From: Thomasclavelia spiroformis DSM 1552
GTDB lineage: Bacteria > Bacillota_I > Bacilli_A > Erysipelotrichales > Coprobacillaceae
Length of the DNA: 64,000 nucleotides
Direction: 5' to 3'
Assembly: GCF_025149465.1 (NCBI RefSeq)
Contig: NZ_CP102275.1
Coordinates: forward strand, 2,119,596 to 2,183,595
Positions 1-64,000 of the stretch are shown here, piece after piece. Both the position numbers and the translations under genes were made by a program. Numbering within the stretch: the stretch's first letter is position 1; each line of letters begins with the position of its first letter. The notes under the pieces are model-generated. The model worked only from the letters and a program-made list of their open reading frames with translations. It did no database searches and was not told the origin of the DNA.

Positions 1-595
1 ATAAATTGCTTGTAAAAAATCGCCTGACTTAAATGTAAACATAATAAAATAATCTAATACTTTTATAAATTAATAATTTTATATCTATAAAAAGATTCTA
101 AAATATTTATTTAATTTTGATAACACAAAAGGATAGTATCAGAACTTATGAAGAATTCCTGATACTATCCTTTTTATTCACTTAATTAACAAATAAATAA
201 TTTTTTTATAAATTTCCATCATATCAGCTAATTTATTATATATTTCTTATAACTTACAAATCACTTAAAAAACAATAATTCTAATCAAATAAGCTATTTG
301 CTCTTATATACATCATTAATTTTATAGATTCAACTTCTTTTTATCAAAATTATATATTGATTAAAAATGATCAATCATAATTACATCACTTAAAAAGCAT
401 ATAAAATATATTCTCTTTTTAATAATCCAAATAATATATGTTATAATTCTTCATACTGAATTAATTGTACCTAAAAACTATAAAATCAGTTAAATTGATA
501 TATTTTGATATTTATATTTCAAAATAATAAAGAACTACTTTATTGTATATATTCTCCTTTCACCTTCACCACAATCATTAATTATTTAATAACTC
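1..595. other. AT-rich intergenic region without a gene
   Basis: Apart from the hairpin at 127-174 nothing recognisable is present. The stretch is very AT-rich with no open frame carrying a ribosome binding site. It lies downstream of the tmRNA gene; no clear T-tailed hairpin sits immediately after the tmRNA 3' end, so the tmRNA transcript may end by processing or at the distant hairpin. Confidence 0.6.
127..174. terminator. Intrinsic terminator hairpin
   Basis: A 16-bp perfect stem (AAAAGGATAGTATCAG pairing with CTGATACTATCCTTTT) with a 16-nt loop, followed by further T on the + strand and preceded by A-rich sequence, so it could act on both strands. It probably ends a plus-strand gene lying outside the window. 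Confidence 0.75.
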
Positions 596-947
596 TGGTG
601 GAGGTGAGGGGAATCGAACCCCTGTCCAAGCATAATCCCTCCAAAGCGTCTACAGTTTAGCTCATTGAATAAATTTAATTAGGCTACAATCAATGAGCAA
701 TTTTCCACCTAACGAGCTTATTAAATTTTCGTAATAGTTAACTAAGCAATAACTACTCTTATCCTATGCGTTATGATACCAGTTATTTAGTTATAGGCAC
801 ACTAAACAGTGGCAGCTTTCATGTCTATGTCGACTAAGCGAAAGCGTAATTAGTTTGTCTGTTTCCAGTTATTTTTTGGTGCATTTTACGAATGCCTTCG
901 ACTGCAGCTAAGGTCAGACATATACCTGTCGAACCCAGGACACCCCC
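596..947 (-). ncRNA. ssrA: tmRNA (SsrA, transfer-messenger RNA)
   Basis: Rescues ribosomes stalled on mRNAs lacking a stop codon, together with SmpB. On the minus strand the 5' end reads GGGGGTGTCCTGGGTTCGAC and the 3' end is a T-arm with GGTTCGATTCCCC followed by an encoded CCA; the two ends form a 7-bp acceptor stem (one G-U pair). The tag frame runs from 866 to 834 and reads GNRQTNYAFA then TAG. The hydrophobic AFA end fits recognition by ClpXP-type proteases. The gene lies 4 nt after the smpB stop codon on the same strand. Confidence 0.95.
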
Positions 948-951
948 AAGA

Positions 952-1398
952 TTAATAATTCTTTAGAGCTCTTTGGATTTCTCTTTTAGAGTCTCTTTCT
1001 TTTATATCTTGGCGTTTATCATAAAGTTTTTTACCACGGGCAAGCCCTATTTCTAGTTTAACTTTACTACCAGTATTAAAGTATAACTTAGTTGGGACAA
1101 CTGTCAAGCCCCCTTCTTTTAATTTATTTGAAATTTTTAAAATTTCTTTTTTATGTAAAAGAAGTTTTCGATTACGTCTTGGTTCATGATTAAAACGATT
1201 ACCATGACTATAAGGAGAAATGTGCATATTTTCAACAAAAGCTTCATTATCTTTTATTCTTACAAAAGCATCTTTTAAATTAACATTACCTAAGCGAACA
1301 GATTTAATTTCTGTTCCTTTTAATTCAATCCCTGCTTCATATGTATCTAAAATAAAATAATCATGATACGCTTTTTTATTATTTGAAATTATTTTCAT
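952..1398 (-). CDS. smpB: SsrA-binding protein SmpB
   Basis: Small basic protein of 148 residues that binds the tRNA-like domain of tmRNA and delivers it to stalled ribosomes. The N-terminal [11 protein letters not shown], the central [13 protein letters not shown] and the RGKKLYDKR segment before a basic tail are the family's conserved blocks. An upstream ATG at 1404 is only 2 nt from the Shine-Dalgarno GGAAGGAG; the ATG at 1398 is 8 nt away and gives the usual MKII start, so it is preferred. It lies between rnr and ssrA on the same strand, a partnership conserved in Firmicutes. Confidence 0.95.
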
Positions 1399-1419
1399 GT
1401 CCATTTCTCCTTCCTTGAT

Positions 1420-3687
1420 TTATCGATATTTACTTTTTACGCGTTTTGATTTACGTCTTTCATTTTGATTATGATGATTAAATCGTGATTCTCTGCGACT
1501 TCTTTGATGTCTTGATTTCTTATGTTTTCTTTTATCATCATGATATGTGTTTATTATAACAGTTTTTCTTGTCTTTTTGTTGGATTTCATGCCAACAATT
1601 TCAAAATCTACTGCCTTATCAACTTTAGAGGCACTTGATACTTTTACTTTCACTCGATCTGACATTTTAAATACTTTACCTGTTCTTTGACCAACATATC
1701 GAAGATTCTTTTCATCAAAAAAATAAAAATCATCGACCAAATCACTAACATGAACTAGTCCATCAATAGTATTATCCAACTCTACAAAAAAACCAAAATT
1801 AGTAATCGAACTAATAATTCCTTCAAATTCCTCTCCAATATGTTTTTCCATATATTCAGCAATTTTCATATCATCTACTTCACGTTCAATATCAATTGCC
1901 TCACGTTCACGATTTGAGCTTTGAAGGGCAATTTCTGGCATTATTTCCTGATAATGTCTTATAGTTTGGTCATCTATACATTTTTCAAATAAGTATTTTC
2001 TAATTAATCGATGAACAATCAAATCAGGGTAACGTCTAATTGGTGAAGTAAAATGTGTATAGAACTCATCAGCCAAACCAAAATGTCCTAGACATTGTTC
2101 ATCATATCGTGCTTTTTGCATACAACGTAGTAATAATGTAGAAATAATCGTATGTTCAGGAGTATCCTTACTTGCTTCAATGATACTACTTAATTCATTA
2201 GGATAAATATGTTCTAATGAACCTTTGATCGTATATCCCATAACTTTAGCAATCGAACTAAATTGCATTAATTTTTTTGTTTTAGGTTGCTCATGAACAC
2301 GATATATAAATGGTAATTCTAACCATTTAAAGTGTTTTGCAACTGTTTCATTAGCCAATAACATGAATTCTTCGATAATTCGATCACTAGCCCCACGATT
2401 TCTTAAAACAACATCTACTGTTTCACCTTTGCTATTAACAATTACCTTTGCTTCTTTAACATCAAAATCAATAGCTCCACGCTTTGCTTTCCTTTCTTGT
2501 AAAATTGAAGCTAATTCCTGCATTAAAAAGAACATATCCTTTACATGACTATACTCTAATTGTAATGCTTGATCACCATCTAATATCTTATTTACATTAG
2601 TATATGTCATTCTTTCTGTTGAATTAATTATAGCAGGTACAATTTCATGATCAACAACTTCACCTTTTTGATTAACTTCCATAAAACATGAAATTGTAAA
2701 ACGATCAACCTTAGGGTTTAAAGAACATATTCCATTCGATAATTTATGTGGCAACATCGGAATAACACGGTCAGCCAAGTATATTGATGTTCCACGTAAA
2801 AAAGCCTCTTTATCTAATGGCGATCCTTCCTTTACATAATAAGACACATCAGCTATATGTACCCCTAAATAATAATTACCATTTACTAGTTTTTTTAATG
2901 AAATACCATCATCCAAATCCTTAGCATCATCGCCATCAATAGTAACAACGACTTCATTTCTTAAATCAACACGATCACTTACATCAATTCCATCTAATGC
3001 ATCTGGTATACTTTCAATTTGATCATAAACGTTTTTAGGAAACTCTACCGGTGCATCATGATCATACACAATCGATAAAATATCAACACCCGGATCATTT
3101 TTATGCCCCAAAATCTTTTCTACATTACCTTTTAAAACAGGCTTATAAACTTTAATTTCAACTAAAACTTTATGACCAACAATTGCTCCATGTAAATGAG
3201 CATGATCTACATAAATAGGTTTATTAAACTTAGAATCATCAGCTTCAACATAATATTCTCGTCTACCCTTTTTTATTTCACCCACTAATTTTGTTTGACC
3301 TCGTTTAATAACTCGAAGTATTTTCCCCTCTGGTTTTTCAGGATCACCAATTGGATTGATTTCAACTAAAACAACATCTTTATTAAAAGCATCTTTTAAA
3401 TTATCGGGCGAAATAAAAATATCTTTTTCCTGGCCATCTACCGCTACAAAACCAAAGCCCTTTTTATTGATTGTTAAAGTACCTAAAACCATTCCAAATT
3501 GATTTGGTAGATAGTAATGATTGTATTTATTTCTAACTATTTTTCCACTTTCTTCTAAATTATTCATTAACTTAACTAATTGAATAAATTTTTCACTAGA
3601 AGTACATTCCAATTTTTTTGCTAATAAATCGATTGAACGTTCTAAAAAATTATCATCACTTAACAACGATAATATTTCGTCTTCCAT
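1420..3687 (-). CDS. rnr: Ribonuclease R (3'-5' exoribonuclease)
   Basis: Processive, hydrolytic 3'-5' exonuclease able to degrade structured RNA; in trans-translation it degrades nonstop mRNA. 755 residues: N-terminal winged-helix region (about 1-65), cold-shock/OB domains (about 65-220), RNB catalytic domain (about 235-570) with the aspartate cluster in DGDDAKDLDDGI, S1 domain (about 630-705, GIISSITNFGFFVEL) and a very basic Lys/Arg/His-rich tail. AAGGAGG sits 7-8 nt before the ATG. A small hairpin separates it from secG upstream, and smpB follows after 21 nt, so secG-rnr-smpB-ssrA probably form one transcription unit with internal control. Confidence 0.96.
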   Translation of the reverse strand: MEDEILSLLSDDNFLERSIDLLAKKLECTSSEKFIQLVKLMNNLEESGKIVRNKYNHYYLPNQFGMVLGTLTINKKGFGFVAVDGQEKDIFISPDNLKDAFNKDVVLVEINPIGDPEKPEGKILRVIKRGQTKLVGEIKKGRREYYVEADDSKFNKPIYVDHAHLHGAIVGHKVLVEIKVYKPVLKGNVEKILGHKNDPGVDILSIVYDHDAPVEFPKNVYDQIESIPDALDGIDVSDRVDLRNEVVVTIDGDDAKDLDDGISLKKLVNGNYYLGVHIADVSYYVKEGSPLDKEAFLRGTSIYLADRVIPMLPHKLSNGICSLNPKVDRFTISCFMEVNQKGEVVDHEIVPAIINSTERMTYTNVNKILDGDQALQLEYSHVKDMFFLMQELASILQERKAKRGAIDFDVKEAKVIVNSKGETVDVVLRNRGASDRIIEEFMLLANETVAKHFKWLELPFIYRVHEQPKTKKLMQFSSIAKVMGYTIKGSLEHIYPNELSSIIEASKDTPEHTIISTLLLRCMQKARYDEQCLGHFGLADEFYTHFTSPIRRYPDLIVHRLIRKYLFEKCIDDQTIRHYQEIMPEIALQSSNREREAIDIEREVDDMKIAEYMEKHIGEEFEGIISSITNFGFFVELDNTIDGLVHVSDLVDDFYFFDEKNLRYVGQRTGKVFKMSDRVKVKVSSASKVDKAVDFEIVGMKSNKKTRKTVIINTYHDDKRKHKKSRHQRSRRESRFNHHNQNERRKSKRVKSKYR

Positions 3688-3713
3688 CGATTCACCTCCT
3701 TAATTAAAATAAA

Positions 3714-3734
3714 AATAGGACCAATAGTCCTATT
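3714..3734 (-). terminator. Hairpin between secG and rnr
   Basis: On the minus strand an 8-bp stem (AATAGGAC / GTCCTATT) with a 5-nt loop is followed by TTTTTATTTT. It lies directly after the secG stop and before the rnr Shine-Dalgarno, so it may be a partial terminator that reduces rnr expression from the secG promoter. Confidence 0.6.
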
Positions 3735-3736
3735 AA

Positions 3737-3967
3737 TTATGACATTCTAATAATAATGGCAATAACGAAGAATGCAATCGTTAAACCAGCAGTAATTCTT
3801 GTAATTATTAAATCTGCGCCACGTTCTTTTTGTTGAGCAAACAAGTTTGAACTTTGACCTGTTAAAGCATTAACAATTCCATCTGACTTACCACTTTGTA
3901 ATAGACATAATATAATAAGTACTATTGATATTATCACTAATAAGACATTTAAAATAGTGCCAAACAT
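3737..3967 (-). CDS. secG: Preprotein translocase subunit SecG
   Basis: 76-residue membrane protein with two transmembrane helices (about 4-22 and 55-74) and the central LLQSGKSDGIVNALTGQSS loop typical of SecG, the auxiliary subunit of the SecYEG channel. AGGAGG stands 6 nt before the ATG. Placement directly upstream of rnr matches many Firmicutes. Confidence 0.92.
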   Translation of the reverse strand: MFGTILNVLLVIISIVLIILCLLQSGKSDGIVNALTGQSSNLFAQQKERGADLIITRITAGLTIAFFVIAIIIRMS

Positions 3968-4067
3968 AATATACCTCCTATTTGATATTTTGATACATTG
4001 CTAGAACATAATAACATAATATTTCTAAAATTTCAACGATTTAATCATACTTTAGCCATTACTACAC

Positions 4068-4547
4068 CTAAATTTTCTTTTCGAATATAATAACTTCTAA
4101 ATTACAATAACTAGATGTTGCAATTTCTTTAAAACCCATCTTTTTCCAAAAAACTAATCCTTTAAAATTATCCCTAATACAAGCTAGTTGAATCCGATTA
4201 TAAAAATCACCATATTTTTTAACTACTTTATTCAAAATCTCTTTACCAAAACCTTTTCTTTGATAACTTTCATCAACCAAAAACAATCCTATCCAAAGAC
4301 ATTTATCGTCATGAATCATTGAAAAACGATAACCAAGTTGATAATCGATTAAACCTACCATTTCATTTTTAAAATATACTTTATAGATAAAATGATCGAC
4401 TTCATCAAATCCATCAGGAATAACCATATCATTAATCAAATATTCTTTAGTTGGAATAATTTCTTGTAACATATAATATCCTTTTTGCCTTAAATGAAAT
4501 TGATACAATTCATTATCCAATTCCAAAACTCTTCGATATTTAAGCAT
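4068..4547 (-). CDS. GNAT family N-acetyltransferase
   Basis: 159 residues with a GNAT fold: the acetyl-CoA binding motif is seen in FLVDESYQRKGFGKEIL (R/QxxGxG type), followed by the C-terminal ACIRDNFKGLVFWKKMGF block typical of small-molecule acetyltransferases. The substrate cannot be inferred. The ATG at 4547 overlaps the 3' end of the TagO-like gene by 8 nt, implying translational coupling; an upstream TTG at 4553 is possible, and the ribosome binding site is weak for both. Confidence 0.8.
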   Translation of the reverse strand: MLKYRRVLELDNELYQFHLRQKGYYMLQEIIPTKEYLINDMVIPDGFDEVDHFIYKVYFKNEMVGLIDYQLGYRFSMIHDDKCLWIGLFLVDESYQRKGFGKEILNKVVKKYGDFYNRIQLACIRDNFKGLVFWKKMGFKEIATSSYCNLEVIIFEKKI

Positions 4548-6216
4548 TATCAATCCCTACCACATAAAAACGTTCATTTTCTAATACTAATACAATATTA
4601 GCACTTTTTGAAATTTCTTCAACTTCGCGATTGAATTCCAATGATATTAACACATTATAATACTCATTATCCTCTAAACCATCAACTACCACTTTAGAAG
4701 GTGAAAAAGAAATTATCTCATAATCAACAACCTCTAATTTAGGATATTTTTCTTTATATGTGTAAAATGATTTTAACGCAAATGAACTTAACTCACTTTG
4801 TAAACTTGGATAAACATAATCTAAACCACCAACTTGATTATCCTTTTTTCCTTTTAAAGTAAAATAATCAGCTGCAAAATATGCTGCTACTAATTGACAT
4901 TCTTCACTTACAAGCTTATTTTGATACGATTTATCTAGTCTAATATAGATATCATCTAATAATTGTGTTGACCCTGTTTTAACATAAGGCGTAACACGAG
5001 TTTCTTCAGCTATCGGTTTGTTATCATCATCAAATAAATAAAAACCAGCTCCACCTATTATAAGTACTAAACAGCTAATAATAATTAAACGATCGATAAT
5101 AACTCTTTTTTTACTTCTTTTTAAACGATAACGTTCTAAAAATTTAATTTTAGGTAATCGATCACTTTGTATAAAGATATTAATAATCGTCAATAGTGGT
5201 TTATATTTTCTACTAACCATATTCGTCATTTCTACAAACAATTCAAAAATTAACATTAAAATAATAAACATTATTGTTCCAAGTAATGAATCATATAAAT
5301 ATATGTATGATGTTAACGAAAACAAAAATGTTATTCCGTAAAGAACAATAACACTTTTACGGTGACCCAATTTTAACTTAAACATCAAATTATGATGTAA
5401 ATGAGCTTTATCCGCCTCGCTAAATTTTTTATGATGCACTTTTCTACGAATAATTGCAATTAAAGTATCCATGATCGGAACCATTAATACAACAATAGGT
5501 GCTCCTAAAGTAAAAAATGTAGAAACATTATATCCAAAACCAAGCAAAGAAATAACCGAAATCATAAAGCCAATATACAACGCCCCACAATCTCCAAGAA
5601 AAATCTTCGCTGGATGAAAATTATAAAATAAAAATCCCATTATCGCACCAGCCAAAACTAATGATAACGACGCAATATCGGTTCTTCCACTTGTTAAAGA
5701 AGTAATTGAAATAGTAAATAAAACAATTATCGATATTCCTGATGACAATCCATCAAGTCCATCAATCAAATTAATTGCATTAGTTATACCTACAATCCAT
5801 AAAACAGTTATTGCTCCGGGTAATATCGGTGGCCAGTTAGCAGGTAAAAAATCAAATCCCTTTAAATAAATATCACCATACAATATCACAATTAATGCTG
5901 CAATCAATTCAACAATCAATTTTGTTTTTGGCGATAAATCATGGACATCATCAAATAAACCGATAAAAAAAACTAAAAAACTAGCAATTAATATCGCATT
6001 TATTTGTGGATCAGTTTTTAAAAATATCACCATCCCAATTAATGAACTAATATAAATCGCATACCCACCAATTCGAGGGACTTCAACTTTATGAACAGTT
6101 CTCTTGTTTTTATGTGCTACAATTCCTAACTTTGCTCCTATTTTCATAACTATCGGTATCAACAAAGCCGTAATTACCATTGTAACAACAAACGACATGA
6201 TTAAACTAGGATTCAT
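4540..6216 (-). CDS. TagO/WecA-like undecaprenyl-phosphate GlcNAc-1-phosphate transferase with C-terminal extension
   Basis: Polytopic membrane enzyme of the MraY/WecA/TagO family, which transfers a sugar-1-phosphate from a UDP-sugar to undecaprenyl phosphate to begin teichoic acid or other wall polymers. Visible motifs: FFIGLFDDVHDLSPKTK (Mg-binding DD), NAINLIDGLDGLSSG, and the cytoplasmic AHLHHNLM histidine motif that distinguishes the WecA/TagO branch. About 320 residues form the usual multi-helix core. An extra transmembrane segment (about 370-392) and some 165 residues of probably extracytoplasmic domain follow, making 558 residues against roughly 350 for ordinary TagO. The start at 6216 is set by GAGGTG 8 nt upstream; a longer frame without a ribosome binding site exists. 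Confidence 0.87.
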   Translation of the reverse strand: MNPSLIMSFVVTMVITALLIPIVMKIGAKLGIVAHKNKRTVHKVEVPRIGGYAIYISSLIGMVIFLKTDPQINAILIASFLVFFIGLFDDVHDLSPKTKLIVELIAALIVILYGDIYLKGFDFLPANWPPILPGAITVLWIVGITNAINLIDGLDGLSSGISIIVLFTISITSLTSGRTDIASLSLVLAGAIMGFLFYNFHPAKIFLGDCGALYIGFMISVISLLGFGYNVSTFFTLGAPIVVLMVPIMDTLIAIIRRKVHHKKFSEADKAHLHHNLMFKLKLGHRKSVIVLYGITFLFSLTSYIYLYDSLLGTIMFIILMLIFELFVEMTNMVSRKYKPLLTIINIFIQSDRLPKIKFLERYRLKRSKKRVIIDRLIIISCLVLIIGGAGFYLFDDDNKPIAEETRVTPYVKTGSTQLLDDIYIRLDKSYQNKLVSEECQLVAAYFAADYFTLKGKKDNQVGGLDYVYPSLQSELSSFALKSFYTYKEKYPKLEVVDYEIISFSPSKVVVDGLEDNEYYNVLISLEFNREVEEISKSANIVLVLENERFYVVGIDNA

Positions 6217-6375
6217 CTTTTCACACCTCATCTTGTATATATTATCAATTATTTTTAAGTAAAATACAAGATAAAATCTCACTTAACATTAGAAAAATAG
6301 CTAATATTCTACATCTTACTATACCCTTTATTTATTATATTTATCATCTTTATTTTTTCATACAAAATAAAAAAT

Positions 6376-6411
6376 CGTGAAATTTCAGGTGTATGTACCT
6401 GAGATTTCACG
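6376..6411 (-). terminator. Intrinsic terminator after mbl/mreB
   Basis: Near-perfect 15-bp stem (arms CGTGAAAT..TCAGGT / ACCTGA..ATTTCACG) with a 6-nt loop; on the minus strand it is followed by ATTTTTTATTTT. It ends the transcript of the MreB-family gene. Confidence 0.85.
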
Positions 6412-6459
6412 AAAACAATGATAATATTTTGAAATATAAAATCTGAAGCAACATCAAAA

Positions 6460-7449
6460 TTATTTAACATAATGTGTATTTTCTAACATAACACCACATC
6501 CATTAGCTACACAATTTAAAGCATCATCTGCTACAAATACAGGCACACCTAATTCATTTTCTAATAAACGATCTAGTCCACTTAAAAGTGCTCCTCCACC
6601 TGTTAAGAAAATTCCTCTTGATACTATATCAGCTGCTAATTCTGGAGGTGTTTGTTCCAATACATGTTTTGTTTCTCTTACAATTGTTTGACAAGTTTCT
6701 CTTAAAGCTAATTCTGTTTCATCAGCAGTAATTGTAATTGTATGTGGTAATCCAGTTACTAAATCTCTTCCTCTAACTTCAAAAATTTCTTCACTAATTC
6801 CCTTGATTGCCGTACCAATTTGCATTTTGATTTGTTCTGCTGTGCGATCTCCAATTAATAATTTATATTTATCTTTAACAAATTTGATAATATCTTCATC
6901 CATAACGTCACCAGCAATCTTTAATGAACTGCTTGTTACAATATCCCCTAAAGATAATACTGCTATATCTGTAGTTCCCCCACCGATATCAATTACCATA
7001 TTTCCTGTTGGTTTAGAAATTTCAAGTCCAGCTCCAACTGCTGCAACTTTTGGTTCTTCTTCGATAAATACACGTTTTGCACCACATCTTTCAGCTACGT
7101 CTTTAATTGCACTTTTTTCAATTGATGTAATATTTGATGGACAACAAATCAAAATTGTTGGTCTTGAGAAAATTCCTTTTAAATTTAATTTATTAATAAA
7201 ATGAGTAATTAAAATTTCTGTAATTCTAAAATCTGCAATAACGCCATCCTTTAATGGACGAATCGCTTTAACTCTTCCTGGTGTTTTACCTAACATATCT
7301 TTAGCTTCTTGACCTACTGCTAAAGGTTTTTTTGTTTCATCATCTATTGCTACTACAGAAGGTTCATTTACAACAATACCTTCACCCTTGACATAAATTA
7401 AAATATTTGCTGTACCTAAATCGATACCTATTTCTTTTGATAATGCCAT
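6460..7449 (-). CDS. mbl: MreB/Mbl-family actin-like cell shape protein
   Basis: 329-residue bacterial actin that forms membrane-associated filaments guiding lateral wall synthesis. Phosphate and adenosine motifs are clear: GIDLGTANILIY at the N-terminus, MVIDIGGGTTDIAVLSLG, the MreB signature TGLPHTITIT and FLTGGGALLSGLD. A GTG start 3 nt further upstream is less likely because AAGGAGG lies 7 nt before the ATG at 7449. Its position after spoIID and spoIIQ matches mbl of Bacillus, so the Mbl paralogue is the best guess; MreB proper cannot be excluded from the sequence alone. Confidence 0.9.
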   Translation of the reverse strand: MALSKEIGIDLGTANILIYVKGEGIVVNEPSVVAIDDETKKPLAVGQEAKDMLGKTPGRVKAIRPLKDGVIADFRITEILITHFINKLNLKGIFSRPTILICCPSNITSIEKSAIKDVAERCGAKRVFIEEEPKVAAVGAGLEISKPTGNMVIDIGGGTTDIAVLSLGDIVTSSSLKIAGDVMDEDIIKFVKDKYKLLIGDRTAEQIKMQIGTAIKGISEEIFEVRGRDLVTGLPHTITITADETELALRETCQTIVRETKHVLEQTPPELAADIVSRGIFLTGGGALLSGLDRLLENELGVPVFVADDALNCVANGCGVMLENTHYVK

Positions 7450-7476
7450 CACAAGTCCTCCTTATTTTTCTTATCT

Positions 7477-7504
7477 ATTGTACCATGATTTTTGATATTT
7501 ACAA
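7477..7504 (-). promoter_or_regulatory. Sigma-A-type promoter of mbl
   Basis: On the minus strand TTGTAA (7499-7504), 16-bp spacer, TACAAT (7477-7482), about 30 nt before the mbl start codon. Confidence 0.55.
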
Positions 7505-7521
7505 GGTAAAAAACAAAATAA

Positions 7522-7561
7522 AACCAAATAGCAATAATTTTTTTATTATTGCCATTTGGTT
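7522..7561 (-). terminator. Terminator after spoIIQ-like gene
   Basis: Long stem (AACCAAAT-GCAATAAT arms with one internal mismatch) and an AT-only loop, followed on the minus strand by TTATTTTGTTTTTT. It separates the spoIID-spoIIQ unit from mbl. Confidence 0.75.
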
Positions 7562-7563
7562 GA

Positions 7564-8205
7564 TTATACCGCTATTTTTGTAACATCCTGATTAAAATAT
7601 GTTTCTGGATTTAAAGCTTGATTATCTTTTTCTAAAACAAAATGTAAATGACTCTTTAATTCTGATTCAAAAACATTTTCTCCACTAACGCCAATTTTAT
7701 CACCTTGTTTAATAACAGCGTCTTTTTCAACACTAACTTCACTTAAAGATTGATAAGTAGTACTAAAGCCATTTTCATTAGTTACTGTTACAATCCAACC
7801 AAGCAAGGCATCATTTTCTTTTTTAGTTACCGTTCCTGAACAAGCAGCAATGACATCAAATGATTTTCCATCTTTAGAAAAATCTACACCTAAATTAGGA
7901 CGATAAACCCCCTCAAAATAAACTAATGCTTTTTCAAGTTCTTCATCACTTAATTTCGCATCATAAAATTTTTTTACAATCTTAACATCATCGCCTACTG
8001 GCTTTAATAGTTTTTCTGTTTTAACAGTTGTTTCTTTTTCTTTAGCAGTATCTTTTTTATTATCTTCAACCTTCACAACCGCTGTATCTTCAAAAGGCTG
8101 ATATTGATTCAAAACTAACTGAATCAAACCAACACCAACTAAAAATAATATTACAACTGTACCAAAAATTAAAACTCGTCGATTACGTTTTACAAATATT
8201 TTCAT
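7564..8205 (-). CDS. spoIIQ: SpoIIQ-like membrane-anchored M23/LytM-fold protein, probably non-catalytic
   Basis: 213 residues: short basic N-terminus, one transmembrane helix (about 12-31), a Lys/Glu-rich linker and a C-terminal LytM-fold domain (about 95-205). In sporulating Firmicutes SpoIIQ spans the intermembrane space from the forespore and binds SpoIIIAH. The expected HxGxD metal motif is replaced by NLGVD, and the YxHLS histidine by serine (YQSLSEV), while the HxH pair remains (SHLHF). This suggests a structural, non-hydrolytic protein, as in Bacillus. GAGGTG fits the second ATG (8205) better than the one at 8208. The neighbour upstream is spoIID, in the same order as Bacillus. Confidence 0.82.
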   Translation of the reverse strand: MKIFVKRNRRVLIFGTVVILFLVGVGLIQLVLNQYQPFEDTAVVKVEDNKKDTAKEKETTVKTEKLLKPVGDDVKIVKKFYDAKLSDEELEKALVYFEGVYRPNLGVDFSKDGKSFDVIAACSGTVTKKENDALLGWIVTVTNENGFSTTYQSLSEVSVEKDAVIKQGDKIGVSGENVFESELKSHLHFVLEKDNQALNPETYFNQDVTKIAV

Positions 8206-8249
8206 CATTTCACCTCATTTGTAGTGTTTCCACTAAAACAAGGTTTATA

Positions 8250-9152
8250 CTAATTATTTACGATTTCAATTCCTGTATAATAATGATTCAAAATATCTTT
8301 ATAACTAGCTCCATCTAATGCCATAGCTTGAGCTCCGTATTGACTCATTCCTACACCATGGCCACTTCCCTTAGTAGTAAAAGTATATTTACCGTTTGCA
8401 TAATCAATTGTAAAGCAACTTGAAGGTAAACCTAACTTTTCTCTAACTTCACGTCCACTATAATTTTTGCCACCAACACTCAAAGTCTCAACACGACCAC
8501 TTTTTTTGTATGCAATAATATTAAAATCCAAATTTTCACAACTAAACTTACTTTCTAATTCACTTTTAGTAAATGTCATTTGTCTTGTGTTTTTAGGATC
8601 AATAGTCAAATCCCAATGACTATCAACACTTCTTAAATAAGGTAAAGCACTAGAATCAAAATAATCTTCTACATTTTCAGTATAACCATTACTCGAAGAA
8701 AAAAACAGTGCAGAAATATAATCACCTTGATACATCATTACTTCGTTTTTAGTTTCTGCAACAGCACTTTTGATTTTTTCATAATATTCATTATAATTAT
8801 CGCCCCATTTTTTCTTCATTTCACTATCATCTAAATAAACTTGGGTATTTGTAGTATTATCCACACTTAAATTACGATTATAAACGTATGTTCGACTAGC
8901 TACAACTTGAGCCTTTAATGCCTCTTTTTCAAAATTAGCAGGCATTTCACCTGCAACTACTCCCAAAAGATATTCATCTAAATCTACATAATTAACATCA
9001 TCATTAACAGTAACTGCAACTTTAACATTTTCTTCTTTTTTTACTTCTTTAATAACTTCGTCATCTTCTTTATTACCTTGAGACTGACCCATTGATAAAA
9101 AAATAATTACTATTAAAAAAACAATTCCAAACTTCACACTTATCTCTTTCAT
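8250..9152 (-). CDS. spoIID: Stage II sporulation protein D (peptidoglycan lytic transglycosylase)
   Basis: 300 residues; N-terminal membrane anchor (about 8-24), then the SpoIID domain. The conserved VDLDEYLLGVVAGEMPA segment carries the catalytic glutamate of the GEMP motif, followed by EALKAQVVASRTYVY and the C-terminal GHGVGMSQYGAQAMA signature. SpoIID cleaves glycan strands during engulfment of the forespore, in concert with SpoIIP/SpoIIM. It is probably cotranscribed with the spoIIQ-like gene (44-nt gap) and with the DUF1146 gene. Confidence 0.95.
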   Translation of the reverse strand: MKEISVKFGIVFLIVIIFLSMGQSQGNKEDDEVIKEVKKEENVKVAVTVNDDVNYVDLDEYLLGVVAGEMPANFEKEALKAQVVASRTYVYNRNLSVDNTTNTQVYLDDSEMKKKWGDNYNEYYEKIKSAVAETKNEVMMYQGDYISALFFSSSNGYTENVEDYFDSSALPYLRSVDSHWDLTIDPKNTRQMTFTKSELESKFSCENLDFNIIAYKKSGRVETLSVGGKNYSGREVREKLGLPSSCFTIDYANGKYTFTTKGSGHGVGMSQYGAQAMALDGASYKDILNHYYTGIEIVNN

Positions 9153-9196
9153 ATATTTACCTCATCTAAAATATATGAAAAAAACTTATTTATATG

Positions 9197-9397
9197 TTAA
9201 AAATGAATTGACGTAAACTCTAAAATAAAAGAACCTAATAAATAACCTAATACCAATGATGCAATCAAAAAAAATAAATAAAACTCTCGAAGTTTAGTTT
9301 TTCTAATCACATTATCAAAATTAAAACAACTAAGGCCCCACATCGAAAGCATTACTGAAATAACATATACCAAAGTTTTAATAATTTGATATGACAT
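9197..9397 (-). CDS. DUF1146 family membrane protein (YwzB-like)
   Basis: 66 residues, two predicted transmembrane helices (about 5-22 and 38-60) separated by a short basic loop, and a GYLLGSFILEF end typical of DUF1146/TIGR02327. Function is unknown. In Bacillus the homologue ywzB lies just upstream of murA and spoIID, so position supports the assignment. AGGTGG 8 nt upstream selects the ATG at 9397 over a GTG buried in the ribosome binding site. Confidence 0.75.
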   Translation of the reverse strand: MSYQIIKTLVYVISVMLSMWGLSCFNFDNVIRKTKLREFYLFFLIASLVLGYLLGSFILEFTSIHF

Positions 9398-9469
9398 CTT
9401 ACATACCACCTTTCATATTTAATATATCATCTTTTTATAATTTAAGCATAGACTATACTAGGTGATAAA

Positions 9470-9865
9470 ATGGACATTACAATGATAAAAAATTTAATTT
9501 ACAATCTATTATATCTTGCTGCTAACTACGATTTAATTCTTACTATTGCCCCCAATGAAACAGTTAAAAATCAATTGCATAACTATTCATCTGATTGTAA
9601 AAATAACGCAACTTTTCTTGATAAACTTTATCAAGAACTGAACACTACCAGTTTCTTTCCATTACTTGAAAAACCAGAATTTCATGGTAATTTTAAACAA
9701 TCAACTATGTGGCTTTTAAAATACACTGAAAATGCATATCGCATTTTTCATCTAAATTCTTATAACAATAAATTTCCAGATAATCAAATTAAAATATTAA
9801 AATATATTTCCGGTAATTTAATCAACCAATACATGGGGCTTTGTCATATAATACTAACAAAATAA
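9470..9865 (+). CDS. Hypothetical protein, mostly helical
   Basis: 131 residues, preceded by AGGTG 5 nt before the ATG and divergent from the spoIID unit. No signal peptide or membrane helix. The pattern of hydrophobic residues suggests four to five amphipathic helices. No motif or family is recognised. The gene ends shortly before the tRNA-Glu cluster terminator. Confidence 0.6.
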   Translation: MDITMIKNLIYNLLYLAANYDLILTIAPNETVKNQLHNYSSDCKNNATFLDKLYQELNTTSFFPLLEKPEFHGNFKQSTMWLLKYTENAYRIFHLNSYNNKFPDNQIKILKYISGNLINQYMGLCHIILTK

Positions 9866-9878
9866 TATATAAATAAAA

Positions 9879-9900
9879 AATCCAAGATAACTCTTGGATT
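9879..9900. terminator. Terminator of the tRNA Gly-Asn-Glu cluster
   Basis: 9-bp stem (AATCCAAGA / TCTTGGATT), 4-nt loop, followed on the minus strand by TTTTTATTTAT. On the + strand the tail is weaker (AATTTTCT) but it could also serve the convergent 131-residue gene. Confidence 0.8.
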
Positions 9901-9910
9901 AATTTTCTAA

Positions 9911-9986
9911 TGGTGACCTGTACGGGATTCGAACCCGTGAATGCATGCGTGAAAGGCATGTGAGTTAACCGTTTCTCCAACAGGCC
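9911..9986 (-). tRNA. tRNA-Glu (anticodon TTC)
   Basis: 76-nt cloverleaf with encoded CCA. Acceptor GGCCTGT pairs with ACAGGTC; the anticodon loop is CTTTCAC; T-arm contains GGTTCGAATCC. Last gene of a three-tRNA cluster. Confidence 0.96.
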
Positions 9987-9987
9987 A

Positions 9988-10063
9988 TGGCGCTTGAAGT
10001 AGGACTCGAACCTACGACCGATCGGTTAACAGCCGATTGCTCTACCAACTGAGCTATTCAAGC
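9988..10063 (-). tRNA. tRNA-Asn (anticodon GTT)
   Basis: 76-nt cloverleaf with CCA encoded. Acceptor GCTTGAA pairs with TTCAAGC; anticodon loop CTGTTAA. One nucleotide separates it from tRNA-Glu, so both mature from a common precursor. Confidence 0.96.
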
Positions 10064-10066
10064 AAA

Positions 10067-10140
10067 TGGAGCGGGTGATGGGAATCGAACCCACGTAGTC
10101 AGCTTGGAAGGCTGAAGTTCTACCATTGAACTACACCCGC
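10067..10140 (-). tRNA. tRNA-Gly (anticodon TCC), copy 1
   Basis: 74-nt cloverleaf with CCA. Acceptor GCGGGTG; anticodon loop CTTCCAA. The gene is identical to the tRNA-Gly at 11266-11339. Confidence 0.96.
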
Positions 10141-10181
10141 ATCTCCTTTTTAGCAGAGCCCTTAACGACTACTGCTCATGT

Positions 10182-10210
10182 ATAATAACATTTATATTAA
10201 ATTAATGCAA
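10182..10210 (-). promoter_or_regulatory. Promoter of the tRNA Gly-Asn-Glu cluster
   Basis: Minus-strand TTGCAT (10205-10210), 17-bp spacer, TATTAT (10182-10187), about 40 nt before tRNA-Gly. It shows the second tRNA cluster is transcribed on its own. Confidence 0.7.
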
Positions 10211-10297
10211 GCATTTTTTTAAAAATTTTAAAAATTTTTTTCAATAATTTTACTCATCTATATACACAAATATCATCCTTTTAATCCCAAAACAAAA

Positions 10298-10320
10298 AAG
10301 CACTGATATAATCAGCACTT
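10298..10320 (-). terminator. Terminator overlapping the end of the Lys-rich membrane protein gene
   Basis: 10-bp stem on the minus strand (AAGTGCTGAT / ATCAGTGCTT, two G-U pairs) followed by TTTTTTG; it includes the stop codon region. Confidence 0.7.
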
Positions 10321-10864
10321 ATTGATTCGACTCGTTTCCAGTATTAACATCCCCTTCATCTAAAGGAATATCATTAGAATCTTCTATTCCATTATCTTCA
10401 ATTGGTTTATCATTAGATTCATTAGTTTGATCACTCTCATCAGTTTTTTTATCAGTAGCTTTATTTTTATCATCTGCCTCAGAAGATTTTTGAGATTCTT
10501 TATCATTATCTTCATTTTTATTGCTTTCATCTATCTGCTCTTGTAATTCATTAATTTGTGCTTGTTGATCTTGATAATATTCATAAGCAAAATAGCCACC
10601 AACACAAATTCCTGCTATAACAATTAAAATCAACAAAAATATGATTAATGTCGAAAATACTGAACGACCTTTCTTTTCTTTTTTTACTTTTGTTTTAACT
10701 TTAGTTTTATTCTTTCTTTTAGTTTTTGTTACTTTCTTTTTCTTTGCTCGCTTTTGTTTATTGTCTTTTTTAGATTTATCTTCACTTCCATCTTCATTTA
10801 AATCATCTTCATAAATAATATCTTCCACTTCTGTAGTATCATCAAATTCAAATCTTTTTGCCAT
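10319..10864 (-). CDS. Single-pass membrane protein with charged low-complexity flanks, unknown function
   Basis: 181 residues: acidic N-terminus (about 1-30), an extremely Lys/Arg-rich cytoplasmic stretch (about 30-68), one transmembrane helix (about 70-92), a short coiled-coil-prone Gln/Glu segment and a Ser/Asn/Asp/Glu/Lys-rich tail predicted outside. The design resembles small Firmicute membrane proteins near wall or division complexes, but no domain is recognised. GAGGTG before the ATG supports expression. It stands alone between two tRNA clusters and is flanked by two identical tRNA-Gly genes in direct orientation. Confidence 0.75.
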   Translation of the reverse strand: MAKRFEFDDTTEVEDIIYEDDLNEDGSEDKSKKDNKQKRAKKKKVTKTKRKNKTKVKTKVKKEKKGRSVFSTLIIFLLILIVIAGICVGGYFAYEYYQDQQAQINELQEQIDESNKNEDNDKESQKSSEADDKNKATDKKTDESDQTNESNDKPIEDNGIEDSNDIPLDEGDVNTGNESNQ

Positions 10865-11265
10865 TATTTACACCTCTTTTATATTAATATTATACAAAGA
10901 TATGAATTTTATATAAACAACAATAATAAATTAACTGATTTTACACTTTTATCACTTATACTCCTATAATATAGAACCTCTTTTATTTAATGTTCTAAAA
11001 AAACAACATTAATTTGAAAAGATACTTTAAAAAGAGAAAGTTAATGCACTAATTTAATATCTGTTAGTAGTAAAGAAAAATTTTATGAATGTTACAAATT
11101 TAAAACCGTCCTCTTGATATAAATGGTTATGGTAAGAAAATCAGGGAATCATATTTTTCTAACCCAAATCATAATATATATATTTTAACTTTATAGAAAG
11201 CACTTAAATCTATTATTATAAAAAAAGATGACATAAACATATGTCATCATATTGCACTTAAAATA
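10865..11265. other. AT-rich spacer between tRNA clusters
   Basis: No open frame with a ribosome binding site and no conserved RNA recognised. It carries the upstream region of the 181-residue gene and, at 11227-11248, the terminator of the seven-tRNA cluster. Confidence 0.6.
11227..11248 (-). terminator. Terminator of the seven-tRNA cluster
   Basis: 8-bp perfect stem (GATGACAT / ATGTCATC), 6-nt loop, followed by six T on the minus strand. Confidence 0.82.
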
Positions 11266-11339
11266 TGGAGCGGGTGATGGGAATCGAACCCACGTAGTCA
11301 GCTTGGAAGGCTGAAGTTCTACCATTGAACTACACCCGC
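11266..11339 (-). tRNA. tRNA-Gly (anticodon TCC), copy 2
   Basis: 74-nt cloverleaf with CCA, identical over its length to 10067-10140. Last gene of the Val-Thr-Tyr-Gln-Lys-Leu-Gly cluster. Confidence 0.96.
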
Positions 11340-11344
11340 AAGAA

Positions 11345-11433
11345 TGGTGCCCAGGGCCGGAATCGAACCGGCACGGATTTTAAGGTCCGCAGGATTTTAA
11401 GTCCTGTGCGTCTACCAGTTTCGCCACCTGGGC
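11345..11433 (-). tRNA. tRNA-Leu (anticodon TAA)
   Basis: 89-nt class II tRNA with a long variable arm and CCA. Acceptor GCCCAGG pairs with CCTGGGC; anticodon loop CTTAAAA. Confidence 0.96.
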
Positions 11434-11446
11434 AATTTATAAGAAA

Positions 11447-11522
11447 TGGTGACCCGCAGGCGATTCGAACGCCTGACCCTCTGATTAAAAGTCAGATGCT
11501 CTACCGGCTGAGCTAGCGGGTC
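11447..11522 (-). tRNA. tRNA-Lys (anticodon TTT)
   Basis: 76-nt cloverleaf with CCA. Acceptor GACCCGC; anticodon loop CTTTTAA. Confidence 0.96.
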
Positions 11523-11526
11523 ATAT

Positions 11527-11602
11527 TGGCTGGGGTACCTGGATTCGAACCAGGGAGATGACAGAGTCAAAGTCTGTTGCCTTACCGCTTGGCTATACCC
11601 CA
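11527..11602 (-). tRNA. tRNA-Gln (anticodon TTG)
   Basis: 76-nt cloverleaf with CCA. Acceptor TGGGGTA, with the U1-A72 pair typical of bacterial tRNA-Gln; anticodon loop CTTTGAC. Confidence 0.95.
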
Positions 11603-11608
11603 AGAAGA

Positions 11609-11692
11609 TGGTGGAGGAGGGCGGATTCGAACCACCGAACCGAAAGGAACTGAGTTACAGTCAGCCGCGTTTAGCCACTTCGCTACTCCTCC
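11609..11692 (-). tRNA. tRNA-Tyr (anticodon GTA)
   Basis: 84-nt class II tRNA with long variable arm and CCA. Acceptor GGAGGAG; anticodon loop CTGTAAC. Confidence 0.95.
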
Positions 11693-11696
11693 ATCA

Positions 11697-11772
<76 letters not shown>

Positions 11773-11788
11773 GTATTTTTTATTTTAA

Positions 11789-11864
11789 TGGTGGAGGTTA
11801 ACGGACTCGAACCGCTGACCCTCTGCTTGTAAGGCAGATGCTCTCCCAACTGAGCTAAACCTCC
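11789..11864 (-). tRNA. tRNA-Val (anticodon TAC)
   Basis: 76-nt cloverleaf with CCA. Acceptor GGAGGTT; anticodon loop CTTACAA. First gene of its cluster, about 20 nt after the promoter. Confidence 0.96.
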
Positions 11865-12257
11865 ATAAATCTTGCTTAATTAATATATCATATCTATATC
11901 AACAAGTCAACTACTTTTTTCACCAAATTTATTTTTGGATTTTTCAATCACAAAATATTCATTGGCTCAAGCAAGAACTATATTATCATAACTATTAAAT
12001 TTTTTCAACAAAAAGTTTAAATTTTTTATTTTTTCTAAAAAACTTCAACTTTTACCCCAATAATACATTTAATTTTATAAAATATAATTTTATCAATAAA
12101 ACTGATTATCATCTAAAAAACACTAATTAATATTATTTACTTACAAATAATTTTTTCATGTAAGCGTTATCTTTTTATTACTATATTAATGCTCTTTTGT
12201 TTAAAGATATGATAAAATTATATTATAAAGTTCAATTACAGAAAGGTGGTTATTTTA
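11865..12257. other. Intergenic region between tRNA cluster and EF-G-like gene
   Basis: Contains two divergent promoters (minus, 11882-11910; plus, TTGTTT at 12197-12202 with an 18-bp spacer to TATTAT at 12221-12226). The remainder is AT-rich without recognised RNA or gene. Confidence 0.5.
11882..11910 (-). promoter_or_regulatory. Strong promoter of the seven-tRNA cluster
   Basis: Minus-strand TTGACT (11905-11910), exactly 17 bp, TATATT (11882-11887). One of the best consensus promoters in the window, as expected for stable RNA. Confidence 0.82.
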
Positions 12258-14309
12258 ATGAGAACTTATCATGCAAATGAAATTGGAAATGTTGCCGTGT
12301 TAGGACATTCCGGTTGCGGTAAAACAAGCATTGTCGAAGCGATGGCGTATCGTAGCGGCCTAATTGATCATATCGGCAATGTTAATAGCGGAAATACACT
12401 TAGTGATTATAGCAGTGAAGAAATTTCTCGTAAATCTTCTGTTAATCTTTCTGTTATTCCAGTTGAATGGAATAACTGTAAAATTAATTTAATTGACGTT
12501 CCTGGTACTTTTGATTTTACTGGTGAATGTGAATCTGCTTTAAGTGTATGTGAATCTGCTTTAATAATTGTTCCTTCATCATCTGGCATTAACGCTGGAA
12601 CTAAACAAGCTATGTATAAAGCTAAAGATAAAGCTAAAATAATTTATATTAATGGTTTAGACAATCCTAATAGTGATTATGCAACTAAATTACAACAATT
12701 AAAAGATACTTATGGTAAGGCTATTGCCCCTATTCAAGTACCAATTATGGATAATAATAAAATGATTGGATATATTAATGTTGCGAAAATGGAAGGACGT
12801 ATTTTTGAAGGTACCCAAACTAAGCCTATGGATATTCCTGAAGAATTGATGGATCAAGTTACTCCAATTAAAGAAATGATTGATGAAGCCGTTGCCAATA
12901 CAAGTGATGAATTATTAGAAAAATATATTAATGAAGAACCCTTTACTAAAGAAGAAATTTCTTTAGCTTTGCGTAAAGGTGTTATTGAAAAAACTTTAAT
13001 TCCTGTTTTATGTGGTACAGATCAAATCGGTATTCAAATAATTTTAAATTCTATGGTTGCCTTTTTTAGTGCCGCAGGCGATATGAGCAATTCACTAATC
13101 GTTGAAAATGTCGATAAAAACGAAGAAGAAATTATTGGTTATGATGAAAAATTACCTGGTAGTATTTTTATCTTTAAAACAATTGCCGATCCATTTATTG
13201 GACGTACTTCTTTATTTAAAGTTATCACAGGAACTATATACAGCGGTACATCGATATATAATGTAAAGCGTAAAGAAGTTGAAAAGATTACCAAACTATA
13301 TCAACCAATAGGAAAAAAATTAATTGAAGTAGATTGCTTACATGCTGGAGATATTGGTGCTGTTACAAAATTTAATTTTTCTAAAACCAATGATACTTTA
13401 TGCATGGCTGGATACCAGATAATTGTTCCTGAAATTAATTTTTCTACACCATATTATGGCAAATCAATTGTTCCAGTTGGTAAAAGCAACGAAGAAAAGA
13501 TCACTAATGCTATTAATAAATTATTAGAAGAAGATCCAACATTACAATTTAAACCTAACTACGAAACAAAGCAACAATGTATATATGGTATTGGTGATAT
13601 TCATTTAGATGTTTTATTATCAAAATTAAAAAATAAATTTAAAGTTGATGCCACATATGAAGATATCAAAATACCATATCGTGAAACAATTAGAAAAAGT
13701 GTCACCCAAAGAACTCGTTATAAAAAGCAATCAGGTGGTCATGGTCAATTTGGTGAAGTAGAAATTACTTTCGAACCATCACACGATTACACTAAACCTT
13801 ATATTTTTGAAGAAAAAATATTTGGTGGTGCTATTCCAAAAACATACTTTCCTGCCGTTGAAAAAGGATTAGCAGAAAGCGTTAAAACTGGTGTTTTAGC
13901 TAAATATCCTGTTTTAGGAATTAAAGCTACATTAATTGATGGTTCATATCATAATGTTGATTCATCAGAGATGGCATTTAAAACTGCTACTTCAATGTGT
14001 TTTAAAGAAGCTATCCCAAAGGCAAATCCCGCATTGCTTGAACCATATATGAAAATGAAGGTAATCGTTGATGAAGAATATACAGGAGATATTATGAGCA
14101 ATTTTAATACTAAACGTGCTCGGGTTATTGGTAGCGATATTTTAAATGACGGCTTAGTAAAGATAATTGCCGAAGCACCAATGAGTGAAGTTATGAATTA
14201 TGCTGTTGATTTAAGATCTATTACCCAAGGGCAAGGTGTTTTTGAAATGGAATTTTTAGATTATGAATTTGCTCCTGATAATATTGCTAAAAAAATAATC
14301 AATAATTAA
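12258..14309 (+). CDS. EF-G-like translational GTPase (FusA2-type)
   Basis: 683-residue GTPase with EF-G domain layout, including domain IV/V segments SGGHGQFGEVEITFEPS and GDIMSNFNTKRARVIGSD. It differs from canonical EF-G in the G motifs: G1 is GHSGCGKT rather than AHxDAGKT, G3 is DVPGTFDF where EF-G has DTPGHVDF (catalytic His replaced by Thr), and the NKxD motif is NGLD. These mark the EF-G-like paralogue group; the role is not settled, and the true fusA would lie elsewhere. AAGGTGG 8 nt upstream selects the ATG at 12258 over a GTG inside the ribosome binding site. Monocistronic, ending in a strong hairpin. Confidence 0.88.
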   Translation: MRTYHANEIGNVAVLGHSGCGKTSIVEAMAYRSGLIDHIGNVNSGNTLSDYSSEEISRKSSVNLSVIPVEWNNCKINLIDVPGTFDFTGECESALSVCESALIIVPSSSGINAGTKQAMYKAKDKAKIIYINGLDNPNSDYATKLQQLKDTYGKAIAPIQVPIMDNNKMIGYINVAKMEGRIFEGTQTKPMDIPEELMDQVTPIKEMIDEAVANTSDELLEKYINEEPFTKEEISLALRKGVIEKTLIPVLCGTDQIGIQIILNSMVAFFSAAGDMSNSLIVENVDKNEEEIIGYDEKLPGSIFIFKTIADPFIGRTSLFKVITGTIYSGTSIYNVKRKEVEKITKLYQPIGKKLIEVDCLHAGDIGAVTKFNFSKTNDTLCMAGYQIIVPEINFSTPYYGKSIVPVGKSNEEKITNAINKLLEEDPTLQFKPNYETKQQCIYGIGDIHLDVLLSKLKNKFKVDATYEDIKIPYRETIRKSVTQRTRYKKQSGGHGQFGEVEITFEPSHDYTKPYIFEEKIFGGAIPKTYFPAVEKGLAESVKTGVLAKYPVLGIKATLIDGSYHNVDSSEMAFKTATSMCFKEAIPKANPALLEPYMKMKVIVDEEYTGDIMSNFNTKRARVIGSDILNDGLVKIIAEAPMSEVMNYAVDLRSITQGQGVFEMEFLDYEFAPDNIAKKIINN

Positions 14310-14317
14310 ATTAGTAG

Positions 14318-14340
14318 CTGGATATTTATTAAATATCCAG
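14318..14340 (+). terminator. Terminator after EF-G-like gene
   Basis: 10-bp perfect stem (CTGGATATTT / AAATATCCAG), 3-nt loop, followed by TTATTTCTTTTATTT. Confidence 0.82.
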
Positions 14341-14404
14341 TTATTTCTTTTATTTGATGTATAAAAATGTTATCATAAAAGCATGAAATCAGGAGGAAAA
14401 AATA

Positions 14405-15403
14405 ATGAATGTACTTGTTTGCGGAGGAGCTGGCTATATTGGTAGCCATATCTGTGTAGAATTATTAGATGCTGGATACGAAGTAACAGTAATCGATGAT
14501 TTTTCTAACTCTAAACCAGAAGTATTAGAACATATCAAGGAAATCACCGGAAAAGAAGTTAAGTTTTATGAGTTTAATATTTTAAACGAAGAAAAAACAG
14601 AAGCTGTATTTAAAGAAAATAAAATTGATGCCGTTATTCACTGTGCTGCTTTTAAGGCTGTTGGTGAATCAGTAGAAAAACCAATTGAATATTATACTAA
14701 CAATTTAACTACAACATTAATAGTTAGTAAAATGATGAAAAAATACAATGTCAATCAAATTGTTTTTTCATCTAGTGCTACTGTATACGGAGATCCTGAA
14801 AAAGTCCCAATTACAGAAGACTGTAAACTAGGTGAAACAACAAATCCTTATGGAACAAGCAAAGCCATGATGGAAAGAATTTTAACTGATGTACAACATG
14901 CCTATCCACAAATGTCAGTTACACTGCTAAGATATTTTAATCCAATCGGTGCTCATGAATCTGGATTAATTGGTGAAGATCCTAAAGGAATTCCTAACAA
15001 CTTAATGCCATATATCATGAAAGTAGCAACCGGTGAATTAGAATGTCTTGGAGTATTTGGAGATGATTACAATACCCATGATGGTACTGGGGTTCGTGAT
15101 TATATCCACGTTGTGGATTTAGCCAAAGGACATGTTAAAGCAATTGAACATTACGCAAAACCTGGAGTTCATATTTGTAACCTAGGCACTGGAACTGGAT
15201 ATAGTGTTCTTGATTTGGTAAAAACATTTGAACGAGTTAATAATGTTAAAATCAATTATGTAATTAAAGATCGTCGTCCTGGAGATATTGCAACTTGCTA
15301 TGCAAATCCAGAACGTGCAAATAAGGAATTGGGTTGGGTCGCAACTAAAGGAATCGAAGATATGTGTCGTGATACATGGAATTATGCCCTAAAACATAAA
15401 TAA
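14405..15403 (+). CDS. galE: UDP-glucose 4-epimerase
   Basis: 332-residue extended short-chain dehydrogenase that interconverts UDP-glucose and UDP-galactose with bound NAD. N-terminal GGAGYIGSH dinucleotide motif, catalytic SSSATVYG serine region and YGTSK (YxxxK), then RYFNPIGAHESG and RDYIHVVDLA blocks typical of GalE. AGGAGG lies before the ATG. It stands alone between terminators and may feed both galactose use and wall polysaccharide synthesis. Confidence 0.95.
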   Translation: MNVLVCGGAGYIGSHICVELLDAGYEVTVIDDFSNSKPEVLEHIKEITGKEVKFYEFNILNEEKTEAVFKENKIDAVIHCAAFKAVGESVEKPIEYYTNNLTTTLIVSKMMKKYNVNQIVFSSSATVYGDPEKVPITEDCKLGETTNPYGTSKAMMERILTDVQHAYPQMSVTLLRYFNPIGAHESGLIGEDPKGIPNNLMPYIMKVATGELECLGVFGDDYNTHDGTGVRDYIHVVDLAKGHVKAIEHYAKPGVHICNLGTGTGYSVLDLVKTFERVNNVKINYVIKDRRPGDIATCYANPERANKELGWVATKGIEDMCRDTWNYALKHK

Positions 15404-15425
15404 CATCGCCAATTATTGCGATGTT
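15402..15425 (+). terminator. Terminator after galE
   Basis: 8-bp stem (AACATCGC / GCGATGTT), 8-nt loop, followed by ATTTTTATTT; it starts at the stop codon. Confidence 0.8.
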
Positions 15426-15542
15426 ATTTTTATTTATGATATCTAAATTATAAATTTCCTAAATAAATCTATTTATTTTTAATGATATTTGTCTTTTTTT
15501 AGATTATTTTGTTAATATTTTTTTTAGAAAAGACAGTTAATA

Positions 15543-15571
15543 TTGTTTTTAACTTAATTTTTTGATATTAT
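15543..15571 (+). promoter_or_regulatory. Promoter of the thioredoxin-like membrane protein gene
   Basis: TTGTTT (15543-15548), 17-bp spacer, TATTAT (15566-15571), about 28 nt before the ATG. Confidence 0.5.
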
Positions 15572-15598
15572 ATATAGGTACTGTTATGGAGGCTAATC

Positions 15599-16018
15599 AT
15601 GGAAAAGATAAAAAAATTTTGGAAAGAACTTAGCATTTTTGGGATTATAATTGTAGTATTTTTAGGATTATTTGTTTATCGTAGAATTACTCATGTTGAA
15701 TTTACAACAATAACTCAAAGTGCACTTGTTGAAAAAGTAAAAGATAAGGATAGTTTTGTAGTAGTAATTGGAAATAACAATGATAGTGCAACGCTTGCTT
15801 ATCAAGATACTATGACTGAATTCTTAACAAGAAATCGTAGAAAACCTTTATACTATGTGGATATTTCTAACGACAGTACATATAATACTTGGTTAGAAGA
15901 AAAATTAGATATTACTGATGCAACAGTACCACAAACTATAGTTTATGAAGATGGAAAAATAACTACGAACACAACCGGAGCATTATCATATTATAGACTT
16001 GCTCAATTATTTAAATAA
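15599..16018 (+). CDS. Membrane-anchored thioredoxin-fold protein lacking the CxxC active site
   Basis: 139 residues: one N-terminal transmembrane helix (about 12-27) and an extracytoplasmic thioredoxin-like domain. The hydrophobic strand DSFVVVIG is followed by NNNDSATLAYQ where a CxxC would lie, so no redox cysteines remain (the protein has no cysteine at all). The cis-proline strand is recognisable in ATVPQTIVYEDGKI. Comparable small proteins in Firmicutes are annotated as thioredoxin-like or bacteriocin-transport accessory proteins. Function unknown. GGAGG 7 nt before the ATG. Confidence 0.72.
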   Translation: MEKIKKFWKELSIFGIIIVVFLGLFVYRRITHVEFTTITQSALVEKVKDKDSFVVVIGNNNDSATLAYQDTMTEFLTRNRRKPLYYVDISNDSTYNTWLEEKLDITDATVPQTIVYEDGKITTNTTGALSYYRLAQLFK

Positions 16019-16067
16019 AGAGACTGTAAGAGCAATCTAATTGATTGAGGGGACACAGCCTCTTTTT
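16018..16067 (+). terminator. Terminator after the thioredoxin-like gene
   Basis: Long branched hairpin with outer arms AAGAGACTGT / ACAGCCTCTT (one mismatch) and an inner CAATC / GATTG stem, followed by TTTTAC. The outer RAGAGNCTGT arm recurs in the hairpin arm after the BrxF-like gene at 37945. Confidence 0.65.
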
Positions 16068-16076
16068 TACAATATA

Positions 16077-16115
16077 AAAGCTATAACTACTAAAAATCTT
16101 AGAAGTTATAGCTTT
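16077..16115. terminator. Terminator, convergent with alr
   Basis: Stem AAAGCTATAACT / AGTTATAGCTTT with a 14-15-nt loop and T-runs on both strands; ends the alr transcript and can back up the plus-strand unit. Confidence 0.75.
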
Positions 16116-16118
16116 TTA

Positions 16119-17192
16119 TTATTTTATATATATACGTTCCACTCTTTTTGAAATCAAACATATTATTTCATAAGGAATAGTGTCTAAATCTTTTGCCATG
16201 CTAGCTAAACTAATATGATCTCCAAAAATTTCTACCTTATCGCCTACTTTTACACTTTCATCAACTCTTACCATCATTTGATCCATACATACCCTACCCA
16301 CGATTTCAAAATATTTGCCATTAATATAAACCCTACGTCCTTGATTTTTTCTAATTATTCCATCTGCATAACCAATTGGTAAGGTAGCAAGATATTCATC
16401 TTGTTTGGCTGTATAAGTTAAACCATAACCAACACGACTACCCGCTTTTATTTTCTTTACCATAGATACTCTAGTAAATAATGACATTACTTGTTTATAA
16501 TAATCAGATTCATTTCCTGCCGGATCAATACCATACATAACAATTCCAATTCTCCCTAAATTAGATTTATTATCTTGATGATATGCCATTGCAGCACTGT
16601 TACAACAATGAATATATTTAAACTCATGTTGACCAACTAATTTATAAAATAATTGTTGTTGTTTTACAAAGGCAGCTTCTTCACCATCAGCAGTTGCATA
16701 ATGTGTAAATATACCTTCTAAAATAAATTTTCTTCGATCAATTGTTTGTAACATTTCTTCTAATTCTTTTTTATTTGTTAATCCGATTCGTTGCATTCCT
16801 GTATCTAGTTTTATATGAATTTTTAGTGGTTTATTAGATATTAAGGTTTGCAAATGATACATATATTCTAAAGAAATCATAGTTAAAGATATATCATAAC
16901 TAATAGCTAATTCTATTTCCTCTTTAGTTGTTGGAACAGCTCCTAAAATTAAAATTCCTTTCGTTATTCCTAATTCCCTTAATTCAATTGCTTCCTGTAA
17001 TGTTGCCACAGCAAACATTTCAATATATTCTAAATCCTTTATATAGCTAGCAACTTCTTTATATCCATGTCCATAAGCATCAGCCTTAATAACCGCCATT
17101 AATGGACGTTTAAATCGCTTATAAATTGTTTCTATATTCTCTTTTAAATACTTTAAATTAATCATTGCATATGTATCCCTATGTAAACTCAT
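16119..17192 (-). CDS. alr: Alanine racemase
   Basis: 357-residue PLP enzyme that converts L- to D-alanine for peptidoglycan. The PLP lysine lies in MAVIKADAYGHGY near the N-terminus; the catalytic tyrosine is in RVGYGLTYTA; IGYADGI and GRVCMDQMMV are the other family blocks. A frame extending to 17228 is open, but GGAGG 6 nt before the ATG at 17192 fixes the start. It lies just downstream of the ydcC-like gene, as in Bacillus subtilis ydcC-alr. Confidence 0.95.
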   Translation of the reverse strand: MSLHRDTYAMINLKYLKENIETIYKRFKRPLMAVIKADAYGHGYKEVASYIKDLEYIEMFAVATLQEAIELRELGITKGILILGAVPTTKEEIELAISYDISLTMISLEYMYHLQTLISNKPLKIHIKLDTGMQRIGLTNKKELEEMLQTIDRRKFILEGIFTHYATADGEEAAFVKQQQLFYKLVGQHEFKYIHCCNSAAMAYHQDNKSNLGRIGIVMYGIDPAGNESDYYKQVMSLFTRVSMVKKIKAGSRVGYGLTYTAKQDEYLATLPIGYADGIIRKNQGRRVYINGKYFEIVGRVCMDQMMVRVDESVKVGDKVEIFGDHISLASMAKDLDTIPYEIICLISKRVERIYIK

Positions 17193-17263
17193 AAAAAACC
17201 TCCATAAACCATAGTATAATCCAAACATTGTAATATTTCAATTAACTAATCAAATAATTATGT

Positions 17264-17286
17264 AAATAGAGGCATTGCCTCTATTT
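17264..17286 (-). terminator. Hairpin after the ydcC-like gene
   Basis: 10-bp stem (AAATAGAGGC / GCCTCTATTT) with a 3-nt loop overlapping the stop codon; the T-tail on the minus strand is weak, so read-through to alr is likely. Confidence 0.5.
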
Positions 17287-18267
17287 AATACTAGCTGTTT
17301 GCATACTACTAATTACACTAACCATTTCATCTTTACTCAAATCTTCAGAATAGATCTTACATAAAATACCAGATTTCATCATCATTAATTCACCATTATC
17401 ATAAAAAGCAACTCCATCTACAAGATCAATTACTTCACCATCTATTTCTTCAACATTCACTTCATTACTTGGGACCATTGGAGATTCAATAACAGTAAAA
17501 CTTTTATCACCAGTAAACTTTAAAATATGATTAGTAGTTCCATCTATAGTCGATACTTTTTCACTATCTAATGTACTTCCCATTAATGCAACTGGATATA
17601 AAGGTAGTTCACTTGCTACATCTGCATATTCATTAGTACTCTTTTCTAAAATACTTTTTTCATCAAAATCATTTTTATCTAATTTAGTATCTGTTTTAAA
17701 TTCAGTAAAATTAGCTGTAATAATCTCAGAATCATCTTTATCTAACACTATAACCTGTTTAGGTGATAAAGACTTGTCAAAAATCATTTCTTGGCTAACA
17801 ATCCTTGAATCATTTGGATAAGTAACTTTACTTCTAACTTGATATCCAGTCTTTATTTTTTCTACCTCACCTTCTTCTAATAAACTTATTAAAGATTGAT
17901 AAATATATGGTTTAGGGGAATTATTAGGCCAATCACTTTGAAATTTAAATACTTGATTTAAAGTTGGGGTTAGTACAAAAACACCTTCTGTATTTTTTAC
18001 AATAATTTGTGATTGGTTTAATGATTTATCATAAAGTTCAACTTTATAATACTCATCCTTTTTTTCCTTAAAATAACTTACATTTACCAAATAACTCTTT
18101 AATTCATCGTTTTCAACCATTTCCATATTACATGTAAGGACATATTTATCATAAGCTTTAACTTTTTCAATTGTTTTATCCAATGAAGTATCCTTGAATT
18201 TAAAAAATATTAATGATCCCACCACCAATGCTACAGCCACAGCAATACCAATATATATCTTTTTCAA
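17281..18267 (-). CDS. LolA-like/YdcC-type membrane-anchored protein (DUF4367-like C-terminus)
   Basis: 328 residues: an N-terminal transmembrane/signal segment (about 4-22), then a beta-rich domain like the LolA/RseB superfamily (about 35-220; NMEMVENDELKSYLVNVSYF, EYYKVELYDK, VFVLTPTLNQVFKF), then a second small domain (about 240-325). Bacillus YdcC is a sigma-E-dependent sporulation lipoprotein of this fold encoded directly before alr; the same arrangement here supports the assignment. No lipobox cysteine is seen. The start is taken as a TTG at 18267, 5 nt after GGGGGTG; upstream ATGs have no ribosome binding site. Confidence 0.72.
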   Translation of the reverse strand: MKKIYIGIAVAVALVVGSLIFFKFKDTSLDKTIEKVKAYDKYVLTCNMEMVENDELKSYLVNVSYFKEKKDEYYKVELYDKSLNQSQIIVKNTEGVFVLTPTLNQVFKFQSDWPNNSPKPYIYQSLISLLEEGEVEKIKTGYQVRSKVTYPNDSRIVSQEMIFDKSLSPKQVIVLDKDDSEIITANFTEFKTDTKLDKNDFDEKSILEKSTNEYADVASELPLYPVALMGSTLDSEKVSTIDGTTNHILKFTGDKSFTVIESPMVPSNEVNVEEIDGEVIDLVDGVAFYDNGELMMMKSGILCKIYSEDLSKDEMVSVISSMQTASIK

Positions 18268-18360
18268 AATCGCACCCCCATTAATAAAATATGTTAATTT
18301 ATCAATATTATGTATAAAGTTATATTTTATTGGATACACTTTAATAAGGAGGATGAAATA

Positions 18361-18561
18361 ATGAACATATTACAAAAGATTTCTTTAATCCTAACAATTA
18401 TAGGTGCTATAAATTGGGGATTAATAGGTTTATTCAATTTTAATCTTGTTGATTCACTATTTGGAGTCGATAGCTTTTTATCAATGCTTATCTATATATT
18501 AGTAGGAATTGCAGGACTTATTAACATTATGTTACTATTTATAGATTTAGATACAAAATAA
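18361..18561 (+). CDS. DUF378 family small membrane protein
   Basis: 66 residues with two transmembrane helices: GAINWGLIGLFNFNLVD in the first half, the hallmark of DUF378 (YuzA-like), and ILVGIAGLINIMLLF in the second. Function unknown. AAGGAGG upstream fixes the ATG at 18361. Divergent from ydcC-alr and convergent with the HAD gene. Confidence 0.85.
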   Translation: MNILQKISLILTIIGAINWGLIGLFNFNLVDSLFGVDSFLSMLIYILVGIAGLINIMLLFIDLDTK

Positions 18562-18581
18562 AGAGTAGTTACCTACTCTTT
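18560..18581. terminator. Bidirectional terminator between DUF378 and HAD genes
   Basis: 9-bp perfect stem (AAAGAGTAG / CTACTCTTT), 4-nt loop, overlapping the ends of both convergent genes. Confidence 0.7.
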
Positions 18582-19196
18582 AATTATAAATGGGGTCATT
18601 TCTCCATTTTTTTTATTTATTCTTATTCTATTTTTTACCATTTTCAACATTGGAATATCATGTAATGAATCAGAATATGCATATGAATTATCATAATCAA
18701 TTTCTAAACCCAACTGTTTAAGAATACTATTTAAACGAACTACTTTTTCAGCATTTTTACAATTTTTTCCAATCATCCTACTAGTGTACTTACCATCAAC
18801 AATCTTTGTTTTCGTTCCTAAAATTCCATCAACCGGCAAATCACAAAAACGTAAATAACCTTCAATCGATGCAGAACAAATATAAATCATATATCCTTGT
18901 TCTTTTTTATTTTTCAACTCATCAACAACATTTGAATAATATTTAGGCACTAAAGAAGATTGATAAAAATCTCTCAACTCATCATCACTTAAATTATCCA
19001 TCGGAAATAACCATGATGATTTCAACTTTTGAAATTCAACAATTTTCAATAAATATAACGGATACAAAACAACAACTTTCAATAATTTAAAAATCGATAA
19101 CGGATGTCTTTTAAAATAATAAATTAATAACGCTTTTCCCGAATCACCATGAATCAGCGTATCATCAAAATCAAAAAAAGCAAACTTTTGCTTCAC
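18573..19196 (-). CDS. HAD-superfamily phosphatase (HAD-IB type)
   Basis: 207 residues. HAD motif I DFDDTLI carries the nucleophile Asp and the +2 Asp; motif II is YICSAS; motif IV lies in AYSDSLHDIPML. The helical cap between motifs I and II is of the C1 (SerB-like/IB) type. Substrate unknown; the preceding deoD gene overlaps it by one base, so a role in nucleoside or sugar-phosphate turnover is possible but unproven. Confidence 0.82.
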   Translation of the reverse strand: MKQKFAFFDFDDTLIHGDSGKALLIYYFKRHPLSIFKLLKVVVLYPLYLLKIVEFQKLKSSWLFPMDNLSDDELRDFYQSSLVPKYYSNVVDELKNKKEQGYMIYICSASIEGYLRFCDLPVDGILGTKTKIVDGKYTSRMIGKNCKNAEKVVRLNSILKQLGLEIDYDNSYAYSDSLHDIPMLKMVKNRIRINKKNGEMTPFIIKE

Positions 19197-19897
19197 TAAG
19201 CAATCTCCAAAGCAATTTCCATCATCGTAACAAACGTTTTTTCACGTTCTTTAGCTGTTGTTTGTTCATCAGATATTAAAGAATCCGAAACAGTCAATAA
19301 CGTTAATGCCTTTTTATTTAAATAAGCCGCTGTTGCAAATAAGGCATATGATTCCATTTCAACTCCTAAACAACCAATTGACGCCCATTTTTCAGTTGTA
19401 TTACTATTAGCATGATAAAAGATATCTGAAGATAAAACATTTCCCACATGATAGCTCACATTTAGTTGACGAGCTTTCATAACTGCTTTTTCCAACAAAT
19501 CAAAATCACTGATCGCACTATAAATTCCAGGCAATTCATATTGATAAGCAAAATTAGAATCTGTACAACATCCTTGTACAATAATAATATCCCTTAAACA
19601 AACATCTTTTCTAAAAGAACCACATGATCCAATTCTAATAATTGTTTCTACTCCATACTGACTAAACAATTCATAACTATAAATTCCCATTGATGGCATT
19701 CCCATACCCGAACCCATAATAGAAACTTTTTTCCCTTTATAGTTTCCTGTATAACCCAACATATTTCTAACACTATTAAACTGCTTAACTTCTGTTAAAT
19801 ACGTATCAGCTAAAAACTTTGCTCTAAGCGGATCACCTGGCATTAAAACAGTTTTTGCAATTTCACCAACAGAAGCCTCATTATGTGGTGTAGACAT
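19196..19897 (-). CDS. deoD: Purine nucleoside phosphorylase, DeoD type
   Basis: 233 residues of the hexameric NP-I family, which phosphorolyses purine (deoxy)nucleosides to base and (deoxy)ribose-1-phosphate. N-terminal TPHNEA with the ribose-contacting His, VLMPGDPLRAK phosphate site, SIMGSGMGMPSMGIYSYEL, IRIGSCGSF, VEMESYALF and the catalytic Asp in VSDSL. AAGGGGG precedes the ATG. It forms an operon with the thiol lipoprotein (upstream, 1-nt gap) and the HAD phosphatase (1-nt overlap). Confidence 0.95.
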   Translation of the reverse strand: MSTPHNEASVGEIAKTVLMPGDPLRAKFLADTYLTEVKQFNSVRNMLGYTGNYKGKKVSIMGSGMGMPSMGIYSYELFSQYGVETIIRIGSCGSFRKDVCLRDIIIVQGCCTDSNFAYQYELPGIYSAISDFDLLEKAVMKARQLNVSYHVGNVLSSDIFYHANSNTTEKWASIGCLGVEMESYALFATAAYLNKKALTLLTVSDSLISDEQTTAKEREKTFVTMMEIALEIA

Positions 19898-19898
19898 A

Positions 19899-20366
19899 TT
19901 ATTCCCCCTTTATTTTACCATCTTTGAAATAATAATATGTATCATTATCCATCGGTTCACCTAGTTTACCATCATTAATAGCAGAAATTAGATTTTCTAA
20001 AAAATAATCAACATCTTCAACTCCAAGTTGAGCAAAATATCCATCAAGCACTAAAAACGGACCAAATCCATAATCATCCTGATTAAAATCTATTATATTA
20101 TTAACAACCTCATCATACGCATTTCTAACTTCATCAACACTCTCACGATCATCCATATTATATTTGACAATTTTCATATGATCTCCGAATTCTTCTTCAA
20201 TTAATGGCAATCCATTCTTTGAAAAATACTCACAATTTGAACATCCTTCTACATAAAAATATTTTAACGTATAAGTCCCTGTATAACTATTTTTTTCTTT
20301 AGTTTGGCACCCAATCAAACCAATACATAAAATCATTACTAACAATATTCTAACTATCTTTTTCAT
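19899..20366 (-). CDS. Thioredoxin-like lipoprotein with CxxC motif
   Basis: 155 residues. Signal peptide with lipobox LIGC at about 18-21 directs lipidation of the cysteine. The following domain begins KYFYVEGCSNCEYF, with the CSNC redox motif after a beta strand, as in thioredoxin-fold proteins, and contains GFGPFLVLDGYFAQLG as the cis-Pro region. Probably an extracytoplasmic thiol protein of unknown target. GAGGTG stands 4-5 nt before the ATG at 20366; a start 18 nt upstream is less likely. Confidence 0.75.
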   Translation of the reverse strand: MKKIVRILLVMILCIGLIGCQTKEKNSYTGTYTLKYFYVEGCSNCEYFSKNGLPLIEEEFGDHMKIVKYNMDDRESVDEVRNAYDEVVNNIIDFNQDDYGFGPFLVLDGYFAQLGVEDVDYFLENLISAINDGKLGEPMDNDTYYYFKDGKIKGE

Positions 20367-20427
20367 ATTACACCTCAAAGACATTATAAACTAAAAATAA
20401 TCAAAAGTATACTTTTATAATACCAAA

Positions 20428-20468
20428 AAAAGGTTAGATAAATTGAATATATCAATTATCTAACCTTT
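20428..20468 (-). terminator. Terminator of the large glycosidase gene
   Basis: 13-bp stem (AAAGGTTAGATAA / TTATCTAACCTTT) extended by an inner TTGATA / TATCAA helix with a slipped A; on the minus strand followed by TTTTTGG. Confidence 0.8.
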
Positions 20469-20476
20469 AATTTTAA

Positions 20477-23400
20477 TTAATGTTTTCTTTTTTTAGTTCC
20501 ATATAATACAATTGACGCAAACGCTAAAGTTACAAGTGGATACCATAGATTAGTTGTATCACCTGTTTTTACACTTGTAGTTGTATCACCATTATTTACT
20601 GGTGTATTTACATTAGCTTCTAAGCTATCGATTGCTTTTTCTAATGTAAATTTTGCATTATCTACTTCAACTTGTGAAGCATTTGGATTATCAAATACTG
20701 CTTTTGCTTCATTTAATGCTTTTGTTAATCCATCAAATGTTGCTTTTGTATAATTTACTCCGTTTAATCCTTCTGCCTTATTGATTAATTCTTCTAATAA
20801 ACTCTTATCTGGAATTAATCTTAAGTTCAAGAATGCTGTTACTAATTCACTGTATGCATTGTTTACTTCTTCTTGCATTGCATTTTCATCATTATATACA
20901 GCTACTGCTTCAGTTAACTCTGTTTCAAATGCTGTCCATGTAGTTTCTGTATACTTAATTGATTCTAATCCGCTTACCTTATCGATGAATGCTTTTAATG
21001 CTGTTTTATCTCCTTTGAAGAATTCTAATTTTTGCATTGCACTTGCAAGTCTGTCAAATGCGTTATTTACTTCAACTTGCGAAGCACTAGCATCATTGTA
21101 TACTGCATTAGCTTCATCTCTTGCTGCAATGAATTCATCAACTACTGCTGATACAACATTAGCCAAATCTTCATCAGTAATTACATTAGCCATGTCGATA
21201 GCAATTTTTAAGGCTGTTTTATCTGTATCAATTTCTACCTTTGCCAATGCTTCTTTAGCTGTTGCTAATGCTTCACTAGCTTGTATAACTTCTTCGTCAG
21301 TTATCGCATTAATTACAGTTGCTTTTGCTACTACAAGAGCATCAGCAAATACTTGGTAAGATTCAGCTGTGTAATTATCACTATCAAGTTTTTCCCCTTC
21401 AATAATTGCGGCTTTCAATTCTGCTACATTTATTAACGCTGCTTTCAATTCATTATATTCTTTAGTTAATAAATCTAAAGCATTTTTAGATGCAGTATTC
21501 ATTATTTCAATTTTAGCTACTAAATCTGCTACTGGTTTAGCAGTTACAGTCGAATAATTATCTAAATTAATAGTTTTTGCATCTTCAATAATAGTATTTT
21601 TAACTTGTGTAATTTCATTTTCAGTTGCCATTACATCGTTTTTAGCGACATCAATTTCTACTGCTGCTGCGAAGTTTTGTCCATTATGAGTTGATAAAGC
21701 TGTTAAACGAATACCATAACCGGTATAGTCTTTATCTAACTCAACAATATTTTCGTTACTTTCACTTGAGAAAGTTCCTTCTTTAATTACAGTATAATTA
21801 CCTTGAGCATCTTTAATTTCTAAACGATAATCTTTAATTAAACCGTTTGAACTAGAACCACGTCCAGTGTATAAAAACTTATCAAAAGTTTCTTCTCCAC
21901 CAAAATCAACTGCAATCCAATGTGGTTCACTACATGTATCTTGACCTACATAATTAGTATGCCACCATGAATTTTTATTTCCATCAATAGCTGCCATAGC
22001 ATTGGCATCACCAGTAGTTCCTGTCATTTCTGAACAAGCAGTTGCAGTCCAATTTTCATGTGATGGAGTAACAATGTCAGCAATTTCATTACTTAACGCC
22101 TTTACTTCATCATATCCAACCGAGCTATTTTTTACTGTGATTTGAGCAAGTTTACCTGTAAAATCAGCATCTCCTACAACAATATTACCACCTTGAATAT
22201 TTTCATTTATATGATTTTTATCATATACAGAATTTGATAATTTTCCATCAACATATACTTTAAGCATTCCATTTGCTTCACGAACTACGTTAATTGAATG
22301 AGGATTTCCATCATTAACATTTCCAACTACTTTAGAAGTTGTAGATGTAGGAACGTATTCATCAGTTCCAAATGTTCCGTGAGCTTTTTCTTCTACTGTT
22401 GTTACAGTTTCTTTAGAGCTTACAGAAAGATCTTTTACTTTAAATACTACATATCCATCTTCGTCGATTGAAACAGATACGTCATTTCCTAATTTTACTA
22501 AATTTACATTTGTAGCTTCAGTTTCTACTCCTAAATTAACACTGAAATCTTCGATTCCTTTAAGCTGTTTATCAGTATCTACTGTGTATGCTTTATTAAT
22601 ACCACCTAACCAGATTGTATCTTGATTAGCATTATAAGTATCTTCAATACCTTTAGCATCTTTTAAATCATCTTGTCCAGATACACTTGCTACAACACCA
22701 TCTTTATAATATGCAACTTTAATATCTTGTGTTAATTCATTATTATTGAAATCTTTTACTCCTGTTACAGCAACATTAGCATGAGCAGTAATACTATCAG
22801 CACTTAATACTACTGTTCTGTAATCATCTTTTAATTGTGCACTTACTTCTTTACCATCAACAGTATAAGTTCCACCTTGAATTCTTTCGCTAAATTTCAA
22901 TGTGATTTCATTATTGCCAGTTGATTTAGCTGAAACAATTTTTGGAGCAACATTATCTTGATGTCCATATTGTTGAATAATTGTTTGATGTGGAGCTAAA
23001 GTAACAGTAATTGTATCACCATAAGAAATTATACCTTCAATATTACCTTCTGCATATGGATATACCTGCACTCCAATTACATCTTTTAATGTTGGTTGAG
23101 CACCAACTACATCCGTAATTTCAAGTGAATATGTTTGTTCTTGATCAGTTGGGTTTGTAAATGAAACAATTCCTTCATTTCCATTCCAGCTTGAATATCC
23201 ATAAACACCGTCTTTTGGTTGGTTACCAAATAATTTTGCATTTTTCAATACATTATGATTTTCTTCTGCCCATGCAAGTGCATCAGCAGTTACTTGCCAT
23301 TTTGCTTCATCCATAATAGATGGAGAATAATATAATTCCCAGAAAGCAGTACCACGAACTGCATTAGCGAATAAAAATTCTCTAAATACTTCTGTAGTTG

Positions 23401-26245
23401 CATAACTTCCGTCAGATACACCATAAATTGGATCATGGTTATAAATATTCTTTAATGGGAATTGAATTTGATTATGTTTATATAATTGATAATAAACTTG
23501 ATCACGATAATAGATTTTTTGTTGATGTCTTTCACCGGTACCTAATTGTCCTGTATCACCTGAATCTTGTACCCAAATAGTATTTACCCATTGTAATAAC
23601 CATGGACTTAAGTTTACATAACATGTTGCATTAATGAAAATATTTGGATTATTTTCTCTTACATGATCAAATAAATCTGTCCATGCCTCCCACATATCTG
23701 AAGTAAAATACATGTTGTTGTCACCACCAACCATATGGTCATGATCAGGATCGTTACATGGCCTAGATGCAAATCCATCCCATTTCCAGTATTCTACGTT
23801 AAATCTATTTTGATAATCAATTGCCATTGTTTCAAAATTTTTAAGATATTTTCTTGATCCTGTACAAACTACCGTTCCAAGAGCTGAATTAGGTTGTGCA
23901 TATCCTGTACCTGAAGCTTCAATATATCTACCAAAACCACCAAAGTAATTATATCCACCTTGTGGCCCAACCCAAACCCCAAATGTTGAGCCAAATTTAT
24001 TTGCTAATGAACTAGATGTATATAGTTCATTAGGAAATTTATTGTTAAATTCCCAGAATCCTGTTTGATTTGGTGTTCCACTTCCTGAATCTTGTCCAGG
24101 TCCTACATAAGTGGTATCACCAATTACAGAATAATAATTATTCCATCCATCATCTACTACATATGAATCTAGTGGCTCTACACCATTTTTAGCTAGTTCT
24201 TTTTCTATACCATTGAAAGAACTTGCAATACTTTCATCAGTAATTGACATCATATTATCATACCATGAATTGTATTGTTTTCTAAAGTCAGTTGGTGTTG
24301 CAATATCTTCGATATAATCAAAGAAATCTGTTTGTACTACTGAAGTATCAGTACCTTGAGCTGCACCTACTACATTTTGCCAAGTAACAAACTTACCATC
24401 AGTTGTAAGCTGATTATCTTTTTGCATACGAGTAAATGTTTTACCTGAATAATAACGAATTTGTGTTTCATTATCTTTAATAATTGTGTCAGTTGCAGGG
24501 AACTCTGATCCAATGAATAAACCATTCACGTAAATTGGTTGTCCTAACATTAATTCATGTTGACCAATCCACATTGATGAAATTTGGCTATCATCAGGAT
24601 GACACCACACACCTTGTGTATCTTCTGGTAATACAAATCTATCTGTATCAATATAATCAATTTGTGCTTTATCTTTGTCACTTACACTTATTTCTAAGAA
24701 AGAACGCATATAATGATCACCTGATTTTAATACAACTACTTGATCAATATCATAAGTTACCCCATTAATTTCATATGGTTCATAAGAAATAGTTAATTTC
24801 TTACCATTTTCCACATTTTCAACTTCAGTTCCTTCATATACTAATGCGCTTGATAATATTGCATCTTTTGAAATTGGTTTAACTTCAGTATTATAGTTAG
24901 GCCCGTAATATTGATCAGTATAAAGATTTAATTCAGCACTTGTAAACTCTTGAGCTGAACCTATAGCACATGTTTTTTGTACTAATCTTACATATCTTGT
25001 AGCATATGGTTTATAGAAATTAGCATAAACACGATCACCTACATTATGTAAATCTCCTTCATCATGAAGATTATAAGCTTCTTTTGTAAAGTTTCCCGCA
25101 CCAGCTAAATTCCATTTAGCTCCATCATCACTAACGTATAATTCAAATTCTCCTAATGTTCCATTTATACCATAGTTAGCATCTGGATATCCTGGACGTT
25201 TATCAATAGATAATGAACGTACTGTTTGTTCACTGCCTAAATCAATATCAACAGTAAACGGATTACCATTTACAGTATATTCATTTGGATGAGTATCCAA
25301 ACTACCATCAATTAATTTTTCTGTTTCGCTATCACTCATGATATTTCCATTAGCATTTTTAATAGTGACAGACCAATCACCACGATCTAATACCTGTTTA
25401 GGTTCAACAACCTTTTGAGTTTTTGTGATTTCTTGATCATAAAAATCAATTTCAGCACTTGAAAATTCTTGAACACTTCCTAGTGCGACTCCTGTTTGAA
25501 CAACCCTTACATATTGTGTTTCAACTGGAGCATCAAAATTTACAAAAACCATATCCCCAACATTATATAAATCCCCATCTTGATGAAGGTTATAATCTTC
25601 TTCTGTAAATTCTCCTTCAGTTAATTTTGTATAGTCATTACCATCTTCACTTATCCAAATTTCATAACTTCCCATTGTTCCATTAATTCCATATTTAGAA
25701 TCTTGATATCCTGGACGTTTATTAACTGACATACCAGCAATTGTTTGAACAGTTCCAAAATTAATGTCTAATGTAAAAGGATATCCACTTATTTGATAAT
25801 AATCAACATATGTATCTAAGTTATCATCAAATAAAGTATCTGTTTGTGCCTGTGGAAAAGTTTGGCTATCATTTTTCAATGTAGCACTCCATCCATCTGT
25901 AGGTAAAGAGTCTGTATAAATCCATTCTGGGTCATTTGTTATTATTTCTTCATCGTCTTTTCCACTATCATTAGAAGCAATTGTATTAATAACAAAATCT
26001 TCTGAACCACTTTGTGGCTGTAAATTTAAATCAATACGTTTATTTAAAATTGAACTAGTTAAAATTGCTTTATTTTTAATTGAAAACTCTCTTGAAATAT
26101 AGTCATTCCCAATTGATACAACATTATCATCCACATTTGTAACAACATCGCTAAAGGCCTTTACTTTAGTATTACTACCAACAGTTAAACCACCAACGAT
26201 TAGGGAACAAGATAATACCGTGCTAAACAGCTTTTTTATTTTCAT
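20477..26245 (-). CDS. Cell-wall-anchored multidomain glycoside hydrolase (GH36-like, clan GH-D)
   Basis: 1922 residues, secreted and wall-bound. Signal peptide about 1-30; two tandem discoidin/F5-8-type C (CBM32-like) modules about 110-270 and 285-445, similar to each other (PGY..YGINGT, EFxSAE); catalytic region about 455-1095; Ig-like module about 1098-1185; LamG-like about 1195-1375; third discoidin module about 1390-1535; FIVAR-type helical repeats about 1545-1875; then SVKTGDTTN (1891-1899), a hydrophobic helix and KKRKH, a non-LPxTG sortase-type anchor. In the catalytic part VVDDGWN (698-699), WKWDGF (Asp823, nucleophile candidate) and VQDSGDTG (Asp894/897) match the clan GH-D pattern, suggesting an alpha-galactosidase or alpha-N-acetylgalactosaminidase on mucin or blood-group glycans. 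Substrate is inference. Ribosome binding site weak (GGGGATG). Confidence 0.8.
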   Translation of the reverse strand: MKIKKLFSTVLSCSLIVGGLTVGSNTKVKAFSDVVTNVDDNVVSIGNDYISREFSIKNKAILTSSILNKRIDLNLQPQSGSEDFVINTIASNDSGKDDEEIITNDPEWIYTDSLPTDGWSATLKNDSQTFPQAQTDTLFDDNLDTYVDYYQISGYPFTLDINFGTVQTIAGMSVNKRPGYQDSKYGINGTMGSYEIWISEDGNDYTKLTEGEFTEEDYNLHQDGDLYNVGDMVFVNFDAPVETQYVRVVQTGVALGSVQEFSSAEIDFYDQEITKTQKVVEPKQVLDRGDWSVTIKNANGNIMSDSETEKLIDGSLDTHPNEYTVNGNPFTVDIDLGSEQTVRSLSIDKRPGYPDANYGINGTLGEFELYVSDDGAKWNLAGAGNFTKEAYNLHDEGDLHNVGDRVYANFYKPYATRYVRLVQKTCAIGSAQEFTSAELNLYTDQYYGPNYNTEVKPISKDAILSSALVYEGTEVENVENGKKLTISYEPYEINGVTYDIDQVVVLKSGDHYMRSFLEISVSDKDKAQIDYIDTDRFVLPEDTQGVWCHPDDSQISSMWIGQHELMLGQPIYVNGLFIGSEFPATDTIIKDNETQIRYYSGKTFTRMQKDNQLTTDGKFVTWQNVVGAAQGTDTSVVQTDFFDYIEDIATPTDFRKQYNSWYDNMMSITDESIASSFNGIEKELAKNGVEPLDSYVVDDGWNNYYSVIGDTTYVGPGQDSGSGTPNQTGFWEFNNKFPNELYTSSSLANKFGSTFGVWVGPQGGYNYFGGFGRYIEASGTGYAQPNSALGTVVCTGSRKYLKNFETMAIDYQNRFNVEYWKWDGFASRPCNDPDHDHMVGGDNNMYFTSDMWEAWTDLFDHVRENNPNIFINATCYVNLSPWLLQWVNTIWVQDSGDTGQLGTGERHQQKIYYRDQVYYQLYKHNQIQFPLKNIYNHDPIYGVSDGSYATTEVFREFLFANAVRGTAFWELYYSPSIMDEAKWQVTADALAWAEENHNVLKNAKLFGNQPKDGVYGYSSWNGNEGIVSFTNPTDQEQTYSLEITDVVGAQPTLKDVIGVQVYPYAEGNIEGIISYGDTITVTLAPHQTIIQQYGHQDNVAPKIVSAKSTGNNEITLKFSERIQGGTYTVDGKEVSAQLKDDYRTVVLSADSITAHANVAVTGVKDFNNNELTQDIKVAYYKDGVVASVSGQDDLKDAKGIEDTYNANQDTIWLGGINKAYTVDTDKQLKGIEDFSVNLGVETEATNVNLVKLGNDVSVSIDEDGYVVFKVKDLSVSSKETVTTVEEKAHGTFGTDEYVPTSTTSKVVGNVNDGNPHSINVVREANGMLKVYVDGKLSNSVYDKNHINENIQGGNIVVGDADFTGKLAQITVKNSSVGYDEVKALSNEIADIVTPSHENWTATACSEMTGTTGDANAMAAIDGNKNSWWHTNYVGQDTCSEPHWIAVDFGGEETFDKFLYTGRGSSSNGLIKDYRLEIKDAQGNYTVIKEGTFSSESNENIVELDKDYTGYGIRLTALSTHNGQNFAAAVEIDVAKNDVMATENEITQVKNTIIEDAKTINLDNYSTVTAKPVADLVAKIEIMNTASKNALDLLTKEYNELKAALINVAELKAAIIEGEKLDSDNYTAESYQVFADALVVAKATVINAITDEEVIQASEALATAKEALAKVEIDTDKTALKIAIDMANVITDEDLANVVSAVVDEFIAARDEANAVYNDASASQVEVNNAFDRLASAMQKLEFFKGDKTALKAFIDKVSGLESIKYTETTWTAFETELTEAVAVYNDENAMQEEVNNAYSELVTAFLNLRLIPDKSLLEELINKAEGLNGVNYTKATFDGLTKALNEAKAVFDNPNASQVEVDNAKFTLEKAIDSLEANVNTPVNNGDTTTSVKTGDTTNLWYPLVTLAFASIVLYGTKKRKH

Positions 26246-26357
26246 TTTTTTACATCATCCCCGATCCGCATTATTATATTTTGTTTTTAGTAACTCGATT
26301 AAATAATCATTCATTTTAACTAGCTTTTTATACGTATTCCCTCCACAGACAAGAAAA

Positions 26358-26363
26358 ATTATA
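26358..26363 (-). promoter_or_regulatory. -10 element for the glycosidase gene
   Basis: Minus-strand TATAAT about 113 nt before the glycosidase ATG; the -35 is poorly conserved, consistent with a regulated promoter. Confidence 0.4.
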
Positions 26364-26398
26364 ACATTCTGTATTTTTATATTCTTTGCACTTTTTAA

Positions 26399-26412
26399 TG
26401 GAAACGCTTTAA
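26399..26412 (-). promoter_or_regulatory. Possible cre site (CcpA operator) upstream of the glycosidase
   Basis: Minus-strand TTAAAGCGTTTCCA differs at two positions from the palindrome TGAAAGCGTTTTCA. It lies about 36 nt upstream of the TATAAT of the glycosidase gene, a plausible position for carbon catabolite control. The site lies between divergent genes, so it could also affect 26494. Confidence 0.45.
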
Positions 26413-26493
26413 TTTTTATTTTCAGAAAATTATATAATATTGTTGAATAAAAATAATTTTTATAATATAATTAAATATGAAAGGATGATAACT

Positions 26494-26859
26494 ATGAATT
26501 TTGAGTGGTCAACAAACGATATTGCTAAAAAAACAGTTACTATTTATAGTACCAACCTGACATTAAATAAAGCAGCATGCAGGCATTTTGAAGATGTAAA
26601 TTATGTTTTGTTAGGGCTTGATCGAAAAAATAATCTTTTAGGAATTAAACCGATACAAAAACAAGAAATTGATACTCAAATCTATCCAGAAGATCAACTA
26701 CATCGTATTTCAATTGGTAAAAGCTATGGTAGAATTTCAAACAAAACTTTTATTAGAGAATTATCGCAAATTTATCGACTAGATTTAAGTGATAATAAAT
26801 ATTATAAATATGATGCTAGATTTGATGTAATCCATCAAATTCTATTAGTCGATTTATAA
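26494..26859 (+). CDS. Conserved-looking hypothetical protein
   Basis: 121 residues, soluble, no recognised motif. Begins NFEWSTNDIAKKTVTIYSTNLTLNK and contains a beta-rich core (NYVLLGLDRKNNLLGIKPI). AAAGG lies 10 nt before the ATG at 26494; an ATG nine bases upstream abuts that site. It precedes nfeD by 14 nt and is likely cotranscribed with the NfeD-SPFH pair. Confidence 0.6.
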   Translation: MNFEWSTNDIAKKTVTIYSTNLTLNKAACRHFEDVNYVLLGLDRKNNLLGIKPIQKQEIDTQIYPEDQLHRISIGKSYGRISNKTFIRELSQIYRLDLSDNKYYKYDARFDVIHQILLVDL

Positions 26860-26873
26860 AGGGAGGAATTTAA

Positions 26874-27299
26874 ATGTTAACTATTTGGTTAGCAATTACT
26901 GTTATTGCCATTATTATTGAAATACTTACTATCGATTTAGTCAGTATTTGGTTTGCAGCTGGTAGTATTGTTGCATTAATTGCATATTTATTAAATGCAA
27001 GTACTACAATTCAAATTGCTTTATTTGTTATTGTTACTTCAATATGTGCTATTATTATTAGACCAATTTCTAAAAAATATTTACGTGGTAATATTGAAAG
27101 AACCAATTTTGATCGTGTAATTGGAAAACACGGTTTAGTAACTAAAACAATTACCGCTGATAATAAAGGTGAAGTAAAAGTAATGTCGACTTTATGGATG
27201 GCAACAAGCAATGATAATACAACAATTCATCAAGGGGAATATTGTGAGATACTTGCTGTTGAAGGTGCTCATTTAATTGTTAAAAAAATAGAAGAATAA
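26874..27299 (+). CDS. NfeD family protein (short form)
   Basis: 141 residues: two to three transmembrane helices in the first 65 residues and a C-terminal OB-fold domain (about 75-140; IGKHGLVTKTITADNKGEVKV, EYCEILAVEGAHLIVKKI). Short NfeD proteins pair with SPFH/band 7 proteins in membrane microdomains; the next gene is such a partner 13 nt away. GGGAGG precedes the ATG. Confidence 0.88.
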   Translation: MLTIWLAITVIAIIIEILTIDLVSIWFAAGSIVALIAYLLNASTTIQIALFVIVTSICAIIIRPISKKYLRGNIERTNFDRVIGKHGLVTKTITADNKGEVKVMSTLWMATSNDNTTIHQGEYCEILAVEGAHLIVKKIEE

Positions 27300-27312
27300 A
27301 GGGGATATTAAA

Positions 27313-28227
27313 ATGGATACTATTGTTACTATTATTTTATTAATATTACTTTCTTTGATTGTAATTTTTATACTTGCTTCAATGATAAAGATTGTTCCAC
27401 AATCAAAAGCATATGTAGTTGAAAGAATCGGTGCGTATAATCGTACATGTAATGTAGGTTTGCATATTTTGATACCAATATTTGATCGAGTTGCAAACAA
27501 AGTTACACTAAAAGAACAAGTTGTTGACTTTGCGCCACAACCAGTTATTACTAAAGATAATGTTACTATGCAAATTGATACCGTTATATATTATCAAATA
27601 ACTGATCCTCGCCTATTTACTTATGGGGTCGATTATCCAATTAGCGCTATCGAAAATCTAACAGCTACAACTTTAAGAAACATTATTGGGGATCTAGAAT
27701 TAGATGAAACATTAACTTCTAGAGATATTATTAACTCAAGAATGCGCAGTATTCTTGATGAAGCTACTGATCCTTGGGGAATCAAAGTTCACCGTGTTGA
27801 AGTTAAAAACATCATTCCTCCTCGCGATATCCAAGAAGCGATGGAAAAACAAATGCGTGCTGAACGTGAAAGACGTGAAGCAATTTTACAAGCTGAAGGT
27901 AAAAAAACTGCTGCTATTTTAAATGCCGAAGGTGATAAAGAATCAATGATTTTAAGAGCAACTGCTCAAAAAGAAGCAGCAATCACTAAAGCCGAAGGTG
28001 AAGCTGAAGCAATAAGATTAGTATACGAAGCTCAAGCAAAAGGAATTGAATATATTAATAAAGCAAATCCTGATAATGCATATGTTACTCTACAAGGATT
28101 TAAAGCATTAGAGGAATTATCTAAAGGTGAAGCTACAAAAATTATTATTCCAAGTGAGCTTCAAGGAATGGCAGGACTTGCTACTTCAATTAAAGAATTT
28201 GTCAATGATAAACCCAAAAAAGAATAA
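27313..28227 (+). CDS. SPFH/band 7 (stomatin/QmcA-like) membrane protein
   Basis: 304 residues: N-terminal membrane helix (about 3-25), band 7 domain (about 25-190; AYVVERIGAYNRTCNVGLHILIP, DAVIYYQITDP-like core, GVKVHRVEVKNI-like region) and an Ala/Glu-rich coiled coil (about 190-240; REAILQAEGKKTAAILNAEG). Forms oligomeric scaffolds in membranes, possibly with quality-control proteases. Transcription ends in a strong hairpin just after it. Confidence 0.92.
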   Translation: MDTIVTIILLILLSLIVIFILASMIKIVPQSKAYVVERIGAYNRTCNVGLHILIPIFDRVANKVTLKEQVVDFAPQPVITKDNVTMQIDTVIYYQITDPRLFTYGVDYPISAIENLTATTLRNIIGDLELDETLTSRDIINSRMRSILDEATDPWGIKVHRVEVKNIIPPRDIQEAMEKQMRAERERREAILQAEGKKTAAILNAEGDKESMILRATAQKEAAITKAEGEAEAIRLVYEAQAKGIEYINKANPDNAYVTLQGFKALEELSKGEATKIIIPSELQGMAGLATSIKEFVNDKPKKE

Positions 28228-28231
28228 CTTA

Positions 28232-28253
28232 AAACATGGATTCATCCATGTTT
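28232..28253 (+). terminator. Terminator after the SPFH gene
   Basis: 9-bp stem (AAACATGGA / TCCATGTTT), 4-nt loop, followed by ATTTTTTTAT. Confidence 0.85.
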
Positions 28254-28314
28254 ATTTTTTTATAATATTAGCATATAAAAAAAAGATCATCATATGTTAT
28301 AAGGGGTGATTAAT

Positions 28315-30129
28315 ATGTGTGGTCTTTTATGTATGTATAATCAAAATGAAGATTTATCTAATCAAATTACAATATTTAATAAAATGCTATCGTTAATAAA
28401 ACATCGTGGACCTGATGATTATAAAATAATTCATGATCATCATGTATTATTAGGGCATTGTCGATTATCAATTATTGATATAAACGGTGGTAAACAACCA
28501 CTTGAATATGTTTATAATAATATTAAATATTCGATTGTATATAACGGCGAAATATATAATATGAATACAATCAAGGAGCAATTAATCAATGAAGGATTCC
28601 ATTTTTCTACTCAAAGCGATACAGAAGTAATCGTTGTCAGTTTTATTGCTTATGGGTCAAGATGTTTGAATTTATTTGATGGTATTTTTTCTTTTGTTAT
28701 TTCATATCAAAATAAATTATTTGTAGCTAGAGATCATCTAGGAGTTAAACCTCTATATTATTATCATAAAAATGATCTCTTTATTTTTTCTAGTGAAATC
28801 AAATGTATCTTAATGTATCTACAACGTTGTATTGTTGATAAAACAGGAGTTAAAGAACTATTAGGTTTAGGACCTAGTATATCTCCAGGAAGAACTCTCT
28901 ATAAAGATATTTATAGTTTAAGACCTGGGCATTATATGAATGTATATAGTAATTTTAAAGAAATAAAACGATATTGGCATTTAAAACGATTAAAACATAC
29001 TCGTAACTATGAAGAAACAGTATATGATATACGTTCATTAGTTAATCATAGTATAAAACAACAGTTATTAAGTGATGTTCCTGTTTCTTGTATGCTTTCT
29101 GGCGGTTTAGATTCTAGTATTATTACTGCTGTAGCTAGCCAATATGTTTCTAAACTGTCAACATATAGCATTGACTATCAAGATCAAGATAAATATTTCC
29201 AACCTTATGAATATCAAACAACTAGAGATGAACATTACATCAACGAAATGTTAGATCGTTATTCTACAAACCATAAAACCGTTACAGTATCACAAAAACA
29301 ACTAGTAATGGCCCTAAAAGATTCCTTAATTGCTCGTGATGCCCCAGGGATGGCAGATATTGATTCTAGCTTCTTACTATTTTCAAAAGAAATATCACAA
29401 CATCATAAAGTTGTTTTATCTGGAGAATGTGCTGATGAAATATTTGGTGGATACCCTTGGTTTTATCGTCAAGATTTAATCAATGTCAAAGGGTTTCCCT
29501 GGATGCGAGAATTTGATAAACGAATGGAATTATTTAATGATAACGTAAAAACATTAAATATTGAAAATTATGTTCTTGATAAATATTATCAAACATTAGA
29601 TGAAATAGACTATTATGATCAAAATTTTGAAGATGAACATAAAAGAAAAATGATTTATTTAAATATTGAATGGTTTATGCAAACATTATTAACACGCTCC
29701 GATAGTCAAACAATGCAAAGTTCAATTGAATTACGTGTTCCATTTGCTAATAAAGATATTATTTCATATATATATAATGTTCCTTGGAAATATCTATATC
29801 ATGATAATATGGAAAAAGGATTATTAAGGGATGCTTTTAAAGATTTTTTACCAAATGATATTTATAATCGTAAAAAAAATCCTTATCCAAAAACTCATTC
29901 TCCACTTTATTGTGACTTAATTGTAGAGTTACTAAAAGAGTCTTTAAAAGATAAAGATAATATTTTATTAAAATTATTTAATCATAATAAATTATTAGAT
30001 TTAATCAATTCAAAAGGAACGTCCTTTAAATATCCTTGGTTTGGTCAATTAATGATGGGCCCTCAGTTACTTGCATATTTCTATCAAATATATTTATGGG
30101 GCAGAATATATCACATAGAACTAGAATAA
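28315..30129 (+). CDS. asnB: Asparagine synthetase (glutamine-hydrolysing)
   Basis: 604 residues. The start Met is followed by Cys (MCGLL), the glutaminase nucleophile exposed after Met removal. The Ntn domain (about 1-205) contains RHRGPDD-type KHRGPDD and YNGEIYN; the C-terminal synthetase domain carries the PP-loop SGGLDSS and later GECADEIFGGY. It makes asparagine from aspartate, glutamine and ATP. The ATG at 28315 is placed by AAGGGGTG 6 nt upstream and by the requirement for Cys2. Amidotransferases of this family can also act on wall precursors, but nothing nearby suggests that. Confidence 0.93.
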   Translation: MCGLLCMYNQNEDLSNQITIFNKMLSLIKHRGPDDYKIIHDHHVLLGHCRLSIIDINGGKQPLEYVYNNIKYSIVYNGEIYNMNTIKEQLINEGFHFSTQSDTEVIVVSFIAYGSRCLNLFDGIFSFVISYQNKLFVARDHLGVKPLYYYHKNDLFIFSSEIKCILMYLQRCIVDKTGVKELLGLGPSISPGRTLYKDIYSLRPGHYMNVYSNFKEIKRYWHLKRLKHTRNYEETVYDIRSLVNHSIKQQLLSDVPVSCMLSGGLDSSIITAVASQYVSKLSTYSIDYQDQDKYFQPYEYQTTRDEHYINEMLDRYSTNHKTVTVSQKQLVMALKDSLIARDAPGMADIDSSFLLFSKEISQHHKVVLSGECADEIFGGYPWFYRQDLINVKGFPWMREFDKRMELFNDNVKTLNIENYVLDKYYQTLDEIDYYDQNFEDEHKRKMIYLNIEWFMQTLLTRSDSQTMQSSIELRVPFANKDIISYIYNVPWKYLYHDNMEKGLLRDAFKDFLPNDIYNRKKNPYPKTHSPLYCDLIVELLKESLKDKDNILLKLFNHNKLLDLINSKGTSFKYPWFGQLMMGPQLLAYFYQIYLWGRIYHIELE

Positions 30130-30142
30130 TCATTAGATTATT
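30125..30142. terminator. Small convergent hairpin after asnB
   Basis: 7-bp AT-rich stem (AATAATC / GATTATT), 4-nt loop, then TTTAG; overlaps the ends of both convergent genes. A weak terminator at best. Confidence 0.4.
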
Positions 30143-30515
30143 TTAGTTCTATACATACATGACCATTTTTTAATTCAACGCTTTTTAAAAAATCATTTAA
30201 AACAATAACACCCCGATCAGTTATTTCAATATCTTGATAATCTTTAATCATTTCTTTTAAAATTTTATTTACACTAAGATTAATAAACCCATATTTAGCT
30301 ATACCATCAATATCTACGATTAAATCATTTTCAACTCTTAAATCAACTTTTGCTTGTACCTTTGTATCAATGCCATAATAATTTAAATTAGCATTAATAT
30401 AAATACTATCAGATATCTTAATATCAATATCATTTAAAACAATATCTTTATAATCAAAAAATTTTAAATACAAATACTTACATAATTTTGTGAGTTCTTC
30501 TTGATCAATTATCAT
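30138..30515 (-). CDS. Hypothetical protein, beta-rich
   Basis: 125 residues without signal or membrane helix. Alternating hydrophobic pattern (IVLNDIDIKISDSIYINANLNYYG, VQAKVDLRVENDLIVDIDG) suggests a beta-sandwich with a helix near residue 85-95. It resembles small lipid-binding-like folds only in general pattern; no family is assigned. AGGTG 5 nt before the ATG. It stands between asnB (convergent) and aroD (same strand, 63-nt gap with a terminator). Confidence 0.6.
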   Translation of the reverse strand: MIIDQEELTKLCKYLYLKFFDYKDIVLNDIDIKISDSIYINANLNYYGIDTKVQAKVDLRVENDLIVDIDGIAKYGFINLSVNKILKEMIKDYQDIEITDRGVIVLNDFLKSVELKNGHVCIELK

Positions 30516-30562
30516 ACTATCACCTAATTTATAATATGTTTAATTAAAAAAAAGGTGAAAAA

Positions 30563-30580
30563 AAGGACTTGTTAGTCCTT
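30563..30580 (-). terminator. Terminator after aroD
   Basis: 7-bp stem (AAGGACT / AGTCCTT) with a short loop, followed on the minus strand by TTTTTCACC. Confidence 0.7.
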
Positions 30581-31340
30581 AGCTATTTTCATGAACAATT
30601 TTTAAAGCTTCTTTTAAAGAACGTATATCAATTTGTCCTGATGCTGAAGCAACATTATCTTTACCAAAAGTAATTGCTGAACCAAATTGTTCACCTAAGA
30701 TTCTTGTTGCTATTCCTAAGTTAGACATAGACATTGTAACAATTGGTTTATCATAAATTTCATTAGCTCGCAATGTCATTTCTAATACCAACAATACATC
30801 TTTATAATCTTCTGGCATGACTGCTAATTTAATAATATCTGCTTCTAATGAATCCATTTGTTTAATTTTTTCTAACATCGTATCTAAACTTGGTGTTCTA
30901 GTAAAATCATGACTAGACATAATAACTTTATGATTAGCTTCATGAATCATATTATTTAATGTAATAATTGCATTAGTCCCACTTGATAATTCAACATCAT
31001 AAATATCAAAAGCTCCACTGTCTAATGCTATTTTATATAAATTAATATATTCTTCATGACTTAATTCACCCAAGCCACCTTCTTTAACACTTCGATATGT
31101 TAGAATAAGTGCTTGTTTCATTTCCAAAGTTGCAATCATTTTAAATAATTCTTTTAATTTCTGTTGATTTAACAATTCTTTAAAATAATCAATTCTAAGT
31201 TCAATTATATCAATATCATAATCCATCAATCTAATTATATCAGTAATAATTGCTTGATGATTATCACTTACAACTGATACACAAACTTTTGGAATTCCAT
31301 CACCAATTAATATATCTTTTATTTTACATATCTTACTCAT
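30579..31340 (-). CDS. aroD: 3-dehydroquinate dehydratase, type I
   Basis: 253 residues; third step of the shikimate pathway (3-dehydroquinate to 3-dehydroshikimate) through a Schiff base. Conserved ELRIDYFKE at the first barrel strands, catalytic His in VIMSSHDFTRTPS, Schiff-base Lys in DIIKLAVMP, and the C-terminal SASGQIDIRSLKEAL phosphate/loop region. GGGGGG upstream of the ATG. No other shikimate gene lies nearby. Confidence 0.94.
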   Translation of the reverse strand: MSKICKIKDILIGDGIPKVCVSVVSDNHQAIITDIIRLMDYDIDIIELRIDYFKELLNQQKLKELFKMIATLEMKQALILTYRSVKEGGLGELSHEEYINLYKIALDSGAFDIYDVELSSGTNAIITLNNMIHEANHKVIMSSHDFTRTPSLDTMLEKIKQMDSLEADIIKLAVMPEDYKDVLLVLEMTLRANEIYDKPIVTMSMSNLGIATRILGEQFGSAITFGKDNVASASGQIDIRSLKEALKIVHENS

Positions 31341-31463
31341 GTATCATCCCCCCTAAAACTACGGTTAGCTATATACAAATAATATTTATAAAATATACAT
31401 TTTATACTATAACATTATTACAAACAATATGATACTTTTTTAAGTTAAAAAATAAAATTATTT

Positions 31464-32342
31464 TCATATTTTATGATGATATAGCGCTCCGATTAAATTT
31501 GCATCATTATAATATTTACAGTTTATTACGTTTGGCATCAATAATTGATGACTTTGTACTTGAACTTTTTTCAAAGCTTTTTTAATTTTTTCAATCAAGA
31601 TCTTTTGTTTAGAAATACCTCCACCAATACAAATCACCTCTGGATCATACATAGATTGCAAATTATATAATTGAATCGCAATATCTAAACAAAAAGAATC
31701 TAAGATTTCAATAACTTGTTGATTATTATTTTTTACTAGTTCAAAAACTTCTCGCCCATCAATTTCTTTAATTTTAAGCATATTTGAAACTCTTTTACAT
31801 AGTGCTGAAGTAGATGCAATATCAGACCATGTCAATATTCGATGTGATTTTTTATCATACCCAACAATAATCGTACTAAATTCACCAGCAAATAAATTAT
31901 TTCCGTGATGAATTTTACGATTTTTTATAACACAACCACCTATTCCAGTACCTAAGACAACAACTATAGCATCTTTATGTCCTTTTATATTGCCAGCATA
32001 TATTTCGGCTATTCCAGCACATTTAGCATCATTTTCAATTGTTACTTTAATTCCATTACATGCTTTTGATAAAAGATCTTTTAAATTTACCCCCTTTAAA
32101 AAAGGATATGCTGTAATCTCTTCAATAACTCCTTTTTTACTATTAATGATACCTGGACAAGATAAAGCTATACCATCAATTTGATAATTGCTTTTAAAAT
32201 ATATTTCACTTAATTTTGAGATAAACAAATTCAAGCTTGTTAATGTCATTGATAAAAATTCATTTTTATCAAACATTTTTCCATTAGTATCAAAATAACA
32301 ATACTTTATTGCAGTTCCGCCAATATCAAATACCAAATACAT
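31464..32342 (-). CDS. ROK family sugar kinase/regulator-like protein
   Basis: 292 residues. ATP-binding motif DIGGTAIKYCYFD at the N-terminus, the SCPGIINSKKGVI block, IENDAKCAGIAEIYAG and GTGIGGCVIKNRKI are ROK signatures. No N-terminal helix-turn-helix, so a kinase (glucokinase or N-acetylhexosamine kinase class) is more likely than a repressor. The usual cysteine-rich zinc motif after GEF is missing. GAGGTG before the ATG at 32342 decides the start. Confidence 0.82.
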   Translation of the reverse strand: MYLVFDIGGTAIKYCYFDTNGKMFDKNEFLSMTLTSLNLFISKLSEIYFKSNYQIDGIALSCPGIINSKKGVIEEITAYPFLKGVNLKDLLSKACNGIKVTIENDAKCAGIAEIYAGNIKGHKDAIVVVLGTGIGGCVIKNRKIHHGNNLFAGEFSTIIVGYDKKSHRILTWSDIASTSALCKRVSNMLKIKEIDGREVFELVKNNNQQVIEILDSFCLDIAIQLYNLQSMYDPEVICIGGGISKQKILIEKIKKALKKVQVQSHQLLMPNVINCKYYNDANLIGALYHHKI

Positions 32343-32389
32343 AAATATCACCTCAATTATTATAAAACACAAATAACAAAAAACAAGAT

Positions 32390-32415
32390 AAAAAGATGCA
32401 AAATTGCATCTTTTT
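32390..32415 (-). terminator. Terminator of the FG-GAP/ABC transporter operon
   Basis: 11-bp perfect stem (AAAAAGATGCA / TGCATCTTTTT), 4-nt loop, T-run on the minus strand. Confidence 0.85.
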
Positions 32416-32425
32416 AAAAATTTAT

Positions 32426-33343
32426 TTAAATATCTTTTTTCATCATTACCCTAAATGATAGTCCATATAAAGCAATTGCACCAATAATATAACTAATAAT
32501 AATTACTAAACTATTTAATGAATTATTAATTACAAAATAACTACTATCGTTAAGTATAATATCAATATCACCTGTTCCTTGTGTATATAAGTTAGTAAAA
32601 ATAGTAAATAATTGATTTATATTTTGTGATAATGATAAATCACCTAACATTGTTAAAAAATTATTAAATATCAAACCAAAATGATAATTAATATCTAAAA
32701 AATATAAATGGAACTGATTATAATATCCTTGTGATATTAAAATGATTCGTAATATTGGTACTATTCCAAAAATCAATCCACCTAAGCATATCATAATTAA
32801 AATAGCAGGAACTTTCTTTTTAAATACTGAAGATAAAAATGTTCCAATTCCTCCTACTATAAAAATCACTACAATTCCATAGATAATAAATAATATCGTC
32901 GCTTTAATAATCAATAACAAAATATCTTTCTCAACAGCTGTAAACAAACAAAATACAAGCAGAAAAGCAGAAAAACTATTAATCAAATAAACAAAACTTC
33001 CCAATAACATTCCTAAAATTTTTGATAAAACTAAATCAAATCTACTAATTTCCTTAGATAATAACAACCTCATTGTGCCTTCATGAATCTCACTTGCAAA
33101 TAATCCTGTTGCACAGTTAGAGCATATAACCCAAATCATGATACCAGCAATAATCATAAAAGCAAACAAACTATACGTATTCAAAATATTATTAGAAAAA
33201 CTATCAAAAGTTAATACATTTCGAGTTAAACTTTCATAAATATTTGAAAACAAGAAACCGAGTAAACCACTTAATATACTAATAATAACAAATGGTAAAA
33301 ATTTAAACATCTTTGTAAATGTTTTAGACATTAAAACTTTCAT
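32426..33343 (-). CDS. ABC-2 type transporter permease
   Basis: 305 residues with about six transmembrane helices and the ABC-2 layout: an amphipathic segment then SEIHEGTMRLLLSKEISRFDLVLSKIL between helices 2 and 3, typical of exporters or permeases with unknown substrates (peptides, lipids, antibiotics). It overlaps the ATPase gene by 20 nt; GGAGG 9 nt upstream selects the ATG at 33343. Confidence 0.85.
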   Translation of the reverse strand: MKVLMSKTFTKMFKFLPFVIISILSGLLGFLFSNIYESLTRNVLTFDSFSNNILNTYSLFAFMIIAGIMIWVICSNCATGLFASEIHEGTMRLLLSKEISRFDLVLSKILGMLLGSFVYLINSFSAFLLVFCLFTAVEKDILLLIIKATILFIIYGIVVIFIVGGIGTFLSSVFKKKVPAILIMICLGGLIFGIVPILRIILISQGYYNQFHLYFLDINYHFGLIFNNFLTMLGDLSLSQNINQLFTIFTNLYTQGTGDIDIILNDSSYFVINNSLNSLVIIISYIIGAIALYGLSFRVMMKKDI

Positions 33344-34259
33344 TTCTTCCATCCTCCACAACTTGTTGATATAGTTTCTCTAAAGTAATTGTTTCTTCTT
33401 TAAATAAATTTAACTCAAGATTATTTTGATATATGAATTCAATAATATTTCGCTTACAATTAACTTTATCATTTGTCTTTACTCTAAAGACATTATTTTC
33501 AAAAGTATATTGATATTGTTTGTCATCTAAAAATCTACTTAAAGGTTTATTTTCTTTACATGAAACTAGTAATTTTTCTTGACTAAATTCTTGTTGTAAA
33601 ACATCAATAGGTTGATTTAAAACCACATGACCTTGATTAATCAAAATAACATGATCAATAATTGTCTCTAATTCAGTTAATACATGCGAGCTAATTAATA
33701 CAGTCATTTTACGTTGACTTACTAATTTTTTTAAACTATGAATAATTTCACTACGACTACTTGGATCTAGATTTGCAGTCGGTTCATCTAATAAAAGTAC
33801 TTCTGGATCATGAATCAAAGCTTGTATTAAACCTACTTTTTTCTTCATACCAGTAGAAAAATCAGCTACTTTTTTAAATTTATGATTACTTAATCCAAAT
33901 TCTTCTAATAAAATTAATGATTTTTTTATTGCATCATCATAATTAAAACCAGATAATTGAGCCATGTAAACTAAATATTCTAAACAACTCATATCACTAT
34001 AAAAATTTGGAAACTCTGGAGAATAACCCATTAATTTTTTAGCATCATTTGAACCTAACGGATAACCTTTTATTATTCCACTACCACTACTTGGAAAAAC
34101 CAACCCCATCAATATTGACATTGTCGTAGATTTACCTGCACCATTAGGGCCAATAATACCATATATTTTTCCACCATCTAATTCAAAAGATATATCATCT
34201 ATTGCTTTAAATGAACCAAAATATTTATTTATATGTTCAACTCTAATTAACTTTTCCAT
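33324..34259 (-). CDS. ABC transporter ATP-binding protein
   Basis: 311 residues. Walker A GPNGAGKST, signature FSTGMKKKVGL (variant of LSGGQ, common in ABC-2 exporters), Walker B VLLLDEPTANLDPSS and the switch His in LISSHVL. A C-terminal extension of about 90 residues is typical of the CcmA/NatA group. Forms a transporter with the permease downstream. Its start overlaps the end of the FG-GAP-like gene by 17 nt. Confidence 0.93.
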   Translation of the reverse strand: MEKLIRVEHINKYFGSFKAIDDISFELDGGKIYGIIGPNGAGKSTTMSILMGLVFPSSGSGIIKGYPLGSNDAKKLMGYSPEFPNFYSDMSCLEYLVYMAQLSGFNYDDAIKKSLILLEEFGLSNHKFKKVADFSTGMKKKVGLIQALIHDPEVLLLDEPTANLDPSSRSEIIHSLKKLVSQRKMTVLISSHVLTELETIIDHVILINQGHVVLNQPIDVLQQEFSQEKLLVSCKENKPLSRFLDDKQYQYTFENNVFRVKTNDKVNCKRNIIEFIYQNNLELNLFKEETITLEKLYQQVVEDGRNESFNV

Positions 34260-37200
34260 ATTTAACACTACCTTTTTTCAAACGATATTTTGGATAAACC
34301 ACTAATGATAAACAACCACCAAAAATAATTAACGTACATAAAATAATTAAATATCTAGAAACAGATGATTTTTCAACTTCAACAACTTTATTTATATGCG
34401 TAATCTTACCTTCATTATCATTGTATGAAAACGTTAATTTATGTTTCCCTTCCAATAATTTTAATGAGATATCTTCATCATTACTTACAGTTACTAATTT
34501 TCCTTGATCATATACACTCATTTGACCATTTTTGTCACTTTGATATTTAATTTTCATTTTACCATTACTATTCTTATTAAAATCAACTAATTTAAAATCG
34601 CAACTATCATCAAAAGCATATAACTGTCCATTATTTTCCATTAAAATACGTTCATCATTCATTGCTCTTGCTTTTGTCACTTCTAATTTAATTCCAGCAA
34701 CTAATTGTCCTTTTTTATAATCATAAATTTGATTATATTCACCATCGTTTATTAATATTTTAGTTTGGTGTAAAACTGGTATCGCATAATTATTTGGATA
34801 TTCGATATTTTCTAAACTACAGTTTTTTAATTGTTCATAATTTTTTCCATCTAAAATTTTAAAATTATTAATATCTTTATAGTAATCATAATAAAAATAC
34901 CCTAATTCTTTAATGCTATCGTCATTTATATCTTCTAATTGATAAATCATTTTATCTTCGGAAAATTGAATTGGAATAATTTCATCATAAACAACTGCTG
35001 TCATGCTATCATCATCACTATCAGGATTTAATTTGACTGTCTGTAGTACTTTTCCATCCTTGCCACTTAACAAATCTACAGTTGAGCCACTTGGGTTATT
35101 AAAAATTAAATCATCACAACCATCTTGATTAAAATCAATCTTTGGTAAAACAAATGTTTCTCCATAATTATAGACTCCATCTTCTAATAAATTAAAACGT
35201 ACAGATAAATCTTTAGGATTGATTACCTGATAATATTGACACCCCTCACTATTTCGTGCATTTATTATAAATAAATTAACTCCTTCATGTTCTAAGTCAC
35301 CAATAACTTTAACATATTGATTATTTAATAAATTTTTATCATATTTTTTTGTAATATTAGTCTTTGAATAACTAATGTCAAAATTGTTATGCGTTGAATG
35401 ATAAACTCTCATTTCATTTTCTCCAACATTAACATAATCAACAATTTTATCATTGTTTAAATCGCCAACTTCTATTATCATTCCATTTTCTTCAATCATT
35501 GGATCAAAATACGATTTTAAATCAAAACTATTGCCATCAATAATACAGTTATCTACTAATATTTCTTTTTTTTCATCATTATTTAAATCACTAAAATATT
35601 TAATTTCACTACCAACTAAATACTTATTACTTTCTAATAAAACTTTTCGATCTTGAGTAATTTTTCCGCTATCTATATCAATAATCACTATATGACTAGC
35701 AATTACTTCATCTTTATTATTTATCTCATTTACTAAAGATAACAATTGTCCACTATTATCATCATAAGTAATAGCTTCAAAACCATTATTCATATACTTA
35801 TTAGAAGCATCTACTTTAGTTAATATATCATCTTTACCATTCAATCCTAATTTACATATCTCATTAATCTTACCATTTTGATTACTTGATACAATTACTC
35901 CATCATCAACATCAGCAATTTTATTAACGATCTTAGAACTTCCTAAAAAACTTACTGTTTTTAAATCATTATGAACAATATAACTATTACCATTATTTAT
36001 CTGCAATAAATAATCATCATTATATTTACTAAAACTTACTTTAATATTATCTAAACTAATTCCCAAATTTCTTATATCATTTTGTGATAATAATTTACCA
36101 TCTAATGAATACACCGAAATTCTTAATACATCTTTATTAAAACTGCTCGGTATTATAATAGCTTCTTGTCCTTGATACATAGATAATACTGCATTTGAGC
36201 AATCTAAATTATATTTTTCTAATTTAATTTTACTAATCACCTCAAAATCATCAGAAATTAATAATAACGATGGCTCAATTCCTGTATTACTAGCACCATA
36301 CATTTCTATCTGTTGATAATTTTTATCACCCAAATATGCTTCTACTAACATCAAATCATCTTTAATCTGTTTTAATTTATAACCATTAAAGGCCTTAGAA
36401 AATACACCAGTAATGGCAATTATCTCTTTAGAATTAACATAATCATAACTATACTGCTCTTTCAATCTTTTAATCAAATCATCTTGATCAACAATATCTA
36501 ATTTTAAGTCATTAATAACCTCACCATTATGATAATCAACTTCATAAAGTTTATCATTTTCACAACTAACATATAACTTATCATTAAAAACTAGTAAATC
36601 CCATAAATTAATACCCACTAAATGATTCTTTTCCATTGAATTAACTTTTATTGGTTTACTAATACTTTTACGATAATTTATATTTCCATCATCATCTAAA
36701 CTAACTAATTGTCCAAGTTGCGTCGTAAAAATTACTTGATTATCAATTAATATTAATTTCCAGATATTATCATCTTCTTCATGATCATAAACAATACTTT
36801 TTTTCTTAGCATTTATTTTTAATAAATGATGATCATAAATAAGATAAACATATTCTTTATCACAAACTATTTGACGAATAATTGAATTTTCAATAAATAA
36901 ACCCTTTTGTTCATTATAATTTTGATGAGTTAAGGCTAATTCATATAAAACCTTAGAATCTTTAGAACTTACAATTAAAAAATTACTATAACCACTATTT
37001 GTTTCAACATACAAAACTATATCTTTAATCTTATCATTATCTAAATCATCAATTATTTCAAAATATTTAATTGGATAATTAACACTAATTAAAAAATCGT
37101 CATTATCAATAAAACCCAATCCATTATCTTTAACAACTAAATTTCCCTTCAAACCATCGCTAAGTTCAACATATTTCGCTACACAATCACCTTTAATATT

Positions 37201-37305
37201 AGTACCAGTACTATAAGATTCTATACTCGAATCATTATCCATCGCTTGTAACGAAACTGGAATAACCATTGCTAATATTAGCACAATCATCATTATTTTT
37301 TTCAT
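34243..37305 (-). CDS. Large surface protein with FG-GAP/VCBS-like repeats and C-terminal membrane anchor
   Basis: 1020 residues: signal peptide (about 1-22), a long extracellular part with many Asp/Asn-rich turns such as DLDNDKIKDIVLY, DLNNDEKKEILVD, DLNNDKIVDYVNV, DFNQDGCDDLIFN and DINDDSIKELGYF, the calcium-binding loops of FG-GAP/VCBS beta-propellers, and a C-terminal helix (about 987-1008) with a basic cytoplasmic tail. Probably an extracellular beta-propeller tethered to the membrane and working with the ABC-2 transporter encoded after it. CAGGAGTG 6 nt before the ATG at 37305. Ligand unknown. Confidence 0.78.
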   Translation of the reverse strand: MKKIMMIVLILAMVIPVSLQAMDNDSSIESYSTGTNIKGDCVAKYVELSDGLKGNLVVKDNGLGFIDNDDFLISVNYPIKYFEIIDDLDNDKIKDIVLYVETNSGYSNFLIVSSKDSKVLYELALTHQNYNEQKGLFIENSIIRQIVCDKEYVYLIYDHHLLKINAKKKSIVYDHEEDDNIWKLILIDNQVIFTTQLGQLVSLDDDGNINYRKSISKPIKVNSMEKNHLVGINLWDLLVFNDKLYVSCENDKLYEVDYHNGEVINDLKLDIVDQDDLIKRLKEQYSYDYVNSKEIIAITGVFSKAFNGYKLKQIKDDLMLVEAYLGDKNYQQIEMYGASNTGIEPSLLLISDDFEVISKIKLEKYNLDCSNAVLSMYQGQEAIIIPSSFNKDVLRISVYSLDGKLLSQNDIRNLGISLDNIKVSFSKYNDDYLLQINNGNSYIVHNDLKTVSFLGSSKIVNKIADVDDGVIVSSNQNGKINEICKLGLNGKDDILTKVDASNKYMNNGFEAITYDDNSGQLLSLVNEINNKDEVIASHIVIIDIDSGKITQDRKVLLESNKYLVGSEIKYFSDLNNDEKKEILVDNCIIDGNSFDLKSYFDPMIEENGMIIEVGDLNNDKIVDYVNVGENEMRVYHSTHNNFDISYSKTNITKKYDKNLLNNQYVKVIGDLEHEGVNLFIINARNSEGCQYYQVINPKDLSVRFNLLEDGVYNYGETFVLPKIDFNQDGCDDLIFNNPSGSTVDLLSGKDGKVLQTVKLNPDSDDDSMTAVVYDEIIPIQFSEDKMIYQLEDINDDSIKELGYFYYDYYKDINNFKILDGKNYEQLKNCSLENIEYPNNYAIPVLHQTKILINDGEYNQIYDYKKGQLVAGIKLEVTKARAMNDERILMENNGQLYAFDDSCDFKLVDFNKNSNGKMKIKYQSDKNGQMSVYDQGKLVTVSNDEDISLKLLEGKHKLTFSYNDNEGKITHINKVVEVEKSSVSRYLIILCTLIIFGGCLSLVVYPKYRLKKGSVKYGKVN

Positions 37306-37319
37306 ATCTATCACTCCTG

Positions 37320-37390
37320 ACTGTATCACTATAACTAATACAGTTATATTATAACATCAAGATAACTGTATTACAATACATAGTACAGTT
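37320..37390 (-). promoter_or_regulatory. Promoter-operator region of the FG-GAP/ABC operon
   Basis: On the minus strand TTGTAA (37371-37376), 17-bp spacer, TATAAT (37348-37353). Four half-sites surround it: ACTGTAT at 37320-37326, ATACAGT at 37338-37344, ACTGTAT at 37365-37371 and TACAGTT at 37384-37390. The arms AATACAGTTAT (37337-37347) and ATAACTGTATT (37362-37372) form a perfect 11-bp inverted repeat around the -10. This resembles operators of YtrA/YhcF-type GntR repressors, which often control ABC-2 transporters; that identification is inference. No regulator gene is encoded beside it. Confidence 0.72.
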
Positions 37391-37505
37391 TCTTGTTAAT
37401 TATTTAAATAAATTATTATATTACTATCTATTATTAATTAGTAATGATAAAATATTAATAAGTAGTATATTCATTTTTAAATTATTTGATAAGGAGGTCA
37501 AAATA

Positions 37506-37937
37506 ATGAATCAGTTAAAAGATGCAATCGAAAAAGCAAAAGAAAATGAAAACAAATTAATATTAATTGTAGGATTACCAGGTAGCGGTAAATCAAAATT
37601 AATCCATGAATACAGTAAAGATAGTGGTATTCCAATTTTAGATTTAGATAATATTTTTAAAGATACTAATAATAATATTGCAGAAGTAATGGATAATTTC
37701 TTAGTAACTTATAATAAAGATGTTTTATTACTAGATAATAAAAAGATCCTTTATACTAAGGATTCAAATATTGATATGTTATCATTTTTAAAAAATCTTG
37801 CAGAAAAATTAGTTGTTGTCGCTACATGGAATGGAAAAGTTGATAATAATAAACTTATTCACATTCGTTCTAAATTACCTACTGATTTAACATATTCACT
37901 AGATAATGAACAACTTACTATTATTCAAAAAAATTAA
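37506..37937 (+). CDS. brxF: BrxF-like P-loop protein (BREX type 3), isolated
   Basis: 143 residues. Walker A VGLPGSGKSKL at about 23-33, a Walker B-like VLLLDNKKILY and the C-terminal LVVVATWNGKVDNNKLIHIRS block, which match my knowledge of BrxF, the small P-loop protein at the head of BREX-3 phage-defence operons. AAGGAGG lies before the ATG. None of the other BREX-3 genes (brxC, pglX, brxHII, pglZ, brxA) is in the window: a hairpin arm, an intron and a transposase follow, then the V-ATPase operon. It is either a relic, a stand-alone protein of unknown role, or a distant family member; the identification rests on recall of the family. Confidence 0.65.
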   Translation: MNQLKDAIEKAKENENKLILIVGLPGSGKSKLIHEYSKDSGIPILDLDNIFKDTNNNIAEVMDNFLVTYNKDVLLLDNKKILYTKDSNIDMLSFLKNLAEKLVVVATWNGKVDNNKLIHIRSKLPTDLTYSLDNEQLTIIQKN

Positions 37938-37986
37938 CAAAATTAAAGAGGCTGTAACGCATTAAAATAATGTGTTTGACCAAAAA

Positions 37987-39370
37987 ATTGAATAGGGGCT
38001 AAGAATTAAAATCTTTCGCCCCTTTCACAACACCGTGCGTAGGGTTCCCTACACGGCGTTTCATAAGTTTATAGAGTTGTAATAATCTAGTGCACTTATA
38101 AATCCGTATATTTTTAATACTTCATTTGTAAGTGTCCTTTTTAGTATGAAGCTATTGGCGATGTGCCAGTAGCTTTTTCTTGTGTTTGCCCATTCCCATG
38201 CCTTACTTTTATTAATACCTAGTTTTTGTAAATTTCTATACCTTGTTCTTACTAACTTCCATCTTTTCCAATATATCATTCGTATTCTTCTTCTCATCCA
38301 TGAGTCTATTTCCCTTAGATGTTTACTCATATTCGCTATCCTATAGTAATTCACCCAACCTGTAATGTATTCTTTTAACTCTTTAGCTAATTCCTTACTT
38401 GATATTGGTCGGTTCCTTTTGGTGATTTCCTTTATTCTCTTTTTCATCTTTTCTTACTGCTTGATGGGCATTTCTTCTTGGTCGGAACCCATAACTATTG
38501 TCACTGAATTGGGGTTCAAATATTGGTGTCAGTACCTGTACTATCGCCTGTTGTATGACCCTATCCGTCACTGTTGGAATTCCTAACTCTCTTTTCTTTC
38601 CGTTATCTTTTGGTATTTCTACTCTTTTAACGGCTTGTGGACTATAATGTCCCTCCATGATAAGTTTCTTTAGATAAGACCAGTGTTGTGCGAAATGCGT
38701 ACGAACTTCTGCGACTTGCATTTTATCTACACCACCACTTCCCTTATTACTCATAACCCTTTGGATTGCCTTTTCTATATTGGCATCCTCCATAATTGTT
38801 TCAAGTAACTTCTCATGTACTACAAATCTATTGGTGTTCTTCGTATGTGATATCTCTTGTTTTGATGTAGGATACACTTCTCCACTATTGTCGTATTCCG
38901 TACTATCTTCATAGAGTAAGCCTAATGATAGTTGACAGTATCCTATTTTATCTTGAGTATCTTTCATTTCCAGTTCACCTCCTTATGTTCGGTCCTTCGC
39001 TAGATAACCATTACAGTTATCATCATCACTACTATGACCTCGGCTGACTTCCTAGGACAAACGTTTCCACCATGATTACATTTTCATCATGTTCCTAGGA
39101 CCTCCCACGGTAAGACATAACACTTTCATCCTATGTACCCACTATCTTTACACTGCTTATTCCGTCGTACTATTGGACTTCGATTTGTTTAGCAATCTCA
39201 TCCGATAAGCTTCTGCCTAAAATAGTTCGTATTCCTTGGGTCAGGACTTTGCCTCCAACTTCCTCCCGTTCACACCTTACGATGGATACCTTGTCTTCGG
39301 CTAGTGGTTGGTAGTACGAAACCCCCACAGTGGACTTTCACCACCTAGTCTTATGTCATGCGTGGCACAC
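37987..39370 (-). mobile_element. Group II intron copy 1, bacterial class C, internally deleted
   Basis: Same element as 54064-55959 but 512 bp shorter. Minus-strand 5' end GTGTGCCACGC (39370 downward), domain V at 38029-38060 with the CGC catalytic triad, 3' end ...CCCCTATTCAAT. All parts compared look identical to copy 2. The deletion joins CTTTTCTT to CTTTTCTT (near 38450), an 8-bp repeat present at both edges in copy 2. The ribozyme (domains I-III, V, VI) appears intact, so it might still splice or be mobilised by the protein from copy 2. Confidence 0.85.
38061..38967 (-). pseudogene. Deleted reverse transcriptase/maturase of intron copy 1
   Basis: The first 174 residues (ending NAHQAVRK) are in one frame; the last part (from MKKRIKEITKR to the end) is in another. 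The missing 512 bp is not a multiple of three and removes RT motifs including VPQGGPLSPLLSN and the YADD catalytic site. A truncated 190-residue N-terminal product with a foreign tail is the most that could be made. Inactive. Confidence 0.92.
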
Positions 39371-39373
39371 TAA

Positions 39374-39415
39374 AAAAATAGCACTTAAACTCAGATGAGT
39401 ATAAGTGCTATTTTT
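39374..39415. terminator. Hairpin upstream of the transposase; insertion target of intron copy 1
   Basis: 14-bp perfect stem (AAAAATAGCACTTA / TAAGTGCTATTTTT) with a 14-nt loop. On the minus strand it is followed by TTA and then the intron 5' end, the arrangement class C introns need. It may protect the transposase from outside transcription. Confidence 0.75.
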
Positions 39416-39429
39416 GGTATAATTAGATT

Positions 39430-41016
39430 ATGCAAAATATAAAAATAATAGAATCTAATTACCCGATTGACAATTCTTATTATAATACATTTCAATGTAA
39501 ACTTCCACTAGATTTTTTTACAGTTGTTCCTGTAGATGATCCGGTGACATCTTTCGTAGAAATTATGAAAGGAATTAACACTTCAAAGTATTTTAACTGC
39601 CCCCATAGAGGCAACAGGGGCTACGACCCTAATATGATGTTACAGGTTACATTGTTTGCATTTATAAACGGTCAATATGAATTAAGAAAAATGGAAGAAT
39701 TATGCAGATATGATATCCGATATATGTGGCTGGCTAATGATGAAACTCCTTCTTTCATGGCTTTTCAAAGATTTATATCAGAAAAATTATCGATGTCTAT
39801 CGAAGATATTTTTTATGATGTTGTTAAAAGAATCATTGAATTAGATGATGTTGATATTTCTAAACTTTATATTGATGGAACTAAGATAGAAGCCAATGCA
39901 AGGAAAAACAGTTTTGTTTGGAAAAAAGCTATTCTAGGCTATCAGGAAAAAGCATTTCTTAAAGTGACAGATCTGATCATAAGATTAAATGATGATCTTA
40001 ACTTTAAATATGATATAAAATCAAGATATTCTGCTGATGATACAGGACTGATTGCAGAACAGTTAATGGAACTGATGATAAGACAAAATATAGAAATAGT
40101 ATACGGAAAAGGCAAAAGACGTTCCTTATTACAGAAATATTATGATGAATTTCTTGAAATCTATATAAAATTAATGAGATATGAAGAATCATTGAACATA
40201 TGTGGCGACAGGAACAGTTATTCAAAGACTGATCATGATGCTACCATGATGAACATGAAGTATGACTATTATAATCATACAGGTATATTTAAACCGGGAT
40301 ATAACCTGCAAATAGGTGTAAGTGATGAATATATTATGCATATGGATATATTTTCAAATCCTGCTGATACAAAAACATATATACCGTTTATGAAAAAATA
40401 TAAAGAAAGATACGGCTGTTATCCAAAATGGCCAATAGGCGATGCCGGATATGGAAGCTATGATAATTTGCTTTTTAATGTCATAAACGGGATGGAACTG
40501 GGATTAAAGTATAATTATTATGCAAAAAAGAATACAAAGGAATTTAAAAAGAAAATATATAATCAGATGAACTGGGAATATGATGAAAAGGGATTTAAAG
40601 TCTGCCCACAGGGACATTCATTTAATATTGAAAAAGAAGAAAGATGGAACACAGCAGGTGAATATCTACAAATCAGCAGAGTATTCGAATGTGGTAAATG
40701 TCATGACTGTAAAGTAAAAGAAAAATGCACAAAGGCAAAGGAGCAAAGAAAAATACAGATAAATTATGCCTTAAATGAAATGCAGGAAAAAGTAGATGAA
40801 AATCTTGGAACCGAAGAAGGAAAAGAGATGAAAAAGCAAAGAAGTATACAGTCAGAAGGGACATTTGGAATAATAAAGCAGAATATGGATTATGTCCGAT
40901 TAAAAAGAAGAGGAAACATAAATGTAAAAACAGAACTGCTGTTAATAGGGATTGCCTATAATATACGCAAATACCACAATAAAAAGATGAAAAAGAAGGA
41001 AATATCAATTTCCTAA
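39430..41016 (+). CDS. IS1182 family DDE transposase
   Basis: 528 residues, apparently full length. N-terminal YFNCPHRGNRGYDPNMMLQV and the helix-turn-helix-like DIRYMWLANDETPSFMAFQRF are family marks. DDE residues: Asp in LYIDGTKIEAN, Asp in PIGDAGYGSYDN, Glu in QSEGTFGIIKQ. A zinc-ribbon-like C..C cluster (FECGKCHDCKVKEKC) lies before the last catalytic segment. Codon use (more GAT/ATA, fewer TTA-rich runs) looks a little different from neighbours, as expected for a mobile gene. Confidence 0.92.
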   Translation: MQNIKIIESNYPIDNSYYNTFQCKLPLDFFTVVPVDDPVTSFVEIMKGINTSKYFNCPHRGNRGYDPNMMLQVTLFAFINGQYELRKMEELCRYDIRYMWLANDETPSFMAFQRFISEKLSMSIEDIFYDVVKRIIELDDVDISKLYIDGTKIEANARKNSFVWKKAILGYQEKAFLKVTDLIIRLNDDLNFKYDIKSRYSADDTGLIAEQLMELMIRQNIEIVYGKGKRRSLLQKYYDEFLEIYIKLMRYEESLNICGDRNSYSKTDHDATMMNMKYDYYNHTGIFKPGYNLQIGVSDEYIMHMDIFSNPADTKTYIPFMKKYKERYGCYPKWPIGDAGYGSYDNLLFNVINGMELGLKYNYYAKKNTKEFKKKIYNQMNWEYDEKGFKVCPQGHSFNIEKEERWNTAGEYLQISRVFECGKCHDCKVKEKCTKAKEQRKIQINYALNEMQEKVDENLGTEEGKEMKKQRSIQSEGTFGIIKQNMDYVRLKRRGNINVKTELLLIGIAYNIRKYHNKKMKKKEISIS

Positions 41017-41068
41017 AAAGCTAAATAAAAACATGTAAAAAGCACATGATGTTTTTATAGTACCAAAA

Positions 41069-41092
41069 AAGTTATCTAAATATGGATAACTT
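41069..41092 (+). terminator. Terminator after the transposase
   Basis: 8-bp stem (AAGTTATC / GATAACTT), followed by TGTTTTTTATC on the plus strand. Confidence 0.7.
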
Positions 41093-41128
41093 TGTTTTTT
41101 ATCTAAATATACTGTATCAAGCAAAAAA

Positions 41129-41141
41129 AGGCGTAACGCCT
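41129..41141 (-). terminator. Possible terminator of the V-ATPase operon
   Basis: Minus-strand AGGCG-TTA-CGCCT followed by seven T in a row (TTTTTTTGC). A larger fold pairing CTGTAACG with CGTTACG is also possible. Confidence 0.5.
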
Positions 41142-41177
41142 AAAGATTAAAAATCCTTATTCGTTACAGCCCCTTTA

Positions 41178-41786
41178 TTATCTCTTCATTTCTTTAATAA
41201 CTTTTTGGCGAGTAAATTCTTCTCTTTCTTTTTCTTCTAAAGCTTCACTTATAACTTTAATTGTTGATTCAAAACGTGGAATCGAAATATTTTTTAGAGC
41301 ATTTGCACGTTTTTGTGTTTTTCTAATTGTATTAGCTAAACGATAAACACTATTTTCAACTTCAGCTAATAACACAGTTAATTGTTTTACTCGATAAAAA
41401 CAATTATAAGCATAATCAACTTTAGAATTAGAACGTTCAATATCATAAGTCATTTTCAATGGTTGTTGATTATAAGAAATCTTTGGAATTTCAACACCCA
41501 TAACACTACGATACGCAATCGATATTCCATAATCTTCAGGTGTACTATTTACAATCGACGAAATTAATCCCATTGAAATATTTGCTTCTTGCAAAGCATC
41601 ATATGCTTCTTGATAAGAAGATGTAATTTGATCACGAATAATCTTAACATCATCTAATAAAGTCATCATTTCTTTTATTAAAACATTTCGTTTTTGATCC
41701 ATTAGATTATATCCAAGATTAGCTAATTGCAATGATTTTTTCATTGCAATTAAATTACCCTTTGTCGGAACTACCTTCAAAGCCAT
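41178..41786 (-). CDS. ntpD: V-type ATPase subunit D (central stalk)
   Basis: 202 residues, long N- and C-terminal helices forming the rotor coiled coil. N-terminal VPTKGNLIAMKKSLQLANLGYNLMDQKRNVL is the subunit D signature. It follows the B gene with a 2-nt gap and its own AAGGTG. Last gene of the operon. Confidence 0.95.
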   Translation of the reverse strand: MALKVVPTKGNLIAMKKSLQLANLGYNLMDQKRNVLIKEMMTLLDDVKIIRDQITSSYQEAYDALQEANISMGLISSIVNSTPEDYGISIAYRSVMGVEIPKISYNQQPLKMTYDIERSNSKVDYAYNCFYRVKQLTVLLAEVENSVYRLANTIRKTQKRANALKNISIPRFESTIKVISEALEEKEREEFTRQKVIKEMKR

Positions 41787-41788
41787 AA

Positions 41789-43228
41789 TTATTCACCTTC
41801 TTGTAATTCTTTAATAATCTTTTTTTCTTTTATATTAAAACGTTCAATTGCTTTTTCATGATTATAATATTGATCCAATAATGCATTATCCAATCGATCC
41901 AATGCTTCACGAGGTAAGACAGAAACTAAATCCCATCCTAAATCTAAAGTTTCCTCAATACTACGATTAGCATCAAAACCCTGGTTAATAAAATATTCTT
42001 CAAACAATTTACCAAATGTTACATATTTTTTATCCATATCAGACAATTCATCTTCACCAATAACCGAAGTTAATGAACGTACATCTTGAACATGGGCATA
42101 ACATGCAAACAATTGATTAGCAATATCTTGATGATCTTTTCTCGTATATCCTTCTCCAATTCCATCTTTCATTAAACGACTTAATGAAGGTAAAACCCCA
42201 ACTGGTGGATAAATCCCTGCTGAATTTAAATCAACATCTAATGTAATTTGTCCTTCTGTAATATAACCAGTTAAATCAGGAACCGGATGTGTAATATCAT
42301 TATTAGGCATTGTTAAAATTGGAATTTGTGTTACAGAACCTTCTGCATCTTTAATAATCCCTGCTCTTTCATATAATGAAGCTAAATCTGAATATAAATA
42401 CCCTGGATATCCTTTACGACCAGGAATTTCTCCTTTACTTGATGAGAACTCACGTAATGCTTCACAATAAGAAGTAACATCACTATAAATAACCAATACA
42501 TGCATATTTTGTTTAAATGCTAAATATTCTGCTGCAGTTAATGCACAACGTGGTGTTAAAATACGTTCAATAATTGGATCATTTGATAGATTCAAGAACA
42601 TAACAACACGTTCCATAACTCCCGCTTCTTTAAAGCTACGTTTAAAATATTCTGCAACATCGTTTGTAACACCCATAGCTGCAAAGACAACAGCAAAACC
42701 TTTTCCTGATTCATCTGCGATTTTTGCTTGTTTTACAATTTGAACTGCTAAACGATCATGAGGTAATCCTGATACCGAAAAAATTGGCAACTTTTGACCA
42801 CGAATTAATGTAGTCAAACAATCAATTGAAGAAATTCCTGTATTAATATAGTTACGTGGATATACACGAGAAACTGGATTCAAAGGTAATCCATTAATAT
42901 CCATTTCTTCTTCAGCATAAACTTCACCTAATCCATCAATTGGTCTACCAGCGCCAGAGAATATTCTTCCTAATATTTCTCTAGAAACAGGTAATTCCAT
43001 TGGTTTACCTAACAATTTCGTTTTTGTATTTTCAAGTGATAGTCCGTTGGTCCCTTCAAAAACTTGAACTACGACTTTTTCACCTTCAATTTGAACAATT
43101 CGTCCTGCACGAGTTGTTCCATCATTTATTTGTATTTCAACCATTTCATCGTATGAAGCACCCTTAACGTGGTCTAAAACGACTAATGGTCCATTAATTT
43201 CATTTAATCCTACATATTGTAGAGACAT
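41789..43228 (-). CDS. ntpB: V-type ATPase subunit B (regulatory, non-catalytic nucleotide-binding)
   Basis: 479 residues. [16 protein letters not shown] occupies the place of the Walker A loop, which is degenerate as expected for B subunits; [48 protein letters not shown] and [14 protein letters not shown] are family blocks. AGGAGG 9 nt upstream selects the ATG at 43228. Alternates with A in the A3B3 head. Confidence 0.96.
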
Positions 43229-43241
43229 AACCAATAACCTC

Positions 43242-44993
43242 CTACGCTACAGATTTAATTGCTTCATCGATATCATGATAATATGTATCCAACTTATCAA
43301 TATTATCATTAGGGATATCATATTTCATTTTAATAACTTGATCAAAAATACCCGTATCCACAATTCTTCTTACAACTTTACCTTGATTAACCGCTTCTTT
43401 ACAACGCTTATTTAAATATAAAATAACTTCCATCATCTTCAATTGTTTTTCCATTGGGACATATGTATCATCTTTATGGAAAGCATTTTGTTGTAAATAA
43501 CCAACTCGAACAACTTTTGCAATTTCAATAATCAACTTTTGATCTTCTGGTAATACATCAGGTCCCATCAATTGAACAATTTCATTTAATTTAGCTTCCT
43601 CAGCTAAAATATAAGCTATTTCTTGACGATCACTTACAAATTTAGGACCTACATTTTTGGTATACCATTTTTCAAGATCATAAACATAATCACTATAACT
43701 TTGTGTCCAGTTTATTGCAAAATAATGACGTGCATAAGCTAACGCTTTGTCTAATGCCCAGAAACAACGAACAAAACGTTTAGTATTTTGAGTAACTGGT
43801 TCAGAAAAATCGGCTCCTTGAGGCGATACCGCACCAATAATTGATACAGAACCTTCCTTACCATTTAATGTTTTCATATATCCTGCACGTTCATAGAATT
43901 GTGATAAACGTGATGGTAAATATGCTGGGAACCCTTCTTCAGCTGGCATTTCTTCTAAACGTCCTGAAATTTCACGTAATGCTTCAGCCCATCTTGAAGT
44001 TGAATCTGCCATAATTGCAACATGATAACCCATATCGCGGTAATATTCAGCTAAAGTAATCCCTGTATAAATACTAGCTTCACGAGCAGCAACAGGCATA
44101 TTTGAAGTATTTGCAATCAATACTGTTCTATCAGTTAATGGTTTACCACTTTTAGGGTCAATCAATTCACTAAATTCTTCTAGAACTTGTGTCATCTCAT
44201 TTCCACGTTCACCACAACCAACATAAACAATAATATCAGCGTCACACCATTTTGCAATTTGATGTTGAGTCATTGTTTTTCCAGTACCAAATCCACCAGG
44301 AATAGCTGCAGTTCCCCCTTTAGCAATTGGGAATAATGTATCTATAACCCTTTGCCCTGTTACTAAAGGAATTGAAATTGGTAAACGATTAAATACTGGT
44401 CGCGCTTGCTTAATTGGCCATTTTTGACATAAAGTACAATCCATGATTTTTCCATTTTCATCTTCAATTTTCATAATAACATCATTGATTGTATACTCAC
44501 CATCGCTAACAACATCTACAACTTTACCACTAATTAAAGGACTAACCATGCATTTATGAACAATCAAGTCAGTTTCTGGTGTAGTGGCATAAATGTCACC
44601 ACCCTTGACTTCATCGCCTACTTTAACACACATAGTTACATTCCATTTTTTGTTTATATCTAAAGAATCAACATTACTTCCAGCATGAATAAATGCTCCT
44701 GATTCTTTTTCAAGTGCTTTTAAAGGACGTTCAATCCCATCAAAAATATTTCTTAAGATTCCTGGGCCTAACGTTGCACAAATTGGTGATCCGGTTGAAA
44801 CAACAGGTTCACCTGGTTTAAGACCTGTAGTAGTTTCATAAACTTGGATAGTAGTAAATTCTTTAGAAATAGAAATTACTTCCCCCATTAATGAAGCATT
44901 ACCTACATATACCATTTCCAACATAGAAAAAGATACTGTATCTTTTACTTTTACAACAGGTCCATTAATTGAATAAATCACATTATTGCTCAT
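43242..44993 (-). CDS. ntpA: V-type ATPase catalytic subunit A
   Basis: 583 residues. Walker [14 protein letters not shown], the non-homologous insert region (about 110-190, [15 protein letters not shown].. to ..[10 protein letters not shown]) that separates V/A-type A from F-type beta, [18 protein letters not shown], and [20 protein letters not shown]. Site of ATP hydrolysis. Starts behind GGGGG; 7-nt gap to B. Confidence 0.97.
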
Positions 44994-45008
44994 ATATTAA
45001 CCCCCTGT

Positions 45009-45605
45009 TTATTTGATCATTAATCCTGATGTTTTATAAAACCATTCTTTTTGGTTTTCTAAAGCAGTATCTAATGATTCATCTACTACTACATTAGTTG
45101 CTTTATTTTCAATAATGAAACCACCTATTTTAATTTCATCACTTACTTCAACTGTTAAATCAATTCCATAAGCTTTAACTAAATCATCAGCATATTTTAT
45201 ATCATTTTGTCTAAGTTTAAGAATTGAATCACTCATTTGATATAGACTACTAATCTTTTCCATATGTTTAATAAGATATGTTTTATAGTCATTGCTATTT
45301 ACAAATTCATTTAATCTGTTTTTAGCTTCTTTAAATATCTTTGCAACATAAGCTTCTCTTGTCTCAACTAACTTCTTAGTCTTCTCTTCTTGAGATAAAG
45401 AAGCTTCTACACTAGCATTAGAAGATATCTCTACTAACTCTTTAGCTAACAAAGCATCAGCATCTTTTTTTGCTTCCGCTTTAATTTGTTGATAAGCTTC
45501 TGCTTCAAGTTCTTTTGCTTCAGCCAAAATTTTTTCTTCTTCTAAACTAGCTAATCTTTCAATCTCTTCTTTCATATAAAGAAATACTTGTTCTTTCTTT
45601 TCCAT
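45009..45605 (-). CDS. ntpE: V-type ATPase subunit E (peripheral stalk)
   Basis: 198 residues: N-terminal coiled coil rich in Lys/Glu/Ala (about 1-110) and a C-terminal globular part ending IGGFIIENKATNVVVDESLDTALENQ, the usual end of subunit E. Pairs with the G/H-type subunit as a peripheral stator. AAAGGGA before the ATG; 15-nt gap to A. Confidence 0.9.
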   Translation of the reverse strand: MEKKEQVFLYMKEEIERLASLEEEKILAEAKELEAEAYQQIKAEAKKDADALLAKELVEISSNASVEASLSQEEKTKKLVETREAYVAKIFKEAKNRLNEFVNSNDYKTYLIKHMEKISSLYQMSDSILKLRQNDIKYADDLVKAYGIDLTVEVSDEIKIGGFIIENKATNVVVDESLDTALENQKEWFYKTSGLMIK

Positions 45606-45617
45606 AGCATTCCCTTT

Positions 45618-45926
45618 CTACAACTTAACACCTATTGCTTCAGAAACATATTTATCAATAGTTTCACCAATTTTAGATTCACCATGACGATCTGGTATCT
45701 CTACAAGCAATGGTTTTTGTTGTTTTAACTTAATTTCTGAAATAATATCAGGCGCAAGTTCAATTAGTTTAGTAGTAATTAAAATAATTCCAATCGAATC
45801 ATCTTTCAATTTAGTTTCTAATAACTCTAAAAACTCTCTTCTTTTATGAACTACTTCTCCTTCAATTCCTACTAACCTAAGACCGATTTGAGTATCAACA
45901 TTATCACTTATACAATAAAATCGCAT
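45618..45926 (-). CDS. V-type ATPase subunit F (NtpG-type)
   Basis: 102 residues, alpha/beta fold, binds the D rotor. Starts MRFYCISDNVDTQIGLRLVGIEG, the standard opening of the family, so the ATG at 45926 is taken instead of the GTG at 45935; the ribosome binding site is poor for both, suggesting translational coupling to the K gene. PLLVEIPDRHG near the end is conserved. Confidence 0.92.
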   Translation of the reverse strand: MRFYCISDNVDTQIGLRLVGIEGEVVHKRREFLELLETKLKDDSIGIILITTKLIELAPDIISEIKLKQQKPLLVEIPDRHGESKIGETIDKYVSEAIGVKL

Positions 45927-45945
45927 AACGATCACATACTTTCAA

Positions 45946-46377
45946 TTAAATTTTATTAATAATTAAGATTGAAATTAATAACCCATAAATTGCTACCCCT
46001 TCACCTAAGGCAACAAAAATCAAAGATTTACCAAAGTTCTTTTCATTTTCAGAAAATGCTCCAATTGCAGCTGGTGCAGCAGCAGCAACAGCAATCCCTG
46101 CTCCTAAAGCTGATAAACCAGTAGCTAATGCAGCAGCTAAAAATCCTAACCCTTGAGCAATAGTCCCTGTAATTACAGCTGTTTCTTGGGCATGCACACC
46201 GTTAGTAGCTGCAGCTAAATATAGTGCTAAACCAACTGCCCCAACAAATCCAGCAACATGTGTTGCTAATCTAATTTTTGCACTCTTAACACTTACATTT
46301 CCTTTAAATACTTTAACTAATGGTAATGATAATAAAATAACTAATAATGCTGGTAAAATAAATTCTAAAACTGTCAT
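45946..46377 (-). CDS. ntpK: V-type ATPase proteolipid subunit K
   Basis: 143 residues, four transmembrane helices (about 4-20, 37-58, 72-108, 115-140) as two fused hairpins. The ion-binding glutamate is in helix 4 (VALGEGVAIYGLL); helix 2 has no carboxylate, as in Enterococcus NtpK. Whether the coupling ion is Na+ or H+ cannot be decided by eye. Forms the rotor ring. AGGAGG before the ATG. Confidence 0.95.
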   Translation of the reverse strand: MTVLEFILPALLVILLSLPLVKVFKGNVSVKSAKIRLATHVAGFVGAVGLALYLAAATNGVHAQETAVITGTIAQGLGFLAAALATGLSALGAGIAVAAAAPAAIGAFSENEKNFGKSLIFVALGEGVAIYGLLISILIINKI

Positions 46378-46397
46378 AACGACTTCCTCCTAAACTT

Positions 46398-48290
46398 TTA
46401 TTCTTCTTTTATACTTTTAAACGGTATTCCGTTTCCTTCATAATATCTACTAAACATTTCGTAGAATTCTAAACGTAATACTTGGATTCCAACAATCAAT
46501 CCTTCCAAGCACATTACAAATACGTTACCAAAGATAATAACAATTATCTCACCTACTCCACCAACCATTTCTGCAAGAGTATAAACCACAAGCATCATTC
46601 CAGCATGTGATAAAACAAATCCACCTACTCTTAAAAATGACATAGTATTCGTAATGAATGATAACACTACTTCAAATAACTCAAAGAATCCTTCAACAAA
46701 AAATGCACCGAATCCATTTGGAAACATTTTTTCATCTTCTTCAAATTTTCTAATCAATGGCTCTTTTAGGAAAATGAAAAATAATGGTAAAAAAATCAAA
46801 CAAATAACATATACCATATTTACAAAATCCAATCCTAAAAACATATTAATCACTAAACCTAAAATAGAAATATAGAAAAGCAATCCACAAATTCCATTTT
46901 GGCTCAAAATAGCTTCACCTATCTGTTTTTTCTTAAAATTCAAAAAAACATTAAACGTCATAGAAATTACGATTAAAACAATTCCCAAACAAATTGCTGC
47001 AATCAATAATGTCATTGTATTATCTGGGGACATAGCATTAAACATAGGAATCAAAATTTCTTCATTTCCAAATACCGAACCAAAAACAATCCCAAACAAT
47101 GTACTAGATATTCCTAAACGAACACCTACCGCGCCTAATTGTAAGCCAAACTTTTTATAAGCAATTAAACCAACTAAGGATAAAATTACCCCTTGGCCTA
47201 CATCACCAAACATAATCCCAAATAATAAAGTATACGATAATGAAACTAATAAAGTTGGATCAGCATCATTATATTTAGGTACTCCATACATCTCCACAAA
47301 CATTCTAAATGGTTTTGAAAACCAATTATTTTTAAGCAATGTCGGTGGTGATAAACGTACATCACTATTAGCTGGCTTAATGTCAACCATCACTCCATCA
47401 AGTGCTTCAAAATCATCTTTAAATTTCTTTACATTTTTAGTTGGAACAAACCCATTAACCGAAAGTTTATCACCAATTACAACTACATACTTTTGCATCA
47501 CATACACATCATTTAAATGTTTAGCAACAGTATAAATTTTATTTAATTCATCACGTTCATTTTCAAAAATTTTAGCAATCCGTGCATTTAATTTATTACT
47601 ATGTTCCCTAGCCACATTTGCTTCTTCTTCAATTTCATTAATTGCTAGTTCTGGTGAACCATGAACAAAATACGGAATATGAATTCTTTCAAAATAAAGT
47701 GATGAAAAAATATTGTCAACTTCTGGTGCATCACTAGGAGTTGTAATATACATACACCATGTATAATGATTATCATGTTCAAACGCTTTAAATACAAATG
47801 GTAGTGATTCATAGTAATCTAACTTTGAAATATTATTTACTGGTAATTTACCAAATCTTATTTGAAGATATTTACAACTAAATAAATCATCAAAATCAAC
47901 ATCAATATCTGCAACATGACGCAATTGAATAACCGCTTCTTGATTTTCAATAATCATAGTATCTAACTGCTTTATTACAGCATGTATTCGTTCAACATCT
48001 AATAACAAATCATCTAAATATTCTTTTACTTTTAATATATTAATTTGATTATTTTCTACTTCAACTTCTTCTAACTTAAAGTTATATTTATTTGAAGCAT
48101 CATTTAAACGAACAAGAATTTCTTCATAAAGATTATCTTGATTATAGACACTAAGTCCCGTTACACTGTCAATAAACTTAGATGCCAATTCGGGATGAAA
48201 ATCATCATGACTAAAAAGTTTTAACAAAACTTCATTATAACGATATTTATCAAAATTAATACTAACTAAGTTTAATCTTGAAATAGCCAT
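46398..48290 (-). CDS. ntpI: V-type ATPase subunit I (a-type stator), full length
   Basis: 630 residues: soluble N-terminal half (about 1-320) with long antiparallel helices, then about seven to eight transmembrane helices. YTLLFGIMFGDVGQGVILSLVGL and the ion-channel segment ITNTMSFLRVGGFVLSHAGMM with the essential arginine are present. Provides the half-channels next to the K ring. 20-nt gap to K; a truncated paralogue lies directly upstream. Confidence 0.95.
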   Translation of the reverse strand: MAISRLNLVSINFDKYRYNEVLLKLFSHDDFHPELASKFIDSVTGLSVYNQDNLYEEILVRLNDASNKYNFKLEEVEVENNQINILKVKEYLDDLLLDVERIHAVIKQLDTMIIENQEAVIQLRHVADIDVDFDDLFSCKYLQIRFGKLPVNNISKLDYYESLPFVFKAFEHDNHYTWCMYITTPSDAPEVDNIFSSLYFERIHIPYFVHGSPELAINEIEEEANVAREHSNKLNARIAKIFENERDELNKIYTVAKHLNDVYVMQKYVVVIGDKLSVNGFVPTKNVKKFKDDFEALDGVMVDIKPANSDVRLSPPTLLKNNWFSKPFRMFVEMYGVPKYNDADPTLLVSLSYTLLFGIMFGDVGQGVILSLVGLIAYKKFGLQLGAVGVRLGISSTLFGIVFGSVFGNEEILIPMFNAMSPDNTMTLLIAAICLGIVLIVISMTFNVFLNFKKKQIGEAILSQNGICGLLFYISILGLVINMFLGLDFVNMVYVICLIFLPLFFIFLKEPLIRKFEEDEKMFPNGFGAFFVEGFFELFEVVLSFITNTMSFLRVGGFVLSHAGMMLVVYTLAEMVGGVGEIIVIIFGNVFVMCLEGLIVGIQVLRLEFYEMFSRYYEGNGIPFKSIKEE

Positions 48291-48301
48291 TTTATCCCCC
48301 C

Positions 48302-49663
48302 TTATATATCAACAGATTTACGTAATATCTTCTTTACAATGATTAACACTACAATTAAAATAACCCACAAACAAACACCAAACATAAAAGTATGCACAAT
48401 ATGTAATGGTAATGTAAGTAATGGCTCGTATAATTCAATTCGGTAAAATACAGTTCCGTAAAATAAACCACCAATAAATATTGCTGTTCCTACACGTTTT
48501 AAAATATTCCCAAAATTATTAGGCTTTTTAATTGTAAATAATAACCCTAATAAAATTATTAATATTCCAACCCCAATGTCTCCTATACATACTGCTCCAA
48601 TTAACATTGAAATTATTGCAACTAATACCGTTGGATCAAAAGTATCACCAATAGTAGTACTCAATATATTTTCAAATGGTTGAAATAACGAATTATTTTT
48701 TATTAATACCGGTGCAACAATATTTTTATTTTCATAAATATTAACCGGTAATTCAATTACTCTAACACTATCTATGTCACTAAATTTAGATTCTATTTCT
48801 TTAATATCAAAACTACTAAATGCATATATCGCTGCTTTTTGTGAAAAATCAACAACATAACGACATTTGTCATATAATCTTTTTAAATTATATAATCTTG
48901 TAAATACTTCTAATAGTTTTTCACTATATTCATTTCTTACATCTTCAATTTTTGTGTCCATCTTCTTAATATACTGTTCCATTGCTACTGATTCTTCATT
49001 TAATTCATCAATTGCTTCACAAACTTTCCCATGAGCAAATTCTGGAATATTAATTTGTTCGAAAGACATTGAAGAAAAAGCATTATCAATTTCAGAAATA
49101 TTATTTGTAAGACCTGCATAAACAATCCATACATACTGTTTAGAACGATTTAACTCTACAAAAATAAATTCATAATCGCGATAATATTGAATCTTATTAA
49201 ATTCTGCTAGTGGTATTTTACCAAAACGACATGTAATATACTTAGTATTTTGAACATCATCGACACTAATTTTAGAATCTTTAAGATTCTTTAATAAAAC
49301 AATTGCTTCATCATTCTCATGTTTTTCTTTAATAATATCTTCACGAACATTGATAATATTATCAATTTTTTCATTAATTTCATCTATTAACTTATTTACC
49401 TCAAATAAATTAATTTCCTCAAACTCATTATCTTTAACTCGAGTATCTAAACTTAACCGATTAAAAATATGATAGATATTATCAAGCGGTTCATTATACG
49501 GATTTACATCATCCATTACTGATACTCCTTTAACATTATGAGCTATCTTTTTTGAATCTTGTGGAAACATTTCTTCTTGATATTCAGTCATCTTGATCAA
49601 CATTTTTATTAAATCTTTTTGTTCAAAGGAAATATTAAAGAAATGTGTTTTAATAATAGCCAC
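48302..49663 (-). CDS. Truncated V-type ATPase subunit I paralogue
   Basis: 453 residues with the same opening as NtpI (soluble domain DSKKIAHNVKGVSVMDD.., YITCRFGKIPLAEFNKIQYY, INIPEFAHGKVCEAIDELNEE parallel YLQIRFGKLPVNNISKLDYY and IHIPYFVHGSPELAINEIEEE), but only about four transmembrane helices (about 345-450). It keeps a GDIGVG motif like GDVGQG of NtpI, yet ends before the channel-arginine region. GTG start, with AGGAGGG 8 nt upstream. A complete small gene rather than a broken one: no frameshift and good spacing. Could be an assembly or stator-tethering variant. Confidence 0.85.
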   Translation of the reverse strand: MAIIKTHFFNISFEQKDLIKMLIKMTEYQEEMFPQDSKKIAHNVKGVSVMDDVNPYNEPLDNIYHIFNRLSLDTRVKDNEFEEINLFEVNKLIDEINEKIDNIINVREDIIKEKHENDEAIVLLKNLKDSKISVDDVQNTKYITCRFGKIPLAEFNKIQYYRDYEFIFVELNRSKQYVWIVYAGLTNNISEIDNAFSSMSFEQINIPEFAHGKVCEAIDELNEESVAMEQYIKKMDTKIEDVRNEYSEKLLEVFTRLYNLKRLYDKCRYVVDFSQKAAIYAFSSFDIKEIESKFSDIDSVRVIELPVNIYENKNIVAPVLIKNNSLFQPFENILSTTIGDTFDPTVLVAIISMLIGAVCIGDIGVGILIILLGLLFTIKKPNNFGNILKRVGTAIFIGGLFYGTVFYRIELYEPLLTLPLHIVHTFMFGVCLWVILIVVLIIVKKILRKSVDI

Positions 49664-49676
49664 TCAACAATCCCTC

Positions 49677-50708
49677 CTATGCAAAGATTAGCATCTCTTC
49701 AATACTTGATGCATCTCTTTTATATCGTATTCCTTCGATAATATGTTTCAAATTATCGATTTCTACTTTTTGTAGAATTGAATAGGTTAAATATACTAAT
49801 GGCGCATTACTTGAAAAGCGCATATATCGTTTAGCAATATTATATTTAATCTCTTCAACATAATATTCAATATAAGTATAGTCTTTATCTCCAATATATA
49901 ACTTATATTTAGAATTAGATAATAACTCTAATACTTCCTCACCACTACGTGCTTCAATTAATGAATCTAACATTGCTTTAGATATTCGACAATGTTCTAA
50001 ATATAAAGATTTTCTAATTGTTTCATTTGATTCTTTAAAATACTTTTTAAAACGATAAATTTTAGTAATATTAGCTAGTTCAATTGATGTAGATAAAATC
50101 TCCATCAACTCCTTTTGTTTACTACCCTTAAAATTACTTTTAATTGAATCAACATACATATCATAATATAAAGACTTTAATTGACGTTCCAATAAATTAA
50201 TATCTATTGGTGCCGTAAAATCAAAATTAGATAATATCTTATAATATCTAGTATTTTTTAGATACATAACTAAATCCTTATAATTACCAACATTTACCAA
50301 TCCATAAATATTAAAACTAATTTTACTCGCTAAATAATCAGGAATTTCTAAAGAAAAGCTCGCCTGATCTTTTTCTTTAATACTAACAACTTTATCAACA
50401 ATCAATTGAACCTCAATTCCAATAACCTCCTGGTTATAAAAATCCTGATTCTTTTTTGGTGCATATTTCATCAATCTAGCACAGCGCTCAAAATATTCTT
50501 TATTTAAAGCAGCTTCTAACTGTCGACGACGAACATTTCTAACATTGACGTCTTTTAATACATCACTATACTTTGTTTGCGATTTTAGATAAGTCACCAT
50601 CTCGCCAAGCGTTTGTTTTCTACACAAATCACTATAGCTTTCTTCATTAAGACGATATCCATACATCGCTTTTGCCTTTGCACATAGTGCATTTGACGAC
50701 AAAGCCAT
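49677..50708 (-). CDS. ntpC: V-type ATPase subunit C (d-type, rotor socket)
   Basis: 343 residues, all-helical, with NALCAKAKAMYGYRL at the start and repeated Leu/Lys/Tyr-rich helices as in subunit C of V/A-type ATPases, which links the central stalk to the K ring. AAGGTG before the ATG. It is placed before the I genes rather than between E and F as in Enterococcus. Confidence 0.88.
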   Translation of the reverse strand: MALSSNALCAKAKAMYGYRLNEESYSDLCRKQTLGEMVTYLKSQTKYSDVLKDVNVRNVRRRQLEAALNKEYFERCARLMKYAPKKNQDFYNQEVIGIEVQLIVDKVVSIKEKDQASFSLEIPDYLASKISFNIYGLVNVGNYKDLVMYLKNTRYYKILSNFDFTAPIDINLLERQLKSLYYDMYVDSIKSNFKGSKQKELMEILSTSIELANITKIYRFKKYFKESNETIRKSLYLEHCRISKAMLDSLIEARSGEEVLELLSNSKYKLYIGDKDYTYIEYYVEEIKYNIAKRYMRFSSNAPLVYLTYSILQKVEIDNLKHIIEGIRYKRDASSIEEMLIFA

Positions 50709-50720
50709 ACATTCACCTTC

Positions 50721-51029
50721 TTACTTTAAACATCTTTCAACAATTTCATTTATCCATTTATCTTTATTTGAATTATAAAGATTTTCCAAGTTATTTAAAA
50801 CATTTTTAAATTCTTGGTGTTGTTGTTTTGCATTTTCTTGATTTTTATTTATCAATTCACTTTTATAATCTTCAATTTTTTGATTTTGTTCCAAAACAAA
50901 ACCATCATATATTTCTTTTCTCTTTTCATTCATATTAGTTTGAGCATCAAGTTTTTTAGCTTTTGCCTTTTCAACTCGTTCGACACATTTACGGTCAATC
51001 TCTACTAATCTTTGAATAACATCATCCAT
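50721..51029 (-). CDS. V-type ATPase peripheral-stalk subunit (G/H type, NtpF-like)
   Basis: 102 residues forming one long charged coiled coil rich in Lys, Glu, Gln and Asn (VERVEKAKAKKLDAQTN). First gene of the ATPase operon, where the ntpF/ahaH-type stalk subunit sits in other Firmicutes; partner of subunit E. AGGGGG 6 nt before the ATG. Confidence 0.82.
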   Translation of the reverse strand: MDDVIQRLVEIDRKCVERVEKAKAKKLDAQTNMNEKRKEIYDGFVLEQNQKIEDYKSELINKNQENAKQQHQEFKNVLNNLENLYNSNKDKWINEIVERCLK

Positions 51030-51053
51030 ACTATGCCCCCTTCGTCTGAGATA

Positions 51054-51081
51054 AGTATACTCCTATATTTTAAAAATGCAA
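51054..51081 (-). promoter_or_regulatory. Promoter of the V-ATPase operon
   Basis: Minus-strand TTGCAT (51076-51081), 16-bp spacer, TATACT (51054-51059), about 25 nt before the first ATG. Confidence 0.6.
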
Positions 51082-51376
51082 TGGTAATACTTCATCATTT
51101 TTTAAAATCTTGATTTTCTTGTAATTCCTAGAAACATATAAAGTTTACAAGATTTTAAAGTTATTTATATAGATATTATTACCATATTTAAATACTTTGT
51201 TTAAATTAGTTTGAAATATCAATAAAAATTCGTATTTTAACATTTATAAAACATAAAATCTAATCAGTCATTAGATACAGCCATAATACTCTTATTAACA
51301 ATTTTTAAACTTTTAATAAAACACAATTTTATTTAGATGTATTGTATCTATCCTATTTTAAATAAATGTAATTTAT
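51082..51376. other. AT-rich intergenic region upstream of the V-ATPase operon
   Basis: No gene or structured RNA recognised. It separates the operon promoter from the DUF2798 gene on the same strand. No convincing terminator hairpin was found for the DUF2798 gene. Confidence 0.5.
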
Positions 51377-51850
51377 TTAGTTTTTATTAGTTGTAAAATG
51401 TTTTATATACATTTTTTCTAACTGACGAATAGCAGCACCCCCATAAAAAATTTGCCAAGCTAAAGCCATTGGAAAATTTAATACCGTTGTTTCTAACCAC
51501 ACCGCTATAAACTCCATACCAGCATCTTTAAATAGTAACGTCGCTATAAAACTCATAATAGGACACATTAAACAAACAATCATTGTAGAAATAGTAATTT
51601 GAATACGATGTGAATCAGTATTTTTATCTAATCTTTTAAAAGCTAAATTAACTGCTATTCTTTCTACAAAACATAACTCTAAAATAATTGCTATAGGCCA
51701 CATGATCCATAATTCATGAAATGCCATCACAAAAACTGCATTAGTCATTCCTCCAATATTTAAAGAAATGTTATAGCAAATCATGGCATAAACCATAATA
51801 AATGCCATTGCAACTGTAAATAAAAAGTGATGTAATTTTGATTTTTCCAT
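51377..51850 (-). CDS. DUF2798 family membrane protein
   Basis: 157 residues with four transmembrane helices in two similar pairs (about 8-28, 44-64, 85-105, 120-142), each pair resembling a DUF2798 unit (helix, then NxPxAxxxQ/WQIFY-like ending). Function unknown. AGGAGG 7 nt before the ATG at 51850. Confidence 0.72.
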   Translation of the reverse strand: MEKSKLHHFLFTVAMAFIMVYAMICYNISLNIGGMTNAVFVMAFHELWIMWPIAIILELCFVERIAVNLAFKRLDKNTDSHRIQITISTMIVCLMCPIMSFIATLLFKDAGMEFIAVWLETTVLNFPMALAWQIFYGGAAIRQLEKMYIKHFTTNKN

Positions 51851-52270
51851 AAAACTTCCTCCTACTTTCATGTAAAATATGTGTGTTGTTCATAACCATG
51901 AGCTCACATACATGTACCGTTTCCAATTTTCACCACCATTTTTTACACAATTTATTAACGAGTCATAATTTATCATAAATATTTTTGTTATGTAAGAATT
52001 TTTTTATTAATTTAATCAATTATAAACTACGTCTTAAAAATATTTCTAATAAATTCAAAATAATATATTTTCACTTTTTATTACGATAACCTAATTTTTT
52101 CGTTAGTTCTTTAAATTATCAATTAATTACCTTTAATAACTCTATGTTGAATTATAATAATATTTTTATTATCAATATTAAGATAAAAAATATTTATTTA
52201 CTTAAATTTTAAATCAAATGGATATTGTATTATAAAATTTAATCTATATATTATTTTTTCTTTAATATGA
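51851..52270. other. AT-rich intergenic region
   Basis: Divergent upstream region of the DUF2798 and pepP genes. Apart from the pepP promoter nothing is recognised; no riboswitch or small gene could be supported. Confidence 0.5.
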
Positions 52271-52299
52271 TTGAGACAAATAATCAATTATGCTAAAGT
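52271..52299 (+). promoter_or_regulatory. Promoter of the Xaa-Pro aminopeptidase gene
   Basis: TTGAGA (52271-52276), 17-bp spacer, TAAAGT (52294-52299), about 21 nt before the ATG. Confidence 0.5.
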
Positions 52300-52320
52300 A
52301 ATACCAATGAGGTGACAAAA

Positions 52321-54072
52321 ATGATAAAAGAAAATATAAAAAAATTACAAAGTTTAATGAAAGAAAATGAAATCGATATTTATATCATTCCTACAAGTGA
52401 TTTTCACCAAAGTGAATACGTTGGTGAATATTTTAAAGGACGTAAATTTTTATCAGGATTTACAGGTTCAGCGGGAACTTTAGTAGTAACTCTTGATAAA
52501 GCTTATTTATGGACTGATGGGCGCTATTTTATTCAAGCTCAACAACAATTAGAAGGCAGCGATATTATTTTAATGAAAATGGCAATGCCTAATGTTCCTA
52601 CAATCAAAGAGTTTCTTGATCAAAACACTGATAAAACTGTTGGTTTTGATGGACGTGTGATGTCATATAAAGATGTTTGTCAGTATAAAAATAAATTAAT
52701 TACTAATATAGATTTAGTTGATGAAATTTGGAGCGATCGCCCAAGTATATCTCATCAACCTGCTTATTTATATGATGAAAAGTATTGTGGAGAATCACGA
52801 GCTTCTAAATTAAAAAGAATTCGTGAAGCAATGAATGATTGTGATTATCATATCATTACTAGCTTAGATGATATTGCCTGGTTATTTAATATTCGTGGTA
52901 ATGATGTTGCATGTAATCCAGTAGTATTAGCTTATTCATTAATCAGTAAAAATGATGCTACTTTATATGTTCTTGATGGTGTAATTGACAAAAAAATGCA
53001 AGATATCTTAAAAGAAGATGGAATTATTGTTAAAGCATATAATGATATTTATGAAGATGTAAAATCACTACAAGGTAAAGTTTTACTAGATGATTTACTT
53101 GTCAATTATCAAATCTGCAGTAATCTAAATTGTAAAATTGTAAAAATGACTAACCCAACGCAATACTTTAAAGCAATTAAAAATGAAACTGAAATTAACG
53201 CTACTAAAAACGCTCATTTAAAAGATGGTGTGGCAATGACTAAATTTATGTATTGGTTAAAAACTAATGTTGGAAAAATTGATTTAGACGAAGTCATCAT
53301 TAGTGATAAACTAGAAGAATTCAGAAAAGAACAAGCTGATTTTTATGATTTAAGTTTTGACACAATTTGCGGATATAAAGAAAATGCTGCTTTAATGCAT
53401 TATAAAGCTCTACCAGAAAAATGCGCTAAAGTTACTAATAAAGGAATGTTACTAATTGATTCTGGGGGACAATATATCGATGGAACTATTGATACAACAA
53501 GAACTTTTGTTCTAGGTAAAATTAGCGATATTGAAAGACGTGACTTTACTATTGCTTTAAAAGCTCTATTACGTTTACAGGCCGCACACTTTGTTGCAGG
53601 AACAACTGGTCCAAACTTAGATATTTTAGCTCGCGGAATTGTTTATGAATATAATTTAGATTATCGTTGTGGTACTGGCCATGGTGTAGGACATTTCTTA
53701 AATGTTCATGAAGGTCCAAATGGCTTTAGACCTAAAGACCGTCCTGGAAGTGCACCAATGTGTGCTTTTGAACCAGGAATGATCACTACTAATGAACCTG
53801 GTATTTATATTGAAGGTAGTCATGGCGTGCGTCATGAAAATGAAATGTTATGCGTTGAAATAACAAATAATGAATATGGTCAATTCTTAAAATTTGAACC
53901 AATTACATATGTACCTTTTGATTTAGATGGTTTAGATCTTAAATTATTATCTAATCATGAAATAAAACAAATTAATGAATATCAACAATTTGTATATGAT
54001 AAAATTTCTTCATATTTAACTAATGAAGAAAAAACTTGGCTACAAGATAACTTATTAATTAAAATTGAATAG
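52321..54072 (+). CDS. pepP: Xaa-Pro aminopeptidase (M24B), three-domain form
   Basis: 583 residues, longer than the roughly 360-440 of ordinary bacterial PepQ/PepP and like the three-domain APP1 type: two creatinase N-like domains (about 5-135 and 155-290) and a pita-bread catalytic domain (about 300-520). Metal ligands: the Asp pair in LIDSGGQYIDGTIDTTRTF, His in GTGHGVGHFLNVHEGP, Glu in TTNEPGIYIEG and RHENEML. GAGGTG selects the ATG at 52321. The last codons and the stop lie inside group II intron copy 2; before insertion the frame would have ended in TAA two codons earlier. Confidence 0.92.
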   Translation: MIKENIKKLQSLMKENEIDIYIIPTSDFHQSEYVGEYFKGRKFLSGFTGSAGTLVVTLDKAYLWTDGRYFIQAQQQLEGSDIILMKMAMPNVPTIKEFLDQNTDKTVGFDGRVMSYKDVCQYKNKLITNIDLVDEIWSDRPSISHQPAYLYDEKYCGESRASKLKRIREAMNDCDYHIITSLDDIAWLFNIRGNDVACNPVVLAYSLISKNDATLYVLDGVIDKKMQDILKEDGIIVKAYNDIYEDVKSLQGKVLLDDLLVNYQICSNLNCKIVKMTNPTQYFKAIKNETEINATKNAHLKDGVAMTKFMYWLKTNVGKIDLDEVIISDKLEEFRKEQADFYDLSFDTICGYKENAALMHYKALPEKCAKVTNKGMLLIDSGGQYIDGTIDTTRTFVLGKISDIERRDFTIALKALLRLQAAHFVAGTTGPNLDILARGIVYEYNLDYRCGTGHGVGHFLNVHEGPNGFRPKDRPGSAPMCAFEPGMITTNEPGIYIEGSHGVRHENEMLCVEITNNEYGQFLKFEPITYVPFDLDGLDLKLLSNHEIKQINEYQQFVYDKISSYLTNEEKTWLQDNLLIKIE

Positions 54073-55959
54073 GGGCTAAGAATTAAAATCTTTCGCCCCT
54101 TTCACAACACCGTGCGTAGGGTTCCCTACACGGCGTTTCATAAGTTTATAGAGTTGTAATAATCTAGTGCACTTATAAATCCGTATATTTTTAATACTTC
54201 ATTTGTAAGTGTCCTTTTTAGTATGAAGCTATTGGCGATGTGCCAGTAGCTTTTTCTTGTGTTTGCCCATTCCCATGCCTTACTTTTATTAATACCTAGT
54301 TTTTGTAAATTTCTATACCTTGTTCTTACTAACTTCCATCTTTTCCAATATATCATTCGTATTCTTCTTCTCATCCATGAGTCTATTTCCCTTAGATGTT
54401 TACTCATATTCGCTATCCTATAGTAATTCACCCAACCTGTAATGTATTCTTTTAACTCTTTAGCTAATTCCTTACTTGATATTGGTCGGTTCCTTTTGGT
54501 GATTTCCTTTATTCTCTTTTTCATCTTTTCTTTAGATTTCTTGTGAACAGTGATTCGTACATTACCACTCTTCTCTATATAAAATCCAAAGCCCAAGAAT
54601 TTTATATCAGTAATATAGGCTACCTTTGTCTTCTCTTGGTTCACTTTTACAAATAATTTCTCTTCTAAATATCTTGTCACTGTTTCTTTGACTCTCATTG
54701 CACTTCTTTTACTTTTGAATAGTATGACACAGTCATCTGCGTACCTTACAAATCGATTTCCTCTTCTTTCCATTTCTTTATCAAATTCATTAAGATATAT
54801 ATTTGATAATAATGGGCTGAGTGGCCCACCTTGGGGTACTCCTTTTGTAGTTTCTTCAAACTTATGTTTTACTATGACTCCTGCATTGAGATATTTATGT
54901 ATGAGTGATATAACTCTTCCGTCTTTAATAGTTTGTGACAATATCTGTATAAGTCTTGAATGGTTGACTGTATCAAAGTACTTCTCTAAATCTAGGTCTA
55001 CTGTATATCGATATCCTTCATTGGCGTATTCGACTACTTTTCTTACTGCTTGATGGGCATTTCTTCTTGGTCGGAACCCATAACTATTGTCACTGAATTG
55101 GGGTTCAAATATTGGTGTCAGTACCTGTACTATCGCCTGTTGTATGACCCTATCCGTCACTGTTGGAATTCCTAACTCTCTTTTCTTTCCGTTATCTTTT
55201 GGTATTTCTACTCTTTTAACGGCTTGTGGACTATAATGTCCCTCCATGATAAGTTTCTTTAGATAAGACCAGTGTTGTGCGAAATGCGTACGAACTTCTG
55301 CGACTTGCATTTTATCTACACCACCACTTCCCTTATTACTCATAACCCTTTGGATTGCCTTTTCTATATTGGCATCCTCCATAATTGTTTCAAGTAACTT
55401 CTCATGTACTACAAATCTATTGGTGTTCTTCGTATGTGATATCTCTTGTTTTGATGTAGGATACACTTCTCCACTATTGTCGTATTCCGTACTATCTTCA
55501 TAGAGTAAGCCTAATGATAGTTGACAGTATCCTATTTTATCTTGAGTATCTTTCATTTCCAGTTCACCTCCTTATGTTCGGTCCTTCGCTAGATAACCAT
55601 TACAGTTATCATCATCACTACTATGACCTCGGCTGACTTCCTAGGACAAACGTTTCCACCATGATTACATTTTCATCATGTTCCTAGGACCTCCCACGGT
55701 AAGACATAACACTTTCATCCTATGTACCCACTATCTTTACACTGCTTATTCCGTCGTACTATTGGACTTCGATTTGTTTAGCAATCTCATCCGATAAGCT
55801 TCTGCCTAAAATAGTTCGTATTCCTTGGGTCAGGACTTTGCCTCCAACTTCCTCCCGTTCACACCTTACGATGGATACCTTGTCTTCGGCTAGTGGTTGG
55901 TAGTACGAAACCCCCACAGTGGACTTTCACCACCTAGTCTTATGTCATGCGTGGCACAC
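54064..55959 (-). mobile_element. Group II intron copy 2, bacterial class C, full length
   Basis: Minus-strand 5' end GTGTGCCACGC at 55959; 5' RNA domains about 55570-55959; maturase gene; domain V at 54106-54137 with a CGC triad (AACGCCGTG) instead of the usual AGC; domain VI hairpin GGGGC..GCCCC and 3' end TATTCAAT at about 54064. It lies 4 nt behind the T-run of the nrdG terminator, the typical class C target. The 3' boundary is set to give an AT end and to restore a TAA stop for pepP; an uncertainty of a few bases remains. Confidence 0.9.
54138..55556 (-). CDS. ltrA: Group II intron reverse transcriptase/maturase
   Basis: 472 residues, intact. RT motifs: KRELGIPTVTDRVIQQAI, NSYGFRPRRNAHQAV, YTVDLDLEKYFDTVNH, GVPQGGPLSPLLSNIYL, RYADDCVIL (YADD site) and NQEKTKVAYI. 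The C-terminal maturase (GIIM) domain has ITGWVNYYRIA, RRRIRMIYWKRWK and KAWEWANTRKSYW; there is no HNH endonuclease, as in class C elements. AAGGAGGTG precedes the ATG. The stop codon lies directly at the domain V edge. Confidence 0.96.
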   Translation of the reverse strand: MKDTQDKIGYCQLSLGLLYEDSTEYDNSGEVYPTSKQEISHTKNTNRFVVHEKLLETIMEDANIEKAIQRVMSNKGSGGVDKMQVAEVRTHFAQHWSYLKKLIMEGHYSPQAVKRVEIPKDNGKKRELGIPTVTDRVIQQAIVQVLTPIFEPQFSDNSYGFRPRRNAHQAVRKVVEYANEGYRYTVDLDLEKYFDTVNHSRLIQILSQTIKDGRVISLIHKYLNAGVIVKHKFEETTKGVPQGGPLSPLLSNIYLNEFDKEMERRGNRFVRYADDCVILFKSKRSAMRVKETVTRYLEEKLFVKVNQEKTKVAYITDIKFLGFGFYIEKSGNVRITVHKKSKEKMKKRIKEITKRNRPISSKELAKELKEYITGWVNYYRIANMSKHLREIDSWMRRRIRMIYWKRWKLVRTRYRNLQKLGINKSKAWEWANTRKSYWHIANSFILKRTLTNEVLKIYGFISALDYYNSINL

Positions 55960-55964
55960 TAACA

Positions 55965-55989
55965 AAAAAGGAAGCTGTGCTTCCTTTTT
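55965..55989 (-). terminator. Terminator of nrdDG and target of intron copy 2
   Basis: Stem AAAGGAAGC / GCTTCCTTT, 3-nt loop, followed by TTTTTGTTA on the minus strand and then the intron 5' end at 55959. Confidence 0.85.
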
Positions 55990-56488
55990 ATATTTCACTT
56001 TCATCATATTCAATAATACAGTCTTGTTTTAAAGATTTTTGAATATTAATTAATCGCTGATTCGATGAACCACGATACAACAAAGATAAACTTCTTTTTT
56101 CTAATTCAAATTTTCCATCAACTAACATATCACACAATTCTAATAATCTTTTTTTATTTACATCACTAATAATTTGTTCATAAGTATAACCACTATATAA
56201 AACAATATTTAAATTTCTTTTTTTTATTTCCTTACTTAATTCAATTAAAGCCTCTACTTGTAACATCGGTTCTCCACCAGATAAAGTAACTCCGTCTAAT
56301 AAAGGATTTTCATCGATTTCTTTCAAGATTTCTTCAATATCTTTTAAATATCCACCATTAACATCATGACTTTTAGGATTATGACATCCTAAGCAATTAT
56401 GATAACACCCCTGAACAAAAATAGCATATCTAAGACCAGGTCCATCTACAATCGAGTCATTAACACAGCCAAATAATCGTAATTTCAT
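55988..56488 (-). CDS. nrdG: Anaerobic ribonucleotide reductase activating protein
   Basis: 166-residue radical SAM enzyme that installs the glycyl radical in NrdD. The 4Fe-4S motif is CYHNCLGCH (CxxxCxxC), preceded by DGPGLRYAIFVQG, and TLSGGEPMLQ is the SAM-binding GGE motif. Two nt after nrdD. Its terminator hosts group II intron copy 2. Confidence 0.95.
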   Translation of the reverse strand: MKLRLFGCVNDSIVDGPGLRYAIFVQGCYHNCLGCHNPKSHDVNGGYLKDIEEILKEIDENPLLDGVTLSGGEPMLQVEALIELSKEIKKRNLNIVLYSGYTYEQIISDVNKKRLLELCDMLVDGKFELEKRSLSLLYRGSSNQRLINIQKSLKQDCIIEYDESEI

Positions 56489-56490
56489 TT

Positions 56491-58719
56491 TTATTCACTT
56501 TCCAAATTTATACGAGGAATTCTTTCAAGACCATGATGTTCATTTTCTTTTCTACCACAGCATGGGCAAACATCATCAATGATACCATTATAACCACAAA
56601 CTGGATCTCGATCGACTGGATGATTTATTGCTCCATAACCAATTCCATTATCATGCATTGCACGAATTATTTTTTCAAATGCAGCTAAGTTTTTAGTAGG
56701 ATCCCCATCCATTTCAATATAACTGATATGACCTCCATTAGTTAAGGCATGATATGGTCCTTCTAATTTAATTTTGTTATAAGCACTAATTGGATAATAT
56801 ACTGGAATATGGAAACTATTAGTATAATATTCGCGATCAGTAATCCCCTCTAAATTTCCAAATAACTTTTTATCCATTTTAATAAATCTACCAGAAAGTC
56901 CTTCAGCTGGAGTAGCAATCAAACTAAAATTCAAATTATATTTCTTACTTGCTTCATCCATTGCTTCTGCCATATGTCCAACAATCTTTAGGCCTAACGC
57001 CTGCGCTTGTTCACTTTCTCCGTGATGATAACCGATTAATGCTTTCAATGTTTCAGCCAAACCAATAAATCCAACAGTAAGTGTTCCATGTTTCAAAACC
57101 TCACGTACTTCATCATCTGGTTTTAATTTATCACTACCTAACCAAATTCCTTGTCCCATTAAAAATGGATAATTTTTAACTTTACGACGACATTGGATTT
57201 CAAAACGTTCTAACAATTGATCAATACACAACTCTAACATGTCATCCAATTTATTAAAGAATTCTTTTACATCTCCATTAGAAAGAATTGCTAACCTTGG
57301 CAAATTGATAGTTGTAAAACTTAAATTACCTCGACTAAAACTTATTTCATTATTTTTATCATAAACATTAGCCATAACCCTAGTACGACAACCCATATAT
57401 GCAATTTCTGTTTCTGGTGTTCCCTTATAATATTTTAAATTAAATGGTGCATCGACAAATGAAAAATTTGGAAACAAACGTTTAGCTGAAGTTTTACATG
57501 CTAGTTTAAATAAATCATAATTTGGCTCTCCTTCATTATAATTTATTCCTTCTTTTACTCTAAAAATTTGAATTGGGAAAATCGGTGTTTCACCATGTCC
57601 TAATCCTGCTTCTGTAGCTAATAGAACATTTTTCATTACCATTCTACCTTCACTGGATGTATCCATTCCATAATTAATTGAACTAAATGGTACTTGAGCT
57701 CCTGCTCTTGAGTGCATTGTATTTAAATTATGAATAAATGCTTCCATTGCCTGATATGTTTCTTCATCTGTTTCTTGATAAGCAGTTTTGTTTGAAAATT
57801 CAATAATTTTATCAATATTTTTAATATTTTTATTCAACAATTCTGTTTTTATTGCATTATTAAATTCTTCATTATTATCTAAAGTTGGTTTTAATACCAA
57901 CTTATTTTTAATTGTAGCTGCTATCTTTTCACCATCGATATTTTCAAGTAAACTGATGGCTTTAGCTAAATTATGATAAAAATGTTTTATATAAGACTTT
58001 GCTACCCCTGGTGCCATTCCATAATCAAAATTAGGGATTGCTTGACCACCATGTTGATCATTTTGATTAGATTGAATTGCAATACAAGCCAGTGCTGCAT
58101 AAACACTAATGCTATTAGGGCTTCTCAATACACCATGTCCAGTTGAAAAACCATTTTCAAATAATCTTTTTATATCAATTTGACAACATGTAGTCGTAAG
58201 GGTTAAAAAATCCATATCATGAATATGAATATCTCCATTAGCATGCGCTCTAGCATGCTTAGGTTTTAATACAAACATTTCATTAAATTGTTTTGCTGCC
58301 TCTGTTCCATATTTTAACATTGTTCCCATTGGAGCATCAGCATTGACATTAGCATTTTCTCTTTTTAAATCACTATTCTTACTTTCAGAAAATGTTATTT
58401 CTTCAAATGTTTTCATTAAACGTGAGCGCATATCTCTTTCTCGAGTTCGATTTGCTCGATATAAAATATACGCCTTTGCAACTCGGACAAATCCTTGTTC
58501 AATTAATACTTCTTCTACTGTATCTTGAACTAATTCTACAGTCGGTAAAGCACTTTGTTTTTTTTCTAAATTTTTTTCAACTTTTTTAGCAATATCTAAT
58601 GCTGTTTTTAATTCATATTTACTGCTGCACGCTTGAAAAGCTTTATATATAGCACCAGCTATTTTATCTAATTCAAAAGGAACTAAACGTCCATCTCGTT
58701 TTCTTATGTTTTCTATCAT
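56491..58719 (-). CDS. nrdD: Anaerobic ribonucleoside-triphosphate reductase (class III)
   Basis: 742 residues. N-terminal ATP-cone (about 3-95; IRKRDGRLVPFELDKIAGAIYKA), ten-stranded barrel domain with HIHDMDF and thiyl/active-site cysteine regions, and the C-terminal glycyl-radical/zinc region DRDPVCGYNGIIDDVCPCCGRKE, with four Cys of the structural zinc site. Reduces NTPs to dNTPs without oxygen, using formate as usual for the class. GGAGG 7 nt upstream selects the ATG at 58719. Operon with nrdG. Confidence 0.96.
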   Translation of the reverse strand: MIENIRKRDGRLVPFELDKIAGAIYKAFQACSSKYELKTALDIAKKVEKNLEKKQSALPTVELVQDTVEEVLIEQGFVRVAKAYILYRANRTRERDMRSRLMKTFEEITFSESKNSDLKRENANVNADAPMGTMLKYGTEAAKQFNEMFVLKPKHARAHANGDIHIHDMDFLTLTTTCCQIDIKRLFENGFSTGHGVLRSPNSISVYAALACIAIQSNQNDQHGGQAIPNFDYGMAPGVAKSYIKHFYHNLAKAISLLENIDGEKIAATIKNKLVLKPTLDNNEEFNNAIKTELLNKNIKNIDKIIEFSNKTAYQETDEETYQAMEAFIHNLNTMHSRAGAQVPFSSINYGMDTSSEGRMVMKNVLLATEAGLGHGETPIFPIQIFRVKEGINYNEGEPNYDLFKLACKTSAKRLFPNFSFVDAPFNLKYYKGTPETEIAYMGCRTRVMANVYDKNNEISFSRGNLSFTTINLPRLAILSNGDVKEFFNKLDDMLELCIDQLLERFEIQCRRKVKNYPFLMGQGIWLGSDKLKPDDEVREVLKHGTLTVGFIGLAETLKALIGYHHGESEQAQALGLKIVGHMAEAMDEASKKYNLNFSLIATPAEGLSGRFIKMDKKLFGNLEGITDREYYTNSFHIPVYYPISAYNKIKLEGPYHALTNGGHISYIEMDGDPTKNLAAFEKIIRAMHDNGIGYGAINHPVDRDPVCGYNGIIDDVCPCCGRKENEHHGLERIPRINLESE

Positions 58720-58814
58720 ACGCCTTCCTCCATACAATTAGTATATCTTACTTATCATAAAAAATCATTTAATATAACTCATCACTAAAAATTTTAATAT
58801 TATATTTTTAAATT

Positions 58815-58844
58815 AAAACATCTTAGTATTCGCTAAGATGTTTT
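58815..58844 (-). terminator. Terminator after the DUF4080 radical SAM gene
   Basis: 12-bp perfect stem (AAAACATCTTAG / CTAAGATGTTTT), 6-nt loop; overlaps the end of the gene and is followed by AATTTAAAAATAT on the minus strand. Confidence 0.7.
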
Positions 58845-60467
58845 AGGATATTTATTTACAGTAACTTGATAATTTTTATAAGTTGCAATTATATAATAAT
58901 CTTTCAGTTCCTCTATTATACTATATCTAAATAAGTCTTCTTGGTTTAAATCATATTTTTTTATTAATATGTGTAAAATTTTTCGACTATTTTCTTTATC
59001 AAGAGTTGTTTTCCACCATCTTTTAGGTTTTATTTTCGCAAGTAATAAATAATCTTCAATTAATTCATCTAAATATTTATTATCCAAATATTCATTTAAA
59101 TATCTAAACAACTCATCATTTTGAAAGTTAATTCTTTTAAAATTATGTTCTTGATAATATTGTCCTAAATTTAAAAAGAAATAAAATGGTGAAATAACCT
59201 GTTTCATAACTTTATTCATTGTAATTGGCATTTTACCACTATTCCAATATTTCTCTAACATATCTTCAACTAAATGAATTTTATGAATATCATTCTTTGT
59301 TAAATAATTACTATGTATTAATTCATAAGGTGGTTTACTATCGTATACATATCCATATTTACTAGCTTCTTTTCTCAAACTAGTCCCTCTAAGTAATTTT
59401 AGAAAACCTAATTGTAATTCCTTAGGATAAAAACTAAATACATCATCAAAAGATTTTGCAAATCTTTCAAGATTTTCTAACGGTAAACCAGCAATTAGAT
59501 CTAAATGAAAATCAATCTTATGATTAGTTTGTAATTGTCTAATTACTTCACTTAATCGTTTAAAATCTTGATATCTTTTAACTATTTCATTAGTTGGTTC
59601 ATATGTCGATTGAATCCCAATTTCAAATCTAAGTAAACCCTCTGGTGCATAATCATTTATATAATCAATTATTCTTTGATCTAAAACATCTCCATTAATT
59701 TCAAATTGGAATTGTACACCCTCACGATAATTTTCAAATATATACTTTAAAATAGCTAATGCATGTTCCGTTTTAGCATTAAAACTTCGATCTAATAATT
59801 TAATAATCTTAACATCAGTTTTCATTAATAGATCTATTTGTTTTTTTAAATAATCTAAACTAAAAAAACGTAACCCTTTTTCTAAAGAAGACAAACAATA
59901 CTGACATTGATACGGACATCCTCTGCTCGTTTCAAAATAAAGAACTCGTTTAGACATATCAGCTAAATCTCTTTGTAATAAATATGGTGATTCTAATGAT
60001 TCAATATAGCTTAAATCAACCGGTTTACTTTGACGATAATCGCGATTATCTTTACTACTAACCCCTTGAATATCAATAGGCTGTTTATTTTCAAGACAAT
60101 CTAAAAGTTGTTTAAAGACAATTTCTCCCTCACCACTAATTACATAATCGATATCAAAATTATCTAAAAAATAATCTATTTCATAACTAACCTCAGGGCC
60201 CCCTAAAATAATAATTAACTCTTTATTTTCTTTTTTTAATTTACTACATAAAATTTTAATTAACTCAACATTCCAAATATACACACTAAAAGCCACAACC
60301 TGATTATTCATAGCAATAATCTCATTTGTAATTTTATCAAGGTCCTCTTTAATCGTATATTCACAAAAATCAACATTATGATAATTTTTAGTTGCAACAT
60401 ATAAAAGACGCAAAGATAAAGATTTATGAATAAATTTAGAATTTAACGTTGTAATTAAAGTTTTCAT
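58833..60467 (-). CDS. B12-binding domain radical SAM protein (DUF4080)
   Basis: 544 residues. N-terminal cobalamin-binding-like Rossmann domain (about 1-130; FSVYIWN, IILGGPEVSYE, YVISGEGE), radical SAM core (about 165-400) with the 4Fe-4S motif CPYQCQYC, and a C-terminal DUF4080 region (LGFLKLLRGTSLRKEASKYGYVYDSKPPYE). The classical B12-binding His (DxHxxG) is not evident. Probably a methyltransferase or related enzyme of unknown substrate. Alone in its transcription unit. Confidence 0.88.
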   Translation of the reverse strand: MKTLITTLNSKFIHKSLSLRLLYVATKNYHNVDFCEYTIKEDLDKITNEIIAMNNQVVAFSVYIWNVELIKILCSKLKKENKELIIILGGPEVSYEIDYFLDNFDIDYVISGEGEIVFKQLLDCLENKQPIDIQGVSSKDNRDYRQSKPVDLSYIESLESPYLLQRDLADMSKRVLYFETSRGCPYQCQYCLSSLEKGLRFFSLDYLKKQIDLLMKTDVKIIKLLDRSFNAKTEHALAILKYIFENYREGVQFQFEINGDVLDQRIIDYINDYAPEGLLRFEIGIQSTYEPTNEIVKRYQDFKRLSEVIRQLQTNHKIDFHLDLIAGLPLENLERFAKSFDDVFSFYPKELQLGFLKLLRGTSLRKEASKYGYVYDSKPPYELIHSNYLTKNDIHKIHLVEDMLEKYWNSGKMPITMNKVMKQVISPFYFFLNLGQYYQEHNFKRINFQNDELFRYLNEYLDNKYLDELIEDYLLLAKIKPKRWWKTTLDKENSRKILHILIKKYDLNQEDLFRYSIIEELKDYYIIATYKNYQVTVNKYPKTS

Positions 60468-60493
60468 TTCCTCACCTCACTAACATAAAAACA

Positions 60494-60521
60494 AATAATC
60501 TAGAGAAAACCCTAGATTATT
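60494..60521 (-). terminator. Terminator after the carboxypeptidase gene
   Basis: 10-bp perfect stem (AATAATCTAG / CTAGATTATT), 8-nt loop, followed on the minus strand by TGTTTTTATG. Confidence 0.75.
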
Positions 60522-61764
60522 GTTCTTTAACTTCTGGCATAACATTATTGTATAAACAATATTCCTCAAAAGTCCATCCATTTTTTTGAATTTCTTTTGC
60601 AACATCTTCTCCTACATAGCGTAAATGCCATGGTTCATGAGCGATACCAGTAATACCATCAGTTCCATCTTCAAAACGAATAATAAATCCAAATTTTGCA
60701 CAGTTTTTAATTACCCAACGATATTCTTCTGTATCACCAAAAGTAATTCTTTTTCCTTCAACAACACTTTGACTAGTTAAATCAACACCTAGACCAGTTT
60801 GATGTTCACTTGCTCCTGGTTGAGCAACATATTCATTGGCATATTGTGTATTATAGCGTGCCACAAAATCTGCCATTGTTTCTACTTGTGTTTGATATGA
60901 ACGATATGCACTATTTACTACTAATTCTAATCCTTCTTGTTTAGCAGCTCTATACATTTTTGTTAGAGCATCTGATGTTTCTTTTGTCATTTTTGGATTT
61001 TGGCAATCAGGTGCAACAGGGATTTCTGGATCTACCAATTCTGGTTCATAATCTTCTGGTAAATAGAATCCTTTTTTTACCAATGTTAATAAATTACTTG
61101 GATTAGTAATTGTATACTTTGTCTCAGGTTCACCATTACTTGAAATAATAAATGGATAATTTGTAATACAAACTGCATAATTGTAATTTTTATAAGTATT
61201 ATATGCATTCATATAACCTTCTAAATTTTGTAACTTATAACCCTCTACTTTACGATATGGTTCAATATCACTAGCTGTATATTTATGATCTATTAAATAT
61301 TGAAAATCATCTTGAGTTGCTCCTTCTTCAAGTAAGCCCCAAATAAGTTTTTCACTATAATCTAAGCTTTTTAGTTTTGGTACATCATTTTTAAATATAC
61401 TATCAACATTTGTAACAACTTTAGCATATTTCATATCTTTATTGATTGTTAAATATCTTTCATATTCATCATATAAAGATACTTCAGGTGACTGCTTGAT
61501 CCAATTAGTAATATGATCCATTTTATCATGAGATAAAATTTCATCTTCATCTTCTGTTGGTAAAGATAGTATTTCACTAGTTTGTGAAAAAGAATAACCT
61601 TTAGCTAATAATTTAATGCGATTTAGATTTAAAGATACTACTAAACCAACAACCAAAACAACTGCTATTACAGCAACAATTGCAACTCTTCCGACTCTTA
61701 GTCGACTTTTATGTCCATAACTATATGAACTATAATATGAATAATCTCTTCTTTTTTTAAACAT
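60517..61764 (-). CDS. D-alanyl-D-alanine carboxypeptidase, M15B/VanY type
   Basis: 415 residues: cytoplasmic Tyr/Ser/Arg-rich N-terminus, one transmembrane helix (about 27-46), a helical linker domain (about 60-250) and an M15 peptidase domain. Zinc ligands are in SEHQTGLGVDLT (His, Asp) and EPWHLRYVG (His, with catalytic Glu); SAYRSYQTQ is the substrate-site block. Trims the terminal D-Ala from peptidoglycan pentapeptides. VanY-type resistance is unlikely, as no van genes are nearby. Confidence 0.9.
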   Translation of the reverse strand: MFKKRRDYSYYSSYSYGHKSRLRVGRVAIVAVIAVVLVVGLVVSLNLNRIKLLAKGYSFSQTSEILSLPTEDEDEILSHDKMDHITNWIKQSPEVSLYDEYERYLTINKDMKYAKVVTNVDSIFKNDVPKLKSLDYSEKLIWGLLEEGATQDDFQYLIDHKYTASDIEPYRKVEGYKLQNLEGYMNAYNTYKNYNYAVCITNYPFIISSNGEPETKYTITNPSNLLTLVKKGFYLPEDYEPELVDPEIPVAPDCQNPKMTKETSDALTKMYRAAKQEGLELVVNSAYRSYQTQVETMADFVARYNTQYANEYVAQPGASEHQTGLGVDLTSQSVVEGKRITFGDTEEYRWVIKNCAKFGFIIRFEDGTDGITGIAHEPWHLRYVGEDVAKEIQKNGWTFEEYCLYNNVMPEVKEQ

Positions 61765-61781
61765 TATAATCTTACTCCTAA

Positions 61782-62336
61782 CTACTTACATGTACTTAAA
61801 TAATCTTCTCTACCTAAAATATATTGATCATTTCCATCACTATCAATAATAACTACTAATGGCATATTTTCTACTTCTAATCTTCTAATTGCCTCAGGAC
61901 CCAAGTCATCAAAAGCAATTATCTCGCATTTTTTAATACAATTTGACATCATTGCTCCTGCACCGCCTATAGCGCCAAAATATACGCCATTATTTTCAAT
62001 AATAGCTTCTTTAACATTTGGCTGGCGATAACCTTTTCCAATCATTGAACGCAACCCCATTTTAATTAACGTTGGAGCAAAAGCGTCCATTCTTCCAGAA
62101 GTTGTCGGTCCTCCACTACCAAAAACCTCTCCTGGTTTACTTGGAGTTGGCCCAACATAAAAAATCACTTGATCTTTTAAAGGGAATGGTAACTCTTTTT
62201 CCTCTTCAATTAAAGTCATTAAACGTTTATGAGCAGCATCTCTACCAGTATAAATTACACCACTTAGCATTACTTCATCACCCGCATGTAATTTTTTTAT
62301 CTTTTCAACAGTAAGTGGTGTTTTTAAATAAATCAT
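61782..62336 (-). CDS. Class I fumarate hydratase (or L-tartrate dehydratase), beta subunit
   Basis: 184 residues, Fe-S hydro-lyase C-terminal domain. LHAGDEVMLSGVIYTGRDAAHKR, YVGPTPSKPGEVFGSGGPTTSGRMD and YFGAIGGAGAMMS are conserved. Overlaps the alpha gene by 4 nt (ATGA-type coupling). Fumarase and tartrate dehydratase share this fold; fumarase is favoured for an anaerobe without other tartrate genes visible. Confidence 0.88.
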   Translation of the reverse strand: MIYLKTPLTVEKIKKLHAGDEVMLSGVIYTGRDAAHKRLMTLIEEEKELPFPLKDQVIFYVGPTPSKPGEVFGSGGPTTSGRMDAFAPTLIKMGLRSMIGKGYRQPNVKEAIIENNGVYFGAIGGAGAMMSNCIKKCEIIAFDDLGPEAIRRLEVENMPLVVIIDSDGNDQYILGREDYLSTCK

Positions 62337-63175
62337 AAATTTACCTCCTTATGACGTGATACATGACAACAAATACTAACAGCAACTGGCATTCCGGCAA
62401 TATGCGTTGGATGAGTCTCAATATTTAATGATAAAGCAGTTGTTTTCCCACCATATCCAGCTGGTCCAATTCCAGTAGCGTTGATCATTGCTAATAATTC
62501 TTTTTCTAAATTTGCATAACGTTCATCTTGATGATGACTACCTATTTCTCGCATCATTGCCTTTTTTGAAAGTTGCGTAACTTTATCAAATGATCCTCCT
62601 ATTCCAACACCAATAACCATTGGAGGACAAGCATTAGGTCCCGCATCATTTATAACTTTTAAGACAAAATCTTTAACTCCTTGTACACCATCACTTGGTT
62701 TCAACATTTTTATTTGTGACATGTTTTCAGAACCAAATCCTTTTGGAGCAACTACAATTTTAAATTCATCACCCGTGACAACATCAAAATAGATAATTGC
62801 TGGGGTATTATCTTTCGTATTAATTCTATCAAATAAAGGATCTTGAACTATTGACTTTCTTAAATACCCTTCTTGATATCCTTGTCGAACACCTTCATTG
62901 ATTGCTGATTTTAAATCACCATCAATATGTACCTCTTGACCAAGAGTAACATAAACAAATACCATTCCAGTATCCTGACATATTGGCATCATTTTATCAT
63001 GAGCCAAATTAGCATTATCAATCAATACATCAATTGTCTTTTTTGCAAGTGAATAAGTTTCTTCATTTTTTTTATCATTAAGAGCCTTAAAAACATCACT
63101 AGGTAAAATGCATGCTGCTTCTATACATAATTTTTTTACTGTTTTAATTATATCTTCACATTTTATTTCTCGCAT
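62333..63175 (-). CDS. Class I fumarate hydratase (or L-tartrate dehydratase), alpha subunit
   Basis: 280 residues, carrying the [4Fe-4S] cluster cysteines in PICQDTGM, GPNACPPMVIGVGIGG and SICCHVSRH. Together with the beta subunit it interconverts fumarate and malate. 15 nt downstream of the broken RpiR-type gene, so likely once part of one unit controlled by it. Confidence 0.9.
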   Translation of the reverse strand: MREIKCEDIIKTVKKLCIEAACILPSDVFKALNDKKNEETYSLAKKTIDVLIDNANLAHDKMMPICQDTGMVFVYVTLGQEVHIDGDLKSAINEGVRQGYQEGYLRKSIVQDPLFDRINTKDNTPAIIYFDVVTGDEFKIVVAPKGFGSENMSQIKMLKPSDGVQGVKDFVLKVINDAGPNACPPMVIGVGIGGSFDKVTQLSKKAMMREIGSHHQDERYANLEKELLAMINATGIGPAGYGGKTTALSLNIETHPTHIAGMPVAVSICCHVSRHKEVNL

Positions 63176-63190
63176 AACTTTTCCTCTTTC

Positions 63191-63951
63191 TTAATAAAGA
63201 TAATATAATGAGCGATATCTATATATCATCAATTCTATTATTGCAAGTAAAGTATATCTAGACATACTACTTTTTAATTTGATTATGTAGTCCATACTTA
63301 TTTTAGTATCTTGTTTATTAGTCAATAAAACTGTTTTACATTTTGATTTTTTTAGATACTGAATTATTCTAAAATTATTACAAATATATTCACCATCATT
63401 AATTACTATCGCCACACTATTTTCATTTAATGACTTAGCACATTCCAGCTGTCTTTTATATTCCAATGGTGCATATACTAGCTTACCTAAGCTTAGTAAA
63501 TCAATTTGAAAATATAAAGATACAAAATGTAAGAAATGGTTTTGAAAAAAACAATCTTTTTACTATTATGAATAACTTGCAAAACCTCATCAATTATATC
63601 CCATTCTAATACACTTGACAATTTAGAAATTTCATCACATATATTTTTTAAATAATTTTTTGTACATTCTTTAGGTTTGTATCTCATATTCGTTAAATCC
63701 ATATTATAATTATCAAATACTTTATCTAAAGTACATGCTTGTTTAAAATGAAGATAATTTTCATAAACTAACGATTTACAAAACCGAGAAATTGTAGCTA
63801 GAGAAACATAACAATTATCTGCAAGTTCATTAATTGTCATTTTGGTTATTTTAGAAAAATTACGAACTACATACCATACAATATTATAATTTGTATCTAT
63901 TTCATTTGCAGTATCTAAATAAATAACCAACTGATCAAACAAACTCTCCAT
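63191..63951 (-). pseudogene. RpiR/MurR-family transcriptional regulator, frameshifted
   Basis: Codons from 63951 give an RpiR-type N-terminal HTH domain (TINELADNCYVSLATISRFCKSL) and a linker to HNSKKIVFF. There the frame runs into a stop after foreign residues. Shifting the frame at the A7 run (63545-63551 on the plus strand) continues as QNHFLHFVSLYFQIDLL, then YAPLEYKRQLECAK and NSVAIVINDGEYICN, a plausible SIS-domain sequence ending at 63191. One T missing from an original run of eight (minus strand) explains the break. Total about 253 residues. GGAGG precedes the first ATG. Confidence 0.82.
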
Positions 63952-63972
63952 TTTGATTCCTCCATCTTAGCA

Positions 63973-63985
63973 GTATTATACACTA
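63973..63985 (-). promoter_or_regulatory. -10 region of the RpiR-type gene
   Basis: Minus-strand GTGTATAATACTG about 25 nt before the ATG contains TATAAT. The -35 would lie at or beyond the window edge. Confidence 0.4.
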
Positions 63986-64000
63986 TAATTCAGCAATTTA

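Follow-up and report, generated by a model that had tools for sequence, protein, structure and literature searches.

Class C (group IIC) introns were reportedly recognised behind intrinsic terminators by Robart et al. in 2007, and the group II introns of Thermosynechococcus elongatus are said to occupy homing-type sites rather than terminators. In the relevant parts of two published accounts, class C introns are described as inserting at terminator hairpins, lacking an endonuclease domain and favouring one strand (PMC4424553, PMC8919778). The passages on T. elongatus report 28 group II intron copies, which make up about 1.3% of that genome (PMC2882425). All of the following have been published before: bursts of class C introns at terminators in Firmicutes (PMC8919778), intron families as large as this and an intron interrupted by an insertion sequence (IS) (PMC2882425), introns that lie within IS elements (PMC4496777) and the recombination hazards of introns (PMC3522654).

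In Thomasclavelia spiroformis DSM 1552 two direct copies of a group II intron, here called A and B, lie on either side of a V-type ATPase operon within the window (the whole 64,000-nucleotide stretch of DNA that was analysed). The intron family shares with the terminator-borne class C introns, as covered in the relevant sections of PMC4424553 and PMC8919778, the terminator targets, the lack of an endonuclease domain, the strand bias and the high copy number in Firmicutes; against those sections we see no essential difference, and the present genome is a new multi-copy example. The pertinent part of PMC2882425 shows a similar copy number in T. elongatus, internal ORF deletions and one IS-interrupted intron; there, the ORF-deleted form has reached 17 copies and the copies of the family are 85-100% alike, whereas here a single deleted copy is found and the copies are nearly identical. 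Copy A resembles RmInt1 of Sinorhizobium meliloti in being an intron nested inside an IS element. According to the section of PMC4496777 concerned, ISRm2011-2 is the natural target of RmInt1, whereas in the present genome one of five full IS1182 copies has been struck, at a hairpin. The arrangement as a whole is very probably the outcome of an ordinary recent expansion of a class C group II intron, with the bracketing of the V-ATPase operon as a by-product of copy number.

Two copies of one class C intron

The features of the two copies are as follows.

37987..39370, minus strand: class C group II intron, copy A, 1384 bp, lacking 512 bp of its interior (identity to copy B, Rfam D1-D4 models, junctions)
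38395..38967, minus strand: reverse transcriptase (RT) frame of copy A, truncated, 190 aa, frameshifted at the deletion (open reading frame and comparison with copy B)
38448..38455, minus strand: 8-bp repeat AAGAAAAG at the deletion junction of copy A (exact matching, base-by-base comparison)
54064..55959, minus strand: intron copy B, full length, 1896 bp (identity, junctions, Rfam domain 5/6 model)
54064..54138, minus strand: domains 5 and 6 of copy B (RF00029, 41.3 bits, gathering 40; fold z -5.76)
54138..55556, minus strand: intron-encoded reverse transcriptase/maturase, 472 aa (TIGR04416, 439.2 bits, cut-off 300; RVT_1 and GIIM)

A first-pass annotation had described two minus-strand copies that are alike except for one 512-bp deletion, and base-by-base comparison agrees: all 1384 common bases match (1384/1384). 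The match falls into exact blocks of 926 and 472 bp that overlap in copy A by the 8 bp AAGAAAAG, and because of the length of these blocks the identity cannot be due to chance. The 512 bp absent from copy A lie within intron positions 916-1435 of copy B and form the sole difference between the two. Their loss shifts the RT frame and takes away residues ~171-342, the YADD active site included. We infer that this part of the RT gene was lost after insertion, for which slippage between two 8-bp repeats would be the simplest route.

The intron limits, GTGTGCC ... CTATTCAAT, were obtained by comparing the junctions of all copies in the genome. All 25 of the 5' junctions start with GTGTG and all 23 of the 3' junctions finish with CTATTCAAT; the Rfam domain 5/6 model, moreover, stops exactly at 54064, the end of copy B. 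The outer positions 37987 and 55959, as given in the first-pass annotation, are thus true intron ends.

The group II ribozyme models all score above their gathering thresholds (RF02001, 119.6 bits, and RF01998, 37.0 bits, for D1-D4; RF00029 for D5/D6). On the 472-aa protein Pfam reports RVT_1 and GIIM only and no endonuclease domain, and 7uim and the GsI-IIC RT are the nearest solved structures. A hairpin stands directly upstream at 25/25 intron 5' ends, as judged from single folds of 50 nt each, taken without a shuffle control. The RT and maturase without a reported endonuclease domain, solved relatives that include the GsI-IIC RT, and terminator insertion together support the view, already taken in the first-pass annotation, that both copies are class C group II introns; the assignment uses these features and not an RT tree. 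Both copies lie directly 3' of a hairpin.

Insertion sites and the V-ATPase neighbourhood

The targets of the two copies and the genes between them are the following.

37947..41174, plus strand: IS1182-family element between atpD and brxF, with intron A in its leader, ends approximate (NF033551; four intron-free full copies elsewhere)
39371..39421, minus strand: approximate extent of the IS1182 leader hairpin that is the 5' target of intron A (junction folding, empty-site comparison)
41178..51029, minus strand: V-type ATPase operon with D, B, A, E, F, K, I, a second I-like, C and a G-like gene
52312..54072, plus strand: pepP-type peptidase gene, with its last three codons (ATT GAA TAG) inside intron B
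55960..55989, minus strand: approximate extent of the nrdG terminator hairpin that is the 5' target of intron B (junction folding, comparison with relatives)

Copy A is placed between the left end of the IS1182 element and its transposase gene. The transposase had been counted among the bracketed genes; the intron in fact lies inside the element, not beside it. Its insertion was precise and without target duplication. On the plus strand the empty site of copy A, GTTTGACCAAAAA/TAAAAAAATAGC, is exactly preserved and uninterrupted in 4/4 other full IS1182 copies of the genome. Copy B lies between the nrdG terminator and the end of the pepP-type gene, which is convergent with nrdG; for this copy a diverged empty site is present in a relative (G006), in which the nrdG hairpin and its T-run are uninterrupted and intron-free. 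At window positions 54064-54072 intron B supplies the pepP-type gene with its stop codon and two extra residues (IE). Read across the intron flanks, the frame would end LLIK-stop, as it does in G006; in another relative (G004) it reads LLIKN-stop (compared by eye).

The order nrdD-nrdG-pepP-V-ATPase-brxF-(1028-aa gene) is kept in the genus. Each of the two outer junctions could be inspected in 7 of the 8 other same-genus genomes, with gaps of 108-1097 bp at nrdG-pepP and of 22-159 bp at atpD-brxF, the unseen ones being due to small contigs in G008 and to a stretch of G001 that ended inside atpB. Since all gaps are shorter than the intron, neither site holds an intron in these relatives. Subunit A is encoded in 42/43 family genomes, the present one included, and the single miss is a genome that is 87% complete. 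The DUF2798 gene is not constant, being found in G005 and G006 only, with 28-32% identity. Within the operon the subunits D, B, A, K, I, the second I-like and C were named by test, E and F by position only, and the G-like gene scores below the Pfam cut-off.

Three observations on the surroundings may be added. Two tandem subunit-I-like genes (window 46398-49663; 630 and 453 aa) both recur in all 7 relatives whose sequence covered this section of the operon. The constant neighbour of the operon in the genus, at window 37506-37937, matches the BREX-3 BrxF model (80.6 bits, cut-off 50). Two identical tRNA-Gly genes (window 10066-10141 and 11265-11340) lie 1199 bp apart in a tRNA cluster. Proteins similar to the F1 alpha and beta subunits are also encoded in the genome (L206 and L192, named from size and similarity alone).

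Two direct copies that flank a block of genes resemble a composite element, and the pair could have arisen by segmental duplication or could form the ends of such an element carrying the operon. We consider this extremely improbable, since each copy has its own unrelated upstream hairpin and an unrelated 3' flank, the site of copy A is uninterrupted in the four other IS1182 copies, and the gene block occupies its ancestral place in the relatives. The independent target hairpins, the empty site and the ancestral gene order likewise speak against a composite transposable element that moves with its cargo.

It is also very improbable, if a little less so, that the assembler copied or misplaced a single intron. 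Identical repeats are hard to place with short reads, and the matter was judged from the assembly alone; however, the assembly is a single contig and 100% complete, the two copies differ in length, their flanks match the ancestral gene order and the nested IS1182 site is exact.

A recent genome-wide intron family

The pair is real, as the first-pass annotation had it, but it is not a special pair: A and B are two of a family of 25. A pattern search of the 2,528,470-bp contig located 25 intron 5' ends (24 exact, and one with a mismatch at 111170) and 23 3' ends (22 exact). The copy at 111170 is older, being only 87-95% identical to the recent introns. Among the 24 recent copies, 15 are uninterrupted and full-length; the others are copy A, five that retain both ends and carry an insertion of an IS3-family element, and three 5' fragments, to which one separate 3' fragment may be added. 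Over 42,765 aligned bases, a total that includes the 1,896 of the query copy itself, the recent copies show no more than 5 mismatches and 3 gap bases, which supports the very recent divergence proposed for A and B. An A to G mismatch at intron position 474 is common to three copies, and another mismatch lies at the edge of an IS. Together the introns account for ~1.7-1.9% of the genome. Nine of the 24 recent copies are damaged, six of these with an IS3-family element in or against the intron.

Orientation follows the replichore in 23/25 introns, which point away from coordinate 0 on their own half of the chromosome; the GC skew is positive in 9/9 fetched stretches below 1.13 Mb and negative in 7/7 stretches and the window above 1.39 Mb. 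When 25 copies were placed at random, 98.7% of trials gave at least one adjacent pair within 16.6 kb, with a mean of 3.65 such pairs against 4 in the genome. For direct pairs alone, with orientation biased as in the genome, the share of trials was 97% and the mean 3.09, against 2 observed. Some close direct pair is therefore expected from copy number alone, and the bracket around the V-ATPase operon needs no special reason.

A class C intron of 37% G+C appears to have spread recently, by reverse splicing and reverse transcription and mostly in one orientation per replichore, to about 24 terminator-like hairpins in a genome of 29% G+C. Copy B would have inserted behind the nrdG terminator, and copy A into an IS1182 element already located between atpD and brxF, just after the hairpin in its leader. 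The intron probably came from outside, but no close donor was found in the genome collection, where the best RT relatives are 57% identical over the full length and 61% over a partial match. The best RT relatives in viral contigs reach 55%, those in 801 plasmid records stay below 60%, and phages likewise gave no close relative; all these collections may lack the record of the window itself and those very close to it. Since the older, diverged copy at 111170 and relics are found in the genome itself and in the genus, a resident ancestor is possible instead.

One intron relative of 578 bp, without an RT gene and behind a strong hairpin, was seen in a same-genus genome (L031; G004:C4:30838-31415), with 90% and 84% identity to the intron at its two ends. 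Elsewhere in the present genome, a 5' and a 3' intron part lie 30 kb apart in the same orientation (L064/L065; 1039220-1040402 and 1070718-1071240) and represent either one split copy or two remnants; the 5' part adjoins a second IS3-family element and restriction-type genes.

Recombination between copies

According to the first-pass annotation, recombination between A and B would remove about 16.6 kb, with the transposase, the V-ATPase operon, the DUF2798 gene and pepP. Such an event is possible in principle and would take out 16.1-16.6 kb and the genes listed, but its product was not seen: at the V-ATPase locus no deletion junction is present in the same-genus genomes in which the nrdG-pepP (7/8) and atpD-brxF (7/8) junctions were seen. 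These relatives, one genome per species, have no introns at either site and are thus silent on stability with introns present.

That the direct pair makes the region deletion-prone, by recombining at an appreciable rate, is in our view quite unlikely. The direct orientation and the perfect identity over the 926- and 472-bp blocks speak for it, as do the statement on ectopic recombination involving group II introns in the part of PMC3522654 concerned and the one likely exon-shuffling event between two introns given in the T. elongatus sections of PMC2882425. Since subunit A is so widely kept in the family, losers of the operon would probably be purged.

Gene order around the other copies offers a wider view. 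Intron-flanking protein segments were placed in G006, and 12 pairs also in nine genus genomes, with a cut-off of 8 kb. In G006 9/14 informative junctions are kept (A, B, L002, L006, L007, L013, L017/27, L018/26 with a weak 36% match, and L059/28) and five are broken (L008, L009, L010, L012 and L015, of which L009 and L015 rest on genes with paralogues); 10/24 sites are uninformative there, one of which (L004) is kept in G001. Thirteen control sites gave 7 kept, 2 not kept and 4 uninformative, hence 7/9, and are few and not independent (5 come from the window and 7 from the stretches at 755-881 kb). The difference runs in the direction of deletion-proneness but is not significant (Fisher P 0.66); as a point estimate from a small sample with clustered controls it runs slightly against an ordinary expansion.

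The broken sites themselves are of several kinds. In G001, G002 and G006 the flanks of L008 lie on opposite strands, 50-61 kb from each other, which marks the end of an inversion; among the intron ends of the genome there is no second intron at its expected far end. The L010 flanks are collinear but lie 7.5 kb (G002), 13.9 kb (G004), 14.1 kb (G007) and 17.8 kb (G006) apart, and since the genes between them are partly found nearby elsewhere in the present genome, L010 is not a simple deletion. L010, L012 and L015 lie in or near a reshuffled polysaccharide region. As to the introns as a putative cause of REARRANGEMENTS, no clear product of intron-intron recombination was found among the five broken sites.

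In the same genome, a polysaccharide biosynthesis gene is present twice with 99.5% identity (L238, 768047-769904; L241, 868548-870405). Ahead of the second gene copy stand a LoaP-like antiterminator gene, which at 101 bits misses the cut-off of 125, and then an intron, directly after which the gene copy begins; the block around the first sits elsewhere in G002 and G006.

The proposal that an energy-coupling locus is structurally unstable here thus finds no backing: the operon is intact, its gene order is kept in the genus, subunit A is nearly constant in the family and a close pair is expected by chance.

Introns as sites for an IS3-family element

One IS3-family element (NF033516) is present in 17 near-identical full copies, 9/17 of which lie in or directly against intron-derived sequence, which occupies less than 2% of the genome. 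Seven of these nine have intron on both sides, one (1113115) on one side, and one (111425) lies against the old copy. The seven include two that have a junction in common because of a tandem duplication (1560-1567 kb), so that the nine copies amount to eight events. Six of the other eight IS3 copies are in or at transposase, integrase or PDDEXK_2 (PD-(D/E)XK transposase-type) genes; of the last two, one interrupts a gene for a HAD-type hydrolase and the other touches a cupin gene.

In the duplicated stretch (L059; 1560321-1567009) one intron was struck twice by the element, and the unit of IS3 and intron segment 457-1273 is present twice in tandem. At another site (L066; 1112643-1114435) the element cuts the intron at position 472, the rest of the intron is gone, and on its other side the element borders on a cas3-like gene in a CRISPR-Cas locus.

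The excess of events in introns, 8/16, has P ~1e-10 against the whole genome and P ~5e-4 against an assumed non-coding share of 12%. Most of it is accounted for by selection against insertion into host genes. Beyond that, either the introns are simply neutral ground for the element or they act as a sink because it actively prefers other mobile elements; the latter we regard as rather unlikely. If true, such an active preference would be new, and a burst of terminator introns would shield the host genes from the next IS burst.

Conclusions

Near-identical direct repeats around an energy operon are, on their own, no evidence of instability when the repeat occurs 25 times in the genome. The T. 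spiroformis genome gives a clear picture of a burst of class C introns, with divergence near zero and yet 9/24 recent copies damaged, so that the order of decay is visible: IS insertion comes before point mutation. It thereby also allows one to examine whether introns are neutral ground for insertion sequences or are sought out by them.

Follow-up and report, generated by a model that had tools for sequence, protein, structure and literature searches.

A conserved second subunit I without the channel region in the V-ATPase operon of Coprobacillaceae, a candidate accessory stator arm

Published descriptions of prokaryotic V/A-ATPases give them a single subunit I and a pair of EG peripheral stalks; eukaryotic V-ATPases have three stalks and an adaptor, subunit C. 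In the Thermus enzyme, the distal lobe of subunit I binds an EG stalk. The V-ATPase of E. hirae has dual asymmetric stalks, and its subunit a carries the arginines R573 and R629 (PMC10382590). When Thermus Vo is isolated, the distal lobe of its subunit I touches subunit d and blocks rotation (PMC7367684). In the eukaryotic V-ATPase, the head of subunit C (Vma5) holds the third EG, and this subunit is reported to have no homologue among the A- and F-type ATPases (PMC6131620). The open-access literature that we searched contains no description of a second arm lacking the channel, and an article on distant family links (PMC5706428) makes no mention of one.

The window analysed here is a stretch of 64,000 nucleotides from Thomasclavelia spiroformis DSM 1552, to which the positions below refer, and it carries on the minus strand a V-ATPase operon with the order G, C, short I, I, K, F, E, A, B, D. 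The first gene encodes the stalk subunit G (50721..51029), whose Pfam V-ATPase_G score falls under its cut-off, and it is followed by subunit C (d / AC39; 49677..50708), the short subunit I, hereafter sI (48302..49663, 453 aa), and the full-length subunit I (46398..48290, 630 aa). Further on are the c-ring subunit K (45946..46377) and the stalk subunit E (45009..45605), the latter named by sequence and operon position. The complete 2.53-Mb genome has this single E gene and contains no second Pfam subunit I locus. The Thermus and Enterococcus V/A-ATPases, with one I and two EG stalks, are alike in their other subunits and in having a single E gene but, unlike the Coprobacillaceae enzyme, they have no second I. 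Subunit K shows a single PF00137 hairpin (residues 80-139); in the roughly 75 residues before it, two hydrophobic stretches run up to GVHAQE, which looks like the end of a signal peptide.

The sI gene is a single open frame with a GTG start, TAGGAGGG lies eight bases 5' of this start, and 11 bp separate the stop codon from the full I gene. The first-pass annotation had described two adjoining subunit I-type genes, the upstream one short but intact, in the operon and with a good ribosome binding site, and the one open 453-aa frame bears this out. Aligned with the adjoining full I, the protein shows 27% identity across 445 aa (E 1e-54), covering full I residues 1-442, and its profile matches Thermus I at E 1.9e-12. 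Its predicted architecture consists of a proximal lobe, two long coiled-coil helices, a distal lobe (residues ~130-212; 49028..49276) and four membrane helices, TM1-4 (residues 344-447; 48323..48634), with both pairs of coordinates derived from residue numbers. The AlphaFold2 model, which is of low confidence (pLDDT 59.5, alignment of six sequences), places these helices at residues 344-360, 363-379, 383-406 and 419-447.

sI ends after the fourth predicted helix, ahead of the segment bearing SFLRVGGFVLSH in full I; the modelled helices and the alignment agree on this point with the earlier reading, in which the protein stops after about four helices and before the channel arginine region. SFLRVGGFVLSH occurs in full I only, where it carries arginine 554 by count from the sequence, and a second arginine is found near position 606. 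Judged by their place in the sequence, these two residues probably correspond to R573 and R629 in subunit a of E. hirae. Compared with V/A-ATPase subunit I (NtpI; eukaryotic subunit a; PF01496), sI is homologous over nearly its full length and has the same arm fold; it differs in having neither TM5-8 nor the two channel arginines and in sitting beside the full I, not in its place. Since TM7-8 are lost, the alignment shows sI to be without the part that passes ions next to the c-ring. The DPT and GDxGxG motifs of TM1-2 are kept, the latter in the form GDIGVG, and all representative short copies with membrane helices share D344, G362 and D363 (I numbering). Other fixed residues of sI differ from those fixed in I, as at I position 408, which is Y in sI and G in I. 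A Pfam scan of sI at E 0.001 returned no family, PF01496 included. A 508-aa relative scored 13.3 bits against PF01496, below the gathering threshold of 30.7, and the NCBIfam subunit I models gave sI 65.6 bits, far under their cut-off of 766.

The conservation of the gene, which the first-pass annotation had proposed to survey, was followed in 43 genomes of Coprobacillaceae representing 20 genera. Each of the other eight Thomasclavelia members has it (66-78% identity), and intact copies are present in 14 of the 20 genera of the family, in the slot between C and I save for three relocated copies. Two main sizes are found, 452-459 aa with TM1-4 and ~495-518 aa with TM5-6 also kept; in none of the short copies aligned are TM7-8 present with the channel arginines. 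The gene is missing from the V-ATPase operon in six genomes (G007, G009, G029, G030, G011 and G031). Intact relocated copies of 435-436 aa were found outside the operon in three genomes from two genera: G011 (L054:6239-7549), G031 (L055:6004-7311) and G032 (L064:6029-7336). The neighbours of the relocated gene, named from sequence, include an rsmF-like methyltransferase and an NlpC/P60 protein in L055, and aro-like genes lie near it in L054 and L064. In the one-contig genome G001, sI is frameshifted into 387 + 128 aa (L050:10215-11740), which reflects either a recent loss or a sequencing error, and the copy of G021 is split and contains unresolved bases. Because some family members are without the gene (G007, G009, G029 and G030) and that of G001 is frameshifted, sI is dispensable in Coprobacillaceae. 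The concern that it might be absent from close relatives is answered within the genus; beyond it, a few family members have no copy or a broken one, and all 12 operons read in the sister family f2 have a single I.

A class-wide search with full I revealed a second form, consisting of soluble arms of 320-341 aa that have no membrane helices and lie between C and I. These arms are present in three genera of f22, a family of another order, and as single cases in G452 (family f11) and G018 (Coprobacillaceae); most of the other operons read in f22, f11, f15 and f17 are without such a gene. A phylum-wide search with a soluble-arm profile gave no further kind, although the I proteins of other phyla are so divergent that it could have missed one there, and the viral contigs searched for alignment depth yielded no relative.

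The 31 sI proteins with membrane helices form one clade (100/100), and its branching mirrors the I tree. Because a tree built from the arm only pairs sI as sister with the I of its own family (99/98), we place its origin, on phylogenetic grounds, in a subunit I duplication close to the base of Coprobacillaceae. The f22 arms fall together with the subunit I of f22 (93/99), and forcing them into one clade with sI costs 145 units of lnL (p-AU 5e-34). A single ancient duplication for both is thus rejected, so the trees indicate at least two independent origins of short I copies. The soluble copy of G018 may belong with sI (AU p 0.30 for this placement), and that of G452 is suggested to be of separate origin, given its place within f11, although its branch is very long and a single genome carries it. 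The G452 arm (L102:3321-4292) is of odd composition, and its distal lobe still has the VDNIFSSLLFERI signature.

Across eight Thomasclavelia species, sI has a dN/dS of 0.154; the values for other subunits are 0.078 (I), 0.183 (E), 0.115 (G) and 0.041 (A). Within the first 50 codons, a region in which sI has diverged from I, pN is 0.072 in sI and 0.111 in I, so that sI is the tighter of the two. Where signs of decay such as relaxed codon constraint might have been expected of a broken copy, we found purifying selection instead. A chance open reading frame or a pseudogene is ruled out by homology, dN/dS and clade structure; sI is an intact gene that is not decaying, and its product probably works as an additional part of the enzyme.

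The part of the protein on which selection acts can be followed by its retention, defined as identity to sister-family subunit I relative to each genome's own full I. For the distal lobe, retention is 0.78 in sI, 0.91 in the f22 arms, 0.83 in G018 and 0.75 in G452, and for the proximal C-terminal lobe the corresponding values are 0.51, 0.71, 0.41 and 0.36. TM3-4 is the lowest region of sI (0.38), and the ratios for the coiled coils say little, as these are poorly conserved even between full I proteins. Selection is shown to keep the cytosolic arm of sI, above all its distal lobe. Because this lobe outlasts the proximal one in lineages of separate origin, the comparison points to the distal lobe as the working part of the short I copies.

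The first-pass annotation had suggested a heterodimeric or alternative stator, or a regulator that competes for the peripheral stalks. Of these, an extra stator arm gains support from the conservation of the gene, purifying selection, the fixed operon slot, the independent re-invention of soluble arms and the retention of the distal lobe. We tentatively favour the reading that sI is an accessory stator arm that binds an EG peripheral stalk, most likely a third such stalk, in the manner of eukaryotic subunit C; it is the most plausible of those considered, although the absence of the gene in some family members, its frameshift in G001 and its position away from the operon in three genomes count against it. 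EG binding, a third stalk and the stoichiometry of sI are what we infer from this pattern; a retained distal lobe could have a partner other than EG, because the Thermus distal lobe also contacts subunit d (PMC7367684). The same contact, which stops rotation in isolated Thermus Vo (PMC7367684), lends something to a different and unlikely role, in which the distal lobe of sI would bind d or capture free EG or V1 and act as a brake or competitor that holds unassembled or idle parts inactive and non-leaking. Such a role agrees with the distal lobe being the part kept and with a gene that is dispensable in some genera and able to leave the operon, but a regulator need not adjoin C in the operon in lineages that evolved it independently.

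Less likely still is an assembly factor that would keep hold of EG or C/d and depart once full I and the c-ring have been installed. The sI gene lies just ahead of I, so its product would be made first, and soluble forms exist, but relatives assemble their V-ATPase without sI and we know of no prokaryotic precedent for a factor of this type. Pairing of the two I proteins within the membrane, with sI forming a heterodimer with full I or giving the stator a second membrane wall, seems improbable: TM1-4 and GDxGxG occur in all Coprobacillaceae sI, together with signature residues of their own, yet TM3-4 is the least retained region, and a purely membrane heterodimer is disfavoured because the soluble arms of another order do without membrane helices. 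We give the least credence to a duplicate with a role outside the V-ATPase or to a slowly lost relic, for which relocation in three genomes, the frameshift of G001 and loss in several genera could be cited, against a dN/dS of 0.154, a clade that mirrors I and a fixed operon slot.

As a duplicate of subunit I, sI has lost TM7-8 and, in Thomasclavelia, also TM5-6. If it is an accessory stator arm, its distal lobe would bind the foot of an EG stalk. This EG would most likely be a third one, standing on the B-subunit site that the two known stalks do not occupy. The proximal lobe, which has diverged, would dock on another partner, for example the arm of full I, and the remaining membrane helices would serve as an optional anchor. 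Such an enzyme would have three stalks, like the eukaryotic V-ATPase and in contrast to the two of Thermus and Enterococcus, with all of its E and G subunits being products of the same single genes.

The eukaryotic counterpart of this arrangement, the third-stalk adaptor subunit C, likewise has two lobes and a long coiled coil, and the f22 soluble arms are of comparable size. The fold matches of the sI model are led by subunit I/a (3rrk, Z 11.9, 262 residues, 6.7 A), and the match to eukaryotic subunit C (1u7l; Z 9.1, rmsd 8.7 over 214 residues) does not reach the level that is reliable for long helices. Because the full I model also matches subunit C (its pLDDT of 50.8 is too poor for contacts), we treat the match as a hint that says nothing firm about ancestry, and it may reflect only the shared lobe-coiled coil-lobe layout. 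The soluble arms scanned had no match to PF03223 at E 1 and the profile searches returned no Vma5 chain, although distant relatives can be missed by such searches. The likeness that we propose to subunit C is one of role and not of descent.

The sI-bearing enzyme is a familiar machine in a new form, and the function of its extra arm can be put to the test. It is a bolder and rather doubtful step to suppose that several bacterial lineages independently made a subunit I duplicate into a third-stalk adaptor, giving three-stalk bacterial V-ATPases in which a subunit C-like part would have come from a stator arm in living steps with 6, 4 and 0 membrane helices. If a channel-less arm has indeed been selected repeatedly, stalk number and the origin of the adaptor would become directly testable in culturable gut bacteria.

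Two further features of the window lie outside the operon. Just past its end is a transposase DDE fragment (PF13751; window:40567-41016), and a group II intron-type reverse transcriptase with a maturase domain (RVT_1, GIIM; window:54138-55556) is located downstream of an aminopeptidase-like gene.
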